NCBI RefSeq assembly: GCF_000373925.1
Contig: NZ_KB892767.1
Coordinates: forward strand, 1 to 64,000
Origin: Actinopolymorpha alba DSM 45243
GTDB lineage: Bacteria > Actinomycetota > Actinomycetes > Propionibacteriales > Actinopolymorphaceae
Direction of reading: 5' to 3'
DNA: 64,000 nt
The position numbers were made by a program, and so were the translations under genes. Of the stretch, positions 1 to 64,000 are shown one piece after another; position 1 is the first letter of the stretch, and each line of letters starts with the position of its first letter. The notes under the pieces are model-generated. The model did not search any database and had not been told where the DNA came from. It saw only the letters and a program-made list of their open reading frames with translations.

Positions 1-202
1 ACACCGCGGCCAGATCCCCGAACCGCTTGTGCTGGCTACGTACCGGCTCACCCCCCGGCGCACCGGACAGCTTCGCCATCACCTCCTCAGCGCTGCCCAG
101 GTACAGCTGGGACACGATGCGTGGCTTGCCGTCCACCCGCGCCGACTCCACCAAGTAGTAGTAGGTCTGCTTCCCGCGACGCTTCCCCACGATCGACGCC
201 AT
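1..202 (-). CDS. IS1634-type (IS4-superfamily) transposase, N-terminal fragment running off the window
   Basis: The minus strand opens with ATG at 202 and stays open to the window edge for 67 codons. It starts MASIVGKRRGKQTYYYLVES and continues with ARVDGKPRIVSQLYLGSAEE. This beta-stranded N-terminus, with the YYYLVES and GKPR motifs, is characteristic of IS1634-family DDE transposases. The DDE catalytic core would lie to the left of the window, so intactness cannot be judged. The kinase gene that follows is on the same strand, and its stop lies about 100 bases upstream of this start. The element end (inverted repeat) should lie between about 203 and 299, but I could not identify it without the other end. 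Confidence 0.8.
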   Translation of the reverse strand, partial: MASIVGKRRGKQTYYYLVESARVDGKPRIVSQLYLGSAEEVMAKLSGAPGGEPVRSQHKRFGDLAAV

Positions 203-299
203 ATATGGGTAATACAACCGCGGAACCAAAACCTCAAGCACCACAAGGAAGACACGCCGGTCAACTACGAAGGCCGGAAACTCCCGCTAGGCGCGGCGA

Positions 300-1874
300 T
301 CAGCCGCGGCGACCTCGGTCGTGGTGGTCCCCGTCGCCGTTGTCGCCACCGTCACCCTGGTCGTTCAGCGCTGGGCCGAGCAGGTCACGGAGCGGATCGA
401 TCTGCGCGAGGTCGCCGTTCTGGAACGCCTTCACCAGCTCCCGGCGTACCTCGAACGACTTCTTGCGCGCCTGGCCCGGCTTCCCTTCGTCGAACTTGCT
501 CAGCGCGTCACTGATGGTGGACCGAAGGTCGTCGGCCACGTCGGAGTCGATCGCGCCGGTCGCCGCGAGTTCGGCGAGCGCGGCGTCGACCTGCTGCAGC
601 CAGGCTGCCGTTCCGAACGTCGGGATTGGCGCCGCGGAGGGCGTCGTGGCGCTCGGCGTGGCGCTCGGCGTGGTTGGGGTTGGGGTTGGGGTCGGCGTGG
701 TCGTAGGAGCGTTGGTTTTCGAAACCGGTGCGGCCGAACGGCCCTGGTCCCCGCTGGCGGTGCTGGGAGTGTCCCGCCAGCCTTGGGTGGAGAGTGCCAG
801 CAGCCCCACCGCCACCAGTCCCGCCGTAACCAGACCCGCGATCATGAGGATCTGCTTGCGCGATTGCCGGGACTTGGCATGCTCACCGGCACCGCGCTCC
901 GACCGATCGCCGAGCGAGAAGAACGACGTCGCATCGCCCGGGTCCTCTCCTCCCGCGACGCCCGGTGAACCAGTGCTGCTGGGGGGAGCGGGTAGAACGA
1001 CAGGGGTCGCGATCGCAGCTGTCATGGCCGAGTCGGCCGCGCTCTCGGGCGGGCCGGCCAGAAGCGCCGCGCGGACGCTGGCCGCGTCGGCCGGGCGTTC
1101 GTCGGGATCCTTGGCCATCAGGGCGAGTACGAGCGCCTCGAGATCGGCCGGGATGTCCGGCCGCCACCGCGACGGGGGATCCGGTTCGGTGTGCAGGTGT
1201 GCGTAGACGACCTCCGTGGGGCCGCCGGTGAACGGCGCCCGCGAGCACAGGAGTTGGTACAACACGCAGCCCAGAGCGTAGAGATCCGACCGCGCGTCGG
1301 CCGTGACTCCGCGGGCCTGCTCGGGGGCGAGGTAAGCCGCCGTCCCGACGACCGTGCCCGTGCGGGTGAGCCGGCTCGCCGCCTCGTCCAGCACCCGCGC
1401 GATGCCGAAGTCGACGACCTTCAGGGTGCCGTCGCGGGTACGCACCAGGTTGCTCGGCTTGATGTCGCGGTGCACGACCCCGGCTCGGTGAGCGGCCTCC
1501 AGGCCAGCCGCTGCCTGCGCTCCGAGATCGCGTACCTCAACGACGGGTAGCGGTCCACGCTCGGCCAGCTCGGCGGCGAGGGTCCGGCCATCCAGGAGCT
1601 CCATCACCAGGTAGGGACGCCCCGACCACTCCCCCACGTCGTAGACGGCGACGACATGAGGATGGCTGAGCTGTGCGGCGGCCCGGGCCTCGCGTACGAA
1701 GCGTTCCCGGTCGTTGGCGTCGCTCACCCCTGCGTGGAGCAGCTTCAACGCGACCGGGCGGCCGAGCGTGTGGTCGTACCCACGCCATACCTCACCCATG
1801 CCGCCGCTGTTGAGTAATTGGTCGACGCGATACCGACCGATCGATGTCCCCACCCTCAGCGCACTCACAGTCAC
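300..1874 (-). CDS. Membrane-anchored Ser/Thr protein kinase (PknB/Hanks type)
   Basis: A 524-residue eukaryotic-like kinase. The catalytic domain covers about residues 14-275: glycine loop NSGGMGEVW, ATP-binding K44 in VALKLL, catalytic HRD at 135-137 within HRDIKPSN, DFG at 155-157, and an APE-type motif in YLAPEQ. A single transmembrane helix lies at about 341-362. Beyond it is a Thr/Pro-rich linker (TPTPTPTPTT, encoded by a GGGTTG-like tandem repeat near 660-710) and a 100-residue helical extracellular tail that ends in an Asp/Gly/His-rich stretch. There are no PASTA repeats, so it is not a classical PknB muropeptide sensor; the ligand is unknown. It stands alone, with an IS fragment downstream and a divergent two-component system upstream. 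Confidence 0.93.
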   Translation of the reverse strand: MTVSALRVGTSIGRYRVDQLLNSGGMGEVWRGYDHTLGRPVALKLLHAGVSDANDRERFVREARAAAQLSHPHVVAVYDVGEWSGRPYLVMELLDGRTLAAELAERGPLPVVEVRDLGAQAAAGLEAAHRAGVVHRDIKPSNLVRTRDGTLKVVDFGIARVLDEAASRLTRTGTVVGTAAYLAPEQARGVTADARSDLYALGCVLYQLLCSRAPFTGGPTEVVYAHLHTEPDPPSRWRPDIPADLEALVLALMAKDPDERPADAASVRAALLAGPPESAADSAMTAAIATPVVLPAPPSSTGSPGVAGGEDPGDATSFFSLGDRSERGAGEHAKSRQSRKQILMIAGLVTAGLVAVGLLALSTQGWRDTPSTASGDQGRSAAPVSKTNAPTTTPTPTPTPTTPSATPSATTPSAAPIPTFGTAAWLQQVDAALAELAATGAIDSDVADDLRSTISDALSKFDEGKPGQARKKSFEVRRELVKAFQNGDLAQIDPLRDLLGPALNDQGDGGDNGDGDHHDRGRRG

Positions 1875-2112
1875 CGCATCCTCAGTCGCCGTTCAGTACT
1901 AACCCCCCAGTCCGTCGCAGCAGCCTACGCAGCAAACCCCGCCGCCCGCCAAAACGCTCCGCCGGGACCACTTCCGACAAGCTCGGCGCACCCGGAGAAA
2001 TCAGGGGCTCGTCACCACCGACCGTGGTCGCCCGTGGACTCTGCGGGCTGGCCGAGACCGGGCCAGCGGTCCCATCAGCGCGGATGCGCGGACCTGTCTC
2101 ACACTGTGGGGC

Positions 2113-3807
2113 ATGCTGAACCGCTCTGGTGGACATCGGGTTCGCCGGACGTCGCGGTGGAGCCTCGCCCGTCAACTGTTCGTCCTGCAGGTCCTCCTGG
2201 TGGTCCTCATGGTCATCGGAGGGACGGCCGTCGCCTACCTCGATGCCCGCCAGCGCGCCCTCACAACCGCTGACCAACGGGTGACGGGGGTCGCCGAAAC
2301 CCTCGCCGAGACGCCGACCGTCCGCGCGGCCCTCGACCTGCCCGAGCCGTCGCGCGTGCTCCAGCCGTACGCCGACCGGGTCCGTGCGCAGACCGGCGTC
2401 GACTTCATCACGATCATGACGCCGTCCGGTATGCGGTACACCCACCCGAATCCCGCCCTGATCGGGAAGCCGTTCCTGGGACATATCGGGCCAGCTCAAC
2501 GCGGAACGACGTTCACCGAGACGTACGCCGGCTCGCTCGGCCCGTCGCTGCGGGTGGTCACCCCGATCATGGAGGCCGGCCGGGTGCGCGGGCTGATCAG
2601 CGTCGGCATCACCCTCGACGCCATCGGGCGGGACCTGCGCGGCCGGGTGATCGCCCTCGTCGAGGTCGCCGCCCTCGCGCTCCTCCTCGGCGCCGCCGGC
2701 ACCTACGTGATCAACCTGCGGCTCCGACGGGCGACCCACGGTCTTGGCCCGACCGAACTGTCCCGGATGTACGAGTACCACGACGCGATGGTGCACGCGG
2801 TACGAGAAGGTCTCATCCTGCTCGACCAGGAGCGGCGGATGACCCTGTGCAACGACGGTGCCCGGCATCTCCTCGGCCTTCCCGCCCAGGCCGACGACCG
2901 TCCGGTCACCGAACTCGGCCTACCGCCCGGGCTCACGCAGGCGCTGCTTGACGATCAGCCACGCCGCGACGAAATCCATGTGACCGACGACCGGGTCCTC
3001 GTCATCAACACCTCGCCCGCCGAGTCCGACGGCCGGCGGGTGGGTACGGCGGTGACCCTCCGGGACCAGACCGAGTTGCGGGCGCTGATGGGTGAGCTCA
3101 ACACCACCCGGAGCCTCACCGAGTCCCTGCGCTCGCAGGCGCACGAGTCGGCGAACCGCCTGCACACGATCGTCTCCCTCATCGAGCTGGGCCGGGCCGA
3201 CGACGCCGTACGCTTCGCCACCGCTGAGCTCGAGTCGGCCCAACAGCTCACCGACCTCGTGGTCGGCGCCGTGACCGAACCCGTCATCGCCGCACTGCTG
3301 CTCGGCAAGACGGCCGAGGCGAGCGAGCGCGGTGTCGAGCTCCTCATCACCCCGGACACCGAGGTGGGTCCCGGCGTTCAGCTCGCCGACCTCGAGCCCC
3401 GTGACCTGGTGACCATCCTGGGCAATCTGGTCGACAACGCGATCGACGCCGCCGCCGGCAGGGAGCCCGCACAGGTGCAGGTGACGGTACGCAACGACGG
3501 CAGCGAGCTCACCCTCCGCGTGGCCGACAGTGGCCCGGGCCTGGACCCGACCATGCTGGGCGACGCCTTCCAGCGAGGCTGGTCGACCAAATCCGGTGAC
3601 CCGCTCGTGGGACGGGGCCTCGGGCTCGCCCTGGTCGGGCAGGCGGTACGCCGGCAGCACGGCCAGATCGAGGTCACCCGGGGCGACTATGGTGGCGCCG
3701 CGTTCACGGTCCGGCTCCCTTTGTCTGACCGGGACGGTAACGGCGGCGAGGCCGGTGGCGACGGACGGCAGACCGTACGACCGGTTGTACGACAGGAGGA
3801 GCCGTGA
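2113..3807 (+). CDS. Sensor histidine kinase, DcuS/CitA family
   Basis: A 564-residue membrane sensor kinase. Transmembrane helices at about 21-43 and 179-201 enclose a periplasmic PAS/sCACHE-like sensor (about 45-175). The HGLGPTEL signature after TM2 is typical of CitA/DcuS kinases. A cytoplasmic PAS domain follows (about 216-320). The phospho-acceptor is H344 in SQAHESANRLHTI, a SpoOB-type dimerisation helix. The HATPase has the N-box ILGNLVDNAID and the G boxes ADSGPGL and GRGLGLALV. It most likely senses C4-dicarboxylates or citrate, because the cognate regulator and a DctA-type symporter follow directly. The stop overlaps the regulator start by four bases. Confidence 0.93.
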   Translation: MLNRSGGHRVRRTSRWSLARQLFVLQVLLVVLMVIGGTAVAYLDARQRALTTADQRVTGVAETLAETPTVRAALDLPEPSRVLQPYADRVRAQTGVDFITIMTPSGMRYTHPNPALIGKPFLGHIGPAQRGTTFTETYAGSLGPSLRVVTPIMEAGRVRGLISVGITLDAIGRDLRGRVIALVEVAALALLLGAAGTYVINLRLRRATHGLGPTELSRMYEYHDAMVHAVREGLILLDQERRMTLCNDGARHLLGLPAQADDRPVTELGLPPGLTQALLDDQPRRDEIHVTDDRVLVINTSPAESDGRRVGTAVTLRDQTELRALMGELNTTRSLTESLRSQAHESANRLHTIVSLIELGRADDAVRFATAELESAQQLTDLVVGAVTEPVIAALLLGKTAEASERGVELLITPDTEVGPGVQLADLEPRDLVTILGNLVDNAIDAAAGREPAQVQVTVRNDGSELTLRVADSGPGLDPTMLGDAFQRGWSTKSGDPLVGRGLGLALVGQAVRRQHGQIEVTRGDYGGAAFTVRLPLSDRDGNGGEAGGDGRQTVRPVVRQEEP

Positions 3808-4523
3808 TCAGCGTCCTGGTGGTCGAGGACGACCCGGTCGCGGCCGACGCGCACCGGTTGTACGTCGAACGCCTGTCCGGCTTCGCGGTGGCGGGTGTCG
3901 CCCACTCCGGCCGGGATGCCATGCGCATCCTCGAATCCCGGGCCGCCGCCGGCGAACCCATCGATCTGGTGCTCCTCGACCTCTATCTCCCTGACACGCA
4001 CGGGCTCGACCTGTGCCGTGCCCTGCGCGCCACCGGCCAGCGCTGCGACGTGATCGCAGTGACGTCCGCGCGCGACCTCGGCGTCGTACGTGCCGCGGTG
4101 TCGGTGGGAGTCGTGCAGTATCTCCTCAAGCCATTCACGTTCAGCACGTTGCGGGACAAGCTCGAGCGGTACGCGAAGTTCCAGGACCAGCTCGCCGTCA
4201 AGGGCGAGGCGGCCAGCCAGCATGACATCGACCGGGCGTTCGGCACCCTCCGCAGCTCCGAGGCCCACCTCCCGAAGGGCATGAGCCCCGAGACCCTCGA
4301 CGCGGTCCTCGACACGGTGAAGGGCTCCTCGACTGGCATGTCGGCCGCGATGGTCGGCGAGCGGCTCGGGATGGCGCGGGTGACCGCCCGCCGTTACCTC
4401 GAGTACCTCGCGGACAACGGCATCGTCGTTCGCCGTCCCAAGTACGGACAGGTCGGGCGGCCCGAGGTTCAGTACCACTGGCTGCCGGCAGACAAGGGCC
4501 GAAACGTCCGCGAAACACAATGA
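3804..4523 (+). CDS. Response regulator, CitB/DcuR family
   Basis: A 239-residue transcriptional response regulator. The receiver domain (about 1-120) has the acidic pair ED at 8-10 and phospho-acceptor D59 in LVLLDLYLPD. The switch region has VTSAR and a conserved Lys in LLKPF. The C-terminal half has a helix-turn-helix of the CitB type (GERLGMARVTARRYLEYL). The GTG start overlaps the kinase stop and is preceded by AGGAGG, so the two proteins are probably made by coupled translation. Its likely target is the symporter gene that begins 91 bases downstream, although no operator repeat was evident in that gap. Confidence 0.92.
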   Translation: MISVLVVEDDPVAADAHRLYVERLSGFAVAGVAHSGRDAMRILESRAAAGEPIDLVLLDLYLPDTHGLDLCRALRATGQRCDVIAVTSARDLGVVRAAVSVGVVQYLLKPFTFSTLRDKLERYAKFQDQLAVKGEAASQHDIDRAFGTLRSSEAHLPKGMSPETLDAVLDTVKGSSTGMSAAMVGERLGMARVTARRYLEYLADNGIVVRRPKYGQVGRPEVQYHWLPADKGRNVRETQ

Positions 4524-4614
4524 ACACAAGGCTGCCAAGGAGTGAGACCTGGGCCACAGTCGTGCGGTGAATCTCGGGGGACGACAACCACACGTCACGG
4601 ACCAGGAGATCTCT

Positions 4615-6003
4615 ATGGCCGGCCAACCACCCTCGCGCGACACTGCCTCGTCGCGGGTCCGCCGCGACCGAACCCACCTGCTGTATCCCGCCGTGATCGT
4701 CGCCGTTCTCGCCGGCGTCGTGGTCGGTCTGGTGTTTCCCGATGTCGGTACGCAGCTCAAACCGATCGGCACCGGCTTCGTCAACCTGATCAAGATGATG
4801 ATCAGCCCGGTGATCTTCTGCACCATCGTCCTGGGGGTTGGTTCGGTTCGCCAGGCCGCCAAGGTGGGCAAGGTCGGTGGTCTCGCGCTCGGCTACTTCC
4901 TTGTGATGTCGACGGCCGCGCTGGCCATCGGCCTGGTCGTCGGCAACCTGATCCAGCCGGGATCGGGCCTGCACCTCAGCCAGGAGCTGCGCGAAGCCGG
5001 CCAGGCCCAGGCGCCCACCGAGGCGAAGAACACCGTCGACTTCCTGCTCGGAATCATCCCCACCAGCCTCCTGTCGGCCCTGACCCAGGGGGAAGTCCTC
5101 CAGACCCTGCTCATCGCCCTGCTCGTGGGGTTCGCGGTCCAGGCACTGGGCCGCCACGGCGAACCCGTCATCGCGGCGCTCACCGTGGTGCAGCGGCTGG
5201 TCTTCAAGATCCTGGCGATGATCATGTGGCTGGCGCCGATCGGCGCATTCGGTGCGATCGCCGCGGTCGTCGGAGCGACCGGTGTGGACGCGCTCATCAG
5301 CCTCGGTCAGATCATGCTCGGCTTCTACGCGACCTGCGTGGTCTTCGTGTTCGTACTCCTCGGCGCTCTCCTGCGCCTGGTGACCGGTCTGTCCATCTTC
5401 TCGCTGCTGTCATACCTCCGGCGGGAATTCCTGCTCATCGTGTCCACCTCGTCGTCGGAGTCGGCGCTTCCCCGCCTCATCGCCAAGATGGAGCACCTCG
5501 GCGTCAGCAAGCCAGTTGTCGGTATCACCGTGCCGACCGGCTACTCGTTCAATCTCGACGGCACCGCCATCTATCTCACGATGGCATCGCTGTTCGTGGC
5601 GGACGCACTCGGCAAACCCCTGGCGATCGGTGAGCAGGTGTCACTGCTGGTCTTCATGGTGATCGCGTCCAAGGGCGCTGCCGGTGTCACTGGTGCTGGG
5701 CTTGCCACGCTCGCGGGCGGCCTGCAGAGCCACCGGCCGGACCTGCTCGACGGCGTTGGCCTGATCGTCGGGATCGACCGCTTCATGTCTGAGGCCCGGG
5801 CCCTGACCAACTACGCCGGCAACGCGGTGGCCACCGTCCTCGTGGGGACGTGGACCGGGGAGTTCGACAAAAAACGCGCCCGTGCCGTCCTCGCTGGCGA
5901 GCACCCCTTCGACGAGTCGACGGTGATCGACGAGCATGGCAGTGGCGCCGCCAACCCAGCGAGTAGTAAGGCGGCGAACACTCCTCAGCCAGTGGGTTCG
6001 TGA
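4615..6003 (+). CDS. dctA: C4-dicarboxylate:cation symporter, DctA-like (DAACS/SLC1 family)
   Basis: A membrane symporter of about 462 residues for succinate, fumarate, malate or a related dicarboxylate. Family hallmarks are the serine-rich hairpin STSSSESALPRL, the substrate-site segment GYSFNLDGTAIY, the second hairpin SKGAAGVTGAG, and the TM8-like segment GIDRFMSEARALTNYAGN with the substrate-binding Arg/Asn. The ATG at 4615 is preferred over an in-frame GTG at 4567 because AGGAG lies 8 bases before it. The frame runs on to 6003 with a hydrophilic tail. With the upstream kinase and regulator it forms a sense-and-import cassette. Glutamate/aspartate transport is possible, as the family covers both. 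Confidence 0.9.
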   Translation: MAGQPPSRDTASSRVRRDRTHLLYPAVIVAVLAGVVVGLVFPDVGTQLKPIGTGFVNLIKMMISPVIFCTIVLGVGSVRQAAKVGKVGGLALGYFLVMSTAALAIGLVVGNLIQPGSGLHLSQELREAGQAQAPTEAKNTVDFLLGIIPTSLLSALTQGEVLQTLLIALLVGFAVQALGRHGEPVIAALTVVQRLVFKILAMIMWLAPIGAFGAIAAVVGATGVDALISLGQIMLGFYATCVVFVFVLLGALLRLVTGLSIFSLLSYLRREFLLIVSTSSSESALPRLIAKMEHLGVSKPVVGITVPTGYSFNLDGTAIYLTMASLFVADALGKPLAIGEQVSLLVFMVIASKGAAGVTGAGLATLAGGLQSHRPDLLDGVGLIVGIDRFMSEARALTNYAGNAVATVLVGTWTGEFDKKRARAVLAGEHPFDESTVIDEHGSGAANPASSKAANTPQPVGS

Positions 6004-6094
6004 GCGGGTCGCATGGGGCTACCTCGTAGTCAGGAGGACTGCCCGTAATGGATACCTCCAGCGAGTTCGCCTCGGTTGAGATCGGTGCGGCGTT

Positions 6095-6118
6095 GCCGGC
6101 GGGTCGGAAAGCGCCGGC
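6095..6118. terminator. Possible hairpin between convergent genes
   Basis: GCCGGCG and CGCCGGC form a perfect 7-bp stem around a 10-base loop between the convergent dctA and Pls-like genes. There is no U-tract on either side, so this is a weak assignment. The rest of 6004-6199 holds nothing convincing, apart from an AGGAGG followed by an ATG at 6048 that opens only a short frame running into the NRPS gene. Confidence 0.25.
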
Positions 6119-6199
6119 GTTGCGGGATCGGGGCCGCGGCGAGACGCACAGCAAAGTGATCCACACCCGCCCACACGAACTTCGTCGGGAATCCGGGCT

Positions 6200-9100
6200 T
6201 CAGCCAGAGCGGGTGCTGTTTGGGGTGGAGGTGCGGTCGGCAGTCAGCTCAACCGCAGGATTGCCTCGCCACCGGGCGTGGGCTGGTACGTGTTCGCCCT
6301 TCATCAGGAAGGAGTCGGCGTCGATCTGGGCATGTTCGTCGATGACGACGCCGTAGTGCACGAAGGCGCTGGTACCGATCGTGCAGCCAGTGCCGATGGT
6401 TATGCGGTCGGACTTGAAGACGCCTTCTTCGAGGGAGTGCGCCTGCAGGATAGTGCCGGCGTTGAGGGCACAGTCGTCGCCGATCTGGGTGAGAGTCCGT
6501 TCCAGGATTCTGCAGCCGTCGTCGAAGACACGGTGACCCATGCGGACGCCGAGGAGCCGCCAGACGAGGGGTTTGGCAGGAGTGCCGTTGAAGAGGGCGA
6601 GGTACTCGATGGGCGTCACCTTCCAGTACCGCTCGTGCCGCCAGAAGGGCCGCTCGTAGATGGAGCAGAACCGTGGCCGCAGGGCGTGGAAACCCAGCAC
6701 GGCCCGTTCCGCCACGACGAAGAACCCGACTGTGAAAGCGAGTTCGAGCAGGGCTGTGCCGGCCGTCTCCAGCCAGTACAGCGTGCCGTTGTTGGCCAGC
6801 GGAAGCATGGCGATCAGCAGCAGACCGTAGACGTAGAGGCATCGCACGGTCAGGAACAGGGCCATCGTCATGGCGTTGTGGCGGTTCTTGGCCGCGAGAC
6901 GGCGCCGGAACTCCGGTCCCGTGCGGAGGTGGTCGAAGCGGTGGTCGCGCTGAACCGAACGCGGGATCTCGATGGGCGGTGAGCCGAGCAGTCCGGTGTT
7001 CTCCTTGACCGGACCACTGACCGGAATCATGGCCTTGGTGGCCAGCAAACAGTTGTCGCCGGTCCTGCCGCCGGCCGGATAGACGATGTTGTTGCCCAGG
7101 TAGGTGTGGTTGCCGATGGCCACCGGGGCGGCGCGGAAGGAGGTGCTGGAGAACTCGGCGTTGGCCATGGACAGGCCGTCGGAGACCATGGTTCCGGTGC
7201 CGACCCGGGCGAGCGCGGGGACCTCGTGTTTGAGCATGGTGCCGAAGTTGGTTCCGGTCTGCTCGACCGGCGCCAGCCGGTATCCGAGGCCCTTCAGATA
7301 GTGCACGATCGCCGAGCTGTCGCCGAACAGGGTGATGAAGAAGCGGATGTTGGTTAGCCGGGCGACGGCGCGCTGGAGTGTGAAGCGCACTCCGTACAGC
7401 GGGTAGACGGTGTTCGGCTGGAGGGGACGGGACAGTACGCGCGACAGGACCGGGACGAGGACCGCTCCCAGGATGGCGAGGCCGAATACCGTGGCCGCCG
7501 CGATCTCCAGGCCATCGGCGTAGTACCTCCAACTGCCCGGCCCGACCGCTCCGGTCAGGCTGCGGACCAGCGCGGGCCGGGAATCCAGCAGCGCGGCGAG
7601 GACCACCTCGGCAACGCCGACGGTGATCGCCAGCGCCAGCACCATGACGAGGCTGTGGCACACGCGCCGCAGACGGCCGCAGCGGGCCGGCGGAACGGTG
7701 AGGTACTCAGCCCCCTCCGGCGCGGGCTGCGCCGGCGATCCGTGCCAGCACTGTCCGGCAGGTATCGACTGGCCTTCGTGCAGCGAGGAGGCATGACCGA
7801 GCTGAGCGGCGTCGCCGACGCGAACGCCGATGTCCAGAGTGCTCTGCTCGCCGACGAAGGCGCCGGCACCGATGGTGACCGGGCCGGTTTCGATGACTCC
7901 GTCGCGGGCTCGGTAGCCGTTGAGGCGGGACTCCTTGCGGATCACGCTGTCGGCCCCGATGGTCAGCAGGTCGGTGCACACCGGTACCCACCGGGTGAGG
8001 ATCAGGGCGCGCGGTCCGATCTTGGCGCCCAGGGCCCGCAGGTACAGGGTGTACAGCGGCGTTCCGACGGTCAGCCGGGCCAGCAGGTTGGTGGCGATGA
8101 GGGTTCTGACACACCAGAAGCGGAAATAGGCCACGCTCCACAGACGGATGCGCTGCGGCTTCCACCGTCCGATGAGCACCCATTTCGCGACGACGGGCAG
8201 CAGGCCCGCAGCAACCAGCGCCCCGGCACCGAGGATGACCGCGCGTTCGTAGACGCTGAGCCACCCCTGTCCCCGCGCCATCCACGACGTACCGGCGTCC
8301 AGCAGGACCGAAGCAAGACACACATATGCCAGGAACGCCACGAACTGCAGAATCCCGCACAGGGCGTACCGGGGCGTGCCCACGGCTGGAGCCTCCGGCC
8401 GCAGTGGCGTGGCCGGGGCGGGGGACGGCGCCTCGTCCAGGGTCGCGGCCAGTTGACGCACGGTGGGGTGCTGGTAGACGTCCTTTATCGATATGCCGGG
8501 CAGGTCCGGTCTCTTGCGGGCGGCCGCGTTGAATTGCGCCATGAGCAGGGAGTTGGCGCCGAGGTCGTCGAAGAAGTGGCTGTCCACGGAGACCCGGTCC
8601 ACCCGCAGGATTCCGGCCAGCAGCTCGGCCAGCGCCCGTTCTGTGTCGGTGCTCGGAGCCGTGTCACCGCCCGGTGCGGTGAGCCGGCGCGGCCCGGTTG
8701 GTGGTGGCAGTTGGCGGCGGTCGGCCTTGCCGCTGGGCAGCATCGGTATCGACGCGATGTGTTCGAGGTAGGCGGGGATCATGTAGCCGGGCAGCCGATC
8801 CCGCAGATATGTCAGGGTGCGTTCCGGATCCACGGCCGTGCCGTCGCGGGCGGTGTAGTAGGCGCATAGTTCCACGGTCCCCGGAATGATCTCCCGCTCG
8901 CTGACCACCGCCTGGGCGATCCCGGGCACGCGCAGCAGCACCGACTCGATCTCGGTCAGCTCCACGCGGTAGCCGCGGATCTTGACCTGGGTGTCGATGC
9001 GGCCATGGTGCTCGACCTCGCCATGGGCGTTGATCCGTCCCAGGTCCCCGGTGCGGTAGATCCTGCCGGACGGATTCCCGGCCATGCCGAGAAAGTCCGG

Positions 9101-10354
9101 GATGAAGCTACGTTCGGTCACGTCCGGCCGGTTGAGGTAGCCGCTGGCGAGCCCGATCCCGCCGATCGCGATCTCCCCCAACGTGTCGGGTGGCAGCACG
9201 GTGTCCTGCTCCGGGTCCAGGACGACCACCGAGTACGTCGGCAGCGGAACACCGATCGTCACCGGACGGTCGGGCGCCAGCGGGGTCCAGGTGGCGCTGA
9301 CGGTCGCCTCGGTCGGGCCGTAGACATTGAGGAATCGACGGCCGGGGCGGCACCAGCGGGTGACGAGGTCCTGCGGACAGGATTCCCCCGATACCAGCAG
9401 GAACCGCAGCTCGGAGGTGGTCTCGTTCAGCGTGGCCAGCAGGGTGGGAACGCAGCACATGGCTGAGATCCGCCGCTCGCGCAGGAACACGTCCAACTCG
9501 GCACCCAGCAGGCCGGGCCCCTCGGGTCTGGGCACCAGCGTGGCACCAGCCATCCATGGCACCCATATCTCCTCGACGGAGAAGTCGAACGCGATGGTCA
9601 TCCCCTGGTAGACCCGGTCATCGGAGGTGATGCCATAGACCTCCGAGGCCACCCGGACGAAGTTGCACACCGCGGGGTGGCCGATGGCCACCCCCTTCGG
9701 ACGGCCGGTGGACCCGGAGGTGTAGATGACGTAGCACAGATCGTCGGCTGGCTCCCCGACAGCCATGGGGTCGAGGCGATCAGGGGACTGCTCCGCTATC
9801 CGCGACCGCATCCGGTCCAGATACAGCAGATCGACGCTGTCCGCGAGACGTCCCATCCGCTCGGCGAGCCGCGAGAGCGACAGGACCACGCGCACCGAGG
9901 CGTCAGAAACGATGTAGGACAACCGATCCGGCGGAAACCCGATGTCCAACGGCACGTACACGGCATGCGCCTTCAACACGGCCAGCATCCCCGCATAGGC
10001 GTCCACCGCGTCATCGAGCAGCAACCCGATCCGATCGCCGGGCCGTACGCCCTCAGCGATCAGGAAACGAGCAAGCCGGTTGGCCTTTTCGTCCAGCTGC
10101 GCGTACGTCAGGACGACGTCACCGGCGTCCACCGCGAGCCCGTCGGCGTTCCCCTGCGCGCGCATCCGGTCACAACGCTCCTCGAACAACCGCTCAAGCC
10201 GTTCGCCGTCCCGCCACTGGACCGTACCGTCCCAGCCAGCACAGGCGAGCACACCATCCGGACCGCTCCGCGACCTCGGAAACCGCACCTGCGGCGACCC
10301 TCCCCTGACCGCCCCTTTCCGGGCACTTTTTCCTTTGCGGTTCAATACCAACAT
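6200..10354 (-). CDS. Pls/PosA-type membrane single-module NRPS (cationic homopoly-amino-acid synthetase-like)
   Basis: A protein of about 1384 residues in three parts. The adenylation domain (about 60-550) has YVIYTSGSTGRPKGV, NVYGPTEATV, IYRTGDLGR and the terminal Lys in LPSGKADR. A carrier domain (about 570-640) has phosphopantetheine Ser602 in DDLGANSLL. The membrane region (about 660 to the end) has six or seven helices and three hexapeptide-repeat, left-handed beta-helix acyltransferase-like blocks. There is no condensation or thioesterase domain. This layout and size match epsilon-poly-L-lysine synthetase (Pls) and relatives, which polymerise one amino acid at the membrane. The hand-read specificity residues begin D-F-E; the E suggests a basic substrate, which is inference. 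ATG 10354 has GGAGGA 9 bases upstream, so it is preferred to the GTG at 10417. The gene stands alone, with no obvious peptidase or exporter partner. Confidence 0.9.
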   Translation of the reverse strand: MLVLNRKGKSARKGAVRGGSPQVRFPRSRSGPDGVLACAGWDGTVQWRDGERLERLFEERCDRMRAQGNADGLAVDAGDVVLTYAQLDEKANRLARFLIAEGVRPGDRIGLLLDDAVDAYAGMLAVLKAHAVYVPLDIGFPPDRLSYIVSDASVRVVLSLSRLAERMGRLADSVDLLYLDRMRSRIAEQSPDRLDPMAVGEPADDLCYVIYTSGSTGRPKGVAIGHPAVCNFVRVASEVYGITSDDRVYQGMTIAFDFSVEEIWVPWMAGATLVPRPEGPGLLGAELDVFLRERRISAMCCVPTLLATLNETTSELRFLLVSGESCPQDLVTRWCRPGRRFLNVYGPTEATVSATWTPLAPDRPVTIGVPLPTYSVVVLDPEQDTVLPPDTLGEIAIGGIGLASGYLNRPDVTERSFIPDFLGMAGNPSGRIYRTGDLGRINAHGEVEHHGRIDTQVKIRGYRVELTEIESVLLRVPGIAQAVVSEREIIPGTVELCAYYTARDGTAVDPERTLTYLRDRLPGYMIPAYLEHIASIPMLPSGKADRRQLPPPTGPRRLTAPGGDTAPSTDTERALAELLAGILRVDRVSVDSHFFDDLGANSLLMAQFNAAARKRPDLPGISIKDVYQHPTVRQLAATLDEAPSPAPATPLRPEAPAVGTPRYALCGILQFVAFLAYVCLASVLLDAGTSWMARGQGWLSVYERAVILGAGALVAAGLLPVVAKWVLIGRWKPQRIRLWSVAYFRFWCVRTLIATNLLARLTVGTPLYTLYLRALGAKIGPRALILTRWVPVCTDLLTIGADSVIRKESRLNGYRARDGVIETGPVTIGAGAFVGEQSTLDIGVRVGDAAQLGHASSLHEGQSIPAGQCWHGSPAQPAPEGAEYLTVPPARCGRLRRVCHSLVMVLALAITVGVAEVVLAALLDSRPALVRSLTGAVGPGSWRYYADGLEIAAATVFGLAILGAVLVPVLSRVLSRPLQPNTVYPLYGVRFTLQRAVARLTNIRFFITLFGDSSAIVHYLKGLGYRLAPVEQTGTNFGTMLKHEVPALARVGTGTMVSDGLSMANAEFSSTSFRAAPVAIGNHTYLGNNIVYPAGGRTGDNCLLATKAMIPVSGPVKENTGLLGSPPIEIPRSVQRDHRFDHLRTGPEFRRRLAAKNRHNAMTMALFLTVRCLYVYGLLLIAMLPLANNGTLYWLETAGTALLELAFTVGFFVVAERAVLGFHALRPRFCSIYERPFWRHERYWKVTPIEYLALFNGTPAKPLVWRLLGVRMGHRVFDDGCRILERTLTQIGDDCALNAGTILQAHSLEEGVFKSDRITIGTGCTIGTSAFVHYGVVIDEHAQIDADSFLMKGEHVPAHARWRGNPAVELTADRTSTPNSTRSG

Positions 10355-10576
10355 TGTCGGCTTCCTCCGTGGACGCGGACCACTGACTGGTTCCGACGCT
10401 ATGAAGAAGGCCCCCACAGCTCGCTCTGGCGAAGGTTACGTGCCGGCAAAAGTGGTCACAGCCGGCGGGAAATGAGCTGGCCCTGGTGAATCGCCCGGGT
10501 GTCCGGAGAGCTCATTCATTGGGATGACTCTCATGGCACGCGCCCCTCGTCCTCGGCTGAGAGTTGTATCGAGGAA

Positions 10577-10602
10577 GGCCCCAGAACCCCCGTGCTGGGG
10601 CC
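10577..10602. terminator. Strong hairpin GGCCCCAG/CTGGGGCC
   Basis: A perfect 8-bp GC-rich stem with a 10-base loop between the NRPS gene and a regulator remnant. It is placed to end minus-strand transcription coming from the decayed regulator and so insulate the NRPS gene. No clear U-tract follows. Confidence 0.5.
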
Positions 10603-10607
10603 CTCAC

Positions 10608-10985
10608 CTACGCCAAGGCCACGTTGCCGAAGGGTGGGAGCGGATCAGAGAGGGGTCGAGGGCCAGTCGAGAAGTCGGGCGCCGAGGAGCGCCGCCGAGC
10701 CGTCGCGGTGATGTTGCCCTGCGACTCGAAGAATGCTGCCAAGGTGTCAAGGAAAGGTTGCGGACCGCCGCGCGCCTCCGTGAGCTGCCCGAGGACCGTG
10801 CGTACCAGATCGGTAATGGCGTGATCGCGCAGCAGGACGGGAAACACCAGCAGGTCGGCGGCGTTCAACACCGGCACCCGAATTCCCAGCCGGGCGGCGA
10901 GCTGGAACGTGTTGCGTGCCTCTTCGTACGACTGGACGACACCGCTCGGGCCTGGGTGGGAGCGTCCGACCGCAAAAACTCGATA
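10608..10985 (-). pseudogene. Remnant of a PucR/CdaR-type regulator (C-terminal part only)
   Basis: The frame carries a recognisable C-terminal half of a PucR-family regulator: VFAVGRSHPGPSGVVQSYEE, then AADLLVFPVLLRD, then LVRTVLGQLTEARGG and PFLDTLAAFFESQGNITATA. That last segment is the start of the usual helix-turn-helix (DTLxAYxxxGxNxxxTAxxL). The helix is cut short: after TARRR the reading continues into unrelated Ser/Pro-rich sequence and stops at 10608. Upstream of about 10985 the similarity is lost and there is no start codon with a plausible N-terminal domain. I read it as a gene remnant lacking the DNA-reading helix, not a functional gene. Confidence 0.6.
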
Positions 10986-11171
10986 TATCCGGCCGGTTGT
11001 ACTTGAACAGTCTGGCGAACCCTTGCCGAAAAAGGGGCCGGCGTAGACGTTTGCAGAGAATTCGTATGGCCTTCCCTCAGGTGCGCTAGAGGCAGTACGA
11101 CAGTGGTATTGAATGAAGAATTCCGTCCTCTGCGGTGCGATCCGCCCCGACAGCGAAAGTGAGGTCACATC

Positions 11172-11927
11172 ATGACCAGCACAACCGGCAGGGTCGTATT
11201 GGTAACCGGGTCCAGCAGTGGAATCGGCGCGGCCACCGCGCGACTGCTGGCCGCACGCGGGATGCGCGTGGTGATCAACTACCTGCACAGCGCCAAAGCG
11301 GCCGAGGAGGTCGTCGCCGACATCGAGGCCACCGGCGGCCAGGCCATGGCCATCCAGGCCGACGTGTGCGAGCCCGCGGCCGTCGAAGCCCTGCTCGAAC
11401 GCGTGCGCGCCGCGTGGGGCGGCGTCGACGTGCTGGTCCACAACGCGCTCACGCCGTATGCCATCAAGCCGTTCCAGGACATGACCTGGAAAGAACTGGG
11501 CGGCAAGGTCGACGACGAGATGCGCGCCGCGTTCGTGGTCACCAAGGCCGTACTACCGGCGATGACCGAAAACCACTGGGGCCGGCTGATCTACCTCGGC
11601 ACCGGCCTGAGCCGTCAACCGCGCGCCGGCATGATCGCGCTGGGCACGGCCAAGGCGGCGCTCACCCAGTTCGCCCGTTACCTCGCGCAGGAACTGGGTC
11701 CGCAGGGCGTCACCGTCAACGTGGTCGAGCCCGGTCCGGTGGCCGAGACCACCATGTCGACCGTGCTCGACGACGAGGTCAAGCAGCGGCAGGTGGCCGC
11801 GACCCCGTTGGGCCGGCTGGCCCGTCCCGCCGACGTGGCCAACGTGGTCGCCTTCTACGCCAGCGAGGACAACGCCTTCATGACCGGCACCACCGCCGCG
11901 GTCAACGGCGGATTGGCGATGTACTGA
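11172..11927 (+). CDS. Short-chain dehydrogenase/reductase with atypical active site
   Basis: A 251-residue Rossmann-fold SDR with the cofactor motif TGSSSGIG at about 12-19, a DV pair after strand 3 (ADVC) and the family ending NGGLAMY. Chain length and layout match FabG-like classical SDRs. The catalytic tetrad is altered. Where classical enzymes have YxxxK, this protein reads LGTAK (Lys kept, Tyr replaced by Leu). The Ser position reads GTG (Thr). The NNAG motif reads HNAL. It may therefore bind NAD(P) without normal dehydrogenase chemistry. ATG 11172 follows GTGAGG. A THI5/NMT1-like gene starts 25 bases downstream and is probably co-transcribed. Confidence 0.88.
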   Translation: MTSTTGRVVLVTGSSSGIGAATARLLAARGMRVVINYLHSAKAAEEVVADIEATGGQAMAIQADVCEPAAVEALLERVRAAWGGVDVLVHNALTPYAIKPFQDMTWKELGGKVDDEMRAAFVVTKAVLPAMTENHWGRLIYLGTGLSRQPRAGMIALGTAKAALTQFARYLAQELGPQGVTVNVVEPGPVAETTMSTVLDDEVKQRQVAATPLGRLARPADVANVVAFYASEDNAFMTGTTAAVNGGLAMY

Positions 11928-11952
11928 GCCCCGGCGCGGAAAGGACACGGAC

Positions 11953-12837
11953 ATGCTCACCATCGATCTGGCCTACGTCGGGCGGGGCCTGCACGAGGAG
12001 TTGGTCGCCTACGTCGCCGACCAGGAGGATTTCTACGCCGCCGAGGGCGTGCACGTGTCCCTGCGCGACGGCTGCGCCTGGGACATCCAGCGGCTGCGGC
12101 CCGTGGCCACCATCGGTCTCGGCCGGGCGCTGCTGTCCCGGCTGACCGACGGGATTCCGTGGGTGGCGCTCAGCGTCAACACCGACCGACCGCTGTTCTG
12201 GTTCCTGGCCCGCGCCGGCCTGACCTCGTTGCCCGACCTGGCCGGCCAACGGCTCGCAGTGCACGCGCCGCACACCCCGCCCGGCAGCTTCGCCCGCATC
12301 GTGTTGCGCCAGGCCGGTCTCGATCCCGACCGCGATGTGCAGTGCGTCGTCCGGCCGCCCGGCGACTACGGCCTGGACCTGCGTCACCTGCGCGAGGGCG
12401 AGATCGACGCCGCCTACGTCGGCAGCACCATGGCGCCGGAGGCGATCGCCGCCGAGTACGGCTGGAATGTGCTGGCCTGGGTCGGCGACCACTTCCAGAT
12501 CCCCACGGTGGGTCTGGCCGTCGACCCCACTCACCTGTCGCCCGACGACCCCGCCGTGCTGGCCGTCATTCGCGCCCATCGCCGTGCTCTCCAGGTGATC
12601 CACACCGATCCCGACACCACGGTCCGGCATATGCGGACCTTCCTGGGCCAGCACACCGAAGCCGAGGCCCGCGCCCACTACGACACCTTCATCGCCCCGT
12701 ATTTCACCACCGACGGCCACGCCGACCTCGCCGTGGGCGCCGCCGGAATCGCGGCCGTCGCGGCCGAACTCGGCGTCCCGCACACCGTCACCGCCGCCGA
12801 CTTCTACCGCACCACAACCATTACACCGGGGAGTTGA
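11953..12837 (+). CDS. THI5/NMT1-like (SsuA-type) substrate-binding fold protein without signal peptide
   Basis: A 294-residue periplasmic-binding-protein-like fold of the NMT1/THI5 family: ADQEDFYAAEGVHV near the N-terminus, GIPWVALSVN, DLAGQRLAVHAP, and EIDAAYVGSTMAPEAI. Exported members feed pyrimidine, sulfonate or nitrate ABC importers; soluble members act in pyrimidine metabolism. Here the protein starts MLTIDLAYVGRGLHEE, with no signal peptide or lipobox, and no permease or ATPase is adjacent apart from a broken ATPase on the other strand. A cytosolic ligand-binding or enzymatic role is therefore more likely than transport. The preceding SDR gene probably lies in the same operon. The exact substrate cannot be told. 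Confidence 0.78.
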   Translation: MLTIDLAYVGRGLHEELVAYVADQEDFYAAEGVHVSLRDGCAWDIQRLRPVATIGLGRALLSRLTDGIPWVALSVNTDRPLFWFLARAGLTSLPDLAGQRLAVHAPHTPPGSFARIVLRQAGLDPDRDVQCVVRPPGDYGLDLRHLREGEIDAAYVGSTMAPEAIAAEYGWNVLAWVGDHFQIPTVGLAVDPTHLSPDDPAVLAVIRAHRRALQVIHTDPDTTVRHMRTFLGQHTEAEARAHYDTFIAPYFTTDGHADLAVGAAGIAAVAAELGVPHTVTAADFYRTTTITPGS

Positions 12838-12863
12838 GCAGGAAGATGCGCGGTCATGGACGT

Positions 12864-13210
12864 CTATCCGGTGACACCGGCACCGCCTGCCGCAGCCGTG
12901 TGCCCTTGGAGATCACGTACACCTGCGATCCCGCCCCGTCCACGTCCCCCACCATGACGGTCTGCCCGGCGTCCGAGCCTCCCGGACCAGTTGCAGGAAC
13001 TCCTGCCGCATAAGCGGATCGAGCCGCTGGTCGGCTCGTCGAGGATCAGGAGCTCGGGTTCGTGCATGAACGCCTGGACCACGCGCACCGGGCCGTACGT
13101 CGGCCGGATCAAATCCAGCAGCAGGCGGATCGTCGTCGTCTTGCCAGCGCCATTGGGCCCGGCCCGAGGTAACCGAAGACCTCACCTATGTGGACCTCGA
13201 GGTCGAGGAG
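12864..13210 (-). pseudogene. ABC-2-type transporter ATPase, decayed
   Basis: Pieces of one ABC ATPase lie in different minus-strand frames. A Walker A region reads GEVFGYLGP then PNGAGKTTTIRLLLDLIRPT. A Walker B/D-loop region reads MHEPELLILDEPTSG then LDPLMRQEFLQLVREAR, and the tail reads GDVDGAGSQVYVISKG. Frameshifts lie inside the P-loop, in the D-loop and after LVREAR. About 70-80 residues (Q-loop and LSGGQ signature) are missing between RPTYGPVRV and VQAFMHEPE. It cannot make a working ATPase. It lies head to head with the TetR gene at 13305, a common arrangement for drug-efflux ABC systems. Confidence 0.82.
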
Positions 13211-13304
13211 CAGTGGCTTGACCCGACAGATGGCCAGCGAGTAGCTTCCGGGTGTCCAGTGAATGACTAATTACGCTCATCCGGTCAATATCTTGGGAGT
13301 GCGG

Positions 13305-14027
13305 ATGGTCGGAAGAGGGCGCACGGCGCGCGCCCACCGCATCCTCGACGCCGCCGAGGAGCTGATCCTGCGCTTGGGCTACAACAAGACGACCCTCGAT
13401 GACGTCGCCCGGCTCGCCGGCGTACCCAAGAGCACGATCTATCTGCACTGGACCACGCGGGACACGCTCTTCGCCGCGCTCCTCCGCCGGGAACGCCTGG
13501 TCATGGTCGAAGCGATCCAGCATGAGGTCACGCGGTCCGCCGACCGGATCACGCTGCCCGAACTCCTTCGCACCCTGGCGCTCGAAATCGCCCGGCGCCC
13601 CCTCCTGCGAGCCGCCCTCCTGCAGGACAACGAGGTGCTGGGCCGGCTCGTCGCGCAGAAGCGCCAGAGCAACCAGGCGACGGCCACCGCCGGACTCGAG
13701 CACTACCTCGAGACCCTGCGGGCCCTCGGCGTGGTCCGCACTGACTTCTCCCTGGCAGACCACGTCAACGTCATCAGCATGGCGACGTACGGAGCCTTCA
13801 TGACCGGCCCGATGCTGCCCGACGATCTCAGGCTCTCTGACGAGCGGCGCGCCGAGCTCATCGCCGAGACCGTGCACCGCACGCTCGCGATCGACCGGCC
13901 GCTCTCCTCCGAGGACGCCGAAGCGATCTCGAAAGCCACCCGCGAGTTCCTCGACACCGCGGTGGGGATCGCACGGGACAAGCTCGCGCAGTCCCTCGCC
14001 CCTCCGCATGGAAAGGACCGCACGTGA
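13305..14027 (+). CDS. TetR-family transcriptional regulator
   Basis: A regulator of about 240 residues. The N-terminal HTH reads AHRILDAAEELILRLGYNKT then TLDDVARLAGVPKSTIYLHW, the classical TetR DNA-binding unit. The C-terminal domain is all-helical and not recognisable. ATG 13305 is chosen because GGGAG lies 5 bases upstream and the HTH begins at the usual distance; the frame also opens at 13263. The last codon overlaps the GTG start of the phosphotransferase-like gene, so the two are translationally coupled. It probably represses itself and that enzyme in response to the enzyme's substrate. An ABC ATPase remnant lies divergently upstream. Confidence 0.9.
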   Translation: MVGRGRTARAHRILDAAEELILRLGYNKTTLDDVARLAGVPKSTIYLHWTTRDTLFAALLRRERLVMVEAIQHEVTRSADRITLPELLRTLALEIARRPLLRAALLQDNEVLGRLVAQKRQSNQATATAGLEHYLETLRALGVVRTDFSLADHVNVISMATYGAFMTGPMLPDDLRLSDERRAELIAETVHRTLAIDRPLSSEDAEAISKATREFLDTAVGIARDKLAQSLAPPHGKDRT

Positions 14028-16624
14028 CCTCACCGGCGACGAACCCACCACCGATCTCGTGGGTGCTCCCGCTCGATGACAACCGCGCTACCAGCCTCGC
14101 ACTGACCGGAGGGAAGGGCGCGTCGCTCACCCGGCTCGCGATCGCGGGCCTGCCCGTCCCCCCGGGATTTCACCTCACGACCAGGGCGTACCAGGAGTTC
14201 GTCGACCGGAACGGCCTCCGGGATCAGATCCTGGCGATCCTCGCGAGGACCACCATGGACGAGCCCGCGTCGGTCGAAGCCGCGTCCGCGCGGATCAGGG
14301 AGCTGTTCGCCAAACGCGAGTTGCCAGCTGCGATCGCCGAGGCGATCCGCAAGGCCTATGCGGGGATGGGCGGAAACGAGCCGGCGGTCGCGGTGCGTTC
14401 CTCGGCCACCGCCGAGGACCTGCCGGAGATGTCGTTCGCCGGACAGCAGGACACCTTCCTCAACATCCACGGCGAGACGATGCTGCTGGCGGCGGTCAAA
14501 CGCTGCTGGGCCTCACTGTGGACCGCACGGGCGATCGACTACCGCGCCCGCCATGACGTTCCCTCCGGCGACGTCGCGCTCGCGGTCGTCGTGCAACGGC
14601 TCGTACCCGCCGACGCGGCCGGCATCCTCTTCACCGCCGACCCGGTCACCGGAGCCCACGACCAGGTGCTGGTCAACGCCGCCTGGGGACTCGGCGAGGC
14701 CGTCGTCGGCGGGCAGGTCACCCCGGACACCTATCACGTCGATCGCACGAGCGGCGCGGTCACCGAGCAGCGGATCAGCGACAAGACGGTCATGACCGTG
14801 CGTACGGCGGAGGGTACGCACGAGGTGGCGGTGCCCGCTGATCGGCGTACCCACGCGGTGCTCGACGACGAGCAGGCGGCCGGACTCGCCCGGCTCGGCG
14901 TCCGCATCGAGGAGCTCTACGACCAGCCGATGGACGTCGAATGGGCCATGCACGACGGGTCCTTCTTCATCCTCCAGGCCCGACCGATCACCGGGCTGCC
15001 AACAGCGACACCAGGCACCGAGGAGTGGAACGACAGCCTGACCGGCGACTACCTGTGGACGTGCGCGAACCTCGGTGAGGCCATCCCGAGCGTGATGACG
15101 CCCTGCACCTGGTCACTGGTCCGGATCTTCATGTCCGAAACGATGTCGCTCTCCCACGTCGGACCGCACCGCATCTCCGGCAACATCGGCGGGAGGTTCT
15201 ATCTCAACCTCAGCGTCACCATGTCGGTCGGCACAGCCCTCGGCGTCACCAAGCTCATCAGGCAGGCCAGCGAGCAGGCCGTCGGCCGGATTCCTGACAC
15301 CGTGGGGATCCCGCCGTTGCCGATGTCACGATGGCAGGTCGTACGCGAGGCGTTGTCGAGTGCCGTGCCGTTCCTCGGGCGGGTGCTGGCGTACCAGAAG
15401 AGGTTGCCGGCGCTCCTCGCGGAGGCGCCCGCACGCTGTGAAGCGGCCCGCACCGCGATCCGGTCCGCGAACGACGCCGCCGACCTCGCCGCAGTGTGGC
15501 GGACCACCGTCGACCCCCTCCTGCGTGACGTCAGCCGGATGCTCGCAGCGGGCGCCCGCCTGAACGGCGCGGGCCTGATCCAGATCCGTCCGAAGGTAGG
15601 CAAGCTGGTGGGCGAAGCCGACACAACCACACTGCTCACCGGGCTGCACAAGGGCGCCAACCAGCTCGCGAGCCTCGGCCCGGTGGTCGGCCTCGCCCAG
15701 GTCGCGCGCGGCGAACTCGACCGGGAGACCTACGTCCGTCAGTGGGGACACCGCTGCCCGGACGAGTTCGAGGTGTCGACGGCTCGACCGGCCGAGGATC
15801 CGCAATGGATCGACCGGCAACTCGAGTCCCTTCGTGATTCTGAGCACGATGCGACCGCGTTGCTCGCCCGCCAGGAGGAGGCCCGCACGGCCGCCTGGCA
15901 GAGGTTCGAGCGGACGCACCCGCGCAAGGTCAAGGCGCTGCGCCGCCAGATCGAGCGGGCCGCGGTCGCCGCCCGCGCCCGCGAGGACGCCCGCTCGGAG
16001 GTGATCCGCGCGTTCTGGGTCCTGCGGGACTTCGTCGTGTGCGCCGGTGACCTGACCGGTCGGGGCGAGGATCTGTTCTTCCTGCCGATCGAGGAGATCC
16101 TCGACCTCCTCCACGGCGACGACACGGTGCTGGACGCGGTGCCGACCCGCCGGGCGACGTACGAACGCTATCGCGCGCTCCCGCCGTACCCCACGCTCAT
16201 CCGTGGCACCTTCGACCCGTTCCGGTGGGCCGCCGACCCGAACCACCGGGTGGATGTCTTCGACGACCACCACGAACTCGCCCCGGTCAGTGACTCGATC
16301 AGTGGCTTCCCCGGCGCCGCCGGTGTGGTCGACGGCACGGCTCGGGTGATCCACAGCGTGGACGAGGGCGATCAGCTGCACGCCGGGGAGATCCTGGTGA
16401 CCACCGTGACGAACGTCGGATGGACGCCGCTCTTTCCGCGCGCGGCGGCGGTCGTGACAGACATCGGCGCACCGCTGTCCCATGCCGCGATCGTCGCGCG
16501 GGAACTCGGCATCCCCGCGGTGGTCGGCTGCGGCAATGCCACCATGCGGGTACGCAGCGGCGACCGCATCCGTGTCGACGGCGAACACGGAACGGTCGAG
16601 ATCCTGGCGTCCGCCAACCCCTGA
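14024..16624 (+). CDS. PEP-synthase-fold dikinase, rifampin-phosphotransferase-like
   Basis: An 866-residue enzyme with the layout of rifampin phosphotransferase (Rph). The ATP-grasp domain (about 1-325) has GGKGASLTRL, AVRSSATAEDLPEMSFAGQQ and ILQARPITG. A large middle substrate domain covers about 326-740. The C-terminal swivelling phospho-His domain has H820 in GAPLSHAAIVARELGIP. Rph uses ATP to phosphorylate rifamycin on its ansa bridge, giving AMP and Pi; length and order fit. However, no inverted repeat like the rifamycin-associated element is visible upstream, and control appears to lie with the overlapping TetR gene, so the substrate may be another natural product. It converges on rluB with a 9-base gap. 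Confidence 0.87.
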   Translation: MTSPATNPPPISWVLPLDDNRATSLALTGGKGASLTRLAIAGLPVPPGFHLTTRAYQEFVDRNGLRDQILAILARTTMDEPASVEAASARIRELFAKRELPAAIAEAIRKAYAGMGGNEPAVAVRSSATAEDLPEMSFAGQQDTFLNIHGETMLLAAVKRCWASLWTARAIDYRARHDVPSGDVALAVVVQRLVPADAAGILFTADPVTGAHDQVLVNAAWGLGEAVVGGQVTPDTYHVDRTSGAVTEQRISDKTVMTVRTAEGTHEVAVPADRRTHAVLDDEQAAGLARLGVRIEELYDQPMDVEWAMHDGSFFILQARPITGLPTATPGTEEWNDSLTGDYLWTCANLGEAIPSVMTPCTWSLVRIFMSETMSLSHVGPHRISGNIGGRFYLNLSVTMSVGTALGVTKLIRQASEQAVGRIPDTVGIPPLPMSRWQVVREALSSAVPFLGRVLAYQKRLPALLAEAPARCEAARTAIRSANDAADLAAVWRTTVDPLLRDVSRMLAAGARLNGAGLIQIRPKVGKLVGEADTTTLLTGLHKGANQLASLGPVVGLAQVARGELDRETYVRQWGHRCPDEFEVSTARPAEDPQWIDRQLESLRDSEHDATALLARQEEARTAAWQRFERTHPRKVKALRRQIERAAVAARAREDARSEVIRAFWVLRDFVVCAGDLTGRGEDLFFLPIEEILDLLHGDDTVLDAVPTRRATYERYRALPPYPTLIRGTFDPFRWAADPNHRVDVFDDHHELAPVSDSISGFPGAAGVVDGTARVIHSVDEGDQLHAGEILVTTVTNVGWTPLFPRAAAVVTDIGAPLSHAAIVARELGIPAVVGCGNATMRVRSGDRIRVDGEHGTVEILASANP

Positions 16625-16633
16625 GGGCTGGCG

Positions 16634-17386
16634 CTAGAGCTCCACCGCATCGAGCAGGGAGCCCAGCTCCTTACGGGTCAGCGGACGGAATTGGCCGGGC
16701 CGCAGGTCACCGAGCTTGACGGGACCGACCGCGGTACGCACGAGCCGGCGTACCGGATGGCCCACCTCGGCGAGCAGCCGCCGGACGATGTGCTTGCGGC
16801 CCTCGTGGAGCACGACCTCGACGAGTGCCTTGCGGCCGGACTGCTGCACGATCCGGAACGCATCCACCCGGGCCGGCCCGTCCTCCAACTCCACGCCGTC
16901 CCGCAGCTGGCGGCCGACACGGTGCGGCACCGGGCCCGTAACCTCCGCGAGGTAGGTCTTCTGGACGCCGTACGACGGATGCGCGAGCCGGTGCGCGAAC
17001 TCACCGTCGTTGACGAGCAGGATCAGCCCTTCGGTATCGGTGTCGAGCCGCCCGACGTGGAAGAGGCGTTCCCGGCGGTCCTCGACCAGGTCCCCGAGGC
17101 AGCGCCTGCCCTCCGGGTCGCTCATCGTGCTCACCACACCGCGCGGCTTGTTGAGCGCGAGGTAGACCTTGCTGACGTCGACGGGTACGCGTTCACCGTC
17201 GACCCGAAGGACGTCGTGCTCGGGGTCGACGCGGGTCCCGAGCACGGTCACGATCTCGCCGTTGACCTCGACCCGGCCGTCGATGATGAGCTCTTCGGCC
17301 GCCCGGCGGCTCGCCACCCCGGCCTGGGCGAGCACCTTCTGGAGGCGGATGCCCTCAGGATCAGCCGTCGCCTGATGGTTACTCAT
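16634..17386 (-). CDS. rluB: Pseudouridine synthase RluB/RsuA family (23S rRNA)
   Basis: About 250 residues. An N-terminal S4 RNA-binding domain reads IRLQKVLAQAGVASRRAAEE. The RsuA-family catalytic domain has its catalytic Asp in HVGRLDTDTEGLILLVNDG, and a C-terminal KHIVRRLLAEVGHPV motif follows. It isomerises a uridine in 23S rRNA helix 89. ATG 17386 with GGAAA upstream is preferred to the longer frame opening at 17422; it overlaps the scpB stop by 8 bases. It is the last gene of the ald-xerD-parA-scpA-scpB-rluB run, a conserved actinobacterial order. Confidence 0.95.
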   Translation of the reverse strand: MSNHQATADPEGIRLQKVLAQAGVASRRAAEELIIDGRVEVNGEIVTVLGTRVDPEHDVLRVDGERVPVDVSKVYLALNKPRGVVSTMSDPEGRRCLGDLVEDRRERLFHVGRLDTDTEGLILLVNDGEFAHRLAHPSYGVQKTYLAEVTGPVPHRVGRQLRDGVELEDGPARVDAFRIVQQSGRKALVEVVLHEGRKHIVRRLLAEVGHPVRRLVRTAVGPVKLGDLRPGQFRPLTRKELGSLLDAVEL

Positions 17387-18215
17387 GGGGATCGGTTTCC
17401 TGGGTTGGTTCGGGCGCGGCATCCGCCGTCGCGGGCTCGTCGGTTGCCGCGAGCTCGGTCGCCGGGGATTCAGGCGCGGCGGATTCGGGCGCCACCTGCT
17501 CGGATTCCATCTCGTCGATCTCGGGGAGATAGGGCGCGAGGTTCGGGAGTTCCTCCAGCGAACGGATGCCGAGGCGTTCGAGGAAGTACGACGTCGTGCG
17601 GTACAACGTGGCCCCGCTCTCGCCGTCCGTACCCGCCTCCTCGACCAGCCCCCGGGTCACCAGCGTTCGCATGACACCGTCGCAGTTGACGCCGCGGATC
17701 GCCGAGACCCTGGCCCGGCTGACCGGTTGGCGGTACGCGACCACCGCCAGCGTCTCGAGCGCCGCGTTGGTGAGCTTGGCCTGCTGGCCGTCGAGCACGA
17801 ACCGCTCCACGACCTCGGCGTACTCCTCCCGCGTGTAGAGCCGCCAACCGCCGGCCACCTCCCGCAGCTCGAAGCCCCGGCCCTGCTCGGTGTACGACGT
17901 CGAGAGTGTGCGCAGCGCCTCCTCGATGACGGGTCGCGGACGGTCGAGCACCTGCGCGAGGGTCACCGGCAAGAGCGGCTCGTCGACGATCAGCAGGATC
18001 GCCTCGATCGGGCCGAACAACTCCTCCACCGGCGGTTCCTCGACCAGTGGCTCCTCCGCGGCCGGCTCTTCTACCGCTGGCTCCTCCACAGCCGGTTCCT
18101 CCGGCGAGGCTTCCTCTGCCACCGGCTCCTCGGTTGCCGGCTCGGCCAACGCCGTTGGCTCCTCTGCTGGCTCCTCCAGCGAGGCTGCCTCTGCCACGTC
18201 GGGCATCCCTGTCAC
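17379..18215 (-). CDS. scpB: Segregation and condensation protein B
   Basis: A 278-residue kleisin-interacting subunit of the SMC-ScpAB condensin, with two winged-helix domains between about residues 60 and 225 (IEAILLIVDEPLLPVTLAQV; TLAVVAYRQPVSRARVSAIR). It has unusual acidic extensions at both ends. The N-terminal 60 residues repeat EEPAVEEPAVEEPAAEEP-like units, and the C-terminal 45 are Ala/Glu/Pro-rich. The family usually has about 190-220 residues, so the extra length is these tails. The start ATG overlaps the scpA stop by four bases (ATGA). Confidence 0.95.
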   Translation of the reverse strand: MTGMPDVAEAASLEEPAEEPTALAEPATEEPVAEEASPEEPAVEEPAVEEPAAEEPLVEEPPVEELFGPIEAILLIVDEPLLPVTLAQVLDRPRPVIEEALRTLSTSYTEQGRGFELREVAGGWRLYTREEYAEVVERFVLDGQQAKLTNAALETLAVVAYRQPVSRARVSAIRGVNCDGVMRTLVTRGLVEEAGTDGESGATLYRTTSYFLERLGIRSLEELPNLAPYLPEIDEMESEQVAPESAAPESPATELAATDEPATADAAPEPTQETDPHE

Positions 18216-19171
18216 TGCGTCTCCTCCGCCAGCTCCGGCTCGTCCGTCTGCTCCTCCTGCGGAACCGGCGCCAGCTCCACGTCACCCTCGTCGAATTCGT
18301 CCCCGACAGCGACCTCGCCCTCGTCGCTCCCCGACCAGCGCACCGTCAGCTCCGACAGCGCCTCGAGCTGTTCGAACGCCACGGCGCCCTCCCGGAAGAG
18401 TTCCAGGAGCGCGAGGAACCGCGCGATCGTGGTCACGAGGTTGGGCGAGTCGGCCGTCAGTGCCCGGAACGTCGTCGACCGCAGCCTCCGGAGCCGCTCC
18501 ACCACGATCGTGGCCTGCTCGCGGACGCTCACCCGCGGCGCGTGGATGTGCGCCAGCGAGAGCACGGGCTCGAGCTTGGGCTTCAGGGCCGTCGCGGCGA
18601 GCTTGGCGAAGTCGTCCAAGCTCAGACCGATGAGGACCTCAGGCAGCAGCTTGCCGTACCGCTCCTCCAGCCCGACCGCCCGGGGGTACCGCCGCGACTC
18701 CCGCGCTATCTGCGCCGCCAGCAGCCCCGCCACCTGCTTGTACGCGCGGTACTGCAGCAACCGTGCGAACAGCAGGTCCCGGGCCTCCAGCAGCGCAAGG
18801 TCCTCCTCGTCCTCGACCTCGCCCTGCGGCAGGAGCCGAGCCGCCTTCAGGTCGAGCAGGGTGGCCGCGACCAGCAGGAACTCCGTCGTCTGGTCGAGGT
18901 CCCACTCCGGGCCCTTCGCCCGGAGGTAGGCGATGAACTCGTCGGTGACGACGGACAGTGCAACCTCGGTGACGTCGAGCTTGTGCTTGGAGATCAGGCT
19001 GAGCAACAGGTCGAACGGGCCCTCGAAGTTGTCCAGCCGGACCGTGAAGCTCTCGCGCGACTGCGTACCCGCCGGCGCCGCCTCGGTGGAGTCGGTCGCC
19101 GGGTCCGGATCAGTCGCCGGGGTGGGTTCGGTCGCGAGGTCGAGGTCGGTCACGTTCTCTGTGGCGGTCAC
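18212..19171 (-). CDS. scpA: Segregation and condensation protein A (kleisin)
   Basis: A 319-residue kleisin subunit of condensin. The signature FTVRLDNFEGPFDLLLSLIS opens the conserved N-terminal domain at about residue 43, followed by KHKLDVTEVALSVVTDEFIA. The C-terminal winged helix (FLALLELFREGAVAFEQ) binds the SMC head. The first 40 residues (TDLDLATEPTPATDPDPAT...) are an acidic, low-complexity leader like that in ScpB. The start overlaps the parA stop and the stop overlaps the scpB start, so parA-scpA-scpB are tightly coupled. Confidence 0.96.
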   Translation of the reverse strand: MTATENVTDLDLATEPTPATDPDPATDSTEAAPAGTQSRESFTVRLDNFEGPFDLLLSLISKHKLDVTEVALSVVTDEFIAYLRAKGPEWDLDQTTEFLLVAATLLDLKAARLLPQGEVEDEEDLALLEARDLLFARLLQYRAYKQVAGLLAAQIARESRRYPRAVGLEERYGKLLPEVLIGLSLDDFAKLAATALKPKLEPVLSLAHIHAPRVSVREQATIVVERLRRLRSTTFRALTADSPNLVTTIARFLALLELFREGAVAFEQLEALSELTVRWSGSDEGEVAVGDEFDEGDVELAPVPQEEQTDEPELAEETQ

Positions 19172-20067
19172 AACCTGGCCAGGAGTTCGCGCGCGAGCTG
19201 GCGGTAGGCCTCGGCGGCCAGGCTGCTGGGCGCGTACGTCGTGATGGGCTCGCCGAGCTTGTTGGTCTCGGGGAAACGGACGGTCCGGGAGATGATCGTG
19301 TGGAACACCGTCTCGCCGAACCTCTCGACGACCTCCTCCAGGATCTCCCGCGCGTGGAGGGTCCGCATGTCGAACATCGTCGCCAGGATGCCCTCGATGC
19401 GAAGCTTTGGGTTGATCCGTTGCTGGACGGTCCGGATGGTCTTGTCGACGAGGAACCCAAGGCCCCGCAGCGCGAAGTACTCACACTCCAGCGGGATGAT
19501 CACGCCGTCTGACGCCGTGAGCGCGTTGACGGTGAGCAGGCCGAGCGAGGGCTGGCAGTCGATCAGGATGAAGTCGTACTCCGGACGCATGGGGTCGAGC
19601 ACGCGCTGGAGCGTGGTCTCGCGCGCCACCTCGGTCACCAGCTGGATCTCGGCACCGGACAGCGAGATGTCGGAGGGCAGCAGGTCGAGCCCCGCGACGC
19701 TGGTCTTGAGCCGGATGTCCTCGGCCGTGGTCTCGGGGTCGATCACCAGGTCGTACGTCGAGGCGTCGAGGGCGAGCGGGTCGATGCCGAGACCGATCGT
19801 GAGGGACGCCTGCGGGTCGAAGTCGACCAGCAGCACCTTGCGGCCAAGCTCCGCGAGCGTCGCGCCGAGGTTGATCGCCGTGGTGGTCTTGCCGACGCCA
19901 CCCTTCTGGTTGACGATCGCGATCACCCGTGCCGGGCCGTGCGTCTCCAGCGGGGGTGGCTTGGGGAACTTGATCCGCGGGCGGGGCGATTCTTCGGCGC
20001 CGTCTACGTCCCGGGATAGCTGGGGTTGGGCAGACTCGGCTCCGGGAACGTTCATCGAGTCGTTCAC
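19168..20067 (-). CDS. ParA/Soj-family chromosome-partition ATPase
   Basis: A 299-residue ATPase with the deviant Walker A IVNQKGGVGKTTTAINLGA (signature Lys55, K60), Walker B-like FILIDCQPSLGLLTVNA, and a 45-residue Pro-rich N-terminal extension. It has no parB neighbour and lies with scpAB, so it is the scp-linked ParA paralogue widespread in actinobacteria and not the oriC-linked ParA. It may link nucleoid positioning to condensin loading (inference). Its promoter probably lies in the 151-base gap after xerD. Confidence 0.93.
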   Translation of the reverse strand: MNDSMNVPGAESAQPQLSRDVDGAEESPRPRIKFPKPPPLETHGPARVIAIVNQKGGVGKTTTAINLGATLAELGRKVLLVDFDPQASLTIGLGIDPLALDASTYDLVIDPETTAEDIRLKTSVAGLDLLPSDISLSGAEIQLVTEVARETTLQRVLDPMRPEYDFILIDCQPSLGLLTVNALTASDGVIIPLECEYFALRGLGFLVDKTIRTVQQRINPKLRIEGILATMFDMRTLHAREILEEVVERFGETVFHTIISRTVRFPETNKLGEPITTYAPSSLAAEAYRQLARELLARL

Positions 20068-20194
20068 GGCTCGTGTGACCTCCTGCCCTTCATAGCCGGC
20101 ACCGTCGCTGCGCCAAGACCGCGGGCTCCTCTTCCGGAGATCGGAGAGACGGCGACCCTGGGGTGGGTGACTCTAGTCTCAGCCATGCTGCCTA

Positions 20195-20220
20195 AGACGG
20201 TAGACCCAAGCGCACCGTCT
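20195..20220 (-). terminator. Possible weak hairpin at the end of xerD
   Basis: AGACGGT and ACCGTCT form a 7-bp stem with a 12-base loop, overlapping the xerD stop codon. There is no U-tract; transcription probably reads on in part to parA. Confidence 0.3.
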
Positions 20221-21121
20221 ACGCCCGTGCACGGGGGTGTGTCGCGGCATACACCTCACGCAGCTTGTCAACCGTGACGAGCGTATAGACCTGGGTGGTC
20301 GTCACTGACGCGTGCCCGAGGAGTTCCTGTACGACGCGGACATCCGCGCCACCGTCAAGCAGATGCGTGGCGAACGAGTGGCGGAGCGTGTGCGGAGAAA
20401 CCTCTACCGTCACCTGCGCGCGCTCGGCAGCGTTCCGCAGCACCGTCCACGCGCTCTGCCGCGACAGCCGGCCGCCGCGGGCGTTGAGGAACAGCGCCGG
20501 TGTGCCCCGACCCGCCGCGGCCAGCGCCGAGCGGGCCCGGACCTGGTACGCCGCGACCGCCTCGCTCGCGTACGACCCCACCGGGACCACCCGCTCCTTG
20601 CCGCCCTTGCCCCGCAGCAGCACCGACCCCGAAGACAGGTCGAGGTCGTCGACGTCGAGGCCCACCGCCTCCGAGATCCGGGCGCCGGTGCCGTAGAGGA
20701 GCTCGAGCAGGGCACGGTCGCGCAGACCGAGCGGCGTGCCGGGGGTGCCGGCCGCGTCCAGGATGCGTTCGACGTCCGCCACCGGGAGTGCCTTGGGGAG
20801 CCGCCGGGGTGGCGCCGGAGGCCGCACGTCGCGGGCCGGGTCGGCGGTCGTGAGCCCCTCCCGGTGCGCGAACTTGTGGAACCCCCGGACCGCGACCACG
20901 GTCCGCGCCGCCGAGCTCGCGCCGAGTGCGCGATGGTCGGCGTCACCTTCCCGGAGCTGGATGAGGAACGCCGTCACGTCGCCCTCACTCACCTTCTCAG
21001 GCTGACCGAGACCGCGGGCGGCCAGGAAGTCCGCGTACCGTCGCAGGTCGCGGCGGTACGACGAGAGAGTGTTGGCGGCGAGCCCGCGTTCGACCGCGAG
21101 ATGGTCGAGGTACCCCGTCAC
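20219..21121 (-). CDS. xerD: Tyrosine recombinase XerD
   Basis: A 300-residue site-specific recombinase that resolves chromosome dimers at dif with XerC. The N-terminal SAM-like core-binding domain begins [20 protein letters not shown]. The catalytic residues are visible: Arg in [23 protein letters not shown] (His and second Arg), [13 protein letters not shown] (His and nucleophile Tyr). The GTG at 21121 gives the usual family length. Longer starts without ATG or GTG reach back to a CTG that overlaps the ald stop, so the true start is unsure. It sits between ald and parA. Confidence 0.93.
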
Positions 21122-21210
21122 CGCATGGTCCAGCGCGCTTGCCCTCGACGACGTGGAGCGACGACCGGCTCCCGAACCTCGGGCGTCGGCGTCGGGTATG
21201 GCGTGGGTAC

Positions 21211-22326
21211 TCAGGCCACCACCTCTGACAGGTTGACGTGCGGGAGCCGGTGCGCGTCGGCGACGGCGGCGTTGACGAGGTGACCCCGATGGGTGTTCAG
21301 GCCGAGGCCAAGAGCCGGGTCGTGGCGGCACGCCGCCTTCCAACCGTGGTCGGCGAGATCGAGCACGTAGGGAAGCGTGACGTTCGTGAGCGCGTACGTC
21401 GACGTGTGCGGCACCGCACCGGGCATGTTGGCGACGCAGTAGAACACCGAGTCGTGGACGCGGTACGTCGGCTCGTCGTGGGTGGTCGGCCGGGAGTCCT
21501 CGAAGCAGCCGCCCTGGTCGATCGAGACGTCGACGAGCACGCTGCCGGGCTTCATCCGGGCCACCTGGTCGCTGGTGACGAGGGTCGGCGCCTTCGCGCC
21601 CGGCACCAGCACCGCTCCGATCACCAGGTCGGCGTCCAGCACCGCGCGTTCGATCTCGTACGCGTTGGAGGCGACCGTCTGCAGGTGGCCGCGGTAGACC
21701 CGGTCGGCCTGGCGCAGGCGTTCGATGTTCTTGTCGAGGAGGAGGACCTCGGCCTGCATGCCGAGGGCGATCGCCGCCGCGTTGAGTCCGGAGACGCCGG
21801 CGCCGATGACGACGACCTTCGCGGCGTACACACCGGAGACCCCGCCCATGAGGATCCCGCGCCCACCACCCTGGCGCATGAGGTGGTACGCCCCGACCTG
21901 GGGAGCCAGCCGGCCGGCGACCTCGCTCATCGGCGCGAGCAGCGGCAGCGAACCGTCGGCGAGCTGGACGGTCTCGTAGGCGATCCCGGTGATGCCCGAG
22001 TCGAGCAGCGCGTGCGTGCACCCCCGGGACGCCGCCAGGTGGAGGTAGGTGAAGAGCACCTGGTCCTTGCGGAGCAGGGGGTACTCCGAGGACAGCGGCT
22101 CCTTGACCTTGAGGACCAGCTCAGCGTGCGACCACACCTTTTCGGCGGTGTCGAGGATCCGGGCCCCGGCGCGCTCGAACTCCCCGTCAGGGATCGCTGA
22201 CCCCGCGCCGGCATGGCGTTCGACGACGACCTCATGCCCGTGCCGGACAAGCTCATGCGCGCCCGCGGGGGTGAGCGCGACGCGGTATTCGTGGCTCTTG
22301 ACTTCCTTCGGGACACCGATCTTCAC
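21211..22326 (-). CDS. ald: Alanine dehydrogenase
   Basis: A 371-residue enzyme that converts L-alanine to pyruvate and ammonia with NAD. It starts [20 protein letters not shown], the classical Ald N-terminus, and has the catalytic Lys in [10 protein letters not shown] and His in YLHLAAS. The Rossmann motif is [19 protein letters not shown]. Length equals the family norm. The upstream 255-base divergent region should hold its promoter and any AldR/Lrp site. Confidence 0.97.
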
Positions 22327-22581
22327 AGTCGTTCAGCGCCTTCCAGTGGCCGAGGTGGTCCGGACCCCGTGGTCGCCGGGGCGCGGTTACCACCGCTCGG
22401 GGCAGCCTGGTCGCCGCCCCCTGATGGTTGTCCGCGACTGGTCTTGTGGACCGGCGCGGCGGGGCGAGTGTATTCCCGGGCGCGGCGGTGTTTGGAGCGC
22501 GTACGACCGCGCCGCGCCAGCGCACCTTCTGCCATACCGGTGACATACCCGGTCTGGTACCCGGTCTGAGAGAGTGCGCTC
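22327..22581. promoter_or_regulatory. Divergent control region of ald and the class V aminotransferase gene
   Basis: A 255-base gap between divergent starts. Near the aminotransferase end lies a cluster of related units at about 22535-22570: TACCGGTGACATACCCGGTC, then TGGTACCCGGTCTGA. ACCCGGTCTG is repeated directly within it, and ACCGGT is palindromic. This looks like a regulator-binding array, possibly for an Lrp/AldR-type protein acting on ald, but the assignment is only by position. Confidence 0.4.
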
Positions 22582-23616
22582 ATGGAGATCACGGAGGCCC
22601 ATCGGCTTTGGGACGCCGCGCCCGGCTGGCTCAACACCGCCAGTTACGGACTCCCACCCAGAGTCGCCTGGATCGCCCTGCAGGAGGCCCTCGACGACTG
22701 GCGGCACGGGCGTACGAGCTGGGAGGGATGGGACACCTCGACCGCCCGGTCCCGGGCGGCCTTCGCCGAACTCCTCGGCGTACCCACTGCGGACGTCGCC
22801 GTGGGCAGCACGACGTCGGGGCTCCTCGCGCCCGTGGCGGCGGCGCTGCCGGACATCGCGCGGGTCGTCCTGCCGGACATCGAGTTCACCTCCAACGTGT
22901 TCCCCTGGATGGTGCACGCCGACCGGGGCGTCGAGGTGGTCGCGGTGCCGCCCGGCCAGCTGGTCGACGCGGTGGATCGGCGTACGACTGTCGTCACGTT
23001 CAGCGCGGTCCAGTCGGCGACCGGCGAGGTGGCGGACTTCGACGCCCTGGTCGAAGCGGCCCGCGCGGTCGGCGCGATGGTGGTCGTGGACGCCAGCCAG
23101 GCGGCGGGCTGGTTGCCGCTGGCGTGGTCGCGCGCCGACGTGGTGGTGGCGAGCGCCTACAAGTGGCTGATGGCGCCCCGTGGCGCGGCGTTCGGGTACC
23201 TCTCCCCCGCCGTGCGCGAGCGGTTCCGTCCGCTGCAGGCGGGGTGGTATGCAGGGACCGATCCGCATGCGTCCTACTACGGTCCGCCGCTACGACTTGC
23301 CGAGGATGCCCGGAAGTTCGACATCTCGCCGGCGTGGTTCTGCTTCGTGGGGGCCGCACCCGCGCTGGAACTTCTCGTCGAACTCGGCGTGGAGCGGGTG
23401 AACGCCCACAACGTGGCGCTCGCCAACCGGTTCCGTGCCGGACTGGGCCTGCCGCCGGGAGACTCGGCGATCGTCTCCACCGACGTGCCGGACGCCGAGT
23501 CGAAGCTGGCCGCGGCGGGTATCCGGGCAGCGGTGCGGGGCGGCCGGGTGCGGGTGTCGTTCCACGTCTACTCCACCGAGGCCGATGTCGACGCCGCCCT
23601 CGACGCGCTCGCGTAA
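22582..23616 (+). CDS. Class V aminotransferase / cysteine-desulfurase-like PLP enzyme
   Basis: A 344-residue PLP enzyme of fold type I. Visible features are the N-terminal WLNTASYGLPPRV, PLP-phosphate contact region GSTTSGLLA, D170 of VVVDASQAAGW, and Schiff-base K194 in ASAYKWLMAPRGAAFG. Its length is slightly short for the family (350-400). It resembles the single-gene aminotransferase/desulfurase-like proteins of actinomycetes. No Fe-S assembly or ergothioneine genes are nearby, so the substrate is not inferred. ATG 22582 has a GAGAG-type site nearby. Confidence 0.88.
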   Translation: MEITEAHRLWDAAPGWLNTASYGLPPRVAWIALQEALDDWRHGRTSWEGWDTSTARSRAAFAELLGVPTADVAVGSTTSGLLAPVAAALPDIARVVLPDIEFTSNVFPWMVHADRGVEVVAVPPGQLVDAVDRRTTVVTFSAVQSATGEVADFDALVEAARAVGAMVVVDASQAAGWLPLAWSRADVVVASAYKWLMAPRGAAFGYLSPAVRERFRPLQAGWYAGTDPHASYYGPPLRLAEDARKFDISPAWFCFVGAAPALELLVELGVERVNAHNVALANRFRAGLGLPPGDSAIVSTDVPDAESKLAAAGIRAAVRGGRVRVSFHVYSTEADVDAALDALA

Positions 23617-23930
23617 GGCAGCAGTCCGCAGCCGACATGTTGGGGCCCAAATGATCACGTATACGTGGTCATTGCCCGCCTCACATGGTGTCGATGCCAT
23701 GCAAGGCATCCGAGCGCGCGGGCCAGGCGGTATTCGTCGGGCCCGGTCGAGCGCCCGCAGCCGCGCACCGTCGTCGACCTCAACGTGGCACTCCGCGGTC
23801 CGGGCCGCCGCATCCTCAGCCGTCAAAATGTCACCATCCGCATGCCGCTCCCTAGAAACTTCCACCATCGCCCCCAGACACGCCCGATCCGACCTCGGCG
23901 TACCTCACATATGAGATACGCTCACGGGCC
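23617..23930. other. 314-base intergenic region with a palindromic site and no gene
   Basis: No coding region is supported here. Short frames on both strands lack a ribosome site or recognisable sequence. It contains the 22-bp palindrome annotated separately at 23651-23672. The promoter of the downstream XRE-MurA gene probably lies around 23890-23925, where an AT-richer CACATATGAGATAC stands out from the GC-rich background. Confidence 0.5.
23651..23672. promoter_or_regulatory. 22-bp near-perfect palindrome, candidate operator
   Basis: The two 11-base arms are ATGATCACGTA and TACGTGGTCAT. They are perfectly inverted except for one position per arm (T versus C). It lies 35 bases after the aminotransferase stop and about 258 bases before the XRE-MurA start. 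Size and symmetry suit a TetR- or GntR-type dimer, although no such gene is adjacent. Confidence 0.5.
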
Positions 23931-25463
23931 ATGACCGAGAATTACCTCCTCCGGGTCGGCAACCTGATCCGGGACTCGCGCCAACACCGTGGCTGGACCC
24001 AGGCGCAGCTCGCCGACGTGCTCGGCACGAGCCAGAGCGCTATCAACCGCATCGAGCGCGGACACCAAAACCTCAGTCTGGAGATGCTCGCCCGCATCAG
24101 CGAGGCGCTCGACAGCGAAATCGTCTCCCTCGGGACGTCTGGCCCCATGCACCTGCGAGTCGTCGGAGGTCGCAAGCTTTCGGGAAGCATCGACGTCAAG
24201 ACCAGCAAGAACGCCGGTATTGCCCTCCTGTGCGCCGCACTCCTCAACAAGGGGCGAACGACGCTTCGCCGGGTCGCCCGCATCGAGGAGGTCAACCGGA
24301 TCCTCGAGGTCCTCACCAGCATCGGCGTCCGCACCCGGTGGCTCAACGCCGACAACGACCTCGAGATCACCCCGCCGGCGCGGCTCGACCTCGACAGCAT
24401 GGACGTCAGCGCCGCTCGGCGTACCCGCACGGTGCTCGCCCTTCTCGGCCCACTCATGCACCTCGAGGACCGCTTCAAGATCCCGTACGCCGGCGGCTGT
24501 GACCTCGGCACCCGCACCGTCGAGCCGCACATGGTGGCCCTGCGCCAGCTCGGCCTGGAGGTGAAGGCGACCGGCGGTTACTACCACGCGGAGGTCGACC
24601 GTGACTTCACGCCGAGCAGGCCCATCGTCCTGACCGAACGCAGTGACCTGGCCACGGAGAACGCCCTCATGGCGGCCTCCCGGCGGGACGGTGTCACCGT
24701 CATCCGCAACGCCAGCGCCAACTACATGGTCCAGGACCTCTGCTTCTACCTGAGCAAGCTCGGCGTCCGCATCGACGGCATCGGCACGACCACGCTCACC
24801 GTGCACGGCGTACCCACCACCATCGACTGCGATGTCGACTACGCGGCCTCCGAGGACCCGATCGAGGCGATGAGCCTGATCGCCGCGGCAATCGTCACCT
24901 CGTCGGAGATCACGGTCCGGCGGGCGCCGATCGAGTTCCTCGAGATCGAGCTGGCGCTGCTGGAGGAAATGGGTCAGAGGTACGACCGCAGCGAGGAGTA
25001 CCTCGCGGCCAACGGGCACACCCGCCTGGTCGACCTGACCATCCGTCCGTCGCGGCTGCACGCACCCATCGACAAGGTGCACCCGATGCCGTTCCCCGGC
25101 CTCAACATCGACAACCTGCCGTTCTTCGCGGTGATCGCGGCGACCGCGCACGGCTCGACGCTGATCCACGACTGGGTCTACGAGAACCGCGCCATCCACC
25201 TGACCGAGCTCAACAAGCTCGGCGCGCGGGTCAAGCTGGCCGACCCGCACCGGATCTATGTCGAGGGCCCCACCCGGTGGTCAGGCACCGAAGTCATCTG
25301 CCCGCCCGCCCTACGGCCCGCGGTCTGCATCCTGCTGGCGATGCTGGCCGCCAAGGGTACGTCGGTGCTGCGCAACGTCTATGTGATCAACCGGGGGTAC
25401 GAAGACCTCGCCGAGCGCCTCAACCAGCTGGGCGCCCGGATCGAGACCTTCCGCGACATCTGA
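23931..25463 (+). CDS. XRE helix-turn-helix fused to a MurA-type enolpyruvyl transferase domain
   Basis: A 510-residue fusion. Residues 8-68 form an XRE/Cro HTH (RGWTQAQLADVLGTSQSAIN, then RIERGHQNLS). From about residue 72 on is a full EPSP/MurA-type fold with K93-N94 in KTSKNAG (E. coli MurA Lys22/Asn23), C190 in GGCDLGTRTVEPH (Cys115; Arg195 equals Arg120) and a likely catalytic Asp in LNIDNLPFF. All key MurA residues appear to be kept, so it may still add enolpyruvate to UDP-GlcNAc. It could instead be a regulator that senses cell-wall precursors, or both. It stands alone with its own promoter region. Confidence 0.9.
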   Translation: MTENYLLRVGNLIRDSRQHRGWTQAQLADVLGTSQSAINRIERGHQNLSLEMLARISEALDSEIVSLGTSGPMHLRVVGGRKLSGSIDVKTSKNAGIALLCAALLNKGRTTLRRVARIEEVNRILEVLTSIGVRTRWLNADNDLEITPPARLDLDSMDVSAARRTRTVLALLGPLMHLEDRFKIPYAGGCDLGTRTVEPHMVALRQLGLEVKATGGYYHAEVDRDFTPSRPIVLTERSDLATENALMAASRRDGVTVIRNASANYMVQDLCFYLSKLGVRIDGIGTTTLTVHGVPTTIDCDVDYAASEDPIEAMSLIAAAIVTSSEITVRRAPIEFLEIELALLEEMGQRYDRSEEYLAANGHTRLVDLTIRPSRLHAPIDKVHPMPFPGLNIDNLPFFAVIAATAHGSTLIHDWVYENRAIHLTELNKLGARVKLADPHRIYVEGPTRWSGTEVICPPALRPAVCILLAMLAAKGTSVLRNVYVINRGYEDLAERLNQLGARIETFRDI

Positions 25464-25470
25464 GCGACGA

Positions 25471-25506
25471 CCTGAGGGCTGGCGGTCGGCGTGACCGCTC
25501 CTCAGG
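25471..25506. terminator. Nested hairpin between convergent XRE-MurA and GNAT genes
   Basis: An outer stem CCTGAGG/CCTCAGG and an inner stem GCGGTC/GACCGC give a long GC-rich hairpin. It begins 7 bases after the MurA-fusion stop and overlaps the end of the GNAT gene. Position and symmetry fit a bidirectional terminator. Confidence 0.6.
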
Positions 25507-26029
25507 CCAGCTTGCCGAACTCCTCGGCGTACCGGCACCTGCCGCGCAGCCCGTCGTCGTACGTCGTGAGTCGGCGCACCTGGAAGTACTCCCCCCAGTC
25601 CGGCTCCGGCGCGATGATTCCGGACCGACCCGCCGGCTCGAACCCGAAGCGGGAGTAGAACGCCGGCTCGCCGAGCAGGATGACGGCTGGTGCGCCGTAC
25701 CCATCGGAGGCGCCGAGCACGGCATGCATGAGCGCGTGACCGACACCGCGACCCTGATGGTCCGGGCGTACGCCGAGCGGCCCGAGTCCGAGCACCGGGC
25801 GGTCCTCGACGTACGCCCGCGAGCACACGACGTGCCCAACGACCTCGCCGGCACCGTCGAGCGCGACGAGGGACAACTCGGGGATCCAGTCATCGCCCGC
25901 CCGCAGCCAGTCGACGAGGTCGGCTTCCTGCACCCGCTCAGGATCGGGAAGGTCTGGCCGATGGAAGGCTTCGAACTGCACGGCGCGGATGGCATCGACG
26001 TCGTTCGGGAGTTCACGGCGGATCAGCAT
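25502..26029 (-). CDS. GNAT N-acetyltransferase (YhbS-like)
   Basis: A 175-residue acetyltransferase with the acetyl-CoA loop VRPDHQGRGVGHALMHAVL (motif A) and the strand ending in EPAFYSRFGFEPA, as in the YhbS subgroup. It transfers acetyl from acetyl-CoA to an unknown amine acceptor. The gene is isolated: it is convergent with the MurA fusion and 74 bases downstream of the APH-type kinase stop. Confidence 0.9.
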   Translation of the reverse strand: MLIRRELPNDVDAIRAVQFEAFHRPDLPDPERVQEADLVDWLRAGDDWIPELSLVALDGAGEVVGHVVCSRAYVEDRPVLGLGPLGVRPDHQGRGVGHALMHAVLGASDGYGAPAVILLGEPAFYSRFGFEPAGRSGIIAPEPDWGEYFQVRRLTTYDDGLRGRCRYAEEFGKLA

Positions 26030-26103
26030 GCCCGCACGCTAGGGGCGCCCGGCCGGCCGACGCACCAAGATTTCGGGCCGGCCGACTGTCGCCGAAGCCC
26101 GGG

Positions 26104-26961
26104 TCAGCCCGTGGCTTCTTGCCGCAGGCGCGCGAGCACGTCGCGGTGATGCGCCTCGAAATGCGGGTCGTGGTGCTCGCGAGCCCAGACGATCGAGGAC
26201 ACCGCTCCGAGCACGGCCGCGCCCCGCAGGACCGCGTGGTCTTCCTCGGCAAGCGACCGGCCGTATCCGGAGAGGAACGCGTCGCGCAGGTCAGGCCGCC
26301 CACGCCACTCCGCGAAGTACATGCGGTTCAGGTCGTTGACCCAGACGTCCTTGCGGGCGTGCCCGAAGTCGATGACGCGGACCGTGCCCTCGCCATCCAC
26401 CAGCCAGTTCCGTGGTGTGTAGTCCCGGTGGCACGGAACCCGCATAGGCTCGGGCAGCTCCACGAGACGGCGTACCTCCTCGCGCGCGAAGGTCCGCTGC
26501 GCCTCGTCGATCAGATCCCCACCGCGGGCGATCCATTGCTCGAGCAACTCGGCGACGCGTTGGGGGTACCCCGGCCAGGGCTCGGGAGACTCCGCGTCAT
26601 GAAAACGCCGGAGCAGCGCGCCGGCCTGCTCATGGACGCCGACCTCCTCACCGCTCGCCAGGGTGTCGGCGGCAACAGAGCCGGGAACGACCGACATCAC
26701 CAGCGCACGGAGGGCGTCATCACTGGCGCGGAGCCAGGGTGCGCGGCCCCCCAACACCGGCACCCAGGAGTGGTACGCCGAAAGCTCGCGGTGGTACGCC
26801 TTCTCCTGACGGTGGCGCTTGGCGTACCACGACGTGCCGCCGGCATCGCGTACCTCCAGGACACACGCCTCGCCGTGCTCCCAGGACCTGTCGGCGGAGA
26901 CCTCCGCGGAGCCCAGCACCCGGTGGACGTACTCCTCGAGCTCGTCGCGCACCAGCAGCAC
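26104..26961 (-). CDS. Aminoglycoside-phosphotransferase/choline-kinase family protein
   Basis: A kinase of about 285 residues. Its catalytic loop CHRDYTPRNWLVD (Asp and Asn) and metal-binding VIDFGHARKD identify the APH fold; the N-lobe Lys lies in WYAKRHRQEKAYHRE. No substrate can be assigned from sequence. The frame is open back to 27021 inside the MHS transporter gene, but GTG codons at 26961 or 26952 lie just after the transporter stop and give a normal N-terminus, so the start is uncertain. Confidence 0.82.
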   Translation of the reverse strand: MLLVRDELEEYVHRVLGSAEVSADRSWEHGEACVLEVRDAGGTSWYAKRHRQEKAYHRELSAYHSWVPVLGGRAPWLRASDDALRALVMSVVPGSVAADTLASGEEVGVHEQAGALLRRFHDAESPEPWPGYPQRVAELLEQWIARGGDLIDEAQRTFAREEVRRLVELPEPMRVPCHRDYTPRNWLVDGEGTVRVIDFGHARKDVWVNDLNRMYFAEWRGRPDLRDAFLSGYGRSLAEEDHAVLRGAAVLGAVSSIVWAREHHDPHFEAHHRDVLARLRQEATG

Positions 26962-26980
26962 GCTAACGCAGTGTGCGGCC

Positions 26981-28333
26981 TCACCGATGATCGACGGGCG
27001 CGGATCCCGCGACCTCACCAAGCACCCGGTCGTGGGCGAGCCCGCTCCCCCGGGTTTCCCTGGTGAAGACCAGAGCGATCACCGTGACTGCGGCGGAGCC
27101 GAGCAGGTACACCGACACGGGCACGCTCGACCCGAACTCCGCCAGCAGCGCCAGCGCGATGATCGGCGCCAGCGACCCGGCGAAGACCGACGCCAGCTGG
27201 TAGCCGATCGAGGCGCCGCTGTAACGCACACTGGTCCCGAACAGCTCGGAGAAGAACGCCGCCTGCGGCCCGTACATCGCGGCGTGCAGCACCAGGCCCA
27301 CCGTGATCGCGACCGTGATGAGCGCCTGCGACTTCGTGTCGATGAGGGGGAAGAACGCGAAGCCCCACAGCCCGACACCGACGGCCCCGATCAGATAGAG
27401 AGGGCGCCGGCCCACCCGGTCAGACAGCGCGCCGTACAACGGGATGACGACGAAGTGCACCGCCGACGCGACCAGGACCGCGTTGAGCGCCACCTGCCGG
27501 TCCAGTCCGACCGTGTCGGTGACGTACGTCAGGACGAACGCGGTGAAGATGTAGTAGCAGACGTTCTCGACGAATCTCGCCCCCATCGCCGACAGCACCT
27601 CGCGCGGGTACTTCCGCACCACGTCGACGGCGGGCAGACGACGCTGGATCCGCCGGCGTTCGAACTCCGCCTGCGCCTCCTGGAAAACGGCCGACTCTGT
27701 GAGCGACAACCGGATCCACAGCCCGATCACCACCAGGACCGCGCTGAGCAGGAACGGCACCCGCCACCCCCAGCTCGTGAACGCCGCGTCGGAGGTGGTC
27801 GACGCGAGGATGAAGAGCACCAGGACCGACAGCAGGTTGCCCGCGGGTACGCCGGCCTGCGGCCAGCTCGTCCAGAAGCCCCGGCGTTCCTGCGAGCCGT
27901 GCTCGGCGACCATCAACACCGCACCGCCCCATTCGCCACCGACCGCGAACCCCTGGACCAGCCGACACAGCAACAGCAGCACAGGCGCGAGGATGCCGAT
28001 GGTCGCGTACGTCGGCAGCAGGCCGATCGCGAACGTCGCGACACCCATCAGCACGAGGCTCACGACAAGCATCCGCTTGCGGCCGACCTTGTCACCGAAG
28101 TGGCCGAACACGATCCCGCCGATCGGCCGGGCGACGAATCCCAGCGCGTAGGTCGCGAACGCGAGCATCGTTCCGACCGCCGGGTCGTGGTCGGGAAAGA
28201 ACAGCTTGTTGAAGACGAGCGCCGCGGCCGATCCGTAGAGGAAGAAGTCGTACCACTCGATGGTGGTGCCGACCAGGCTGGCGGAGACGACCTTGGTGAT
28301 GCTGGTGCGAGAGGTACTCACCGCGTCGGACAT
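26981..28333 (-). CDS. MHS-family metabolite:H+ symporter (MFS)
   Basis: A transporter of about 450 residues with 12 predicted helices. It begins SASLVGTTIEWYDFFLYGSA, diagnostic of the metabolite:H+ symporter family. The loop 2-3 motif reads GHFGDKVGRKRML and the mid-protein loop SDRVGRRPLY. ATG 28333 has AAAGGAC upstream; the open frame extends further without support. It lies 65 bases from a 3-hydroxybutyrate dehydrogenase gene on the same strand. Uptake of 3-hydroxybutyrate or another small organic acid is the natural inference. Confidence 0.92.
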   Translation of the reverse strand: MSDAVSTSRTSITKVVSASLVGTTIEWYDFFLYGSAAALVFNKLFFPDHDPAVGTMLAFATYALGFVARPIGGIVFGHFGDKVGRKRMLVVSLVLMGVATFAIGLLPTYATIGILAPVLLLLCRLVQGFAVGGEWGGAVLMVAEHGSQERRGFWTSWPQAGVPAGNLLSVLVLFILASTTSDAAFTSWGWRVPFLLSAVLVVIGLWIRLSLTESAVFQEAQAEFERRRIQRRLPAVDVVRKYPREVLSAMGARFVENVCYYIFTAFVLTYVTDTVGLDRQVALNAVLVASAVHFVVIPLYGALSDRVGRRPLYLIGAVGVGLWGFAFFPLIDTKSQALITVAITVGLVLHAAMYGPQAAFFSELFGTSVRYSGASIGYQLASVFAGSLAPIIALALLAEFGSSVPVSVYLLGSAAVTVIALVFTRETRGSGLAHDRVLGEVAGSAPVDHR

Positions 28334-28398
28334 GGGCACAGTCCTTTCAGGAGGCGAGCTGTTGCGAGCTGTTCCGAGCCGTTCGTGGATCGGGCGGG

Positions 28399-29187
28399 TC
28401 AGGTGGCGGTCCAGCCGCCGTCGAGGCTGAAGGACGTCCCCGTGATCGACGACGTACCAGCGCCGCAGAGGAACGCGACCAGCTCGGCGACCTCGGCCGG
28501 CTCGACCAGCCTCTTCACCGGCGTACGCGCGAGCAGCACCTCGTCGAGCACCGCCCCCTCGTCGATGCCATGTGCGGCGGCCTGCGCGGCCAGTTGGTTC
28601 TCGACCAGAGGCGTCCGGACGTACCCCGGACACACGGTGTTGGAGGTCACGCCGCGCCCGGCCGCCTCCAACGCGATCACCTTCGACAGGCCTTCGAGAC
28701 CGTGCTTCGCCGCGACGTACGCCGCCTTGAACGCCGAGGCGCGATGGCCGTGGACGGAGGAGATGTGGATGAGCCGGCCCCAGCCACGGGCGTACATGCC
28801 GGGGAGCACCAGCCGGGCGAGCCGGAACGGCGCCTCCAGCATCACCCGCAGGATCAGCGCGAACGTCTCCGGCGGAAACCCCTCGACCGGAGCCACGTGT
28901 TGCAGCCCGGCGTTGTTGACCAGGACGTCCGCGTCGAGCGCGAGACGGTCGATGCCGGAGGGGTCCGCGAGGTCCACGACGAGCGCCTCACCGCCCACCT
29001 CCGCGGCGGCCGAGGTGGCCGCGTCCGCGTCCCGGTCGAGGACGACCACGTGGGCGCCGGCCGCGGCGAGCCGGGCGGCGCACGCCCGCCCGATGCCGCT
29101 GGCACCGCCGGTGACGAGGGCGGTACGGCCGGAGAGGTCCAGACCGCTGGGTACCAGCGGCGGCCTGCGCGGTGTGGCGTCCGTCAT
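28399..29187 (-). CDS. 3-Hydroxybutyrate dehydrogenase (SDR)
   Basis: An SDR of about 262 residues. Motifs are TGGASGIG (cofactor), NNAGLQHVAPVEGFP (the LQHVxPxExFP string is typical of D-3-hydroxybutyrate dehydrogenases), catalytic ISSVHG Ser, YVAAK Tyr/Lys and NTVCPGYVRTPLVENQ. It oxidises D-3-hydroxybutyrate to acetoacetate with NAD. ATG 29187 is chosen; an upstream in-frame ATG at 29211 would add eight residues. Neither has a clear ribosome site, so a leaderless mRNA is possible. A transporter follows and a GAF/PucR regulator precedes it, all on the minus strand. Confidence 0.9.
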   Translation of the reverse strand: MTDATPRRPPLVPSGLDLSGRTALVTGGASGIGRACAARLAAAGAHVVVLDRDADAATSAAAEVGGEALVVDLADPSGIDRLALDADVLVNNAGLQHVAPVEGFPPETFALILRVMLEAPFRLARLVLPGMYARGWGRLIHISSVHGHRASAFKAAYVAAKHGLEGLSKVIALEAAGRGVTSNTVCPGYVRTPLVENQLAAQAAAHGIDEGAVLDEVLLARTPVKRLVEPAEVAELVAFLCGAGTSSITGTSFSLDGGWTAT

Positions 29188-29276
29188 GCAGCCAGACGGT
29201 AGGCCCGCCAACGCACCCTGACGATGTGGTGGCGGACCACAGAAGTACGCCGATCATGTGGCAGCGGCCCAGGGCG

Positions 29277-31199
29277 TTACCAGGCCTTCGCCGACTGGAG
29301 CCGCCACAGCCGGAGGGCGAGTTGTACGTCGAGCGCGCGTTCCGGCGTACGCCAGTCACCCCCAAGGAGGACGGTCACGCGTTCCAGGCGCTGCGCCACG
29401 GTGTTGGGGTGGATGTGGAGCCGCTCCCCCGCCCGGCCCGGGCTGCCACCCTCGGCGAACCACGCCTCGACGGTGCCGACCAGATCCGTGCCGCGCCGGT
29501 CGTCGTACTCGAGCAGCGGCCCGATGGTCATACGCAGGAACCCCTCGATCTCGGCGGCCCCGCCACCGAGCAGCAGCCTGGTGAACCCCAGGCCCGCGGC
29601 GTCGGCGGCCGCACCATGGCGCCCGAGCGCGAGCAACACAGCAAGGCACTGCCGGGCCGCGCGATAGGCGGCCACGATCCCGTCAGGACCCGAACCCGGA
29701 CCGGCCGCGCCCACGGTGACCGTGGTGTCGAGCAGGTCGGCCAGGCGGTCGCGGATCGAGCGGGCCACCGCCGCCGCGTCCTTCCCGGGGATGGCGAGGA
29801 CGACGTCCGCGTCGTGCAGCCCGCCGAGTCCGCCCCGGGTGGCCGCGAGCCGGGACGCGGCGGCGACTGTGCGATGCCGCTCGGCGTCCTCCGCCCGGAC
29901 CACGACCACCACGTGATCCGCGGCGAGGTCGGTCCGGTGCCGCCGCGCCCGCTCCCGCAGGGTCGCGGGGTCTCGATGCGGGTCGGAGAGCAGGTCGTCG
30001 AGGAGTTCGCCGCGTACCCGGTCCTCCGCCTCGGCCACCGAACGCTGGAAGAGGAGCAGCAGCGCGGTCACCAGCGCACCGCGTTCGAGGATGCGCCGGT
30101 CCGCCTCCGCGAGGTCGGCCTGCCGGCACAGGACGAGCGTGCCGAGCAGATCGTCACCCGCGACCGCCGCGGCCACCCACTGCCGTGGCGTCGAGGGGGT
30201 CGCGTGTCGTTCGGCCGCGGCCTCGACCGTACGTCCGCTGCGCCGCGCCTCCCCGATCGCGTCCTCCAGGGCCGCCGGCGCTGGTCCGGGCGGCAGAGCT
30301 GGTCGAGCGTGGCCGGCAAGCGGACGCCCGTCCGGGTCGCGCACCGACACCTGGCCACCCAGCACGTCGGCGAGCACGGCCGCGACCGCGTCGACACCAC
30401 CACCGTGCAGCACCACGTCCGCGAGCCGGTCGTGCGCACTCGCCGCCAACTCGACCGCCTCCGAATGAGCGCGGATGGTGGCGTTGGCGGCGTCGAGGTC
30501 ACGGACGGCCGCCTGGGTCTCCTCGAACAACCGCGCGTTCTCCAGCGCGATCGCGGCGTGCGCGGCCAGCGATCCAAGCAGCGCCACCTCGCCGGGCGGG
30601 AACGGACGCGCGCTGCGATTTCCGGCGAGGAGCGCGCCCAGCACCCGGCCGCCCAGCAGCAGCGGCACGCCCAGGATCGCCCGGATTCCCTCCTCCGCGA
30701 CCGCCTCGTCGATGTAGTCGCGGTGGAGGAACCTCCGGTCCGCGAAGTAGTCGTCGGTGAAGTACGGCGCACCCGTCTGGGCGACCAGGCCGAGCAGGCC
30801 GGTGCCAAACGGCAGCCGGAGCTTGCGGAACTTCGCCGACACCGAGCCGTCCGTCATCCGCATGAAGGACTGGCCGCGGTCGGGATCGTTGAGGCTGAGG
30901 TAGGTGAGGTCGGCGCCCAGCAACTGCCGAGCGCGGCGGACGATCGCCGTGAGCACCGCGTCGACGTCGCGCAGCGCGGTGAGGTCGTTCGCCGTTTCGT
31001 ACAACGCCGACAGCTCGGCTTCGCGCTGGCGCTGCCGGCTCATCTGCTCGCGGACCCGCAGCGCCACCGCGAGTTCGGCGCGCAGGGCCCGAAGTGCCTC
31101 GTCGTCGACACCCGCCTCCTGCGCCCGGCGTACCTCCTCCTCGAAGGCCTCGGGCGGCGCCTCCTCGTACAGCAGCTCGACGAAGGATCGGACAGCCAT
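29277..31199 (-). CDS. GAF-domain PucR/CdaR-type transcriptional regulator
   Basis: A 640-residue regulator. Residues about 55-215 form a GAF domain (LYETANDLTALRDVDAVLTA ... GVPLLLGGRVLGALLAGNRS). A coiled region and a GGDEF-like CdaR middle domain follow. The C-terminal PucR helix-turn-helix reads VEAWFAEGGSPGRAGERLHI then HPNTVAQRLER. Proteins of this build often control nearby catabolic genes. Here it lies just upstream of the 3-hydroxybutyrate dehydrogenase and symporter genes on the same strand, so control of ketone-body use is likely. It is divergent from a LacI gene with a 116-base shared control region. Confidence 0.92.
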   Translation of the reverse strand: MAVRSFVELLYEEAPPEAFEEEVRRAQEAGVDDEALRALRAELAVALRVREQMSRQRQREAELSALYETANDLTALRDVDAVLTAIVRRARQLLGADLTYLSLNDPDRGQSFMRMTDGSVSAKFRKLRLPFGTGLLGLVAQTGAPYFTDDYFADRRFLHRDYIDEAVAEEGIRAILGVPLLLGGRVLGALLAGNRSARPFPPGEVALLGSLAAHAAIALENARLFEETQAAVRDLDAANATIRAHSEAVELAASAHDRLADVVLHGGGVDAVAAVLADVLGGQVSVRDPDGRPLAGHARPALPPGPAPAALEDAIGEARRSGRTVEAAAERHATPSTPRQWVAAAVAGDDLLGTLVLCRQADLAEADRRILERGALVTALLLLFQRSVAEAEDRVRGELLDDLLSDPHRDPATLRERARRHRTDLAADHVVVVVRAEDAERHRTVAAASRLAATRGGLGGLHDADVVLAIPGKDAAAVARSIRDRLADLLDTTVTVGAAGPGSGPDGIVAAYRAARQCLAVLLALGRHGAAADAAGLGFTRLLLGGGAAEIEGFLRMTIGPLLEYDDRRGTDLVGTVEAWFAEGGSPGRAGERLHIHPNTVAQRLERVTVLLGGDWRTPERALDVQLALRLWRLQSAKAW

Positions 31200-31263
31200 G
31201 CGCCGGAGGTTAGGGCATGTCCAAGTCGACGTACGCCGCTCCGCCGATCTCCAGCCATTGCGC

Positions 31264-31277
31264 CGTTACCGGTAACG
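31264..31277. promoter_or_regulatory. LacI-type operator CGTTACCGGTAACG (site 1)
   Basis: A perfect 14-bp palindrome with a central CpG-like step, 38 bases upstream of the lacI-type start in the divergent region. An identical copy precedes the ABC operon, so this is the probable autoregulatory site. Confidence 0.8.
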
Positions 31278-31315
31278 TTTACCATGGGTCGACCGTGGCG
31301 GGGAGGGTGAGCTCG

Positions 31316-32347
31316 ATGGCTACCGATGATGGGCGCGACCGGACGCGGCCCGCGACCATCTACGACGTCGCGCGGATGGCGGAGGTGTCGCATCAGACGG
31401 TCTCGCGTTACCTCGCCGGTAAGGGCGGGATCCGTCCGCACAACCGGGAGCGGGTCGAGGCCGCGCTCAAGGCGCTGAGCTACCGGCGCAACTACACCGC
31501 CCGGTCACTCGCCACCAACCGCACGTATCGGCTGGCCGCCCTTGGTTATGAGCTTTCCGGCACCTCGCCGGGGAAGGTGATGCAGGGCGCGAGCGAGGTC
31601 GCCCGTCAGGCTGGCTACTCCCTCGACATCGTGAGCCTCGACCCGATGAACGACACCGACATCGGTGACGCTCTCGACCTCGTACAGAACCGCGACATCG
31701 AAGGGATCCTCGCGACCGCGCCCACCGAGACACTCGACCGTGCGCTGGAAACGCTGACCCTGCCGGTTCCTACGGTCGTCGTTCGCGATGCGGACCTCTT
31801 CGAAAGGCCGGGTAGCCGGGAGCAGGCGCCGATCGGGCTGCCCGCCCTGGTCAAGCACCTGACCGATCAGGGGCACCGCCGGATCGCACACCTCGCGGGA
31901 CCGCCGGCGTGGGTGGCCGGACAGCAACGCGCAGACGCCTACCTGCGTGCGATGCGGGAGCACGGCCTCGAACCACTGCCGATCGTCTCGGGCGACTGGA
32001 CGGCCCGCTCGGGATACGCGGCGGCTCCAGACATCCTCCGCCTCGACGTCACCGCGGTCGTCGCCGCGAACGACCGGATGGCGCTCGGCCTGATCCGCTG
32101 GCTGCATGAGCAGGGGATCGTGATCCCGGGTGAGATGAGCGTGGTCGGATACGACGACGTGCCGGAGGCGGAGTTCTTCTACCCGCCGCTCACCACGGTG
32201 CGGCTTGACTTCCACGCCATCGGAGCGGCGGCGATGCGGTCGCTGCTCACGATGATCGAACATCCTGACGTCGAGGCCAGGCCGCGGTTTCCGCTGCCTG
32301 AGTTGGTGGTTCGGGCTTCCAGTGGGCCGGTTCCGGACAGCAAATAG
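31316..32347 (+). CDS. LacI-family transcriptional repressor
   Basis: A 343-residue repressor. The N-terminal HTH reads ATIYDVARMAEVSHQTVSRY then LAGKGGIRPHNRERV, with a hinge ALKALSYRRNYTARSLAT. The periplasmic-binding-fold ligand domain ends in MSVVGYDDVPEAEFFYPPLT. ATG 31316 follows GGGAGGG, with the HTH about 15 residues in. Identical palindromes upstream of this gene and of the ABC operon point to autoregulation and control of sugar uptake. The ligand is unknown. A third, half-conserved site (32346-32359) overlaps the stop codon. Confidence 0.94.
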   Translation: MATDDGRDRTRPATIYDVARMAEVSHQTVSRYLAGKGGIRPHNRERVEAALKALSYRRNYTARSLATNRTYRLAALGYELSGTSPGKVMQGASEVARQAGYSLDIVSLDPMNDTDIGDALDLVQNRDIEGILATAPTETLDRALETLTLPVPTVVVRDADLFERPGSREQAPIGLPALVKHLTDQGHRRIAHLAGPPAWVAGQQRADAYLRAMREHGLEPLPIVSGDWTARSGYAAAPDILRLDVTAVVAANDRMALGLIRWLHEQGIVIPGEMSVVGYDDVPEAEFFYPPLTTVRLDFHAIGAAAMRSLLTMIEHPDVEARPRFPLPELVVRASSGPVPDSK

Positions 32348-32359
32348 TGACCGGTAACG
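32346..32359. promoter_or_regulatory. Degenerate LacI operator half-site
   Basis: AGTGACCGGTAACG keeps the right half GGTAACG of the 14-bp operator and ACC of the left half. It overlaps the repressor stop codon. Its centre is 65 bases from the perfect site at 32411, close to six helical turns, a spacing that would allow looping or cooperative binding. Confidence 0.45.
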
Positions 32360-32410
32360 AAATCCTTGTGCCTCACTGCCACGCCCGCCTAGTATCGCCG
32401 CGTCCTTAAA

Positions 32411-32424
32411 CGTTACCGGTAACG
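32411..32424. promoter_or_regulatory. LacI-type operator CGTTACCGGTAACG (site 2)
   Basis: Identical to the 14-bp site at 31264, with symmetry extending to 20 bases at one mismatch per arm. It lies 94 bases before the solute-binding-protein start, where it would cover the promoter of the ABC operon. Confidence 0.82.
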
Positions 32425-32517
32425 ATTTGCCTTGCCGGCTGCTGCCGGCGGCCACCCCTCCGTGCGTCGGCGGCTGTCCGCGGCTGGGCGCGGAGACCTG
32501 AAGAGAGCTGGTGACAG

Positions 32518-33819
32518 ATGACCAGATTCCGTGGCGGAACCGCAGCCAGGCTCATGGGCGGAGCGCTGGCGGCAGCGTTGCTTCTCGCGGCGTGCTCATC
32601 GAACGGCGACAAGCCGGCTGACGGGCCGATCACCCTGACCTACTGGTCGTGGGCGCCCAGCATCGAGAAGATCGTCGAGGTCTGGAACAAATCCCACCCG
32701 GACGTGCGGGTGCGGGTCAACACCTCAACCGGTGGAGACGAGATCGTCGCCAAGCTCACCGCGGCAAAGAAGGCGGGCGATCTGCCCGACCTCTCCAACA
32801 CCACCTACCAAGGGCTTCCGGCTTTGATCACCGCGGACATCGCGGCCGACATCACCGATGTCATGGGCGAGCGCAAGTCGGAGACATCCGCTCCGGCCTG
32901 GACCATGACGACGTTCGACGGCGTCAACTACGGGGTGCCGCAGGGCACGTCGCCGATGTTCCTCTTCTACCGGAAGGACATCTTCGAAAAGTACGACCTG
33001 CCCGTTCCGACGACGTGGGACGAGTACGCCAAGGTCGCCCGGGATCTGCGGAAGGCTGACCCGGCTCGCTACCTCGCGACGTTCCCCGCGAACGACGCCC
33101 AGCTCTTCGCCGGACTTGCCCAACAGGCAGGGGCGTCCTGGTGGTCGGTGAACGGCGGCAACTGGACTGTCGGGATCAACGACGAGCCGAGCAGGAAGGT
33201 CGCTGAGTACTGGCAGCGGCTCGTCGCCGACGACGCGGTCGCCACGATGAAGACGAATACGCCTGAGTGGCAGGCGGCCCTCGCCGACGGCACGCTGGCC
33301 AGTTGGCTGGGCGCGGTCTGGACCCCACCGATCCTTGCGACCAATGCTCCGAAGACCGTCGGAAAGTGGGCGGCGGTTCCGCTCCCGCAATGGGACCCCT
33401 CCAAGCCCGCATCCGGCGTCCTCGGAGGCAGCGGAACGGTCGTGACCACGGGGACGAAGTATCCGAAGGAAGCCAAGAAGTTCGCTCTCTGGCTGAACAC
33501 CTCCGAAGAGGCGCTGAACGCCTACATCGAGCACGCGAGCATCTGGCCGGCTGCTTTGCCGGGCAGGAAACTGCCGGAACTGCAGAAGGCACCTTCTCTG
33601 ATGCCCGAGCAGACCGACTTCTACAAGAGCGCGGCGGAGATCGACGAGATCACTGTCCCGGTTACCTGGGGACCCAACGTGCCAGCCGCGTTCGACTCGT
33701 TCAACAACCATTTCAGCGCGGCGGTGACGGCCAAGTCAGGCTTCGCGAAAGCGCTGGAGCTGGTTCAACGTGACGCTGTGGCCAACCTCAAACGCGCCGG
33801 TTACCGGGTGACCGAATGA
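32518..33819 (+). CDS. Sugar ABC transporter solute-binding lipoprotein (family 1)
   Basis: A 433-residue extracellular binding protein. The signal peptide ends with lipobox LLAACSS (lipidated Cys at about 26). The mature part starts ITLTYWSWAPSIEKIVEVWN and includes VPQGTSPMFLFYRKDIFEKY, typical of carbohydrate-uptake (CUT1) binding proteins. It is the first gene of the LacI-controlled operon. The stop overlaps the first permease start (ATGA). No ATPase is encoded here, as is usual for actinomycete CUT1 systems that share MsiK. Confidence 0.94.
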   Translation: MTRFRGGTAARLMGGALAAALLLAACSSNGDKPADGPITLTYWSWAPSIEKIVEVWNKSHPDVRVRVNTSTGGDEIVAKLTAAKKAGDLPDLSNTTYQGLPALITADIAADITDVMGERKSETSAPAWTMTTFDGVNYGVPQGTSPMFLFYRKDIFEKYDLPVPTTWDEYAKVARDLRKADPARYLATFPANDAQLFAGLAQQAGASWWSVNGGNWTVGINDEPSRKVAEYWQRLVADDAVATMKTNTPEWQAALADGTLASWLGAVWTPPILATNAPKTVGKWAAVPLPQWDPSKPASGVLGGSGTVVTTGTKYPKEAKKFALWLNTSEEALNAYIEHASIWPAALPGRKLPELQKAPSLMPEQTDFYKSAAEIDEITVPVTWGPNVPAAFDSFNNHFSAAVTAKSGFAKALELVQRDAVANLKRAGYRVTE

Positions 33820-34739
33820 GAGCTGCCATCGCCTGCCGTAGTTCGGCCTCGCTGGAGCCGAAGGCGGTCCCGTGGCTCTTCATGGCGCCGGCGATCCTGC
33901 TCGCGGCCGGCCTCATCGCCCTCCCCCTTGGCTACGCCGCCTGGCTCAGCTTCCGGGGAACCCGGGTCAGCGGCTCGGGACTGGGAGTCCGGCGGGAGGT
34001 CTTTGTTGGGTTCGACAATTATCTCAACGTCCTGGCCGACACCGCTTTCCTTTCTGGCGTTGGGCGGATGCTGGTCTACGCCCTGATCACGGTGCCGATC
34101 ACGATGCTGCTGGCGCTTCTCTTCGCGCTGCTGCTGGACAACGCGACCACGCGGCTGAGGAGGTTCGGCCGCATCGCGATCTTCGTTCCGTACGCGGTGC
34201 CCGGGGTGATCGCCGCCCTGATGTGGGGATTCATGTATCTGCCCGGCGTAAGTCCCTTCACCGACGCGGCAGGCGCGCTCGGCCTGCCCGAGCCGACATT
34301 CCTCGGACCGGTCTCGGTGTACTTCTCGGTGGCCAACATCTCGATCTGGGGGTCGGTCGGCTTCAACATGGTGGTTCTCTACACGTCGTTGCGTGGACTG
34401 CCGCAGGAGGTCTACGACGCGGCCCGCATTGACGGAAGCTCGGAGATTCAGCTGGCGCTTCTGATCAAGGTCCCGATGATCGTTCCCGGCCTCGTGATGA
34501 CCGGACTGTTCTCGATCATCGGCGCCCTGCAGGTGTTCAGCGAGCCGAACACCCTGGTGACGCTGACGAACACCATCAGCTCCGACTGGGTACCGATGAT
34601 GCGGGTCTACCGGGACGCGTTCGTCACGAACGACCTCTTCTCGGCGTCGGCGGCATCGATGGTGATCACCGGTGTCACCCTGGTCGCTTCGCTTGCCCTC
34701 CTTCGGCTTCTGCAGCGTCGCGCGTTCGGAGAAGGGTGA
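33816..34739 (+). CDS. Sugar ABC transporter permease (MalF type)
   Basis: A 307-residue inner-membrane permease with six helices. The EAA-type loop reads EVYDAARIDGSSEIQLALLI, the site of ATPase contact. It begins with about 18 cytoplasmic residues before VPWLFMAPAILLAAGLIALP. It is translationally coupled to the binding protein and followed after one base by the second permease. Confidence 0.93.
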   Translation: MRAAIACRSSASLEPKAVPWLFMAPAILLAAGLIALPLGYAAWLSFRGTRVSGSGLGVRREVFVGFDNYLNVLADTAFLSGVGRMLVYALITVPITMLLALLFALLLDNATTRLRRFGRIAIFVPYAVPGVIAALMWGFMYLPGVSPFTDAAGALGLPEPTFLGPVSVYFSVANISIWGSVGFNMVVLYTSLRGLPQEVYDAARIDGSSEIQLALLIKVPMIVPGLVMTGLFSIIGALQVFSEPNTLVTLTNTISSDWVPMMRVYRDAFVTNDLFSASAASMVITGVTLVASLALLRLLQRRAFGEG

Positions 34740-34740
34740 G

Positions 34741-35616
34741 ATGGCGTCGCTGGCAACGGCCGAAAAGAAGAGGCGCCCGGATCAGCGGGCGGCGTTCTGG
34801 CCGACGTTGGTCGTACTCCTCGGCGCGGTGTACTGCCTGCTGCCGGTCGTCTGGTTGGTCACCGCCACGACGAAGAAGTCCGGCGAGCTTTTCACGACGT
34901 TCTCGTTGTGGCCGAGTTTCACCGGAGGGTTCACTGACAACCTCGCGAAGCTCGCCTCGATTCGCGGCGGCGCGTTCTGGACCTGGTGTCTGAACAGCCT
35001 GATCTTCGCTGGTGGTGGGGCACTCCTGGCCACCGCCGTCTCCGCGCTCGCTGGCTATGGGCTCGCCAAATATCAGTTCCGGGGAAAGCAACTCATCTTC
35101 AACTTCCTGCTGGTCGGAGTGCTCATTCCCGGGGTGATCCTGGCCGTCCCGCAGTACCTGCTGCTGTCGAAGGTCGGGATCGCTGGGACGTACTGGTCGG
35201 TGCTGTTGCCGAGCATCATCAGCCCGTTCAGTATCTATCTCTGCCGGATCTACGCGACCGCGGTCGTGCCGGATGAAATGCTGGAGGCGGGTCGTCTCGA
35301 CGGGGCCGGAGAGTGGCGAATCTTTCGTTCGATCGCTCTCTATCCGATGATCCCGGGGTTGATCACCGCGTTCCTCCTGCAGTTCGTCGGGATCTGGAAC
35401 AACTTCCTGCTGCCGTTCATCATGCTGGCCGACAGCGAGAAATTCCCGTTGACTGTGGGCTTCTATTCCTTGATGAACCAGGGAAACGACCAGGTGAACA
35501 TCTACAACGTGGTGATCACCGGCTGCCTGGTCTCTGTCATTCCTCTGCTGGCGCTCTTCTTGTTCCTCCAACGCTACTGGCGCCTGGACCTGGTAAGCGG
35601 CGCGCTCAAGGGCTGA
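34741..35616 (+). CDS. Sugar ABC transporter permease (MalG type)
   Basis: A 291-residue permease with six helices and the EAA loop EMLEAGRLDGAGEWRIFRSI. ATG 34741 follows GGAGAAGGGTGAG directly after the MalF-type stop; the frame opening further upstream lies inside that gene and is not used. The N-terminal stretch MASLATAEKKRRPDQRAAFW is cytoplasmic. It pairs with the previous permease to form the translocation pore. Confidence 0.93.
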   Translation: MASLATAEKKRRPDQRAAFWPTLVVLLGAVYCLLPVVWLVTATTKKSGELFTTFSLWPSFTGGFTDNLAKLASIRGGAFWTWCLNSLIFAGGGALLATAVSALAGYGLAKYQFRGKQLIFNFLLVGVLIPGVILAVPQYLLLSKVGIAGTYWSVLLPSIISPFSIYLCRIYATAVVPDEMLEAGRLDGAGEWRIFRSIALYPMIPGLITAFLLQFVGIWNNFLLPFIMLADSEKFPLTVGFYSLMNQGNDQVNIYNVVITGCLVSVIPLLALFLFLQRYWRLDLVSGALKG

Positions 35617-35665
35617 GCGTCCCACAGCCCTGGCCAGCTGACTGAATCTCACCACGAGGAGAACG

Positions 35666-36619
35666 ATGTACGACGAAGCTTCGGCGACGCTTCCCCACGG
35701 AGCGTGGCCGGTGATGCTGACGCCGTTCAACGAGGACCGCTCCATCGACTGGAACCACGTCGACGAGATCACCGACTGGTTGATCGATCGCGGATCGGCG
35801 GGAATCTTCACCGTCGCCTTGTCGAGTGAGATGTACGACCTGACCGAGACCGAACGGCTCGCCCTCGCTCGCCGCGTGGTCGACTGTGCGGCGGGTCGCG
35901 TGCCGGTCGTGGCGTCGGCGGTGGCGTCCGGCTCGGCGACGCGGCAGAGCGAGGCGGTGAAAGCGATCGCCGACACGGGCGTCACCGCCGTCGTCCTGAT
36001 CTCCTCACTGGTGGCCAATCTGGCCGAGACCGAGGACCAGTGGCGTACGACGACGGAGGCGATCCTGGACGCCAATCCCGGCGTCGATTTCGGAATCTAC
36101 GAATGTCCGCTGCCGTACAAACGACTCTGTTCGCTTCAGAACGTCGCCTGGATGGCACAGACAGGCCGGTTCGTCTTCTTCAAGGACACCAGCCACTCCG
36201 TCGACGTCATGCGCGATCGGCTGGAGGTGATGGCGGGGACCCGGATGCGTTTGTTCAACGCGCAGATCTCGTCGCTGACCACGACACTCCGGATGGGCGC
36301 CGCGGGCTTTTCCGGATACGCCGCCAATATCTACCCGGAATTCGTCGCCTGGCTGTGCGAGCAACTCGCCGACGCCGCGGAGGAAGACATCCTGACGGTG
36401 CAACGCCTCCTGACTGTCGCCGAACACTCGGTCAACAGCCGGTACCCAACGTCGGCGAAGTACTTCCTGGCTGGAAGCTCCCGGCTGGATATCCGTCCAG
36501 TGAGCCGCTGGCGCCCGGAATCGATCGGGGACCACGAGGGCCGGCCACTCCTTGACCTCGCCGAGTACATCGCGAGCCTGGGCCTGCCAACCGGTGCAAG
36601 GGTTACCGGCCCTCGCTGA
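35666..36619 (+). CDS. DapA/NanA-family aldolase or dehydratase
   Basis: A 317-residue (beta/alpha)8-barrel lyase of the dihydrodipicolinate synthase superfamily. The N-terminus reads GAWPVMLTPFNEDRSIDWNH, the catalytic Tyr lies in FGIYECPLPYKR, and the Schiff-base Lys in FVFFKDTSHS. The GxxGE loop reads ALSSEMY instead of GTTGE, which argues against true DapA. Its place as last gene of a LacI-controlled sugar operon suggests cleavage or dehydration of a sugar acid derived from the imported sugar. An AGGAG-type site lies before ATG 35666. Confidence 0.88.
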   Translation: MYDEASATLPHGAWPVMLTPFNEDRSIDWNHVDEITDWLIDRGSAGIFTVALSSEMYDLTETERLALARRVVDCAAGRVPVVASAVASGSATRQSEAVKAIADTGVTAVVLISSLVANLAETEDQWRTTTEAILDANPGVDFGIYECPLPYKRLCSLQNVAWMAQTGRFVFFKDTSHSVDVMRDRLEVMAGTRMRLFNAQISSLTTTLRMGAAGFSGYAANIYPEFVAWLCEQLADAAEEDILTVQRLLTVAEHSVNSRYPTSAKYFLAGSSRLDIRPVSRWRPESIGDHEGRPLLDLAEYIASLGLPTGARVTGPR

Positions 36620-36655
36620 CAGGAGCGGGTGCGTACCGCTGGGTCGAGGTCGCCG

Positions 36656-37246
36656 TCAGCCGTTCTGGCCCTTGGCGCTGACAAGTCGCAGGTCACGGCC
36701 CTCCGCGAGACGGAAGCCAAGTCCTCTGACCGCGACGATCTCGAACGGCAGACCGGCCATCCGCAGCTTCGCGCGCAGCCGCTTCACAACGGACTGGACG
36801 GCGGCCGGACCCGGGAAGTAGGCGCCGTCCCAGCCGTGGCCGTACAGCTGCTCGTAGGTCCAGACCCGGCCCGGCCGGCGAGCCAGGCAGCCCAGCACGG
36901 CCAGCTCGCGCGGCGTGAGCTGCAGCGACTGGCCGTGCCAGGTCGCCTCATGGTGCACGAGATCGAGGTGCAGCGCACCGACCCGCACCACGGTCGCTGA
37001 GGTGTCCGGCGGATCGGCGACCGACTCCAACGACCAGCCAGTGTCGGCCTGCACGTCGCGGCCTCCGCGGCTGTCGTGCAGGTGGCCGAGGAACGAGCTG
37101 GCGCTGCCAGGATCGGCCGCCAGCACCATCACACCGACGCCGTCGAACAGCCCGGCCAGCCGGCTCCGCTCCTCAGGAGCGGCGGCAATGCAGACAACCA
37201 CCGGCGGCGGCGAGCCGTCAGCACGATGGTGGCGGGCGGTGTCCAT
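36656..37246 (-). CDS. OmpR-type winged-helix regulator lacking a phospho-acceptor
   Basis: A 196-residue protein. The C-terminal half is an OmpR/PhoB winged helix (LQLTPRELAVLGCLARRPGR, AVQSVVKRLRAKL, AVRGLGFRLAEG). The N-terminal 90 residues begin like a short receiver (PPVVVCIAAAPEERSRLAGL) but have no Asp pair and no phospho-Asp strand, so phosphorylation control is unlikely. Its start overlaps the end of the TrmB-like gene by 29 bases, which implies a joint operon. The target is probably the divergent secreted-protease gene or another local gene (inference). Confidence 0.8.
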   Translation of the reverse strand: MDTARHHRADGSPPPVVVCIAAAPEERSRLAGLFDGVGVMVLAADPGSASSFLGHLHDSRGGRDVQADTGWSLESVADPPDTSATVVRVGALHLDLVHHEATWHGQSLQLTPRELAVLGCLARRPGRVWTYEQLYGHGWDGAYFPGPAAVQSVVKRLRAKLRMAGLPFEIVAVRGLGFRLAEGRDLRLVSAKGQNG

Positions 37247-38063
37247 GACGTCCTCTCTCGGGTGCGGGCCGCGACTCCAGTGGCTCCGAGCGCTCCCAGA
37301 TCGTTTCGAACAGGAAGCCCAACGCGGCCGCGAGTTCGCGGTTGCGGACGATGATCGCGACGACCCCGGTCACCCCCGGTGCCACCAATGGCATGAGGAC
37401 GGTGTGGCCGTCGAAGAGCGCGAACTTCATCGGCAGTTCGCCGTCGTAGACGCGAGCCTGCTCCCCCTCAGCGAGCCACGCACTGAGGTTGCCGGCGACC
37501 GACGGGTCGTCCAGGGCGGCACTGTCGTAGATCGCTCGGGCACGGACTCCCCGTCGCAGGGCCTCCTGCTCGGCCTGGTTGACCCCGCCGACCTGGATGG
37601 GGCCACGGACCACGATGTCGATCGTGTTCTTCGCCGCCGACTGGAGCCGGTCGAAGCGTTCACCGATCAGCTTCGGTGTACGGAGGATCTCGACGATCTC
37701 GCCGACCTCGGTGCCAGCGCCACTCCGCTCGAAGATCTCGCTAAGGGCGGGAAGGGCGTCTTCGGCATGGCGTTCGCGGCGATCGAGCTGGGCACGGTCA
37801 CGTTCCAGCAGTCCGCCGAGGGCATGCTGAGGAGGGACCGGGTGGTAGCGACTGCTGTAGCCGGCGCCTGCGGCGATGAACCCCTTGTCGACCAGTGAGC
37901 GCAGGACGAGATACAGGCTGCTGCGGGACGTGCCGGTGCGGTCAGCGATGGTGGCCGCCGCGAGTGGTGACTGCCCGAGGAGACAGAGGTAGACCCGCGC
38001 CTCGGTCTTGGAGAGTCCGAGCTCTTCGAGTGCTGGCTCGAGGTTCATCAGGCCGTTCCCCAT
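37218..38063 (-). CDS. TrmB-family transcriptional regulator
   Basis: A 281-residue regulator. The N-terminal winged helix reads LEELGLSKTEARVYLCLLGQ then SPLAAATIADRTGTSRSSLY, typical of TrmB/MarR-like proteins, followed by a coiled coil (ERDRAQLDRRERHAEDALPA). The C-terminal half is a PLD-like effector domain (EILRTPKLIGERFDRLQSAA, VVRGPIQ). It lies divergent to the large subtilase gene, with about 200 bases between them, and overlaps a winged-helix gene downstream. Control of the protease is a fair but untested inference. Confidence 0.87.
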   Translation of the reverse strand: MGNGLMNLEPALEELGLSKTEARVYLCLLGQSPLAAATIADRTGTSRSSLYLVLRSLVDKGFIAAGAGYSSRYHPVPPQHALGGLLERDRAQLDRRERHAEDALPALSEIFERSGAGTEVGEIVEILRTPKLIGERFDRLQSAAKNTIDIVVRGPIQVGGVNQAEQEALRRGVRARAIYDSAALDDPSVAGNLSAWLAEGEQARVYDGELPMKFALFDGHTVLMPLVAPGVTGVVAIIVRNRELAAALGFLFETIWERSEPLESRPAPERGRHGHRPPPSC

Positions 38064-38205
38064 GGGGTGCCATCCTGGCCCACAAGATCCACACCGGGCA
38101 ACACGTTCTCCACTTGTTGGACGACGTCTTGCCCAGGAACTGCCCCGGCACCGCCCGGGTTCTGCCGTCCTGCCGGCCTAGGGTCCACCGCACGGAGAGG
38201 TAGTT

Positions 38206-38246
38206 CCGGCCCCACGGGCATTGCCCGTCTGGGCCCCACCCCCACC
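38206..38246. repeat. Hairpin repeat, copy A (about 41 bp)
   Basis: A sequence beginning CCGGCCCCACGGGCATTGCC and ending GGGCCCCACCCCCACC, with a core stem ACGGGC/GCCCGT. A close copy lies at 56613-56652. Here it lies 20 bases before the subtilase start, so the hairpin is in the mRNA leader just upstream of the ribosome site. Confidence 0.6.
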
Positions 38247-38265
38247 CCGCTCAGGGAGGTAGCAC

Positions 38266-41200
38266 GTGGACAAGGTGCGTCTACGTGCGGTCCGGTCGCT
38301 CGTCGGTGGAGTCGCGGCAGCAGCGTTGCTGGTCGGCATGGGCCCGATCACGACCGCCACCGCCACCGCCACCACGCACACCGGCCGGACCAGCACGCCG
38401 GACCCGAAGGACAAGATCAAACCGAAGCTCGAACAACGCCTGGCCGCCGACCGTCCGGCGAACTTCTGGGTGCGCTTCACCGCCACCGCCGACCTGTCGC
38501 GAGCCAGCGCGATCAAGGACTGGAACGCGCGGGGTACGGCGGTCGCCAAGGCACTGCGGGACGTCGCCCAGACGAGCCAGCGAGACGTCATCGCCACCCT
38601 CAAGGACGAGGGCGTCGACTACCAGGCGTTCTGGGCCACGAACGCGGTCTATGTCCGGCAGGGCTCGCTCGAGCTCGCCGAGCGGCTCGCGGCCGAGGCG
38701 GAAGTCCAGGCGTTGTATCCGACCACGGCGTACGCCGTACCCAAGCCGGTCAATGGCAAGGACGTCAACGAGGTCGACGACGTCGAGTGGGGCATCGCGA
38801 ACATCAACGCCGACGACGCCTGGTCGCAGTACGACGTCCGGGGTGAGGACATCGTCGTTGCCAACATCGACACCGGCGTGCAGTACGACCACCCTGCCCT
38901 GGTCAACCAGTACCGCGGTAACAAGGGCGACGGGACCTTCGACCACAACTACAACTGGTTCGACGCGGCCGGCGTCTGCGGTGACGCGCCCTGCGACAGT
39001 TACGGGCACGGCACCCACACGATGGGGACGATGGCCGGCGACGGCGGGTCTGGCAACCGGATCGGCGTCGCCCCGCACGTCAAGTGGATCGCGGCGAACG
39101 GCTGCTGCCCGAGTGACGCGGCGCTGATCGCGTCCGGCCAGTGGATGCTGGAGCCGACCGATCTCGCCGGTGAGAATCCGGACGTGAGCAAGCGTCCCCA
39201 CATCATCAACAATTCCTGGGGTTCGCAGGTCCCGTCGAACGACCCGTTCATGGAGGACGTCACCGACGCCTGGACAGCGTCGGGCATCTTCAGTAGCTGG
39301 TCGAACGGCAACAACGCACCGGGCTGCCTGACGAGCGGTTCACCGGGTAGCCGGACCGCGAACTACTCGGTCGGCGCGTACGACAACACGAACACGATCG
39401 CGTCCTTCTCCAGCCGTGGCGCGGGCCAGGACCGCGAGATCAAGCCGAACATCGCAGCCCCCGGTGTGAACGTACGCTCGGCAGTGCCGGGCAGCGGCTA
39501 CCAGAGCTACAACGGGACGTCGATGGCCGCACCGCATGTGGCCGGCACCGTCGCGTTGTTGTGGTCGGCGGCGCCCACCCTGGTTGGCGATGTCGCCGGG
39601 ACCCGCGCGCTGCTCGACCGGACGGCTGCCGACCATCCCGACGACGAGTGCGGTGGCACCGACGCGGACAACAACGTGTACGGCGAGGGACAGCTGAACG
39701 CACTAGCCCTCCTGGACGCCGCGCCCGTCGCCGAGACCGGCACTCTGGGGACGACCGTCAAGGACGGTGGCACGGGCGACCCGATCGCCGGTGCGAAGGT
39801 CAGCGTCACCGGCCCGGTCAACCGCGAGCGGACCACCAGCGCCGACGGCAGGCTGTCGCTACCTCTGCCGGTCGGCACGTACACCGTGACCGTGTCCTCC
39901 TTCGGCTACGCGGACGAGACGGTCAGCGTCGAGGTCACGAGCGGCGGGACCACGTCCCGCACGATCGGGCTGCGGGCGACGCCCAGGGTCACGGTCACCG
40001 GCCGGATCACCGACGGCTCGGGTCAGGGCTGGCCGTTGTACGCGAAGCTCACGGTGGCCGGCATGCCCGGCGGGACGTTCATGACCGCGCCGGCGACCGG
40101 GCGGTACTCCCTCAGCCTGCCGGCTGGCGCGACGTACACGCTCACGATCGACCCGGACTATCCGGGCTATGAGACGGTGACCGACAAGGTGACGGTCGGC
40201 TCGACGAGCGTCACCCACGACATCGCCGTACCCGTCGACGCCCAGGCCTGCACGGCTCCCGGCTACCACTACACGTACGACGGGGCGTTCGCGGACTTCA
40301 CCACCGGGCTGCCGGCAGGGTGGAGCGTCGTCGACAACAACGGCAGCGGCGAGGTGTGGCGGTTCGACGACCCGTACGACCGCGGCAACCGCACCGGCGG
40401 CGACGGAGCGTTCGCGATCGCCCAGAGCTCCGGGCACGCGACCCTCGACTCGACTCTTTCGACTCCGGTGGTCGACCTGCGTGGCCAGCGGGCGCCGGAG
40501 ATCAGGTTCCGCCAGGACTTCTACCCGCTCGTCGGTGTGAGCGAGGTCGACCTCAGCACGGATGGTGGGAAGACCTGGGAGAACGTCCTCCGCCAGACGA
40601 CGAGCGCCCGCGGGCCGGTCGAGAAGGCCATCGCGATCCCGCAGGCAGCCGACCAGCCTGACGTGCGGGTGCGGTTCCGATACTCCAACGCGCAGTACAA
40701 CTCGCGGTTCTGGCAACTCGACGACATCGTGGTCGGTACGCGGTACTGCTCGCCGAAACCAGGCGGCCTCGTGCTGGGTCACGTGCGTGACCGCAACACC
40801 GGCGATCCCGTCAACGGCGCCACGATCAGCAGCAAGGAGCGCCCGCTGGAGACGGCGGAGTCGCGGGCCACGCCGGACGACCCGAACCTGCCGGACGGCT
40901 TCTTCTGGATGTACTCCTCGCTGACCGGCAAGCGGGAGTTCACCGCCGTGGCCGACAGCTATCAGACCCACACGCTGAAGGTCGCCGTGGTCGACGGCGG
41001 GGCGGCTCAGCCGGCGTTCCGGTTGCCGGCCGGGCGGCTCTCGGTGAAGCCGGCCGACATCGTGGCGACGGTCCGCTCGGGCCGGACGACGACGGGGACG
41101 TTCGTCGTGACCAACACCGGGTCGGCGCCAGCCAAGGTGGAGTTCAGTGAGGGCGCCGGAGGCCGGGTCCCGCTCGCGGCCAGTCGTACGCCCGGGAGCG

Positions 41201-42390
41201 GCGGGAAGGCGAGCACCGCCGCGGGGAGCGCCACCGGCGACGGCCCTGAGGTCGTCCGTCTCAAGGGTGACTTCACTCCCCTGCCGTTCGCGCGGGCGAA
41301 GTCCGCAACCCGGGCGGCCGGGTCCGGTCCGGCGGCCGGGCCGTGGATCGACCTCGCCAACTACCCGACGCGGATCATGGACAACCTCGTCAGCGAGCTC
41401 GACGGGCGGATCTACTCGGTCGGCGGCGTTGACGGGATCGACGTCACCGCCAAGGGCTTCCGCTACGACCCGGCGACGCGGGCCTGGACCGAGATCGCGC
41501 CGCTGCCGCAGGGCCGGGAGAACCCTGCCGGAGCGTTCATCGACGGCATCCTCTACGTGACCGGCGGGTGGGAGCCAGGGCCCCGCTCCCTCAAGACCAC
41601 GATCGCGTACGACCCGGCGACCGACACCTGGACCTCCCGCGCGTCGGCACCGGTGGCGACCGCCGGCGCTGGTCGGGCGGTGCTCGACGGCAAGCTCTAC
41701 GTGATCGGCGGATGTACGAACGCCTGCGACGGCCAGGACGTCCAGCGTTACGACCCCGCCACCGACACCTGGGAGCTGCTCGCGGAATACCCCAACCCGG
41801 CCGGGCACCTCGCCTGTGCGGGCATCGACGGCAAGATCCTCTGCGCCGGCGGTGTCAGGCGAGGCGGCACGGTCTGGAAGAACACCTACGCCTACGATCC
41901 GGCGGCCAACACCTGGACGCGGCGGGCTGACCTGCCCCTCCCGATCTACGGCTCGGCCTCCACCGCGTCGTACGGCCAGCTGCACGTCTCCGGCGGCACC
42001 ACGGGCGAGGTGATCACCAACGAGGGGTTCAGCTACGAGCCGGACACCGACACCTGGTCCGGGCTCCCGCCGGCGCGCACCATCGCCTACCGGGGTGGGA
42101 GCGCCTGTGGCCTCTACCGCGTCGGCGGATCAGTGGCCAGTGGGTTCGTACCAACGGTCGCGGCGGAGGTGCTGCCGACCTACGGTAACTGCGCTCCCGT
42201 CGACCTGGCGTGGCTGTCGCTCGACACCACGTCGGTGACGCTCGGCCCGGGGAAGCAGGTGCGGGTACGGGTACGACTCGACGCCGGGGACACCTCCCCT
42301 GGCGCCCATCGGGGCGGGGTGTGGATCAAGGAAGACACGCCGTACCTCGTCGAGCCGGTGAACGTCACGATGACCGTCGCACCGCGCTAG
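38266..42390 (+). CDS. Secreted subtilisin-like (S8) peptidase with carboxypeptidase-regulatory-like and Kelch-type repeats
   Basis: A 1374-residue exported protease. Its signal peptide is about residues 1-36. An I9-like prodomain follows (about 50-165). The S8 domain has D202 in ANIDTGVQYDHP, H248 in SYGHGTHTMG and S419 in NGTSMAAPHVAG. Two beta-sandwich carboxypeptidase-regulatory-like modules follow (about 490-570, GTTVKDGGTGDPIAGAKVSV, and 575-650). A MAM/concanavalin-like segment covers about 670-830 and another regulatory-like module about 840-925. At about 1020-1310 is a six-bladed Kelch propeller (repeats of RYDPATxTWxxxAxxP). The last 55 residues (SLDTTSVTLGPGKQV) form an Ig-like tail. 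GTG 38266 follows GGGAGG. It probably digests external protein and binds surfaces by the propeller. Confidence 0.93.
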   Translation: MDKVRLRAVRSLVGGVAAAALLVGMGPITTATATATTHTGRTSTPDPKDKIKPKLEQRLAADRPANFWVRFTATADLSRASAIKDWNARGTAVAKALRDVAQTSQRDVIATLKDEGVDYQAFWATNAVYVRQGSLELAERLAAEAEVQALYPTTAYAVPKPVNGKDVNEVDDVEWGIANINADDAWSQYDVRGEDIVVANIDTGVQYDHPALVNQYRGNKGDGTFDHNYNWFDAAGVCGDAPCDSYGHGTHTMGTMAGDGGSGNRIGVAPHVKWIAANGCCPSDAALIASGQWMLEPTDLAGENPDVSKRPHIINNSWGSQVPSNDPFMEDVTDAWTASGIFSSWSNGNNAPGCLTSGSPGSRTANYSVGAYDNTNTIASFSSRGAGQDREIKPNIAAPGVNVRSAVPGSGYQSYNGTSMAAPHVAGTVALLWSAAPTLVGDVAGTRALLDRTAADHPDDECGGTDADNNVYGEGQLNALALLDAAPVAETGTLGTTVKDGGTGDPIAGAKVSVTGPVNRERTTSADGRLSLPLPVGTYTVTVSSFGYADETVSVEVTSGGTTSRTIGLRATPRVTVTGRITDGSGQGWPLYAKLTVAGMPGGTFMTAPATGRYSLSLPAGATYTLTIDPDYPGYETVTDKVTVGSTSVTHDIAVPVDAQACTAPGYHYTYDGAFADFTTGLPAGWSVVDNNGSGEVWRFDDPYDRGNRTGGDGAFAIAQSSGHATLDSTLSTPVVDLRGQRAPEIRFRQDFYPLVGVSEVDLSTDGGKTWENVLRQTTSARGPVEKAIAIPQAADQPDVRVRFRYSNAQYNSRFWQLDDIVVGTRYCSPKPGGLVLGHVRDRNTGDPVNGATISSKERPLETAESRATPDDPNLPDGFFWMYSSLTGKREFTAVADSYQTHTLKVAVVDGGAAQPAFRLPAGRLSVKPADIVATVRSGRTTTGTFVVTNTGSAPAKVEFSEGAGGRVPLAASRTPGSGGKASTAAGSATGDGPEVVRLKGDFTPLPFARAKSATRAAGSGPAAGPWIDLANYPTRIMDNLVSELDGRIYSVGGVDGIDVTAKGFRYDPATRAWTEIAPLPQGRENPAGAFIDGILYVTGGWEPGPRSLKTTIAYDPATDTWTSRASAPVATAGAGRAVLDGKLYVIGGCTNACDGQDVQRYDPATDTWELLAEYPNPAGHLACAGIDGKILCAGGVRRGGTVWKNTYAYDPAANTWTRRADLPLPIYGSASTASYGQLHVSGGTTGEVITNEGFSYEPDTDTWSGLPPARTIAYRGGSACGLYRVGGSVASGFVPTVAAEVLPTYGNCAPVDLAWLSLDTTSVTLGPGKQVRVRVRLDAGDTSPGAHRGGVWIKEDTPYLVEPVNVTMTVAPR

Positions 42391-42398
42391 CGTCCGCA

Positions 42399-42460
42399 GC
42401 CGCGACTTGTCCGAAGGAACGTCCCCGATCCCAGCGGGGAAACTTCGGACAAGTCGCGGC
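42399..42460. terminator. Long inverted repeat between convergent subtilase and rnhA genes
   Basis: Perfect 18-base arms GCCGCGACTTGTCCGAAG and CTTCGGACAAGTCGCGGC enclose an inner stem TCCCC/GGGGA. The structure fills the gap between the two convergent stops, so a bidirectional terminator is likely. The right-arm sequence recurs at 42922-42939 on the other side of rnhA. Confidence 0.75.
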
Positions 42461-42467
42461 CGTGCGA

Positions 42468-42899
42468 TCAGCTGGTGCCGTTACGGGCCGCCTCGACGGC
42501 GAGCCGATCGACCAGGTCGTTCATGGGGTCGCCGCTATGACCCTTCACCCATCGGAACGTGAGCTCGGCCTCGCGGGCAAGGTAGATCTCCACCATCGGC
42601 CGCCACAGATCCTGGTTGGCAACCGGCTTCCGGGCCGCGTTGAGCCAGCCAGTCCGTATCCACGCGTCGAACCAACGCCGGCGGAAACAGTTGACGACGT
42701 ACGTCGAATCACTCACCACAGCGATGGGCCCGCGGTGAGCTTCGAGCGCCCGGAGGACGGCGGTGAGCTCCATCCGCTGGTTCGTGGTCCGCGGCTCCGC
42801 GCCGCTCGCGTAGGCACCACCTGGTATCGCCCAGGCCCAGCCGCCTGGACCGTCTGGGTTACGCAGGCAGGAACCATCGGTGAAGACCGTCGTCGACAT
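42468..42899 (-). CDS. rnhA: Ribonuclease HI
   Basis: A 143-residue enzyme that cuts the RNA strand of RNA-DNA hybrids. The acidic active site is complete: VFTDGSCLRNP (Asp), QRMELTAVLRAL (Glu), VVSDSTYVVNCF (Asp) and GDPMNDLVDRLA (Asp). The His-containing loop reads VKGHSGDP. ATG 42899 fits the family N-terminus; the frame is open to 42944. The gene is flanked by copies of the CTTCGGACAAGTCGCGG motif. Confidence 0.95.
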   Translation of the reverse strand: MSTTVFTDGSCLRNPDGPGGWAWAIPGGAYASGAEPRTTNQRMELTAVLRALEAHRGPIAVVSDSTYVVNCFRRRWFDAWIRTGWLNAARKPVANQDLWRPMVEIYLAREAELTFRWVKGHSGDPMNDLVDRLAVEAARNGTS

Positions 42900-43276
42900 C
42901 CCGTCAGCATCCCACCCTGGACCTTCGGACAAGTCGCGGTCCACCCGGCGACCACGCCGGCGCTGGACTCGTACGGAAGCTACTCGAGGAGTTCGCAGCC
43001 GTACGCCTCGAACAGCTCACGCAGCATCTCCGGACTCCGCTGCCCACCGGAATGCAAACCACCTGGGATCGCCGGGAACTCCGGCCGCACCGGTCCACTC
43101 AGCCATCACCAGGTCGGAACCGGCGGGTGCGAGTGTCCGCCCGGCCAGGGGTACCGCCGAAACATCGGCCCGCAATGGAACAGACACGCCTGTCCTCCAT
43201 CGATCGGCCGCCAGTTCCTAGCACCCTAGAGTGTGAATCGGCTTGACCGCCTTCGTGGGGACGGCAAACTTGGGGC
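42900..43276. other. 377-base region upstream of rnhA and the DUF2087 gene
   Basis: No firm gene. It holds a third copy of the 17-bp rnhA-flanking motif (42922-42939). On the minus strand a 36-codon frame (42980-43090, GTG start, ending MLRELFEAYGCELLE) looks protein-like but is unmatched to any family known to me; it may be the tail of a decayed gene. The rest should contain divergent promoters for rnhA and the DUF2087 gene. Confidence 0.4.
42922..42939. repeat. Third copy of the CTTCGGACAAGTCGCGG motif
   Basis: The string CCTTCGGACAAGTCGCGG lies just upstream of the rnhA start. The 17-base core is identical to the right arm of the inverted repeat at 42443-42460. Here it is flanked by TGGACC and GGTCCA, so it can form its own small hairpin. 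Confidence 0.7.
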
Positions 43277-43579
43277 GTGCCTAAGTGCGGGCTGACCCTT
43301 CCACCCGAGGCCGACCCGGCGACGCAGAAGCTGTTCCGCGCGTTCGTCCGCGAGGGGCGGATCGTGACGATGCCAGCCAGGTACGCCAAGCGCCGGACGC
43401 TGCTGGACCACGTAGCGAGGTTGTTCGAACCTGGCGTGCGCTTCCCCGAGAAGGCTGTCAACCAGACCTTGCTCCAGGTGTACGACGACCACGCCGAGTT
43501 GCGTCGGCTCCTGGTCGACGAGGAGTTCCTGACCCGCGAGGATGGCGTCTACTGGCGGTCCGGCGGCGCGGTCATCTAG
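43277..43579 (+). CDS. DUF2087-domain protein
   Basis: A 100-residue protein made almost wholly of a DUF2087 domain: FRAFVREGRIVTMPARYAKR then RTLLDHVARLFEPGVRFPEK, VNQTLLQVYDDHAELRRLLV and YWR near the end. The fold is thought to be a winged-helix-like unit, often fused to ArsR or other regulators; its function is not known. This copy stands alone. The stop codon shares CTAG with the stop of the convergent amidohydrolase gene. Confidence 0.88.
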   Translation: MPKCGLTLPPEADPATQKLFRAFVREGRIVTMPARYAKRRTLLDHVARLFEPGVRFPEKAVNQTLLQVYDDHAELRRLLVDEEFLTREDGVYWRSGGAVI

Positions 43580-45207
43580 GCGCGCACACGCCCGTGGCAG
43601 TCGCAGCCGCCGGCGGTGCGCCGGGCGCCAGCCAAACCGCTTGCCGCGGCGCCGGCCGAGCCCACCGACGCCGGCTCTGTCGGCTCCTGTGCGGCCGCCT
43701 CGACGTCGGCCAACATCCGTGCCCGCTGCTCGGAGGAGATCAGCCGGCCCCGAACCACCACCGCATGGACCATCCTGGTGTTCCTGATGGTGTCGAGCGG
43801 GTTGGCATCGAGCACCACCAGATCGGCGATCTTGCCCTTCTGAACAGTCCCCAGCGCGTGCTCCACACCGAGAAAGCGGGCCGGCTCGAGCGTGGCTGCC
43901 TGGAGCGCCTCCATCGGGGTCAAGCCCGCCTCGACGAGCAGGGCGAGTTCGTCGTGCAGGCTGAATCCCGGAAAGGTGTACGGGTTTATGGTGTCCGTAC
44001 CAGCCATTATCGGCACCCCGGCCCGCCGCATGGCGCCGACGAGACGCAGCCGGTGCCCAAACAATTCACGGTGTTGCGCGAATTCCTCAGGTGTACGCCC
44101 AGCCAGATACAGCTCCTCGATCTGCCACTGCCATTCTCGCAGCCTCGAGGCTGGAAGGTATTTCAGCCGCTCGTCATCCGGCGAGAAGTCGTCAGGCCGG
44201 TCCACCACCTGGTGCACGGTCAGCGTCGGGACCTGCCGGGACCCGTTCGCGACCAGTTGAGCGAAGAGCGCCGCTGCCTTCTTGTGGTCGTAGCTGTGTG
44301 CGGCCATCCATTCGAGGGGGTGGATCTGCTGGAACCAGCTGTTGTAGGCATTGTCCGAGTCGATCGTGATCTCCGCGAGTCCTCGCCGGATCTCCGCTTC
44401 GCGGCTGGAGGTGGAGAACCAGGTCCAGAACAAGTGCTCGAAGCTTCGCTGCCCGGCATCGCTGGCCTCAGGCATCGGAACCGCGTCAGGGCAGTGGCCG
44501 GCGAACGGTATTCCCTGCCGCCGGGCCTCATCGGCGAGAGCGTGATAGACCGGCCGGGAAACCCGGGTGTAGACCTTGATGAAATCGGCACCCTCGCGTT
44601 TGAGTTTCCGCACCGCGTCCCGGGCCTCGGCCTCAGTACCAGCCTTGATGATCGGTAGCGGAATGCCGTCCCAGAGCGACGGCGTACCGTCGATCATCCG
44701 GCTCGCGACCACCATGTGCGGGCCGAGCAGACTGCCACCCTCGACCCGGTCCCGCCATTCGTAGTGGAAAGGCAGGCCATTCATTTCCCGGACGGTCGTC
44801 ACCCCGTTGGCGATATAGAGCGGAGGATAGATTTTTTCCAGATCGTCACTGTGTACGTGCATGTCGCACAGTCCGGGGATCAGGTATTTCCCGGTCAGGT
44901 CGACGGTCTTGGTGCCGGGCGCGATCCGCACCTCACGGCTCTTGGCGATGAGGGCGATCCGCTCGCCTCTGACGAGCACGGTCATGTCGGGCTGCGGCCG
45001 CCTACCAGTGGCGTCAATTGCCGTGACATGGGTCAGCGCGAGGTCCCCGCGAGCGGTCATCAGAGCACCATTTCCAGCGGGTGCTGTTTCGGCCACACCG
45101 GTTTCCGCGGCGGACGCCCGGCCAGCGGGTTGAGTCGCCGCCATGAATACGCCGCCGGTGACGACCGCAGCGGTACGCAGGATATTCCGTCGAGTGGGCT
45201 CAGGCAT
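43576..45207 (-). CDS. Exported amidohydrolase-family metal-dependent hydrolase (Tat-type signal)
   Basis: A protein of about 543 residues beginning MPEPTRRNILRTAAVVTGGV, a twin-arginine-like signal with hydrophobic stretch and an Ala-rich cleavage region near residue 35. The amidohydrolase barrel has the HVH metal pair in LCDMHVHSDD, Lys in ADFIKVYTR, His in PFAGHCPDA and RSFEHLFW, and the catalytic Asp in MAGTDTINPY. The imidazolonepropionase/prolidase-like subgroup is likely; the substrate is unknown. ATG 45207 is chosen because the longer frame lacks a signal peptide. The stop overlaps the DUF2087 stop. Confidence 0.9.
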   Translation of the reverse strand: MPEPTRRNILRTAAVVTGGVFMAATQPAGRASAAETGVAETAPAGNGALMTARGDLALTHVTAIDATGRRPQPDMTVLVRGERIALIAKSREVRIAPGTKTVDLTGKYLIPGLCDMHVHSDDLEKIYPPLYIANGVTTVREMNGLPFHYEWRDRVEGGSLLGPHMVVASRMIDGTPSLWDGIPLPIIKAGTEAEARDAVRKLKREGADFIKVYTRVSRPVYHALADEARRQGIPFAGHCPDAVPMPEASDAGQRSFEHLFWTWFSTSSREAEIRRGLAEITIDSDNAYNSWFQQIHPLEWMAAHSYDHKKAAALFAQLVANGSRQVPTLTVHQVVDRPDDFSPDDERLKYLPASRLREWQWQIEELYLAGRTPEEFAQHRELFGHRLRLVGAMRRAGVPIMAGTDTINPYTFPGFSLHDELALLVEAGLTPMEALQAATLEPARFLGVEHALGTVQKGKIADLVVLDANPLDTIRNTRMVHAVVVRGRLISSEQRARMLADVEAAAQEPTEPASVGSAGAAASGLAGARRTAGGCDCHGRVRA

Positions 45208-45317
45208 GGTAAGTCTGTTCCTTAACTGTGGATGTCGCTGTACTGCAAAGGCATCCACGACTCTGCCCCACCAACGTCCCCCGGTCACTGCGGCGAGCCG
45301 GCAAGTTCCCGGTGGGG

Positions 45318-46328
45318 CTATCCCCACTGTGGAATCACGCGCGCCCAGCGATCCAGGGCGGTGACATCCTGCGCGAACGAGCCGATCAGTGCGGGAGCGA
45401 GCCGCCGGCGTAGCTCGTGGTCGTCACCGGGGACATCCCACAGGACTCCCTCGACATTGCGCAGAAGCCAGTCGGGGTTGGCCTGCTCCACCGCCAGCGC
45501 CAGCGGGTCGGGGGGTTCGGCGTCGCCGCCGGCGGCGTGGTACCCCGAGACGAACGCGCGTACCAGGCGTTCGTCCACCCCACTCTCCCCGTCGGCGAAC
45601 GACGTGGCCGCGACCACCAGCTCCACACCAGGTAGCACCGGCCCGGCGTAGTCCCAGTCGGTGAGCGCGATCCGGCCATCGGGGCGGACCACGGCGTTCT
45701 TCGGGTCCAGGTCGCGATGGCTGGCCAGCATGGGCCGTCGTTGCGAACGCAGCAGGTCGAGCCGGTCCGCGAGTTCCTCCACGAGCGGGGTATGCGCGGC
45801 CAGGTCAACCGCCCACGGCACATTCGCGATCCGTGCCTTCCGCACCGCCCGCCGCCACCGCTCCAGGTCGAGCGGCGGCACCGCGGACGTGTCGCCCGCG
45901 GGCATCCGCATCGCGTGCAGGAAGCCGAGAGAACGCCCGACATCCCTTGCGTACTCGATCGACGGGGGTACGGCCGAGCACGGTCGACCGTCTACCCAGG
46001 CGTGGGCCCGAGCCAGCCGGGCCGGTCCACCGCCCGAGACGGCGACCTCGACAAGCCAATCACCGCCGTCCGGATCAGGGACCGGCTCGGCCATGGGCAC
46101 TTTGCCGGCCTTCAGGACGGCCGCCTCGACCGCCATTCCCGCGCGCAGCGTCGCGAGCCGCTCCGGGCCGACAACGGCGGGAAACAGCTTCACCGCGAAG
46201 GTGCCCGCCTCCGTCACGACCCGGAACACTGAGTTCGACCAGGCCTCCCGGAGAGGTTCAGGCTCTTCGAGGAGCCGGCCGAGGCCGAAGCGCTGGGCGG
46301 TGGCACGGATCGTCTGGCGAAGGCTCAC
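45318..46328 (-). CDS. Aminoglycoside-phosphotransferase-family kinase
   Basis: A 336-residue APH-fold kinase. The catalytic loop reads ASHRDLDPKNAVVR and the metal site ALTDWDYAGP; the N-lobe Lys lies in TFAVKLFPAVVG. The substrate is unknown. The GTG start at 46328 lies inside a 57-base copy of the NUDIX gene's 3' end and overlaps the TGA of that copied frame (GTGTGAGC). This arrangement implies the gene was once translationally coupled to the NUDIX gene, before a TetR/DUF418 module came between them. Residues predicted upstream of the GTG are translated repeat sequence and should not be counted. Confidence 0.85.
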   Translation of the reverse strand: MSLRQTIRATAQRFGLGRLLEEPEPLREAWSNSVFRVVTEAGTFAVKLFPAVVGPERLATLRAGMAVEAAVLKAGKVPMAEPVPDPDGGDWLVEVAVSGGGPARLARAHAWVDGRPCSAVPPSIEYARDVGRSLGFLHAMRMPAGDTSAVPPLDLERWRRAVRKARIANVPWAVDLAAHTPLVEELADRLDLLRSQRRPMLASHRDLDPKNAVVRPDGRIALTDWDYAGPVLPGVELVVAATSFADGESGVDERLVRAFVSGYHAAGGDAEPPDPLALAVEQANPDWLLRNVEGVLWDVPGDDHELRRRLAPALIGSFAQDVTALDRWARVIPQWG

Positions 46329-46381
46329 ACCAGGAGACCGTAGGGGATCGCCTCCCCCGCGGGCCACGGAGAATCCGCCGG
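46325..46381. repeat. 57-bp direct repeat, copy A (orphan NUDIX 3' end)
   Basis: Matches 48609-48665 at 56 of 57 positions by eye. It encodes, on the minus strand, the last residues of the NUDIX protein (PADSPWPAREAIPYGLLV) plus the stop. Here it has no NUDIX gene attached and abuts the APH-type kinase start. Confidence 0.9.
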
Positions 46382-46395
46382 GCACTGCCCAAGGA

Positions 46396-47169
46396 TTACG
46401 GTCGGGTGGTCACTTCGATCGCGGCGGCGACGCCGTCGAGAATCAATTCGAGGCCGAAGGTGAAATCGTGGTCCACGGGTTCTTCGGCGGGTTGCGGCGG
46501 CGATTCGAAAATGCCGGAGGCGAACAGCTTGGCCGCCTGGGGGAAGCGGTCGGGGTCGACAAGCCTTGCCATCGTCCTGCCATAGGCGCGTTCGACCTGC
46601 ACCTGGTCAATGCCGATGTCGCGCCTGCCCTCCTCCATGTCGAGCATTTGTTGGGAGGTGCTTCGCACATATCCGGTGAGGACCACCGCGATGCCCACTT
46701 TCGCGCCCCAGTCGAGGCCGGTGTCCCTCAGGACACCCAGGCAGGCGTCCAACCAGCCGATCGCATTCGGTCCGCTCGGTGGGCCGGCAATCGGCAGATG
46801 GGCCAGCCAGCGGTGCCGTACGTAGACCGCTCCCAGCGCGAGCGCCCACTGCCGCAATCCGGCGCGCCAGCGCTTGCCGCCGTCCGCGAGGTCGGGTGCG
46901 AGGTCGGGCGCGGGCCCAGTGGCCGCGTCCGCCATCAGGACCAGCAGCTCGTCCTTGGAGCCCACATAGCGGTACAGCGACATCGAGGTGAAGCCCAACT
47001 CCTTCGCGATCTTCGGCAATGTCGCACCCGCCAGACCGTCGCGATCAGCCAGCTCCACGGCCGTACGCACGACCCGCTCCACGTCCAATGCGGCGGGCCG
47101 GCCCAGCCGGTATCCCGCCGACACCCGCCACAATCGCCCCAATGCGGCGGGCACCTCCTGCTCGCCCAT
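46396..47169 (-). CDS. TetR-family regulator (TetR_C-type ligand domain)
   Basis: A 257-residue regulator. The HTH VVRTAVELADRDGLAGATLP then KIAKELGFTSMSLYRYVGSK starts at about residue 32. The C-terminal domain (KRWRAGLRQWALALGAVYVR; DFTFGLELILDGVAAAIE) is of the TetR/TetR_C_1 type found in tetracycline- and drug-responsive repressors. It is divergent from a DUF418 membrane protein with 131 bases between. This pair is the cargo bracketed by the 57-bp direct repeat, which points to its acquisition as a unit. Confidence 0.92.
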   Translation of the reverse strand: MGEQEVPAALGRLWRVSAGYRLGRPAALDVERVVRTAVELADRDGLAGATLPKIAKELGFTSMSLYRYVGSKDELLVLMADAATGPAPDLAPDLADGGKRWRAGLRQWALALGAVYVRHRWLAHLPIAGPPSGPNAIGWLDACLGVLRDTGLDWGAKVGIAVVLTGYVRSTSQQMLDMEEGRRDIGIDQVQVERAYGRTMARLVDPDRFPQAAKLFASGIFESPPQPAEEPVDHDFTFGLELILDGVAAAIEVTTRP

Positions 47170-47300
47170 GACTGGCCGCTACCTCCGCATGCTCGTCGAC
47201 TCCGTTGCCCACGCACATCATCACGCACCATATTAGTATGCGTCATATAGTTTCTCTGTTACATTAACTCTCCCGCTGACAGACAGACCAAGGGGGAGTT
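47170..47300. promoter_or_regulatory. AT-rich divergent promoter region of TetR and DUF418 genes
   Basis: The segment around 47225-47265 (CATATTAGTATGCGTCATAT and what follows) is much lower in GC than the rest of the window and contains the dyad TATG-CGT-CATA. It is a likely overlapping promoter/operator for the TetR protein. The DUF418 gene has AAGGGGGAG just before its GTG. Confidence 0.5.
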
Positions 47301-48560
47301 GTGACCGTCAACGTTCCTGCCCATGCGGCGCAGGTCGCACGAGGCCCAGTGCGAGGTGCGGACCGCGTTCTGGCGCCCGACCTGGCTCGGGGAGCCATGC
47401 TGCTGCTCATCGCGCTGGCCAACGGTGCGGGAGTGTTCTTTGCCAACGCTCCTGGCATAGACACCACTCCGCACGGCCTCGAGCGCTTCTACAACGTCTT
47501 CCTCTTCCTGTTCGTGCATGCGCGCGCGCTACCGCTGTTCGCCATCATGTTCGGCTACGGGCTGGTCCAGCTCGCCCGCCGGCAGGAAGCGGCCGGTAGC
47601 ACACCCGGTGCCATCCGCGCGGTGCTGGTGCGACGCAACGCATGGTTGTTCGTCTTCGGGATCGCCCATGGCATCTTGTTGTATGCCGGCGACATCCTCG
47701 GTGCGTACGGCCTGATCGGGATCGCGTTCACGCTCGTCCTGCTGCAGCGCGGCGACCGCATCTATCGCATCGCGGTGTGGTACGCGGGCTTCGGCGCCGT
47801 GTATATCCTCGTGCTCGCCGTCGTGGTTGCGGTTGGCATAGCCGGCAACCCGAACGCACAAACGGTGGCACCCACGAGCGCCTTCCCCTCGATGGCGGCT
47901 GACAGCTATGCCGCCGCCGTGCTGACCCGGTTGACCGAATGGCCGGCGAGCATGGTCACGATGCTGCCGCTCATCCTCTTCGCCTGGCTTGGTGCCTGGG
48001 CCGCGCGACGTCGCGTACTCGAAGAGCCGGCGAACCACCGGCGGCTGCTGCGCGGCGGGGTGATGGTCGGGTTCGGTGTCGCCGTCCTCGGGGGCCTGCC
48101 GATGGGGCTGCTCAGCGGTGGGTTCCTACCTGTCGACGCCGCCACCGGCACGTGGATCAAAGTCCTGTACGAATCGTCTGGGCTCTTCGGCGGCATCGGG
48201 TATGTCTCGCTGTTCGGTCTCCTCGCCCTCAGGTTGTCGAAGGCGATGGCGTCCCCGCGATCGAACGTTGTCGTGGGCGCACTCACCGCGCTTGGCCAGC
48301 GCTCGCTGAGTGGCTATCTGTTCCAGTCGGTCGCCTGGCTGGTGTTGGCGTCACCCTTCGTGCTCGCGCTCGATGAGAAGGCTGCCAGCCCGACGTTCGC
48401 CGCCGCCGGGTCCGCGGTGGCCGTCTGGCTGGTCACGGTCGTCGGCGCCTATGTGATGGAACGCTGCTCCTACCGTGGGCCAGCCGAAATCCTGCTCCGG
48501 CGACTCACCTACGGCCGACGCTGGCGGGGAAGCGCAACCACCTCTCCCACCCGATCATGA
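47301..48560 (+). CDS. DUF418-family multi-pass membrane protein
   Basis: A 419-residue membrane protein with about eight to ten helices. It opens with DLARGAMLLLIALANGAGVF, continues with FLFLFVHARALPLFAIMFGY and ends with a DUF418 C-terminal domain (GQRSLSGYLFQSVAWLVLAS, YRGPAEILLRRLTYG). Members are related to acyltransferase-like membrane proteins and are often paired with TetR regulators, but no reaction is established. GTG 47301 has an AGGGGGAG site. Its regulator is divergently transcribed next door. Confidence 0.9.
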   Translation: MTVNVPAHAAQVARGPVRGADRVLAPDLARGAMLLLIALANGAGVFFANAPGIDTTPHGLERFYNVFLFLFVHARALPLFAIMFGYGLVQLARRQEAAGSTPGAIRAVLVRRNAWLFVFGIAHGILLYAGDILGAYGLIGIAFTLVLLQRGDRIYRIAVWYAGFGAVYILVLAVVVAVGIAGNPNAQTVAPTSAFPSMAADSYAAAVLTRLTEWPASMVTMLPLILFAWLGAWAARRRVLEEPANHRRLLRGGVMVGFGVAVLGGLPMGLLSGGFLPVDAATGTWIKVLYESSGLFGGIGYVSLFGLLALRLSKAMASPRSNVVVGALTALGQRSLSGYLFQSVAWLVLASPFVLALDEKAASPTFAAAGSAVAVWLVTVVGAYVMERCSYRGPAEILLRRLTYGRRWRGSATTSPTRS

Positions 48561-48575
48561 GCACCGAGTGGACGT

Positions 48576-48601
48576 GATGCCGGGCCCGCCGGCCCGGCAT
48601 C
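48576..48601. terminator. 11-bp GC-rich hairpin between convergent DUF418 and NUDIX genes
   Basis: GATGCCGGGCC and GGCCCGGCATC form a perfect 11-bp stem with a 4-base loop (CGCC) in the 48-base gap between the two stop codons. It is symmetrical, so it can act in both directions. Confidence 0.85.
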
Positions 48602-48608
48602 CCTCCGA

Positions 48609-48665
48609 TCACACCAGGAGACCGTAGGGGATCGCCTCCCGCGCGGGCCACGGAGAATCCGCCGG
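48609..48665. repeat. 57-bp direct repeat, copy B (3' end of the NUDIX gene)
   Basis: The genuine 3' end of the NUDIX gene, repeated at 46325-46381 with one visible mismatch. The copies lie in the same orientation and enclose 2.23 kb holding the TetR/DUF418 pair and the terminator hairpin. Confidence 0.9.
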
Positions 48666-49277
48666 CCGCAAGGCGTCGTAGCCACTGCCCTGCCGGGCCG
48701 TCCACGCCGCCAACGCGCCCATCACAAGCGTCGGATTGTGCAGGTCGCCCCGGAGAATGCCGTCGACCACGTCGGCCAGCGGCGCCCAGGCCACCGGCAT
48801 GTCGGCCTCCTCGTGGATGCCGTTGTAACGCTCCGCCGGCGGTACCTCCTCAAGACCGCGCGCGAGGTAGATCCGCAACGACTCCGTGGTCATGCCGGGT
48901 GAGGTGAACGCGTCCACCAGCACCCGCCAGTCCCGAGCCCGGACATGGCCTTCCTCGTACAGCTCGCGTTGCCCGGCGGTGAGGTAGTCCTCACCCTCGA
49001 TGTCGAGCAGGCCGGCGGGGGGTTCGTAGAGCAGGTGGCCCACCGGGTGGCGGTACTGCCGGACCAGCAGCACCCGCTCCGCGTCGTCGAGCGCGATGAT
49101 CCCCACCGCACCCGGGTGGACCACCACATCGCGGGTGAAGCGCTGGTCGCCGGCCACCACGTCGTCCTGGCGTACGTCGATGACCCGGTGGGTGCGGAGC
49201 GCGTACGCCGACGAGGTGACGGGCCACCGGGTGGGAACGTCGCGCAGGCCGTCCTCGAGGTGGTCCTCCCCTGTCAT
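48609..49277 (-). CDS. NUDIX hydrolase, ADP-ribose pyrophosphatase-like
   Basis: About 222 residues. The Nudix region reads YEPPAGLLDIEGEDYLTAGQ then RELYEEGHV, with the REL-EE metal ligands present; the usual box Gly is replaced by His (EEGHV). The layout with EPPAG upstream and a long insert matches ADP-ribose pyrophosphatases, which give AMP and ribose-5-phosphate. ATG 49277 follows AGGTGA and lies 14 bases after the pyrG stop, as in the conserved pyrG-NUDIX pair. The last 18 codons are duplicated at 46325. Confidence 0.92.
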   Translation of the reverse strand: MTGEDHLEDGLRDVPTRWPVTSSAYALRTHRVIDVRQDDVVAGDQRFTRDVVVHPGAVGIIALDDAERVLLVRQYRHPVGHLLYEPPAGLLDIEGEDYLTAGQRELYEEGHVRARDWRVLVDAFTSPGMTTESLRIYLARGLEEVPPAERYNGIHEEADMPVAWAPLADVVDGILRGDLHNPTLVMGALAAWTARQGSGYDALRPADSPWPAREAIPYGLLV

Positions 49278-49291
49278 GCCAGGGTCACCTG

Positions 49292-51109
<1,818 letters not shown>

Positions 51110-51278
51110 CTAGAAACCCGGGCGGAATCCAGCAGGTCCACGGGCTTTCAGCCTATCAACGACCAGGTACCTCGCGACACACCACGCCGGGCTGGGCCCA
51201 AAACCCCAGGAACGGTACAACTGATGGGACCCGGACAGCGACATTCCGTCACCATTGCTGAGCTTCGCACCACCCAAC

Positions 51279-52694
51279 TCAGGAGGAAACGGCAGTTGGC
51301 GGGACCTTCAGGTGCCAGTCGGTCCAGCGCTGGTAGGCGTCCGCCGCGTTGAGCACCGTCGCCTCGGCGTACGGCCGGCCGACGATCTGCATCGACAACG
51401 GCAACCCGCTCACGCTGAACCCGCACGGCACCGCGACCGCGGGCAGGCCGGCGAGGTTCCACTGGCCGGTGAAGCCCGGCCCGAGCAGCAGCATCTCGAC
51501 GTCGAACTCGTCGAACCGCTCCGCGGGTCCGGTCATGGTCGGTGTCACCAGGACGTCGACGGTGTCGAACACCGTCGACAACCCGCGCCCGAAGGCGGTC
51601 CGCAGGCGCTGCGCCTGTGCGTAGTCGCCGGCGGAGTACATCGCGCCGCGGGCCAGCATCGGCCGGGTGCCGGGGCCGTAGTCGTGCCAGCGGTGGACCA
51701 GGTTGGAACGGTGGTAGGCGAACGCGTCGGCGGCGAGGATGAGGTGCGAGGCGTCCCTCGCCTCCTTCGCGTACGGCACCGTCACCTCGCGGACGAGCGC
51801 GCCATGGTCGCGGAGTACGCCGACCGCGGTCAGGACGGCGGTTCGCGTCTCGGCGTCCAGCTCGGGCAGGTCGAAGAAGTACGGCGTCGCCACCCCGATC
51901 CGCACGCCCTCGACCGATCCGGAGAGCAACGCCGGGTACGACGGGACCGGCACCCGTCCGGCGTCGCGGTCACCGGGATCGTGGCCCGCCATCACCTCGA
52001 GCAGGAGCGCACAGTCGTACGCGCTGCGAGCCATCGGTCCCACGGTGTCCAGCGAGGCGGAGAGCGGGACGACGCCGTTCTTGGGGACTCGACCAAACGT
52101 CACCTTCAGGCCGGTGTGACCGTTGACCGCCGCCGGACCGCGGACCGACCCGCCGGTGTCGGTGCCGAGCCCGCCCAGGGCGAGGCCGGCCGCCACCGCG
52201 ACCCCCGTGCCGGAGCTCGAACCAGCCGCGATGTGGTCGGTGTTCCAGGGGTTGCGCGGGACGAGGAAGCCCTTGGCCGGGTCGGGCGGCCCCATCGCGA
52301 ACTCGCTCGTGGTCGCCTTGCCGAGGATGACGGCACCTGCGGCGCGCAGCCGGGCGACCACCGACGCGTCGACGCCCTTGCCCCACGCCGGATCCTGGAC
52401 GGCGCTGTTGGCAGAGGTCGGCGCGTCCCGGGTCGCGATGAGGTCCTTGATCGCCAGCGGGATCCCCTGCAGGGCGCCCTTCTCCACACCGTGCGCGCGC
52501 ATCTCGTCGGCCTCCGTGGCCGCTTCGAGCGCGGTTTCGGGACACACCGTCACGAAGGCTCCGAGGCGGGGGTCCTCGGCCTCGATCCGGGCGAGCAGGG
52601 CACTGGTCAGCTCGACCGCGGTCAGGGCTCCCGACCGGAGGACACGTGCCGCGTCCCCGATCGTGAGCGGCAGGGGCTCCGTCATCGCGGTCAT
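51279..52694 (-). CDS. Amidase-signature family amidohydrolase (GatA/AtzF-like)
   Basis: A 471-residue amidase. The Ser-cisSer-Lys triad is visible: Lys in PLAIKDLIATRD, the signature GSSSGTGVAVAAGLALGGLG and the nucleophile Ser in DTGGSVRGPAAVNG. It is similar to GatA in layout but lies with a 63-residue GatC-like gene and no GatB, so it is a stand-alone amidase with a helper subunit. The substrate is unknown (allophanate or aryl amides are possible). The start overlaps the small gene's stop (ATGA). It interrupts the conserved stretch between the glycosyltransferase and pyrG. Confidence 0.92.
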   Translation of the reverse strand: MTAMTEPLPLTIGDAARVLRSGALTAVELTSALLARIEAEDPRLGAFVTVCPETALEAATEADEMRAHGVEKGALQGIPLAIKDLIATRDAPTSANSAVQDPAWGKGVDASVVARLRAAGAVILGKATTSEFAMGPPDPAKGFLVPRNPWNTDHIAAGSSSGTGVAVAAGLALGGLGTDTGGSVRGPAAVNGHTGLKVTFGRVPKNGVVPLSASLDTVGPMARSAYDCALLLEVMAGHDPGDRDAGRVPVPSYPALLSGSVEGVRIGVATPYFFDLPELDAETRTAVLTAVGVLRDHGALVREVTVPYAKEARDASHLILAADAFAYHRSNLVHRWHDYGPGTRPMLARGAMYSAGDYAQAQRLRTAFGRGLSTVFDTVDVLVTPTMTGPAERFDEFDVEMLLLGPGFTGQWNLAGLPAVAVPCGFSVSGLPLSMQIVGRPYAEATVLNAADAYQRWTDWHLKVPPTAVSS

Positions 52695-52882
52695 CGCACG
52701 AACTCCCGCGGATCGAAGGAGACGGCAGGTGGCACCTGGTCGAGTTCGGGGAGGTAGAGCCCGTCCGCCTGCGCCCGCAGCACGGCGTACTGCGCGACGA
52801 GGCTCCGGAACTCCTCCTCGGTCACCGTCAGACCGGCCGCCGCCAGCAGGGAACGCACGATCGGCGCGCCGTCGTCCGCCAT
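52691..52882 (-). CDS. Small GatC/AtzG-like amidase partner
   Basis: A 63-residue protein (MADDGAPIVRSLLAAAGLTV, then TEEEFRSLVAQYAVLRAQAD, ending in a Pro-rich PELDQVPPAVSFDPREFVR). Two helices followed by an extended tail resemble GatC-like subunits that wrap around amidase partners. Four-base overlap with the amidase gene supports joint function. It is near the lower size limit, but frame, position and composition support a real gene. Confidence 0.75.
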   Translation of the reverse strand: MADDGAPIVRSLLAAAGLTVTEEEFRSLVAQYAVLRAQADGLYLPELDQVPPAVSFDPREFVR

Positions 52883-52972
52883 CGGGTCACTCCTTCCGCG
52901 ACCGATCGCTCCCGACCGCGCGCCGAATGTATCCCGCCGAGGTAACGGAGGGCCGCGGGCCGGCGGAACCTC

Positions 52973-54043
52973 TCAGATCAGCTCGCGGTAGAGGCCGATG
53001 ATCTGTGCGGCGGTGTCGTCCTCGCCTGGCCAGGTCGCCGCCTGCCGGGGTCCGGCCGCGCGGAGCCGCTTGGCCTCGCCGGGATCCTCCAACGCCTGCG
53101 CCAGCGCGACCGCCAGCGCCTCGGGGTCGTCGGGAGGCACCAGCAACGCCGCGTCCCCCACCAGGTCGGGGATCCCGCCGACCCCCGTCGCCACCAGCGG
53201 GACCCCCGCCCGCAGCGCCTCCTGCGCGGCCAGCGCACGAGCTTCCCACTGGCTGGTGAGGACGACGGCGTCCGCGGCGGTGAGGAGGTTCGGCAGGTCG
53301 GATCGGTGCCCGAGCAGTAACGCCGGCAGCTTGTCCCGGGCGATCCGCTCCGCCATCCAGGTACGTTCCGGGCCCTCGCCGGCGATGACGAGCAGGGGCG
53401 GGATGGCGTCGCGAGCGACCAGGCGGGCGAGGCCGTCCAACAGGACGTCGTACCTCTTCTGCGGCGCGAGCCGTCCGATCGCCAGCACCATCGGGCGCTC
53501 CGCGAGCCCCAACGCGGTCCGCGCCTCCGCACGGCCCCTGTTGGCGGGGGCGAGCACTGGTGCCGCGACGGGGACGAAACGGGCGTCGCGCGCACCGAGC
53601 CGCCGGGCCTCGTCGACGAGGTCGGCCGACGCTCCGAGGAGTACGCGGGTACGCCGGGCCACCCACCGCTGGGCGAGTTCGAGCGCGGTGCGGCGGAACC
53701 CGCTGGAAAGGACGGCGTTGTGCCAGGTCACCACCAGAGCCGGTGCGTCCTGGTGGGCGAATGTCGCGGCGGCCGCGATCACCCCGGCCGTGTGCCCATG
53801 CGCGTGGAGGACGTCGGCGTCGACGAGCACCCGCCGGCCCTGGCGTACGGCGGACCACGCCGGCAGCTCCAGCGGGACGAACTCCGCGTGGTCACCGAAC
53901 CCGAACCGCTCCTGCGTCGCGACAGGTCCCGCCACCCGGACCACACACCCCGCGGCGGTCAGCCGGCTCGCCAGGGAACGGATGTGCTGGCCGATCCCGC
54001 CGGTGCTCGGACCGAGGACCAGCGTCACGCGTAGGCCACTCAC
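52973..54043 (-). CDS. GT4-family glycosyltransferase
   Basis: A 356-residue GT-B enzyme. The N-terminal Rossmann half starts LRVTLVLGPSTGGIGQHIRS. The C-terminal half has AIGRLAPQKRYDVLLDGLAR and the nucleotide-sugar motif TSQWEARALAAQEALRAGVP. It transfers a sugar to a carrier on the cytosolic face. The gene begins inside the murJ stop and continues the murJ-MraY-like-steB-steA run, which suggests a role in envelope glycan assembly. Confidence 0.92.
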   Translation of the reverse strand: MSGLRVTLVLGPSTGGIGQHIRSLASRLTAAGCVVRVAGPVATQERFGFGDHAEFVPLELPAWSAVRQGRRVLVDADVLHAHGHTAGVIAAAATFAHQDAPALVVTWHNAVLSSGFRRTALELAQRWVARRTRVLLGASADLVDEARRLGARDARFVPVAAPVLAPANRGRAEARTALGLAERPMVLAIGRLAPQKRYDVLLDGLARLVARDAIPPLLVIAGEGPERTWMAERIARDKLPALLLGHRSDLPNLLTAADAVVLTSQWEARALAAQEALRAGVPLVATGVGGIPDLVGDAALLVPPDDPEALAVALAQALEDPGEAKRLRAAGPRQAATWPGEDDTAAQIIGLYRELI

Positions 54044-55731
54044 GCGGCATCATCGCCCGCGGCAGCACCCTCGGTGCCACGCGAACGCGAACGGAGCCGA
54101 GCCAGGGCAGCCCGCGCGTCCGGCCGGTCGACCACCGCAGCCACGCCCACGAAGACCGCCACCACGACCAGGCCCGACAGCAGCGCGCCCAGAACTGCCG
54201 GCGTGAGGCTCGAACCCGCGAACCCCCGGCCGACCGCGGCCCCCGCTCCCCCTGCGATCACACCTGCGACCGTACCCGCGATCACCACCCGGGTCAGCCC
54301 TCGAACCGCCGCCCGCCCGCATGCCCGCGCGACCCCGAGTAGCAGGAGGGCCCCACCCAGGGCGAGTCCTGCCGACGTCGCCGCACCCAGCGTCGCCGCG
54401 ACGAGGGAGGCGTCGACCATGCCGCTCACCACCACGGCGCAGGCCGCGACGGTCAGCCACCCCAGCGCCGTGCCGGCCGCACTCAGCCGGTGACGGCCAC
54501 CCGCGTTGAGCACCCGGCCGGCGAGGGTGACCACACCGAGCGCGGGGACGGCCGGGGCGAACGCGAGCAGGGCCCACGCGAGCGACCGGGTGTCGCCTCC
54601 GCCCGGCCCGAGCACGAACACCCGCGCGACCGGCTGCGCGGTGCCGGCAAGCAGGGCCCCGCCGAGCGCGCCGAGCAGGATCACGGTGCGGACCGCGGTC
54701 GCGGCGAGCCGCCCGAACCGCCGCTGCGCGTCAGGACCGTCGCCGTTGCGCGCCAGCGCCGCGAGATCGGGGAAGGCGCTGGTCACGATGGGAACCGCGA
54801 GGACGGCGTACGGCAAGGCGAAGACCGCGAAGCTCCAGGTGTACATCGTCAGCGTGCCGGCGTCGCCGCGATGGTTCGCGAGCCAGGTGAGGACCAGCGC
54901 GACCACCTGCTGGGCGATCAGGGCGACGATGCCCGCTGTCGCGAGGCCGCGCACCCTCTGACCCACACCGGGCGGAAACCGCAGCGTCGGGCGGAAACTT
55001 CCACCTCCCTTACGGAGCAGCGGCACCAGCACCGTCAACGCCAGCGCCAGCACGCCCAGCGTCGTACCCCCCGCGAGGACGGCGACCGCGCTGCCCGGCA
55101 CCTGGTCGACGTCGAGGATTCCCTCTGCGAGCAGCGCGAAGACCGCGTATGCCGCGACCACGACCAGGCTGCTGGCCAGCGGCGCCACGGCCGCCGCGAC
55201 GAACCTCCGCTGCGCCTGCAGGGTCCCCGACGCTACGACCGCCACGCCGTAACACCAGATCTGGGGAACGAACACCAGCAGCATCCGGGCCGCCAGCTCG
55301 GAGGTGCCGTCCGGACAGCCGGGCTGGCCCGCCAGCATCAGCCGGGCGTACGGCGCCGCGAGCAGGGCGGCGAGCAGCGTCACCGGCGTCAACGCGAGCA
55401 GCGTCCACGTGAACAGCGCCGACATCGTGCGCGACGCCTCGGCCCGGCCGTGCTCGTCGCCGCGCGCGTAGGCACCCGCCAGCACCGGGACCACCACGGA
55501 CGCGAGTGCACCGCCGGCGACGATCTCGAAGAGCACGTTGGGCAGCTGGTTCGCGGTGTTGTACGCGTCACCCAGACAGGTGTCGCCGACCGTTTTGGAA
55601 AAGACCAGCCACCGACCGAACCCGACCAGCCGCGCCGCCATCGTGATCACACCGACCAGCACGGCGGCACCGGCCAGGCCAGCCCCCAACGACGCGAGAC
55701 GGACGCGACGTCGCTCCTGCGCGGTGGTCAT
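54040..55731 (-). CDS. murJ: Lipid II flippase MurJ (MviN)
   Basis: A 563-residue MOP-superfamily membrane protein with about 14 helices. Typical motifs are GFGRWLVFSKTVGDTCLGDA, YNTANQLPNVLFEIVAGGAL and TWSFAVFALPYAVLAVPIVT. The first residues are cytosolic (MTTAQERRRVRLAS). It flips lipid-linked cell-wall precursors across the membrane. Unlike the oriC-linked MviN of actinomycetes, this copy lies in the recN-pyrG block next to an MraY-like protein and a glycosyltransferase, so it may flip a different lipid-linked glycan (inference). It overlaps neighbours at both ends by four bases. Confidence 0.93.
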   Translation of the reverse strand: MTTAQERRRVRLASLGAGLAGAAVLVGVITMAARLVGFGRWLVFSKTVGDTCLGDAYNTANQLPNVLFEIVAGGALASVVVPVLAGAYARGDEHGRAEASRTMSALFTWTLLALTPVTLLAALLAAPYARLMLAGQPGCPDGTSELAARMLLVFVPQIWCYGVAVVASGTLQAQRRFVAAAVAPLASSLVVVAAYAVFALLAEGILDVDQVPGSAVAVLAGGTTLGVLALALTVLVPLLRKGGGSFRPTLRFPPGVGQRVRGLATAGIVALIAQQVVALVLTWLANHRGDAGTLTMYTWSFAVFALPYAVLAVPIVTSAFPDLAALARNGDGPDAQRRFGRLAATAVRTVILLGALGGALLAGTAQPVARVFVLGPGGGDTRSLAWALLAFAPAVPALGVVTLAGRVLNAGGRHRLSAAGTALGWLTVAACAVVVSGMVDASLVAATLGAATSAGLALGGALLLLGVARACGRAAVRGLTRVVIAGTVAGVIAGGAGAAVGRGFAGSSLTPAVLGALLSGLVVVAVFVGVAAVVDRPDARAALARLRSRSRGTEGAAAGDDAA

Positions 55732-56597
55732 CCGCGGGACGGACGTCGCCCCAGCTCGTCGAGCCGGCGCAACGGCGGAGTCGCCTCGATCACGCCGGTG
55801 AACGATACCCGCTCGGACGCCGCGGTCAGCCCGAGCAGACCCGCGAGCACCGCCCAGCGCACCGGGCGGGGAGCCCGCGCCGCGATCGCGACACCGAGCC
55901 CGGCACCCAGGGCGTTGGCACCGCAGTCGCCGAGCATCCCGCGTTCGCAGAGGTCGTCTGACAACAGACCCGCCGCCGTCCCGACCGGCGCGGCGAGCGC
56001 CGGCCCCGCTCCGGCGAGGATGGCCGGGGTGTGGGCGAGGACCACCTTGAGCGCCCGACCTGGACGGAGGTCGAAGAGGTTCACGACGTTGGCCGCGGCG
56101 GCGATCAGCACGCCGTCGACGACGACGTCGGTCGCCCGCGCCGCCCTTGAGCTACGCCGGCCAGCGCGCGCTTCCAGGTCGCGGTCGGTGGCCAGAATCG
56201 CGGCGGCCGCGAGCCCACTGGCGCCGATGCCGGCGATCTTGACGAGACCACTGGTGATCTCACCCCGGCGCAGGGCACGCAGATGGCCGCGGAAGCCCTT
56301 GATCCGGGTCGATCCCGCGAGGTCGTCGTAGCAGCCGACAGCCCCGCTGCCCGCCACCGCGACGACGCTCGCGAGGCGCTCGGGCCGGCTGAGACCCGGC
56401 GCGGCGGCCGCCGTCACGGCCTGGGTCAGGACCGCCGCCGGTCCGAGCAGAAGACTCACCCGCTCGCCGCGGTGGTTGGTGCGGTCCCAGCGGTCGGCAC
56501 CGCCGGGCGGCCGCGAACGCAGCAGCCGGAACGCCGTCCGTGCGGCCAGCCCCGCGGCGGCTGCCACCCCGACGGCGGCGATGCGCCCCCGGGCCAT
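55728..56597 (-). CDS. MraY/WecA-like polyprenyl-phosphate sugar-1-phosphate transferase homologue
   Basis: A membrane protein of about 289 residues with several helices. The string NVVNLFDLRPGRALKV corresponds to the MraY/WecA motif around the catalytic DD/NxxNxxD region, and MLGDCGANALGAGLGVAIAA to the second conserved motif. GCYDDLAGS keeps the Asp pair. It probably resembles a phosphosugar-undecaprenyl transferase but is divergent. ATG 56597 avoids an about 40-base hairpin repeat (56613-56652); a longer start at 56675 would overlap the steB stop (ATGA) and translate the repeat. The stop overlaps the murJ start. Confidence 0.72.
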   Translation of the reverse strand: MARGRIAAVGVAAAAGLAARTAFRLLRSRPPGGADRWDRTNHRGERVSLLLGPAAVLTQAVTAAAAPGLSRPERLASVVAVAGSGAVGCYDDLAGSTRIKGFRGHLRALRRGEITSGLVKIAGIGASGLAAAAILATDRDLEARAGRRSSRAARATDVVVDGVLIAAAANVVNLFDLRPGRALKVVLAHTPAILAGAGPALAAPVGTAAGLLSDDLCERGMLGDCGANALGAGLGVAIAARAPRPVRWAVLAGLLGLTAASERVSFTGVIEATPPLRRLDELGRRPSRG

Positions 56598-56612
56598 GCG
56601 GCTGTGTGGGAT

Positions 56613-56652
56613 CCGGCCCCCACGGGCTTCGCCCGTCGGGCCCACCCCCACC
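56613..56652. repeat. Hairpin repeat, copy B (about 40 bp)
   Basis: Close relative of 38206-38246: CCGGCCCCCACGGGCTTCGC, then the right stem half and ending GGGCCCACCCCCACC. The core stem is ACGGGC/GCCCGT with a short loop. It lies between steB and the MraY-like gene, or within the first codons of the latter if it starts at 56675. Confidence 0.6.
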
Positions 56653-56671
56653 GCGCCGCTCCGCCGGGCGG

Positions 56672-57622
56672 TCATGTGCCGTCGGGCGTCTTCGGCAGCG
56701 CCCCGTCGGTGGTGCCGACCGCGCCGTACTGTCCGGCGCCTCCCCTGGCCTGCTCGGCCAGCGCCCAGACCAGCGCGACCTGGCCGCTCGGCAGGTCGGC
56801 GACATCGACCGACGACACAGCCCCGCTCGCCTGCGTGTCGTCGCGCAGGCTCGCCACGACTCCACCCTCGCCCGCGGAACTCGTGTCGCCGGCGACCACG
56901 ACCCCCTGGCTCGCCGTGTCGAGGGCACGCGCCAGTGCGACCCATGCCTGGTTGGTGTCCTTGGCGTCGGGCTCCACCTTGGTCTTGTCCACGGAAGGCG
57001 CCACCAGGACAGCGAGGTCGGCGCGCGGCAGGTCGGCGTCGGCGTCCACCAACTGTCCCTCGCCGAACCCGCCCATGATGGTGGGGGTGGCCGCGTCCTT
57101 CTGACCGGCGATCCGGGTGTCCTTGGTGACGAGGGCACGGGCGAGCACACTGCCGGCGCGGTCGTACGCCGATCCGCTGTCCGGCAACTTCTGGTCACCG
57201 GCGACCAGGCGGGCCGCGAGGTCCTCCAGGAACTGCCGCTGGCTCGGATCCGCCCACTTCGCGGTCATCTGGACCGTGCCCGTCACCGCGCCACCAGCGG
57301 CGGTGATGATGGTCTGGAGTTCCTTGACCGTCGTGCTGTCGGCATCAGGAAGCGCGACCACCACGATGTTCTCGCCGGTGAGCCGATCCCGGATCAGCCC
57401 CGGAGCCACGTTGGTCGCGAACGTGTCGCGGTACTTGTCGGCCTGCTCCAGATCGGCGATCTCCTTGCGGAGACCGTCCTTCTCCTTGCCCAGGGCCTCC
57501 AGGTTGGAGCGCAACTGCTGGTCGAACTCGCCCTTGAGCGGCCCGGCACCCAGGGCGACACCGACCGCGAGCGCGAGAAAGATCGCCGCGATCGAAACGA
57601 GGAAGTAGCGGAAGTCGATCAC
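56672..57622 (-). CDS. steB: SteB/MctB-type envelope protein
   Basis: A 316-residue single-pass protein. It begins with GTG VIDFRYFLVSIAAIFLALA, a membrane anchor typical of MctB (Rv1698)/SteB, followed by a coiled coil (LRSNLEALGKEKDGLRKEIA) and a mostly extracytoplasmic domain. In corynebacteria SteA and SteB act together in cell separation and surface glycan turnover. GTG 57622 overlaps the steA stop (GTGA); longer frames have no start support. Confidence 0.9.
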   Translation of the reverse strand: MIDFRYFLVSIAAIFLALAVGVALGAGPLKGEFDQQLRSNLEALGKEKDGLRKEIADLEQADKYRDTFATNVAPGLIRDRLTGENIVVVALPDADSTTVKELQTIITAAGGAVTGTVQMTAKWADPSQRQFLEDLAARLVAGDQKLPDSGSAYDRAGSVLARALVTKDTRIAGQKDAATPTIMGGFGEGQLVDADADLPRADLAVLVAPSVDKTKVEPDAKDTNQAWVALARALDTASQGVVVAGDTSSAGEGGVVASLRDDTQASGAVSSVDVADLPSGQVALVWALAEQARGGAGQYGAVGTTDGALPKTPDGT

Positions 57623-58800
57623 GTGAACAGTCCCCGGATCCAATAAATCAGGTCGTTCCACCGGATGCCGATGACCTCGAGCCACGCCTGCCCGGCCGGA
57701 GTGGCGGCGAGCGCGACCAGCAGCGCAAGGAGGCCGGCGACCAGCAGCATGACGATCTGCCAGGTCTGGATGCGTGCGCGGTAGAGGCGGCTCACACCCT
57801 TGGCGTCGACGAGCTTGCCGCCGACCCGCAGCCGGGTGAGATACGTGCTCGCCTGCCCGGAGCGCCCCTTGTCGAGGAACTCCACCAGGGAGGTGTGGGT
57901 GCCGACGGCGACGATGAGTGCGGCGCCCTTGGAGTCAGCCAGGAGCATCGCGACGTCCTCGCTCGTGCCGGCCGCCGGAAAGACCTTGGCGTCCAGGCCG
58001 AGGCGTTCCAGGCGTTCCGCACCCGGCGCGCGACCGTCACGGTAGGCGTGGACGACAAGCTCCGCACCCGAACGCAGTGCCGGGTCGGAAACCGAGTCCA
58101 TGTCGCCGACGATCACGTCCGGCTTGTAGCGGGCTTCGAGCAGGGCGTCAGCACCGCCGTCGACGCCGATGAGCACCGGGCGGTACTCCCGGATGTAAGG
58201 GCGAAGCGCGATCAGGTCCTCGCGATAGTCGTAGCCCCGCACCACGATGAGGACGTGGCGCCCTTCGAGGTCGGTGTCGATCTGGGGTACGCCGACGCCG
58301 TCGAGGAGCAGGTCACGGTCACGGCGGAGGTACTCCATCGTGTTGGCCGCGAACGCCTCCAGCTGGGTCGCCAGTCCGGCGCGGGCGTCATCGGTCGCCT
58401 TGGTCACCGACTCGACCGTCTGCTCCACCCCGAAGGCGACCTCCAGCTCGCCCCGGAAGAGGACCGCGCCGTCCAGGCGTACCTGATCCCCTTCGCCGAC
58501 GCGGGCGAACACCTCCATGCCGGCGTTGTCCACGAGCGGGATGCCGGCGGCGACGAGGATGCCCGGGCCGAGGTTGGGATAGCGCCCGCTGATCGACGGC
58601 GCGGCGTTCACCACCGCGGCGACACCAGCAGCCACGAGCGACTCGGCGCTCACCCGGTCGAGGTCGATGTGGTTGATGATCGCCACGTCACCTGGGCGTA
58701 GACGCTTGGTGAGGTTCTTGGTTCGGGTGTCGAGCCTGGCCGCGCCTGCCACACCCGGCAGCGGCACGGGTCGGGATCGACGCAAAGTCGGGAGTCTCAT
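57619..58800 (-). CDS. steA: SteA, septum-site cell-separation protein (TPK-like fold)
   Basis: A 393-residue protein. The central domain (DVIVGDMDSVSDPALRSGAE, GTSEDVAMLLADSKGA) resembles thiamine pyrophosphokinase and is characteristic of SteA (Rv1697). The N-terminal part begins ATG MRLPTLRRSRPVPL, with ISGRYPNLGPGILVAAGIPL. A transmembrane helix near the C-terminus (IVMLLVAGLLALLVALAA) is followed by a short tail. It pairs with SteB. The gap to recN is 100 bases. Confidence 0.93.
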   Translation of the reverse strand: MRLPTLRRSRPVPLPGVAGAARLDTRTKNLTKRLRPGDVAIINHIDLDRVSAESLVAAGVAAVVNAAPSISGRYPNLGPGILVAAGIPLVDNAGMEVFARVGEGDQVRLDGAVLFRGELEVAFGVEQTVESVTKATDDARAGLATQLEAFAANTMEYLRRDRDLLLDGVGVPQIDTDLEGRHVLIVVRGYDYREDLIALRPYIREYRPVLIGVDGGADALLEARYKPDVIVGDMDSVSDPALRSGAELVVHAYRDGRAPGAERLERLGLDAKVFPAAGTSEDVAMLLADSKGAALIVAVGTHTSLVEFLDKGRSGQASTYLTRLRVGGKLVDAKGVSRLYRARIQTWQIVMLLVAGLLALLVALAATPAGQAWLEVIGIRWNDLIYWIRGLFT

Positions 58801-58900
58801 CGCAAGGCTGATTCTTCCACGCGAACCTCGCTTCTCCGCGTACGCCACGCTCGACGGGTGGCGCATCGCGACGACTCCATCACTGACGCGTACGGTCAAA

Positions 58901-60808
58901 TCACTGGCGAGTACGGTTGGTCGCTGACTTCGCTCGGGTCCGGGTCGCCTTGCGGGGGGCCCCCGATGTCGTGGGTTTGTCGGCCGCCTCGGTCCTGGCC
59001 GCCGCGGCCGTGGCGAGCAACTCCTCCGCATGCGCCCGTGCGCTCGCGGAATCGTCGAGGCCGGCGAGCATCCGGGCGAGTTCCTCGACCCGCCCTTCGT
59101 CGTCGAGGCGGGTCAGCCCGCTCCGGGTCACCGAGCCGTCATTGCTCTTGAGAACGACGTAATGGCGGTCCGCGAACGCCGCCACCTGGGGAAGGTGAGT
59201 CACCACCACGACCTGCGCGTTCCGGGCCAGCCGAGCCAGCCGGCGTCCGATCTCGACCGCCGCCCGCCCACCGACGCCCGCGTCCACCTCGTCGAAGACG
59301 AACGTCGGGACGCCATCGACTCCGGCGAAGACCACCTCGACCGCGAGCATCACCCGCGAAAGCTCACCCCCGGAGGCGCCGCGCTGGACGGGCCTTGCGG
59401 GTGCGCCAGGGTGCGGGCTGAGCCGGAGCTCCACCTCGTCGACGCCATGCGGCCCGAAGGCCAGGCACCGGCCGTCGACCACGAGACCGCGCCGCCCCTT
59501 GGGCTGGGAGCCGCGGCGCGGGTCGGCGTCGGACGAGCCAACTCCCTCGACCCCAGTCTCGGCGGCGTCAGTCTGCGCGACATCCGTCTGGGAGACCGCG
59601 GTGGTCAAGATGGCGTGGGGCATGGCGAGTGCGGTGAGCTCGGCGGTGACCGCCGTGCCCAGTCGCTCCGCCGCCGCGGACCGCGCGGCGCTGATCCGGC
59701 CCGCCAGGTCGGCGAGCTCGGTGAGCAGCCGCTCGCGTTCCTGTCGCAGCGCCTCGATCGTGTCGTCGGAACCCTCCAGCTCGCCGAGCCGCTCCGCGGC
59801 AGTGCCCGACCATGCGAGGACGTCGTCGACCGTGTCGCCGTACTTGCGGGTGAGCGCGGCCAACACCGAACGGCGTTCACCGATCGCCTGGAGCCGGGCC
59901 GGATCGGTGTCGACGCTGGAGGCGTACGACGCCAGGTCGGCACCCGCGTCGGCGACCAGCGCGGCCGCCTCGGCCAGCCGGTCGGAGATTCCCGCGAGCT
60001 CGGGATCGTGGACCCGCACGGCGTCGAGCGCCTTGCGCGCGGACACCACCTGCGACAACGCGTCGACCGGCTGGGCGGCAGGGTCATCGCTGCCGACCAG
60101 GACGGCGTGCGCGTGGTGGGCGGCCCCGCGGAGCGCGTCGGAATGGGCGAGCCGAGCCTCCTCGGCAGCGAGCTCGCCATCCTCGCCCGGCTGCGGGTCG
60201 GCCGCCTCGACCTCGGCGAGACCGAACCGCAGGAGGTCCGCCTCCTGGGCGCGGTCGCGGGCCCTGCCCACCAATTCGGTGAGCTGGGCCTCGAGCTGGC
60301 CGAGGCGGGTGTATTTGGTGCGGTAGGCGTCGAGTGGTTTCTCCACGGCCGAACCCGCATACCTGTCGAGGATCTCGCGCTGCCGTGCCGGTCGCAGCAA
60401 CCGCATCTGGTCAGACTGCCCGTGTAGCGCGACCAGGTCCTCGGCAAGGTCAGCGAGCAGACCAGCGGGTACGCCGGCGCCGCCCGCGTAGGCCCTGGAC
60501 CTGCCGTCACGCGAGATCGTGCGCATCACGATCAGCGTGTCGTCGTCGAGTTGCGCACCGGCCTCAGCGGCGCGGCGGGCGGCGTTTGAGGTGGCGGCGA
60601 GCCGGACCCGACCTTCGACGACAGCCCGGTCGGCGGACGGCCTGACGAGCCCGGCATCAGCGCGGCCGCCGAGCAGCAGTGACAGCCCGGTGACGACCAT
60701 GGTCTTGCCCGCACCGGTCTCGCCGGTGACGACGGTCAGGCCGGCATCGAGGTCGAGCACGGCGTCCTCGATCACGCCGAGCCCCTGGATTCGGATCTCC
60801 TCCAGCAT
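58901..60808 (-). CDS. recN: DNA repair ATPase RecN
   Basis: A 635-residue SMC-like protein for double-strand-break repair. It begins MLEEIRIQGLGVIEDAVLDL, with Walker A GETGAGKT, signature RGASGGELSRVMLAVEVVF and Walker B PTFVFDEVDAGVGG. Long coiled-coil arms lie between (KYTRLGQLEAQLTELVG...). A small insert (SQTDVAQTDAAETGVEGVGS) precedes the signature. Its C-terminal tail is basic (RKATRTRAKSATNRTRQ). Confidence 0.97.
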   Translation of the reverse strand: MLEEIRIQGLGVIEDAVLDLDAGLTVVTGETGAGKTMVVTGLSLLLGGRADAGLVRPSADRAVVEGRVRLAATSNAARRAAEAGAQLDDDTLIVMRTISRDGRSRAYAGGAGVPAGLLADLAEDLVALHGQSDQMRLLRPARQREILDRYAGSAVEKPLDAYRTKYTRLGQLEAQLTELVGRARDRAQEADLLRFGLAEVEAADPQPGEDGELAAEEARLAHSDALRGAAHHAHAVLVGSDDPAAQPVDALSQVVSARKALDAVRVHDPELAGISDRLAEAAALVADAGADLASYASSVDTDPARLQAIGERRSVLAALTRKYGDTVDDVLAWSGTAAERLGELEGSDDTIEALRQERERLLTELADLAGRISAARSAAAERLGTAVTAELTALAMPHAILTTAVSQTDVAQTDAAETGVEGVGSSDADPRRGSQPKGRRGLVVDGRCLAFGPHGVDEVELRLSPHPGAPARPVQRGASGGELSRVMLAVEVVFAGVDGVPTFVFDEVDAGVGGRAAVEIGRRLARLARNAQVVVVTHLPQVAAFADRHYVVLKSNDGSVTRSGLTRLDDEGRVEELARMLAGLDDSASARAHAEELLATAAAARTEAADKPTTSGAPRKATRTRAKSATNRTRQ

Positions 60809-60819
60809 CGCCGGGAACT

Positions 60820-61791
60820 CTACGGGGTCTGACCGACAACGTCCGACTGGTCTGGGTTATCCGCGCAGGGGTTGTCCTGAGCCGACTGCGCCTGGCGTGC
60901 CCGGCGCCCCCGCCATCCCTCGACCGGCAGGTCGAACTTCGCCACCAGCCGGTCGGTGAACGGGCCGTGATGGAGGCGGGCCAGGCGGACCGCACGTTCT
61001 CCCCGGCGTACCTCGATCCGGGCGCCGGGCCGGATCTGCTCGGTCCGCCGGCCGTCACACCAGAGCACCCCAGGCCCGGGATTGTGCTGCAGAAGCTCGA
61101 TGGCCACCACCGAGCGGGGCGAGACGACCAGCGGCCGCGCGAACAACGCGTGCGCGCTCAGCGGCACCACGAGCATCGCCTCCAGCTCGGGCCAGACGAT
61201 GGGGCCACCGGCCGAGAAGGCGTACGCCGTCGATCCGGTCGGGGTGGCCGCCACGATTCCGTCGCCGCCCCAGCGGGACAGCGGCCGGCCGTCGACCTCG
61301 ACAACCATCTCGAGCATGCGTTCCCGCGCGGACTTCTCGACACTGGCCTCGTTGAGCGCCCACTGCGACGCCACCACCTCGCCGTCGTGGGTCACGGTGA
61401 CGTCGAGGGTCATGCGTTCTTCGACGGTGTACTTGCGGTGGACGACGTGTTCGATCGTGACCTCGAGGTCGTCGCGCTCGGACTCGGCCAGGAAGCCGAT
61501 GTGACCGAGGTTGACGCCGAGCACGGGGGTGTCTGACGATCGGGCCACCTCGGCGCCGCGCAGGATCGTGCCGTCCCCACCGAGCACCATGACGATCTCG
61601 CAGCCTTCGGCGGCGCCGGCCGACACGTCGACCACCTCGGCGCCGGCCAGGCCGACGTCGACCGCGTCCGGGGCGAGCAGGCGGACGTCGATGCCGGCGC
61701 TCGCGAGCCGGGCCGCGGACTCGCGGGCCAGGTGGGTCGCCTCCGGTCTGCCGGTATGAACGACGAGAAGCACCGTGCGGCGCTCGGTCAC
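60820..61791 (-). CDS. nadK: NAD kinase
   Basis: A 323-residue kinase making NADP from NAD and ATP or polyphosphate. Motifs are VMVLGGDGTILRGAE (GGDG), GVNLGHIGFLAESERDDLE and WGGDGIVAATPTGSTAYAFS. Length slightly exceeds the usual 290-310 because of a C-terminal extension (RARQAQSAQDNPCADNP). Its start overlaps the tlyA stop by four bases, and recN follows after 11 bases. Confidence 0.97.
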   Translation of the reverse strand: MTERRTVLLVVHTGRPEATHLARESAARLASAGIDVRLLAPDAVDVGLAGAEVVDVSAGAAEGCEIVMVLGGDGTILRGAEVARSSDTPVLGVNLGHIGFLAESERDDLEVTIEHVVHRKYTVEERMTLDVTVTHDGEVVASQWALNEASVEKSARERMLEMVVEVDGRPLSRWGGDGIVAATPTGSTAYAFSAGGPIVWPELEAMLVVPLSAHALFARPLVVSPRSVVAIELLQHNPGPGVLWCDGRRTEQIRPGARIEVRRGERAVRLARLHHGPFTDRLVAKFDLPVEGWRGRRARQAQSAQDNPCADNPDQSDVVGQTP

Positions 61792-62630
61792 GATGACGTC
61801 TCCTTCGTCTGTCCCGTCACACGGTCAAGCTCGGCGTCGCCGAGCGGCTGGGCGCCCGCGCGGAGCCAGAGGAAGAACTCCGTGTTGCCCGATGGTCCCG
61901 GCAGCTGGCTCACCGCCAGTCCCGCGACGCCGAGGCCGAGCTGCCACGCCGCCTGGGCCACCGTGCGGACGGCCTCGCGGCGAAGCGCGAAGTCGCGTAC
62001 GACGCCGGTACGGCCGAGTTGCTGGCGGCCCACCTCGAACTGCGGCTTCACGAGGAGCACCAGATCGCCGTCCGTCATGACGAGCCGCCTGAGCGCTGGA
62101 AGGACGGCTGTGAGTGAGATGAAAGACAGGTCGGCGACCAGGAGTTCGACCACGCCGCCGACGCGGTCTGGAGCGAGATCGCGGATGTGCGTGCGCTCGT
62201 GGACCTCGACGGCTGGGTGGGCGCGAAGTGACGGTGCCAGCTGGTCGTGGCCGACGTCGACCGCGACGACCCGGCCGGCCCCCGCCCTGAGAAGAACCTC
62301 GGTGAACCCGCCGGTGGAGGCGCCGGCGTCGAGACAGCGCCGCCCTCGCACGTCCAGACCACGCGGCCCGAACTCCGCAAGGGCACCCGCCAGCTTGTGG
62401 GCGCCCCGCGAGACGTAATCGTCGGCACTGGAGCCGACGACCTCGATCGTGGCGTTGGAGCTGACCTTGGTGGCGGCCTTGGTGATATCGCGTCCCTGCA
62501 GACGAACCCGGCCCGCGCCGATCAGCTCGACGGCATGGTCCCGGGATCGGGCCAGCCCTCGGCGTACCAGCTCGGTGTCCAACCGCCCCGGCAGGGGCGT
62601 CGCGTCAGGACGGTCCAGGGCCGCGCTCAC
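61788..62630 (-). CDS. tlyA: 16S/23S rRNA 2'-O-ribose methyltransferase TlyA
   Basis: A 280-residue methyltransferase. The N-terminal S4 domain reads RLDTELVRRGLARSRDHAVE then LIGAGRVRLQG. The SAM domain has CLDAGASTGGFTEVLLRAGA, and the KPQFEVG Lys is present. It methylates 16S C1409 and 23S C1920 and confers sensitivity to capreomycin/viomycin. GTG 62630 with GGGAG upstream is the start; the open frame continues upstream only as a shadow of the preceding gene. It overlaps that gene by 26 bases. Confidence 0.95.
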   Translation of the reverse strand: MSAALDRPDATPLPGRLDTELVRRGLARSRDHAVELIGAGRVRLQGRDITKAATKVSSNATIEVVGSSADDYVSRGAHKLAGALAEFGPRGLDVRGRRCLDAGASTGGFTEVLLRAGAGRVVAVDVGHDQLAPSLRAHPAVEVHERTHIRDLAPDRVGGVVELLVADLSFISLTAVLPALRRLVMTDGDLVLLVKPQFEVGRQQLGRTGVVRDFALRREAVRTVAQAAWQLGLGVAGLAVSQLPGPSGNTEFFLWLRAGAQPLGDAELDRVTGQTKETSS

Positions 62631-63024
62631 GGTTGTCTTCTCCCGCTGCCAGCAAGGCCTCATGTAGGCGGCGATGGGTGTCTTCGTAGACGTCGACGTG
62701 GGCGCTCGGTGGGCTGCCGTCGAGCTGGCCCAGGAGTTCGAGGGCCGCGTCGACATCGGGGACGCCGGTGGGTTCGAAGCCAGGGTCGCCTTCGGCACCT
62801 GGGCCCTCATCCTGGGTGGTCGTGCCGCCGGCAACGTCCACGGCCGGCAGGTCGGCGCCTCCGTCAGGCAGATACGCAGCTTCGTCGGGCAGGTCCACGC
62901 CTTCGTGAGACAGGAACGCACCCCCGTCAGGCAGGTCCACGCCCGCGTCGGGCGGAGCGGTCTCGATGTCGGACTCGCTCGTGGGTGTGACAGAGGCGTC
63001 GAACCCCCACTCTTGTTGTTCCAC
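62605..63024 (-). CDS. Acidic conserved small protein upstream of tlyA
   Basis: About 139 residues. The N-terminal two-thirds is acidic low-complexity with repeated DLPD units (GVDLPDGGAFLSHEGVDLPD, YLPDGGADLP). The conserved-looking C-terminus (VPDVDAALELLGQLDGSPPS then AHVDVYEDTHRRLHEALLAA) matches a short protein often found between the HAD phosphatase and tlyA in actinomycetes. GTG 63024 (VEQQEWGF) is likely; a TTG at 63063 is possible. Function is unknown. Confidence 0.72.
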   Translation of the reverse strand: MEQQEWGFDASVTPTSESDIETAPPDAGVDLPDGGAFLSHEGVDLPDEAAYLPDGGADLPAVDVAGGTTTQDEGPGAEGDPGFEPTGVPDVDAALELLGQLDGSPPSAHVDVYEDTHRRLHEALLAAGEDNRERGPGPS

Positions 63025-63215
63025 GCTCTCTCCCTGGATCAACCTGTACGACGCTTCGACCAACCGGTGCGACGCCGCCGGACTTCTCTCAACGTAGCCG
63101 CGGCCGGCAACATCCGTGCTCGCGGTCCCCTTTGGGCACGCTCACAGTCCTCGGCCACGGGCACGCTCCCCGGGCCACGTCGAGCGAGCCGGCCCATCCC
63201 GGTCAGCGACATCTA

Positions 63216-64000
63216 TCAGACCTGGCCAGCTGAGGCGACCATCGGGGCCAGGAAGGCAAGGGCCTCAGCAGCGTCCACCGATGCCGGGTCGGGCTGTGCC
63301 CAGACCGCCGCGAGCAGGGCCCGGGCGCCATCAAGGGGATCGCCGTCACCGTCGAGGACGACTCGTGCGCCGCCGGGCGCTGACCGGAGCTCTGCTTTCC
63401 AGCCGCCGCACGTGGCGCTCGTACCGTCCACCCCCGGAGCGGGGTGGGGCTGGAAGAGCCCGGTGAGATCGTGCGCGAGGTACGTCGGGCGTTGGTTCGG
63501 AGGCGCCGCCACCAGCTCGGCAAGTCCGGTGACTCCGGTGAGGACGACCAGACTCGGCATTCCGGACGCGTGCGCACCCTGGATGTCGGTGTCGAGCCGG
63601 TCTCCGACCACCACCGGTCGCTTCCCGTGCGTCCGTGCCACCGCCTCGTGGAACAACGGCGGTGCCGGTTTGCCCGCCACGATCGGATCCTTGCCGGTCG
63701 CCAGCCTGATCACCTCGACCAGTGCACCGTTGCCGGGCGCGAGGCCGCCATCGGTGGGCAGCGTGACGTCGACGTTCGAGGCGATCCAGGGCAGGTCGTT
63801 CGCCAGGGCGTACGCGCCTTCGGCCAGCTGCCGCCAGCCCACATCGGGATGGAAGCCCTGGATGACCGCCGCCGGCGCCTGTGCGGCGGAGTACACCGGC
63901 ACGAGGCCCCGCTCGCCCAGAGCCGCGACCAGCCCGTCACCACCGACCACGAGGACTCGTGAACCTTCGGGGACCCGCTCAGCGACGAGCCCAGCGGCGG
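63216..64000 (-). CDS. HAD-superfamily IIA phosphatase, 5' part beyond the window
   Basis: The frame is open from the right edge. It reads AAGLVAERVPEGSRVLVVGG, then YSAAQAPAAVIQGFHPDVGW, TLPTDGGLAPGNGALVEVIR, GKPAPPLFHEAVAR, and PVVVGDRLDTDIQGAHASGM with the HAD motif IV DxxxxD. This is the NagD/PGP-like class that removes phosphate from sugar or glycol phosphates. The catalytic DxD motif I lies outside. A C-terminal extension (GWKAELRSAPGGARVVLDGD) is present. No start is visible here; Met/Val codons at about 63950 are internal. Confidence 0.9.
   Translation of the reverse strand, partial: AAGLVAERVPEGSRVLVVGGDGLVAALGERGLVPVYSAAQAPAAVIQGFHPDVGWRQLAEGAYALANDLPWIASNVDVTLPTDGGLAPGNGALVEVIRLATGKDPIVAGKPAPPLFHEAVARTHGKRPVVVGDRLDTDIQGAHASGMPSLVVLTGVTGLAELVAAPPNQRPTYLAHDLTGLFQPHPAPGVDGTSATCGGWKAELRSAPGGARVVLDGDGDPLDGARALLAAVWAQPDPASVDAAEALAFLAPMVASAGQV

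What the first reader, a model, noticed from the sequence alone, without database searches (positions are those of the whole stretch)
6200..10354. Orphan Pls-type homopoly-amino-acid synthetase
One gene encodes adenylation, carrier and a membrane domain with three tandem acyltransferase-like beta-helix blocks, the build of epsilon-poly-lysine synthetase. No condensation or release domain is present. The pocket residues read by eye start D-F-E, hinting at a basic amino acid. It could make an undescribed cationic polymer. This is the strongest natural-product candidate in the window.
Basis: partly seen in the sequence, partly recalled or inferred. Interest (0 to 1): 0.7.

Follow-up and report, generated by a model that had tools for sequence, protein, structure and literature searches.

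The report
Poly-diaminobutyrate synthetase with split pathway
This actinobacterial gene very probably builds a known kind of positively charged antimicrobial chain from the amino acid 2,4-diaminobutyrate, and the genes that make that building block sit elsewhere in the genome under a matching control sequence.

Summary
In detail: window 6200-10354 (-) is an intact 1384-residue Pls/PosA-family synthetase (TIGR02353, 687 bits, cut-off 423) with adenylation, carrier and a six-helix, three-beta-helix membrane domain. "Undescribed polymer" is not supported. The pocket is D-F-E-C-L-S-V-V-S-K; phenylalanine second is reported for diaminopropionate/diaminobutyrate synthetases (PMC10522769). Of 52 full-length homologues with a DFE pocket, 38 have a diaminobutyrate transaminase (dat), a similar aminotransferase or an aspartate kinase (ask) within 3 kb; in four Pseudonocardia dat is fused to the synthetase. 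The window's genome has no diaminopropionate genes over cut-off but carries dat-ask-phosphopantetheinyl transferase on another contig behind a broken Pls relic. That operon and the window gene share a 62-base upstream element, 56/62 identical, found exactly twice in the 7.98 Mb assembly. Best reading: a horizontally acquired gamma-poly-L-2,4-diaminobutyrate synthetase fed in trans. New member of a known kind; the unusual part is the split pathway tied by a dedicated promoter element. The product is untested.

The parts
6200..10354 (-). Pls/PosA-family homopoly-amino-acid synthetase, 1384 aa, predicted gamma-poly-2,4-diaminobutyrate synthetase
   Evidence: intact; dN 0.107, dS 0.35 against the L008 homologue
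8696..10201 (-). adenylation domain (about residues 52-553)
   Evidence: core motifs present by reading; pocket DFECLSVVSK
9296..9586 (-). substrate pocket residues D257 to S353 (with K543 at 8726-8728)
   Evidence: aligned to PosA 8g95/8g97 and Pls 7wew (K543 lies outside that alignment; taken)
8438..8635 (-). carrier (thiolation) domain, LGANS with Ser602
6203..8437 (-). membrane polymerisation domain: three transmembrane helix pairs, each followed by a beta-helix-like block (residues 640-1384)
   Evidence: TIGR02353; model; repeat test; fold matches
10391..10452 (-). upstream (promoter-like) element shared with the dat-ask operon on contig C80 (TTTTGCCG-N5-TAACC ... TAGCGT core at 10396-10451)
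   Evidence: 56/62 identical, E 8e-18; exactly 2 sites in the assembly
10364..10368 (-). Shine-Dalgarno-like GGAGG before ATG 10354
   Evidence: read from the sequence printed

Best explanation
The gene encodes a gamma-poly-L-2,4-diaminobutyrate (L-Dab) synthetase. The adenylation domain activates Dab with ATP; the carrier thiol on Ser602 holds it; the membrane domain (three helix pairs with three hexapeptide acyltransferase-like blocks) joins Dab units repeatedly through the gamma amine and leaves the alpha amines charged. Dab comes from aspartate through an aspartate kinase that lacks the usual C-terminal part, the housekeeping aspartate-semialdehyde dehydrogenase (assumed, not searched), and the transaminase Dat. 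ask, dat and a phosphopantetheinyl transferase lie in one operon on another contig (C80) behind a broken Pls relic and beside a two-component system. A near-identical upstream element stands before both operons, so synthetase and precursor supply are probably switched on together. Shown here: domains, pocket, linkage and fusion in relatives, the element pair. Inferred: substrate, L configuration, gamma linkage, that the element is a promoter, co-regulation, export.
For: Family. Pocket: DFECLSVVSK; F at position 2 reported for PDAP/PDAB synthetases. Linkage: of 52 full-length DFE homologues, Dat of at least 60% identity to the C80 Dat within 3 kb in 25 (4 of them as one PLS-Dat open frame), weaker Dat-like (35-37%) in 11 more, ask in 23, any of these in 38, SbnA/SbnB in 1. 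In trans: 4 close relatives without a dat in the DNA held around the synthetase (L011, L012, L029, L049) carry a dat-ask pair elsewhere, dat 73-79% identical to the C80 one. Own genome: dat 424.9 bits against a cut-off of 401.6, ask, phosphopantetheinyl transferase, Pls relic 45 bits. No SbnA/SbnB over cut-off. Element; in L007-L009 and L132 the same motif lies directly before dat. One DapF only. Phylogeny: a starred 4-row clade with S. endocoffeicus, S. rugosispiralis and S. hygroscopicus (quick tree).
Against: No product, activity or expression data. The code does not separate Dab from diaminopropionate: the paper gives F for both. 14 of 52 homologues have no dat or ask within 3 kb (several of them sit near a contig end). 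The other synthetases that lie apart from dat-ask do not carry the element: G009, G010, G011 and G013 have no site, and G012's only site is before dat, so the paired element is seen only in the window's genome among split cases. The Pls relic on C80 is not a copy of the window gene: its blastp matches are 30-54% identical over short stretches and tblastn with the window protein gave no significant hit there (best E 0.086), so that operon may once have served another synthetase. PddB is only weakly like DapF, so a racemase could be missed. The assembly is 95.9% complete, so absences are provisional. A second dat exists in what looks like a siderophore cluster.
Confidence: 0.72

Rival explanations
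1. It is a beta-poly-L-2,3-diaminopropionate (Dap) synthetase like PDAPs of S. albulus, which also has F at pocket position 2 and whose precursor genes also lie away from the synthetase gene.
For: F at position 2 is reported for both PDAP and PDAB synthetases; precursor genes in trans have a precedent there.
Against: No SbnA or SbnB over cut-off in the genome (best 252 of 350 and 98 of 327 bits); the element pair links it to dat-ask; relatives are linked or fused to dat, and the relatives with SbnA/SbnB neighbours lie outside the window's 10-row clade and are mostly split genes. Caveat: the score that the S. albulus Dap enzymes would reach against these two families was not measured.
Confidence: 0.09
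2. It makes the D polymer, as PddA of Streptoalloteichus hindustanus does.
For: PddA also draws on a pathway-specific Dat and Ask; the code alone does not tell L from D here.
Against: PddB is described as encoded next to pddA; the genes beside the window synthetase are other families, a DapF motif scan of the neighbours of the homologues found none, and the genome has one DapF match only. A weakly similar racemase could be missed.
Confidence: 0.1
3. It makes a polymer not yet described (another diamino acid, or a mixed chain).
For: Pocket position 9 is S instead of the usual T, and the PosA Thr304 contact is V344.
Against: The S variant also occurs in L015, which has an adjacent dat, and in L048, which has an adjacent Dat-like gene; V at the Thr304 place and all other pocket positions equal those of the dat-linked majority.
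Confidence: 0.05
4. The gene is intact but idle: the pathway is decaying after transfer, as the broken Pls relic suggests.
For: A Pls relic on C80; ask there is short, 272 aa.
Against: dN/dS about 0.3 against L008, core motifs intact by reading, element kept before both operons and 90% identical. Open frames for ask are also short (302-374 aa) in L007, L008, L129, L130 and L132, though 433 and 468 aa in L009 and L131.
Confidence: 0.12

Closest known systems
gamma-poly-L-diaminobutyrate synthetase PldA with dat and ask (named in a figure legend of PMC8117764; the synthetase paper itself, Yamanaka 2020, was not read)
   Same: Same architecture; same precursor genes in the genome and next to homologues.
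   Different: Here the synthetase lies apart from dat-ask, with which it shares an upstream element.
poly-D-Dab synthetase PddA with racemase PddB (PMC8225329, part 1 of 5 and passages seen)
   Same: Architecture, Dat and Ask supply.
   Different: No second DapF-like gene found.
poly-L-Dap synthetase PDAPs (PMC4668381, parts 1-2 of 5 and passages seen)
   Same: Architecture; F at pocket position 2 (PMC10522769); precursor genes away from the synthetase.
   Different: This genome lacks SbnA/SbnB over cut-off.
delta-poly-L-ornithine synthetase PosA (PMC10522769; 8g95-8g98)
   Same: Family; D and E that bind the two amines.
   Different: F for M at position 2, V for Thr304; C and L at positions 4 and 5.
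epsilon-poly-L-lysine synthetase Pls (7wew adenylation domain)
   Same: Family and layout.
   Different: Pocket begins D-A-E in Pls, D-F-E here.

Membership tests
Pls/PosA family (TIGR02353) | terminal membrane domain over the curated cut-off | tested here: met
   687.1 against 423.1 bits, profile 1-695/695
Pls/PosA family (TIGR02353) | A and T domains, no condensation or thioesterase domain | tested here: met
Pls/PosA family (TIGR02353) | three TM helix pairs with three related soluble blocks | tested here: met
Pls/PosA family (TIGR02353) | D and E that hold the alpha and side-chain amines | tested here: met
   D257 and E261 align with PosA D217 and E221
gamma-poly-L-Dab synthetase (PldA type) | F at pocket position 2 | tested here: met
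   rule from PMC10522769; shared with PDAP synthetase
gamma-poly-L-Dab synthetase (PldA type) | dat and ask in the gene cluster | tested here: inconclusive
   not beside the gene; present on contig C80 under the same upstream element
gamma-poly-L-Dab synthetase (PldA type) | activates and polymerises L-Dab | not testable with these tools
   needs biochemistry
poly-D-Dab synthetase (PddA type) | PddB racemase gene coupled to the synthetase | tested here: not met
   genes on either side are other families; one DapF match in the genome
beta-poly-L-Dap synthetase (PDAPs) | Dap synthesis genes (SbnA/SbnB type) in the genome | tested here: not met
   none over cut-off in a 95.9% complete assembly
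epsilon-poly-L-lysine synthetase (Pls) | A at pocket position 2 | tested here: not met
   F258; Pls reads D-A-E
delta-poly-L-ornithine synthetase (PosA) | M at pocket position 2 | tested here: not met
   F258

The most novel reading that the evidence does not exclude
A horizontally acquired homopolymer pathway split between distant loci yet held together by a dedicated two-site promoter element, probably read by the two-component system beside dat-ask. In the window genome the two sites stand before the synthetase and before the relic-dat-ask operon; in three Streptomyces relatives (G006-G008) they stand before dat-ask-synthetase and before a lipoprotein gene (followed in L009 by genes that read as an ABC transporter), a candidate for protection against the polymer.
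Probability: 0.5. Interest if true: 0.5.

Novelty: new member of a known kind. Interest (0 to 1): 0.4.

Why it matters
It turns an 'orphan, unknown polymer' call into a testable substrate and pathway, and shows that such synthetases need not sit beside their precursor genes. The upstream motif gives a handle on regulation. The PLS-Dat fusions in Pseudonocardia link this pocket to diaminobutyrate. Cationic isopeptide polymers are of interest as preservatives and as antifungal or antiviral agents (PMC8117764).

Tried and rejected
DcuSR-DctA beside the gene was considered as precursor supply. The trio recurs near the synthetase in L012 and L049, in another gene order (L043 has only a DcuS-like protein at 32%), and was left unexplained. 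The second dat of the genome (C2, 518 bits) was set aside because its neighbours look like a siderophore cluster (read by eye and by blastp between loci, no family search). Dap supply was rejected. A polymer-degrading protective peptidase was not searched for. A sigma-70 promoter and terminator scan found nothing, so 'promoter' for the element rests on position and conservation alone. A first ungapped scan for the element was useless: the window scored 26 of 40 and shuffled sequence reached 25; the gapped motif replaced it. No solved chain with the full membrane domain came up by sequence (weak hexapeptide hits, best E 0.00096) or in the structure listings; the latter rank only what Foldseek passed on, so absence there proves nothing. 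Rows dropped before the counts: the window itself, homologues with an incomplete A or C part (for example L029, L053, L056) and the loci with split genes only; L037 counts twice because it holds two full-length genes. The 78 loci are the best 80 hits of 184 relatives, so the counts describe near relatives. The Dat-like proteins at 35-37% identity were seen against TIGR00709 only in L057 and L013 (both over cut-off). Whether the genome of L010 has a dat-ask pair was not examined.
Full report
What is there. The window holds one intact 1384-residue gene at 6200-10354 (-). It matches the NCBI family TIGR02353, 'Pls/PosA family non-ribosomal peptide synthetase', over the full profile with 687 bits against a cut-off of 423. 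Pfam finds an AMP-binding domain with its C-terminal part, a carrier domain and weak hexapeptide repeats, and no condensation or thioesterase domain. It is the only match over the family's cut-off among 5 matches in the genome. The core adenylation motifs and the carrier serine are intact (read; pocket and LGANS). Against the L008 homologue dN is 0.107 and dS 0.35, which fits purifying selection.

The membrane domain. An AlphaFold2 model of residues 640-1384 from 63 homologues has mean pLDDT 87.7 and pTM 0.89, with three long-helix pairs, each followed by a strand-rich block. Profile-profile comparison shows that the blocks are related: 1 with 3 at 6.4e-21, 1 with 2 at 1.9e-9, 2 with 3 at 2.4e-5, against 0.015 to 0.31 for reversed controls. 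Structure comparison finds hexapeptide acetyltransferases, best Z 7.8 and mostly on block 3; at that Z the match supports the fold type only. This agrees with the description of PosA's C-terminal domain in PMC10522769 (section read).

The substrate. The pocket reads D-F-E-C-L-S-V-V-S-K. The register is clear, because the stretch aligns without gaps to PosA (8g95, 8g97) and with a single gap to Pls (7wew). D257 and E261 correspond to PosA D217 and E221, which bind the two amines; F258 replaces PosA M218. PMC10522769 (results parts 1-3 of 4, discussion and modelling section read) reports F at this place for diaminopropionate and diaminobutyrate synthetases, M for ornithine and A for lysine. So a short diamino acid is expected, but the code does not separate Dab from Dap.

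Gene neighbourhoods separate them. From genome contigs 78 loci with homologues were fetched, the best of 184 relatives. Of 54 full-length synthetase genes examined, 52 have a DFE pocket. Of these 52, 25 have a diaminobutyrate transaminase (Dat) of at least 60% identity to the C80 one within 3 kb, 11 more have a Dat-like aminotransferase at 35-37%, 23 have an aspartate kinase, 38 have at least one of these, and 14 have none. One of 52 has SbnA/SbnB (L039). In four Pseudonocardia (L020, L040, L046, L062) Dat and the synthetase are one open frame of 1995 to 2216 codons. SbnA/SbnB, the diaminopropionate genes, were found in 15 of the 78 loci, L039 among them; all 15 hold a second adenylation gene of another pocket type, and these loci lie outside the window's clade.

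The window's own genome. SbnA and SbnB homologues stay under cut-off. Two dat genes pass. One (contig C2) sits in what looks like a siderophore cluster. The other (contig C80, locus L122) is the middle of an operon: a Pls relic, dat, ask, and a phosphopantetheinyl transferase, with a two-component system upstream. The relic keeps part of a Pls membrane block and reads like a Pls C-terminal end after it; its identification rests on TIGR02353 (45-48 bits) and blastp hits of about 1e-5, and it is not a copy of the window gene. The ask matches only the kinase part of aspartate kinases (1-253 of 421), so it probably lacks feedback control (inference). dat and the histidine kinase are 78-79% and 68-70% identical to genes beside the synthetase in L007-L009. 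Four relatives without a dat in the DNA held around the synthetase (L011, L012, L029, L049) also keep dat-ask elsewhere, so the split arrangement recurs.

The promoter link. The sequences upstream of the window gene and of the C80 operon share 56 of 62 bases (E 8e-18). A 29-base pattern from it, allowing 3 mismatches, occurs exactly twice in the 7.98 Mb assembly and in none of 13 other genomes. A looser form, TTTTGCCG-N5-TAACC-N24..36-TAGCGT, occurs twice in each of G000, G006, G007 and G008, once in G012, and in none of the other 15 of 20 genomes; the backward control has no match. In L007, L008, L009 and L132 it lies directly before dat. The second copy in G006-G008 lies directly before a lipoprotein gene, which in L009 is followed by genes that read as an ABC transporter (by eye). 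A homologue of that lipoprotein, 49% identical, exists in G000 on C48 without the exact motif. Against a general rule: the other split cases have no site before their synthetase (G010, G011, G013 none at all; G012 one, before dat). The simplest reading for the window genome is one regulon. A shared origin of the two upstream regions by duplication is the alternative and does not exclude co-regulation.

Origin. Of 6 genomes of the genus, the window's own included, only the window's own has the gene; of 196 genomes of the order, 2 have a membrane-domain match, the window's own and one at 32% identity (in which at most 5 candidates per genome were scored). The nearest relatives found are Streptomyces of the hygroscopicus kind at 81-82%.

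L or D. PMC8225329 (part 1 of 5 and passages seen) shows that poly-D-Dab needs the DapF-like racemase PddB, encoded next to pddA. Here there is a single DapF match and no DapF motif among neighbours of the homologues. L-Dab is therefore likelier, with the caveat that PddB is only weakly like DapF.

Verdict. It works like, and probably is, a gamma-poly-L-Dab synthetase, a known kind (PMC8117764 results section with figure legend read). The points that I did not see in print are the in-trans precursor operon with the shared element, and the PLS-Dat fusions in relatives. The paper searches listed no paper whose title or shown abstract start describes them; most subscription papers, Yamanaka 2020 among them, are not in that library.

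Noticed in passing
L061, L064, L067-L071, L073, L075-L077, L080, L082, L084 (and L039): Pls-like membrane protein with its carrier and a separate adenylation gene (pocket DIWQSTADDK or one letter off), with SbnA/SbnB beside them: a split, probably diaminopropionate-based relative.
   Followed up: partly
L020, L040, L046, L062: Synthetase and diaminobutyrate transaminase fused in one open frame of 1995-2216 codons in Pseudonocardia.
   Followed up: partly
L039, L058, L059: Adenylation domains with damaged pockets (catalytic K to M, or GGECVSALAH) in full-length synthetases; L039 also carries the separate adenylation gene.
   Followed up: no
window 2113-6003; also L012 and L049: DcuS/DcuR-like two-component system and DctA-like transporter near the synthetase in three genomes, in different gene orders.
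   Followed up: partly
window 11172-16624: Short-chain dehydrogenase, NMT1-like protein, TetR-type regulator and a PEP-synthase/RedH-like protein in a row, possibly a small biosynthetic operon.
   Followed up: no
L121 (contig C2 of the window's genome): A second dat in what looks like a siderophore cluster with counterparts in G002.
   Followed up: partly
window 38266-42390: 1374-aa protein with subtilase, carboxypeptidase-regulatory and Kelch domains.
   Followed up: no
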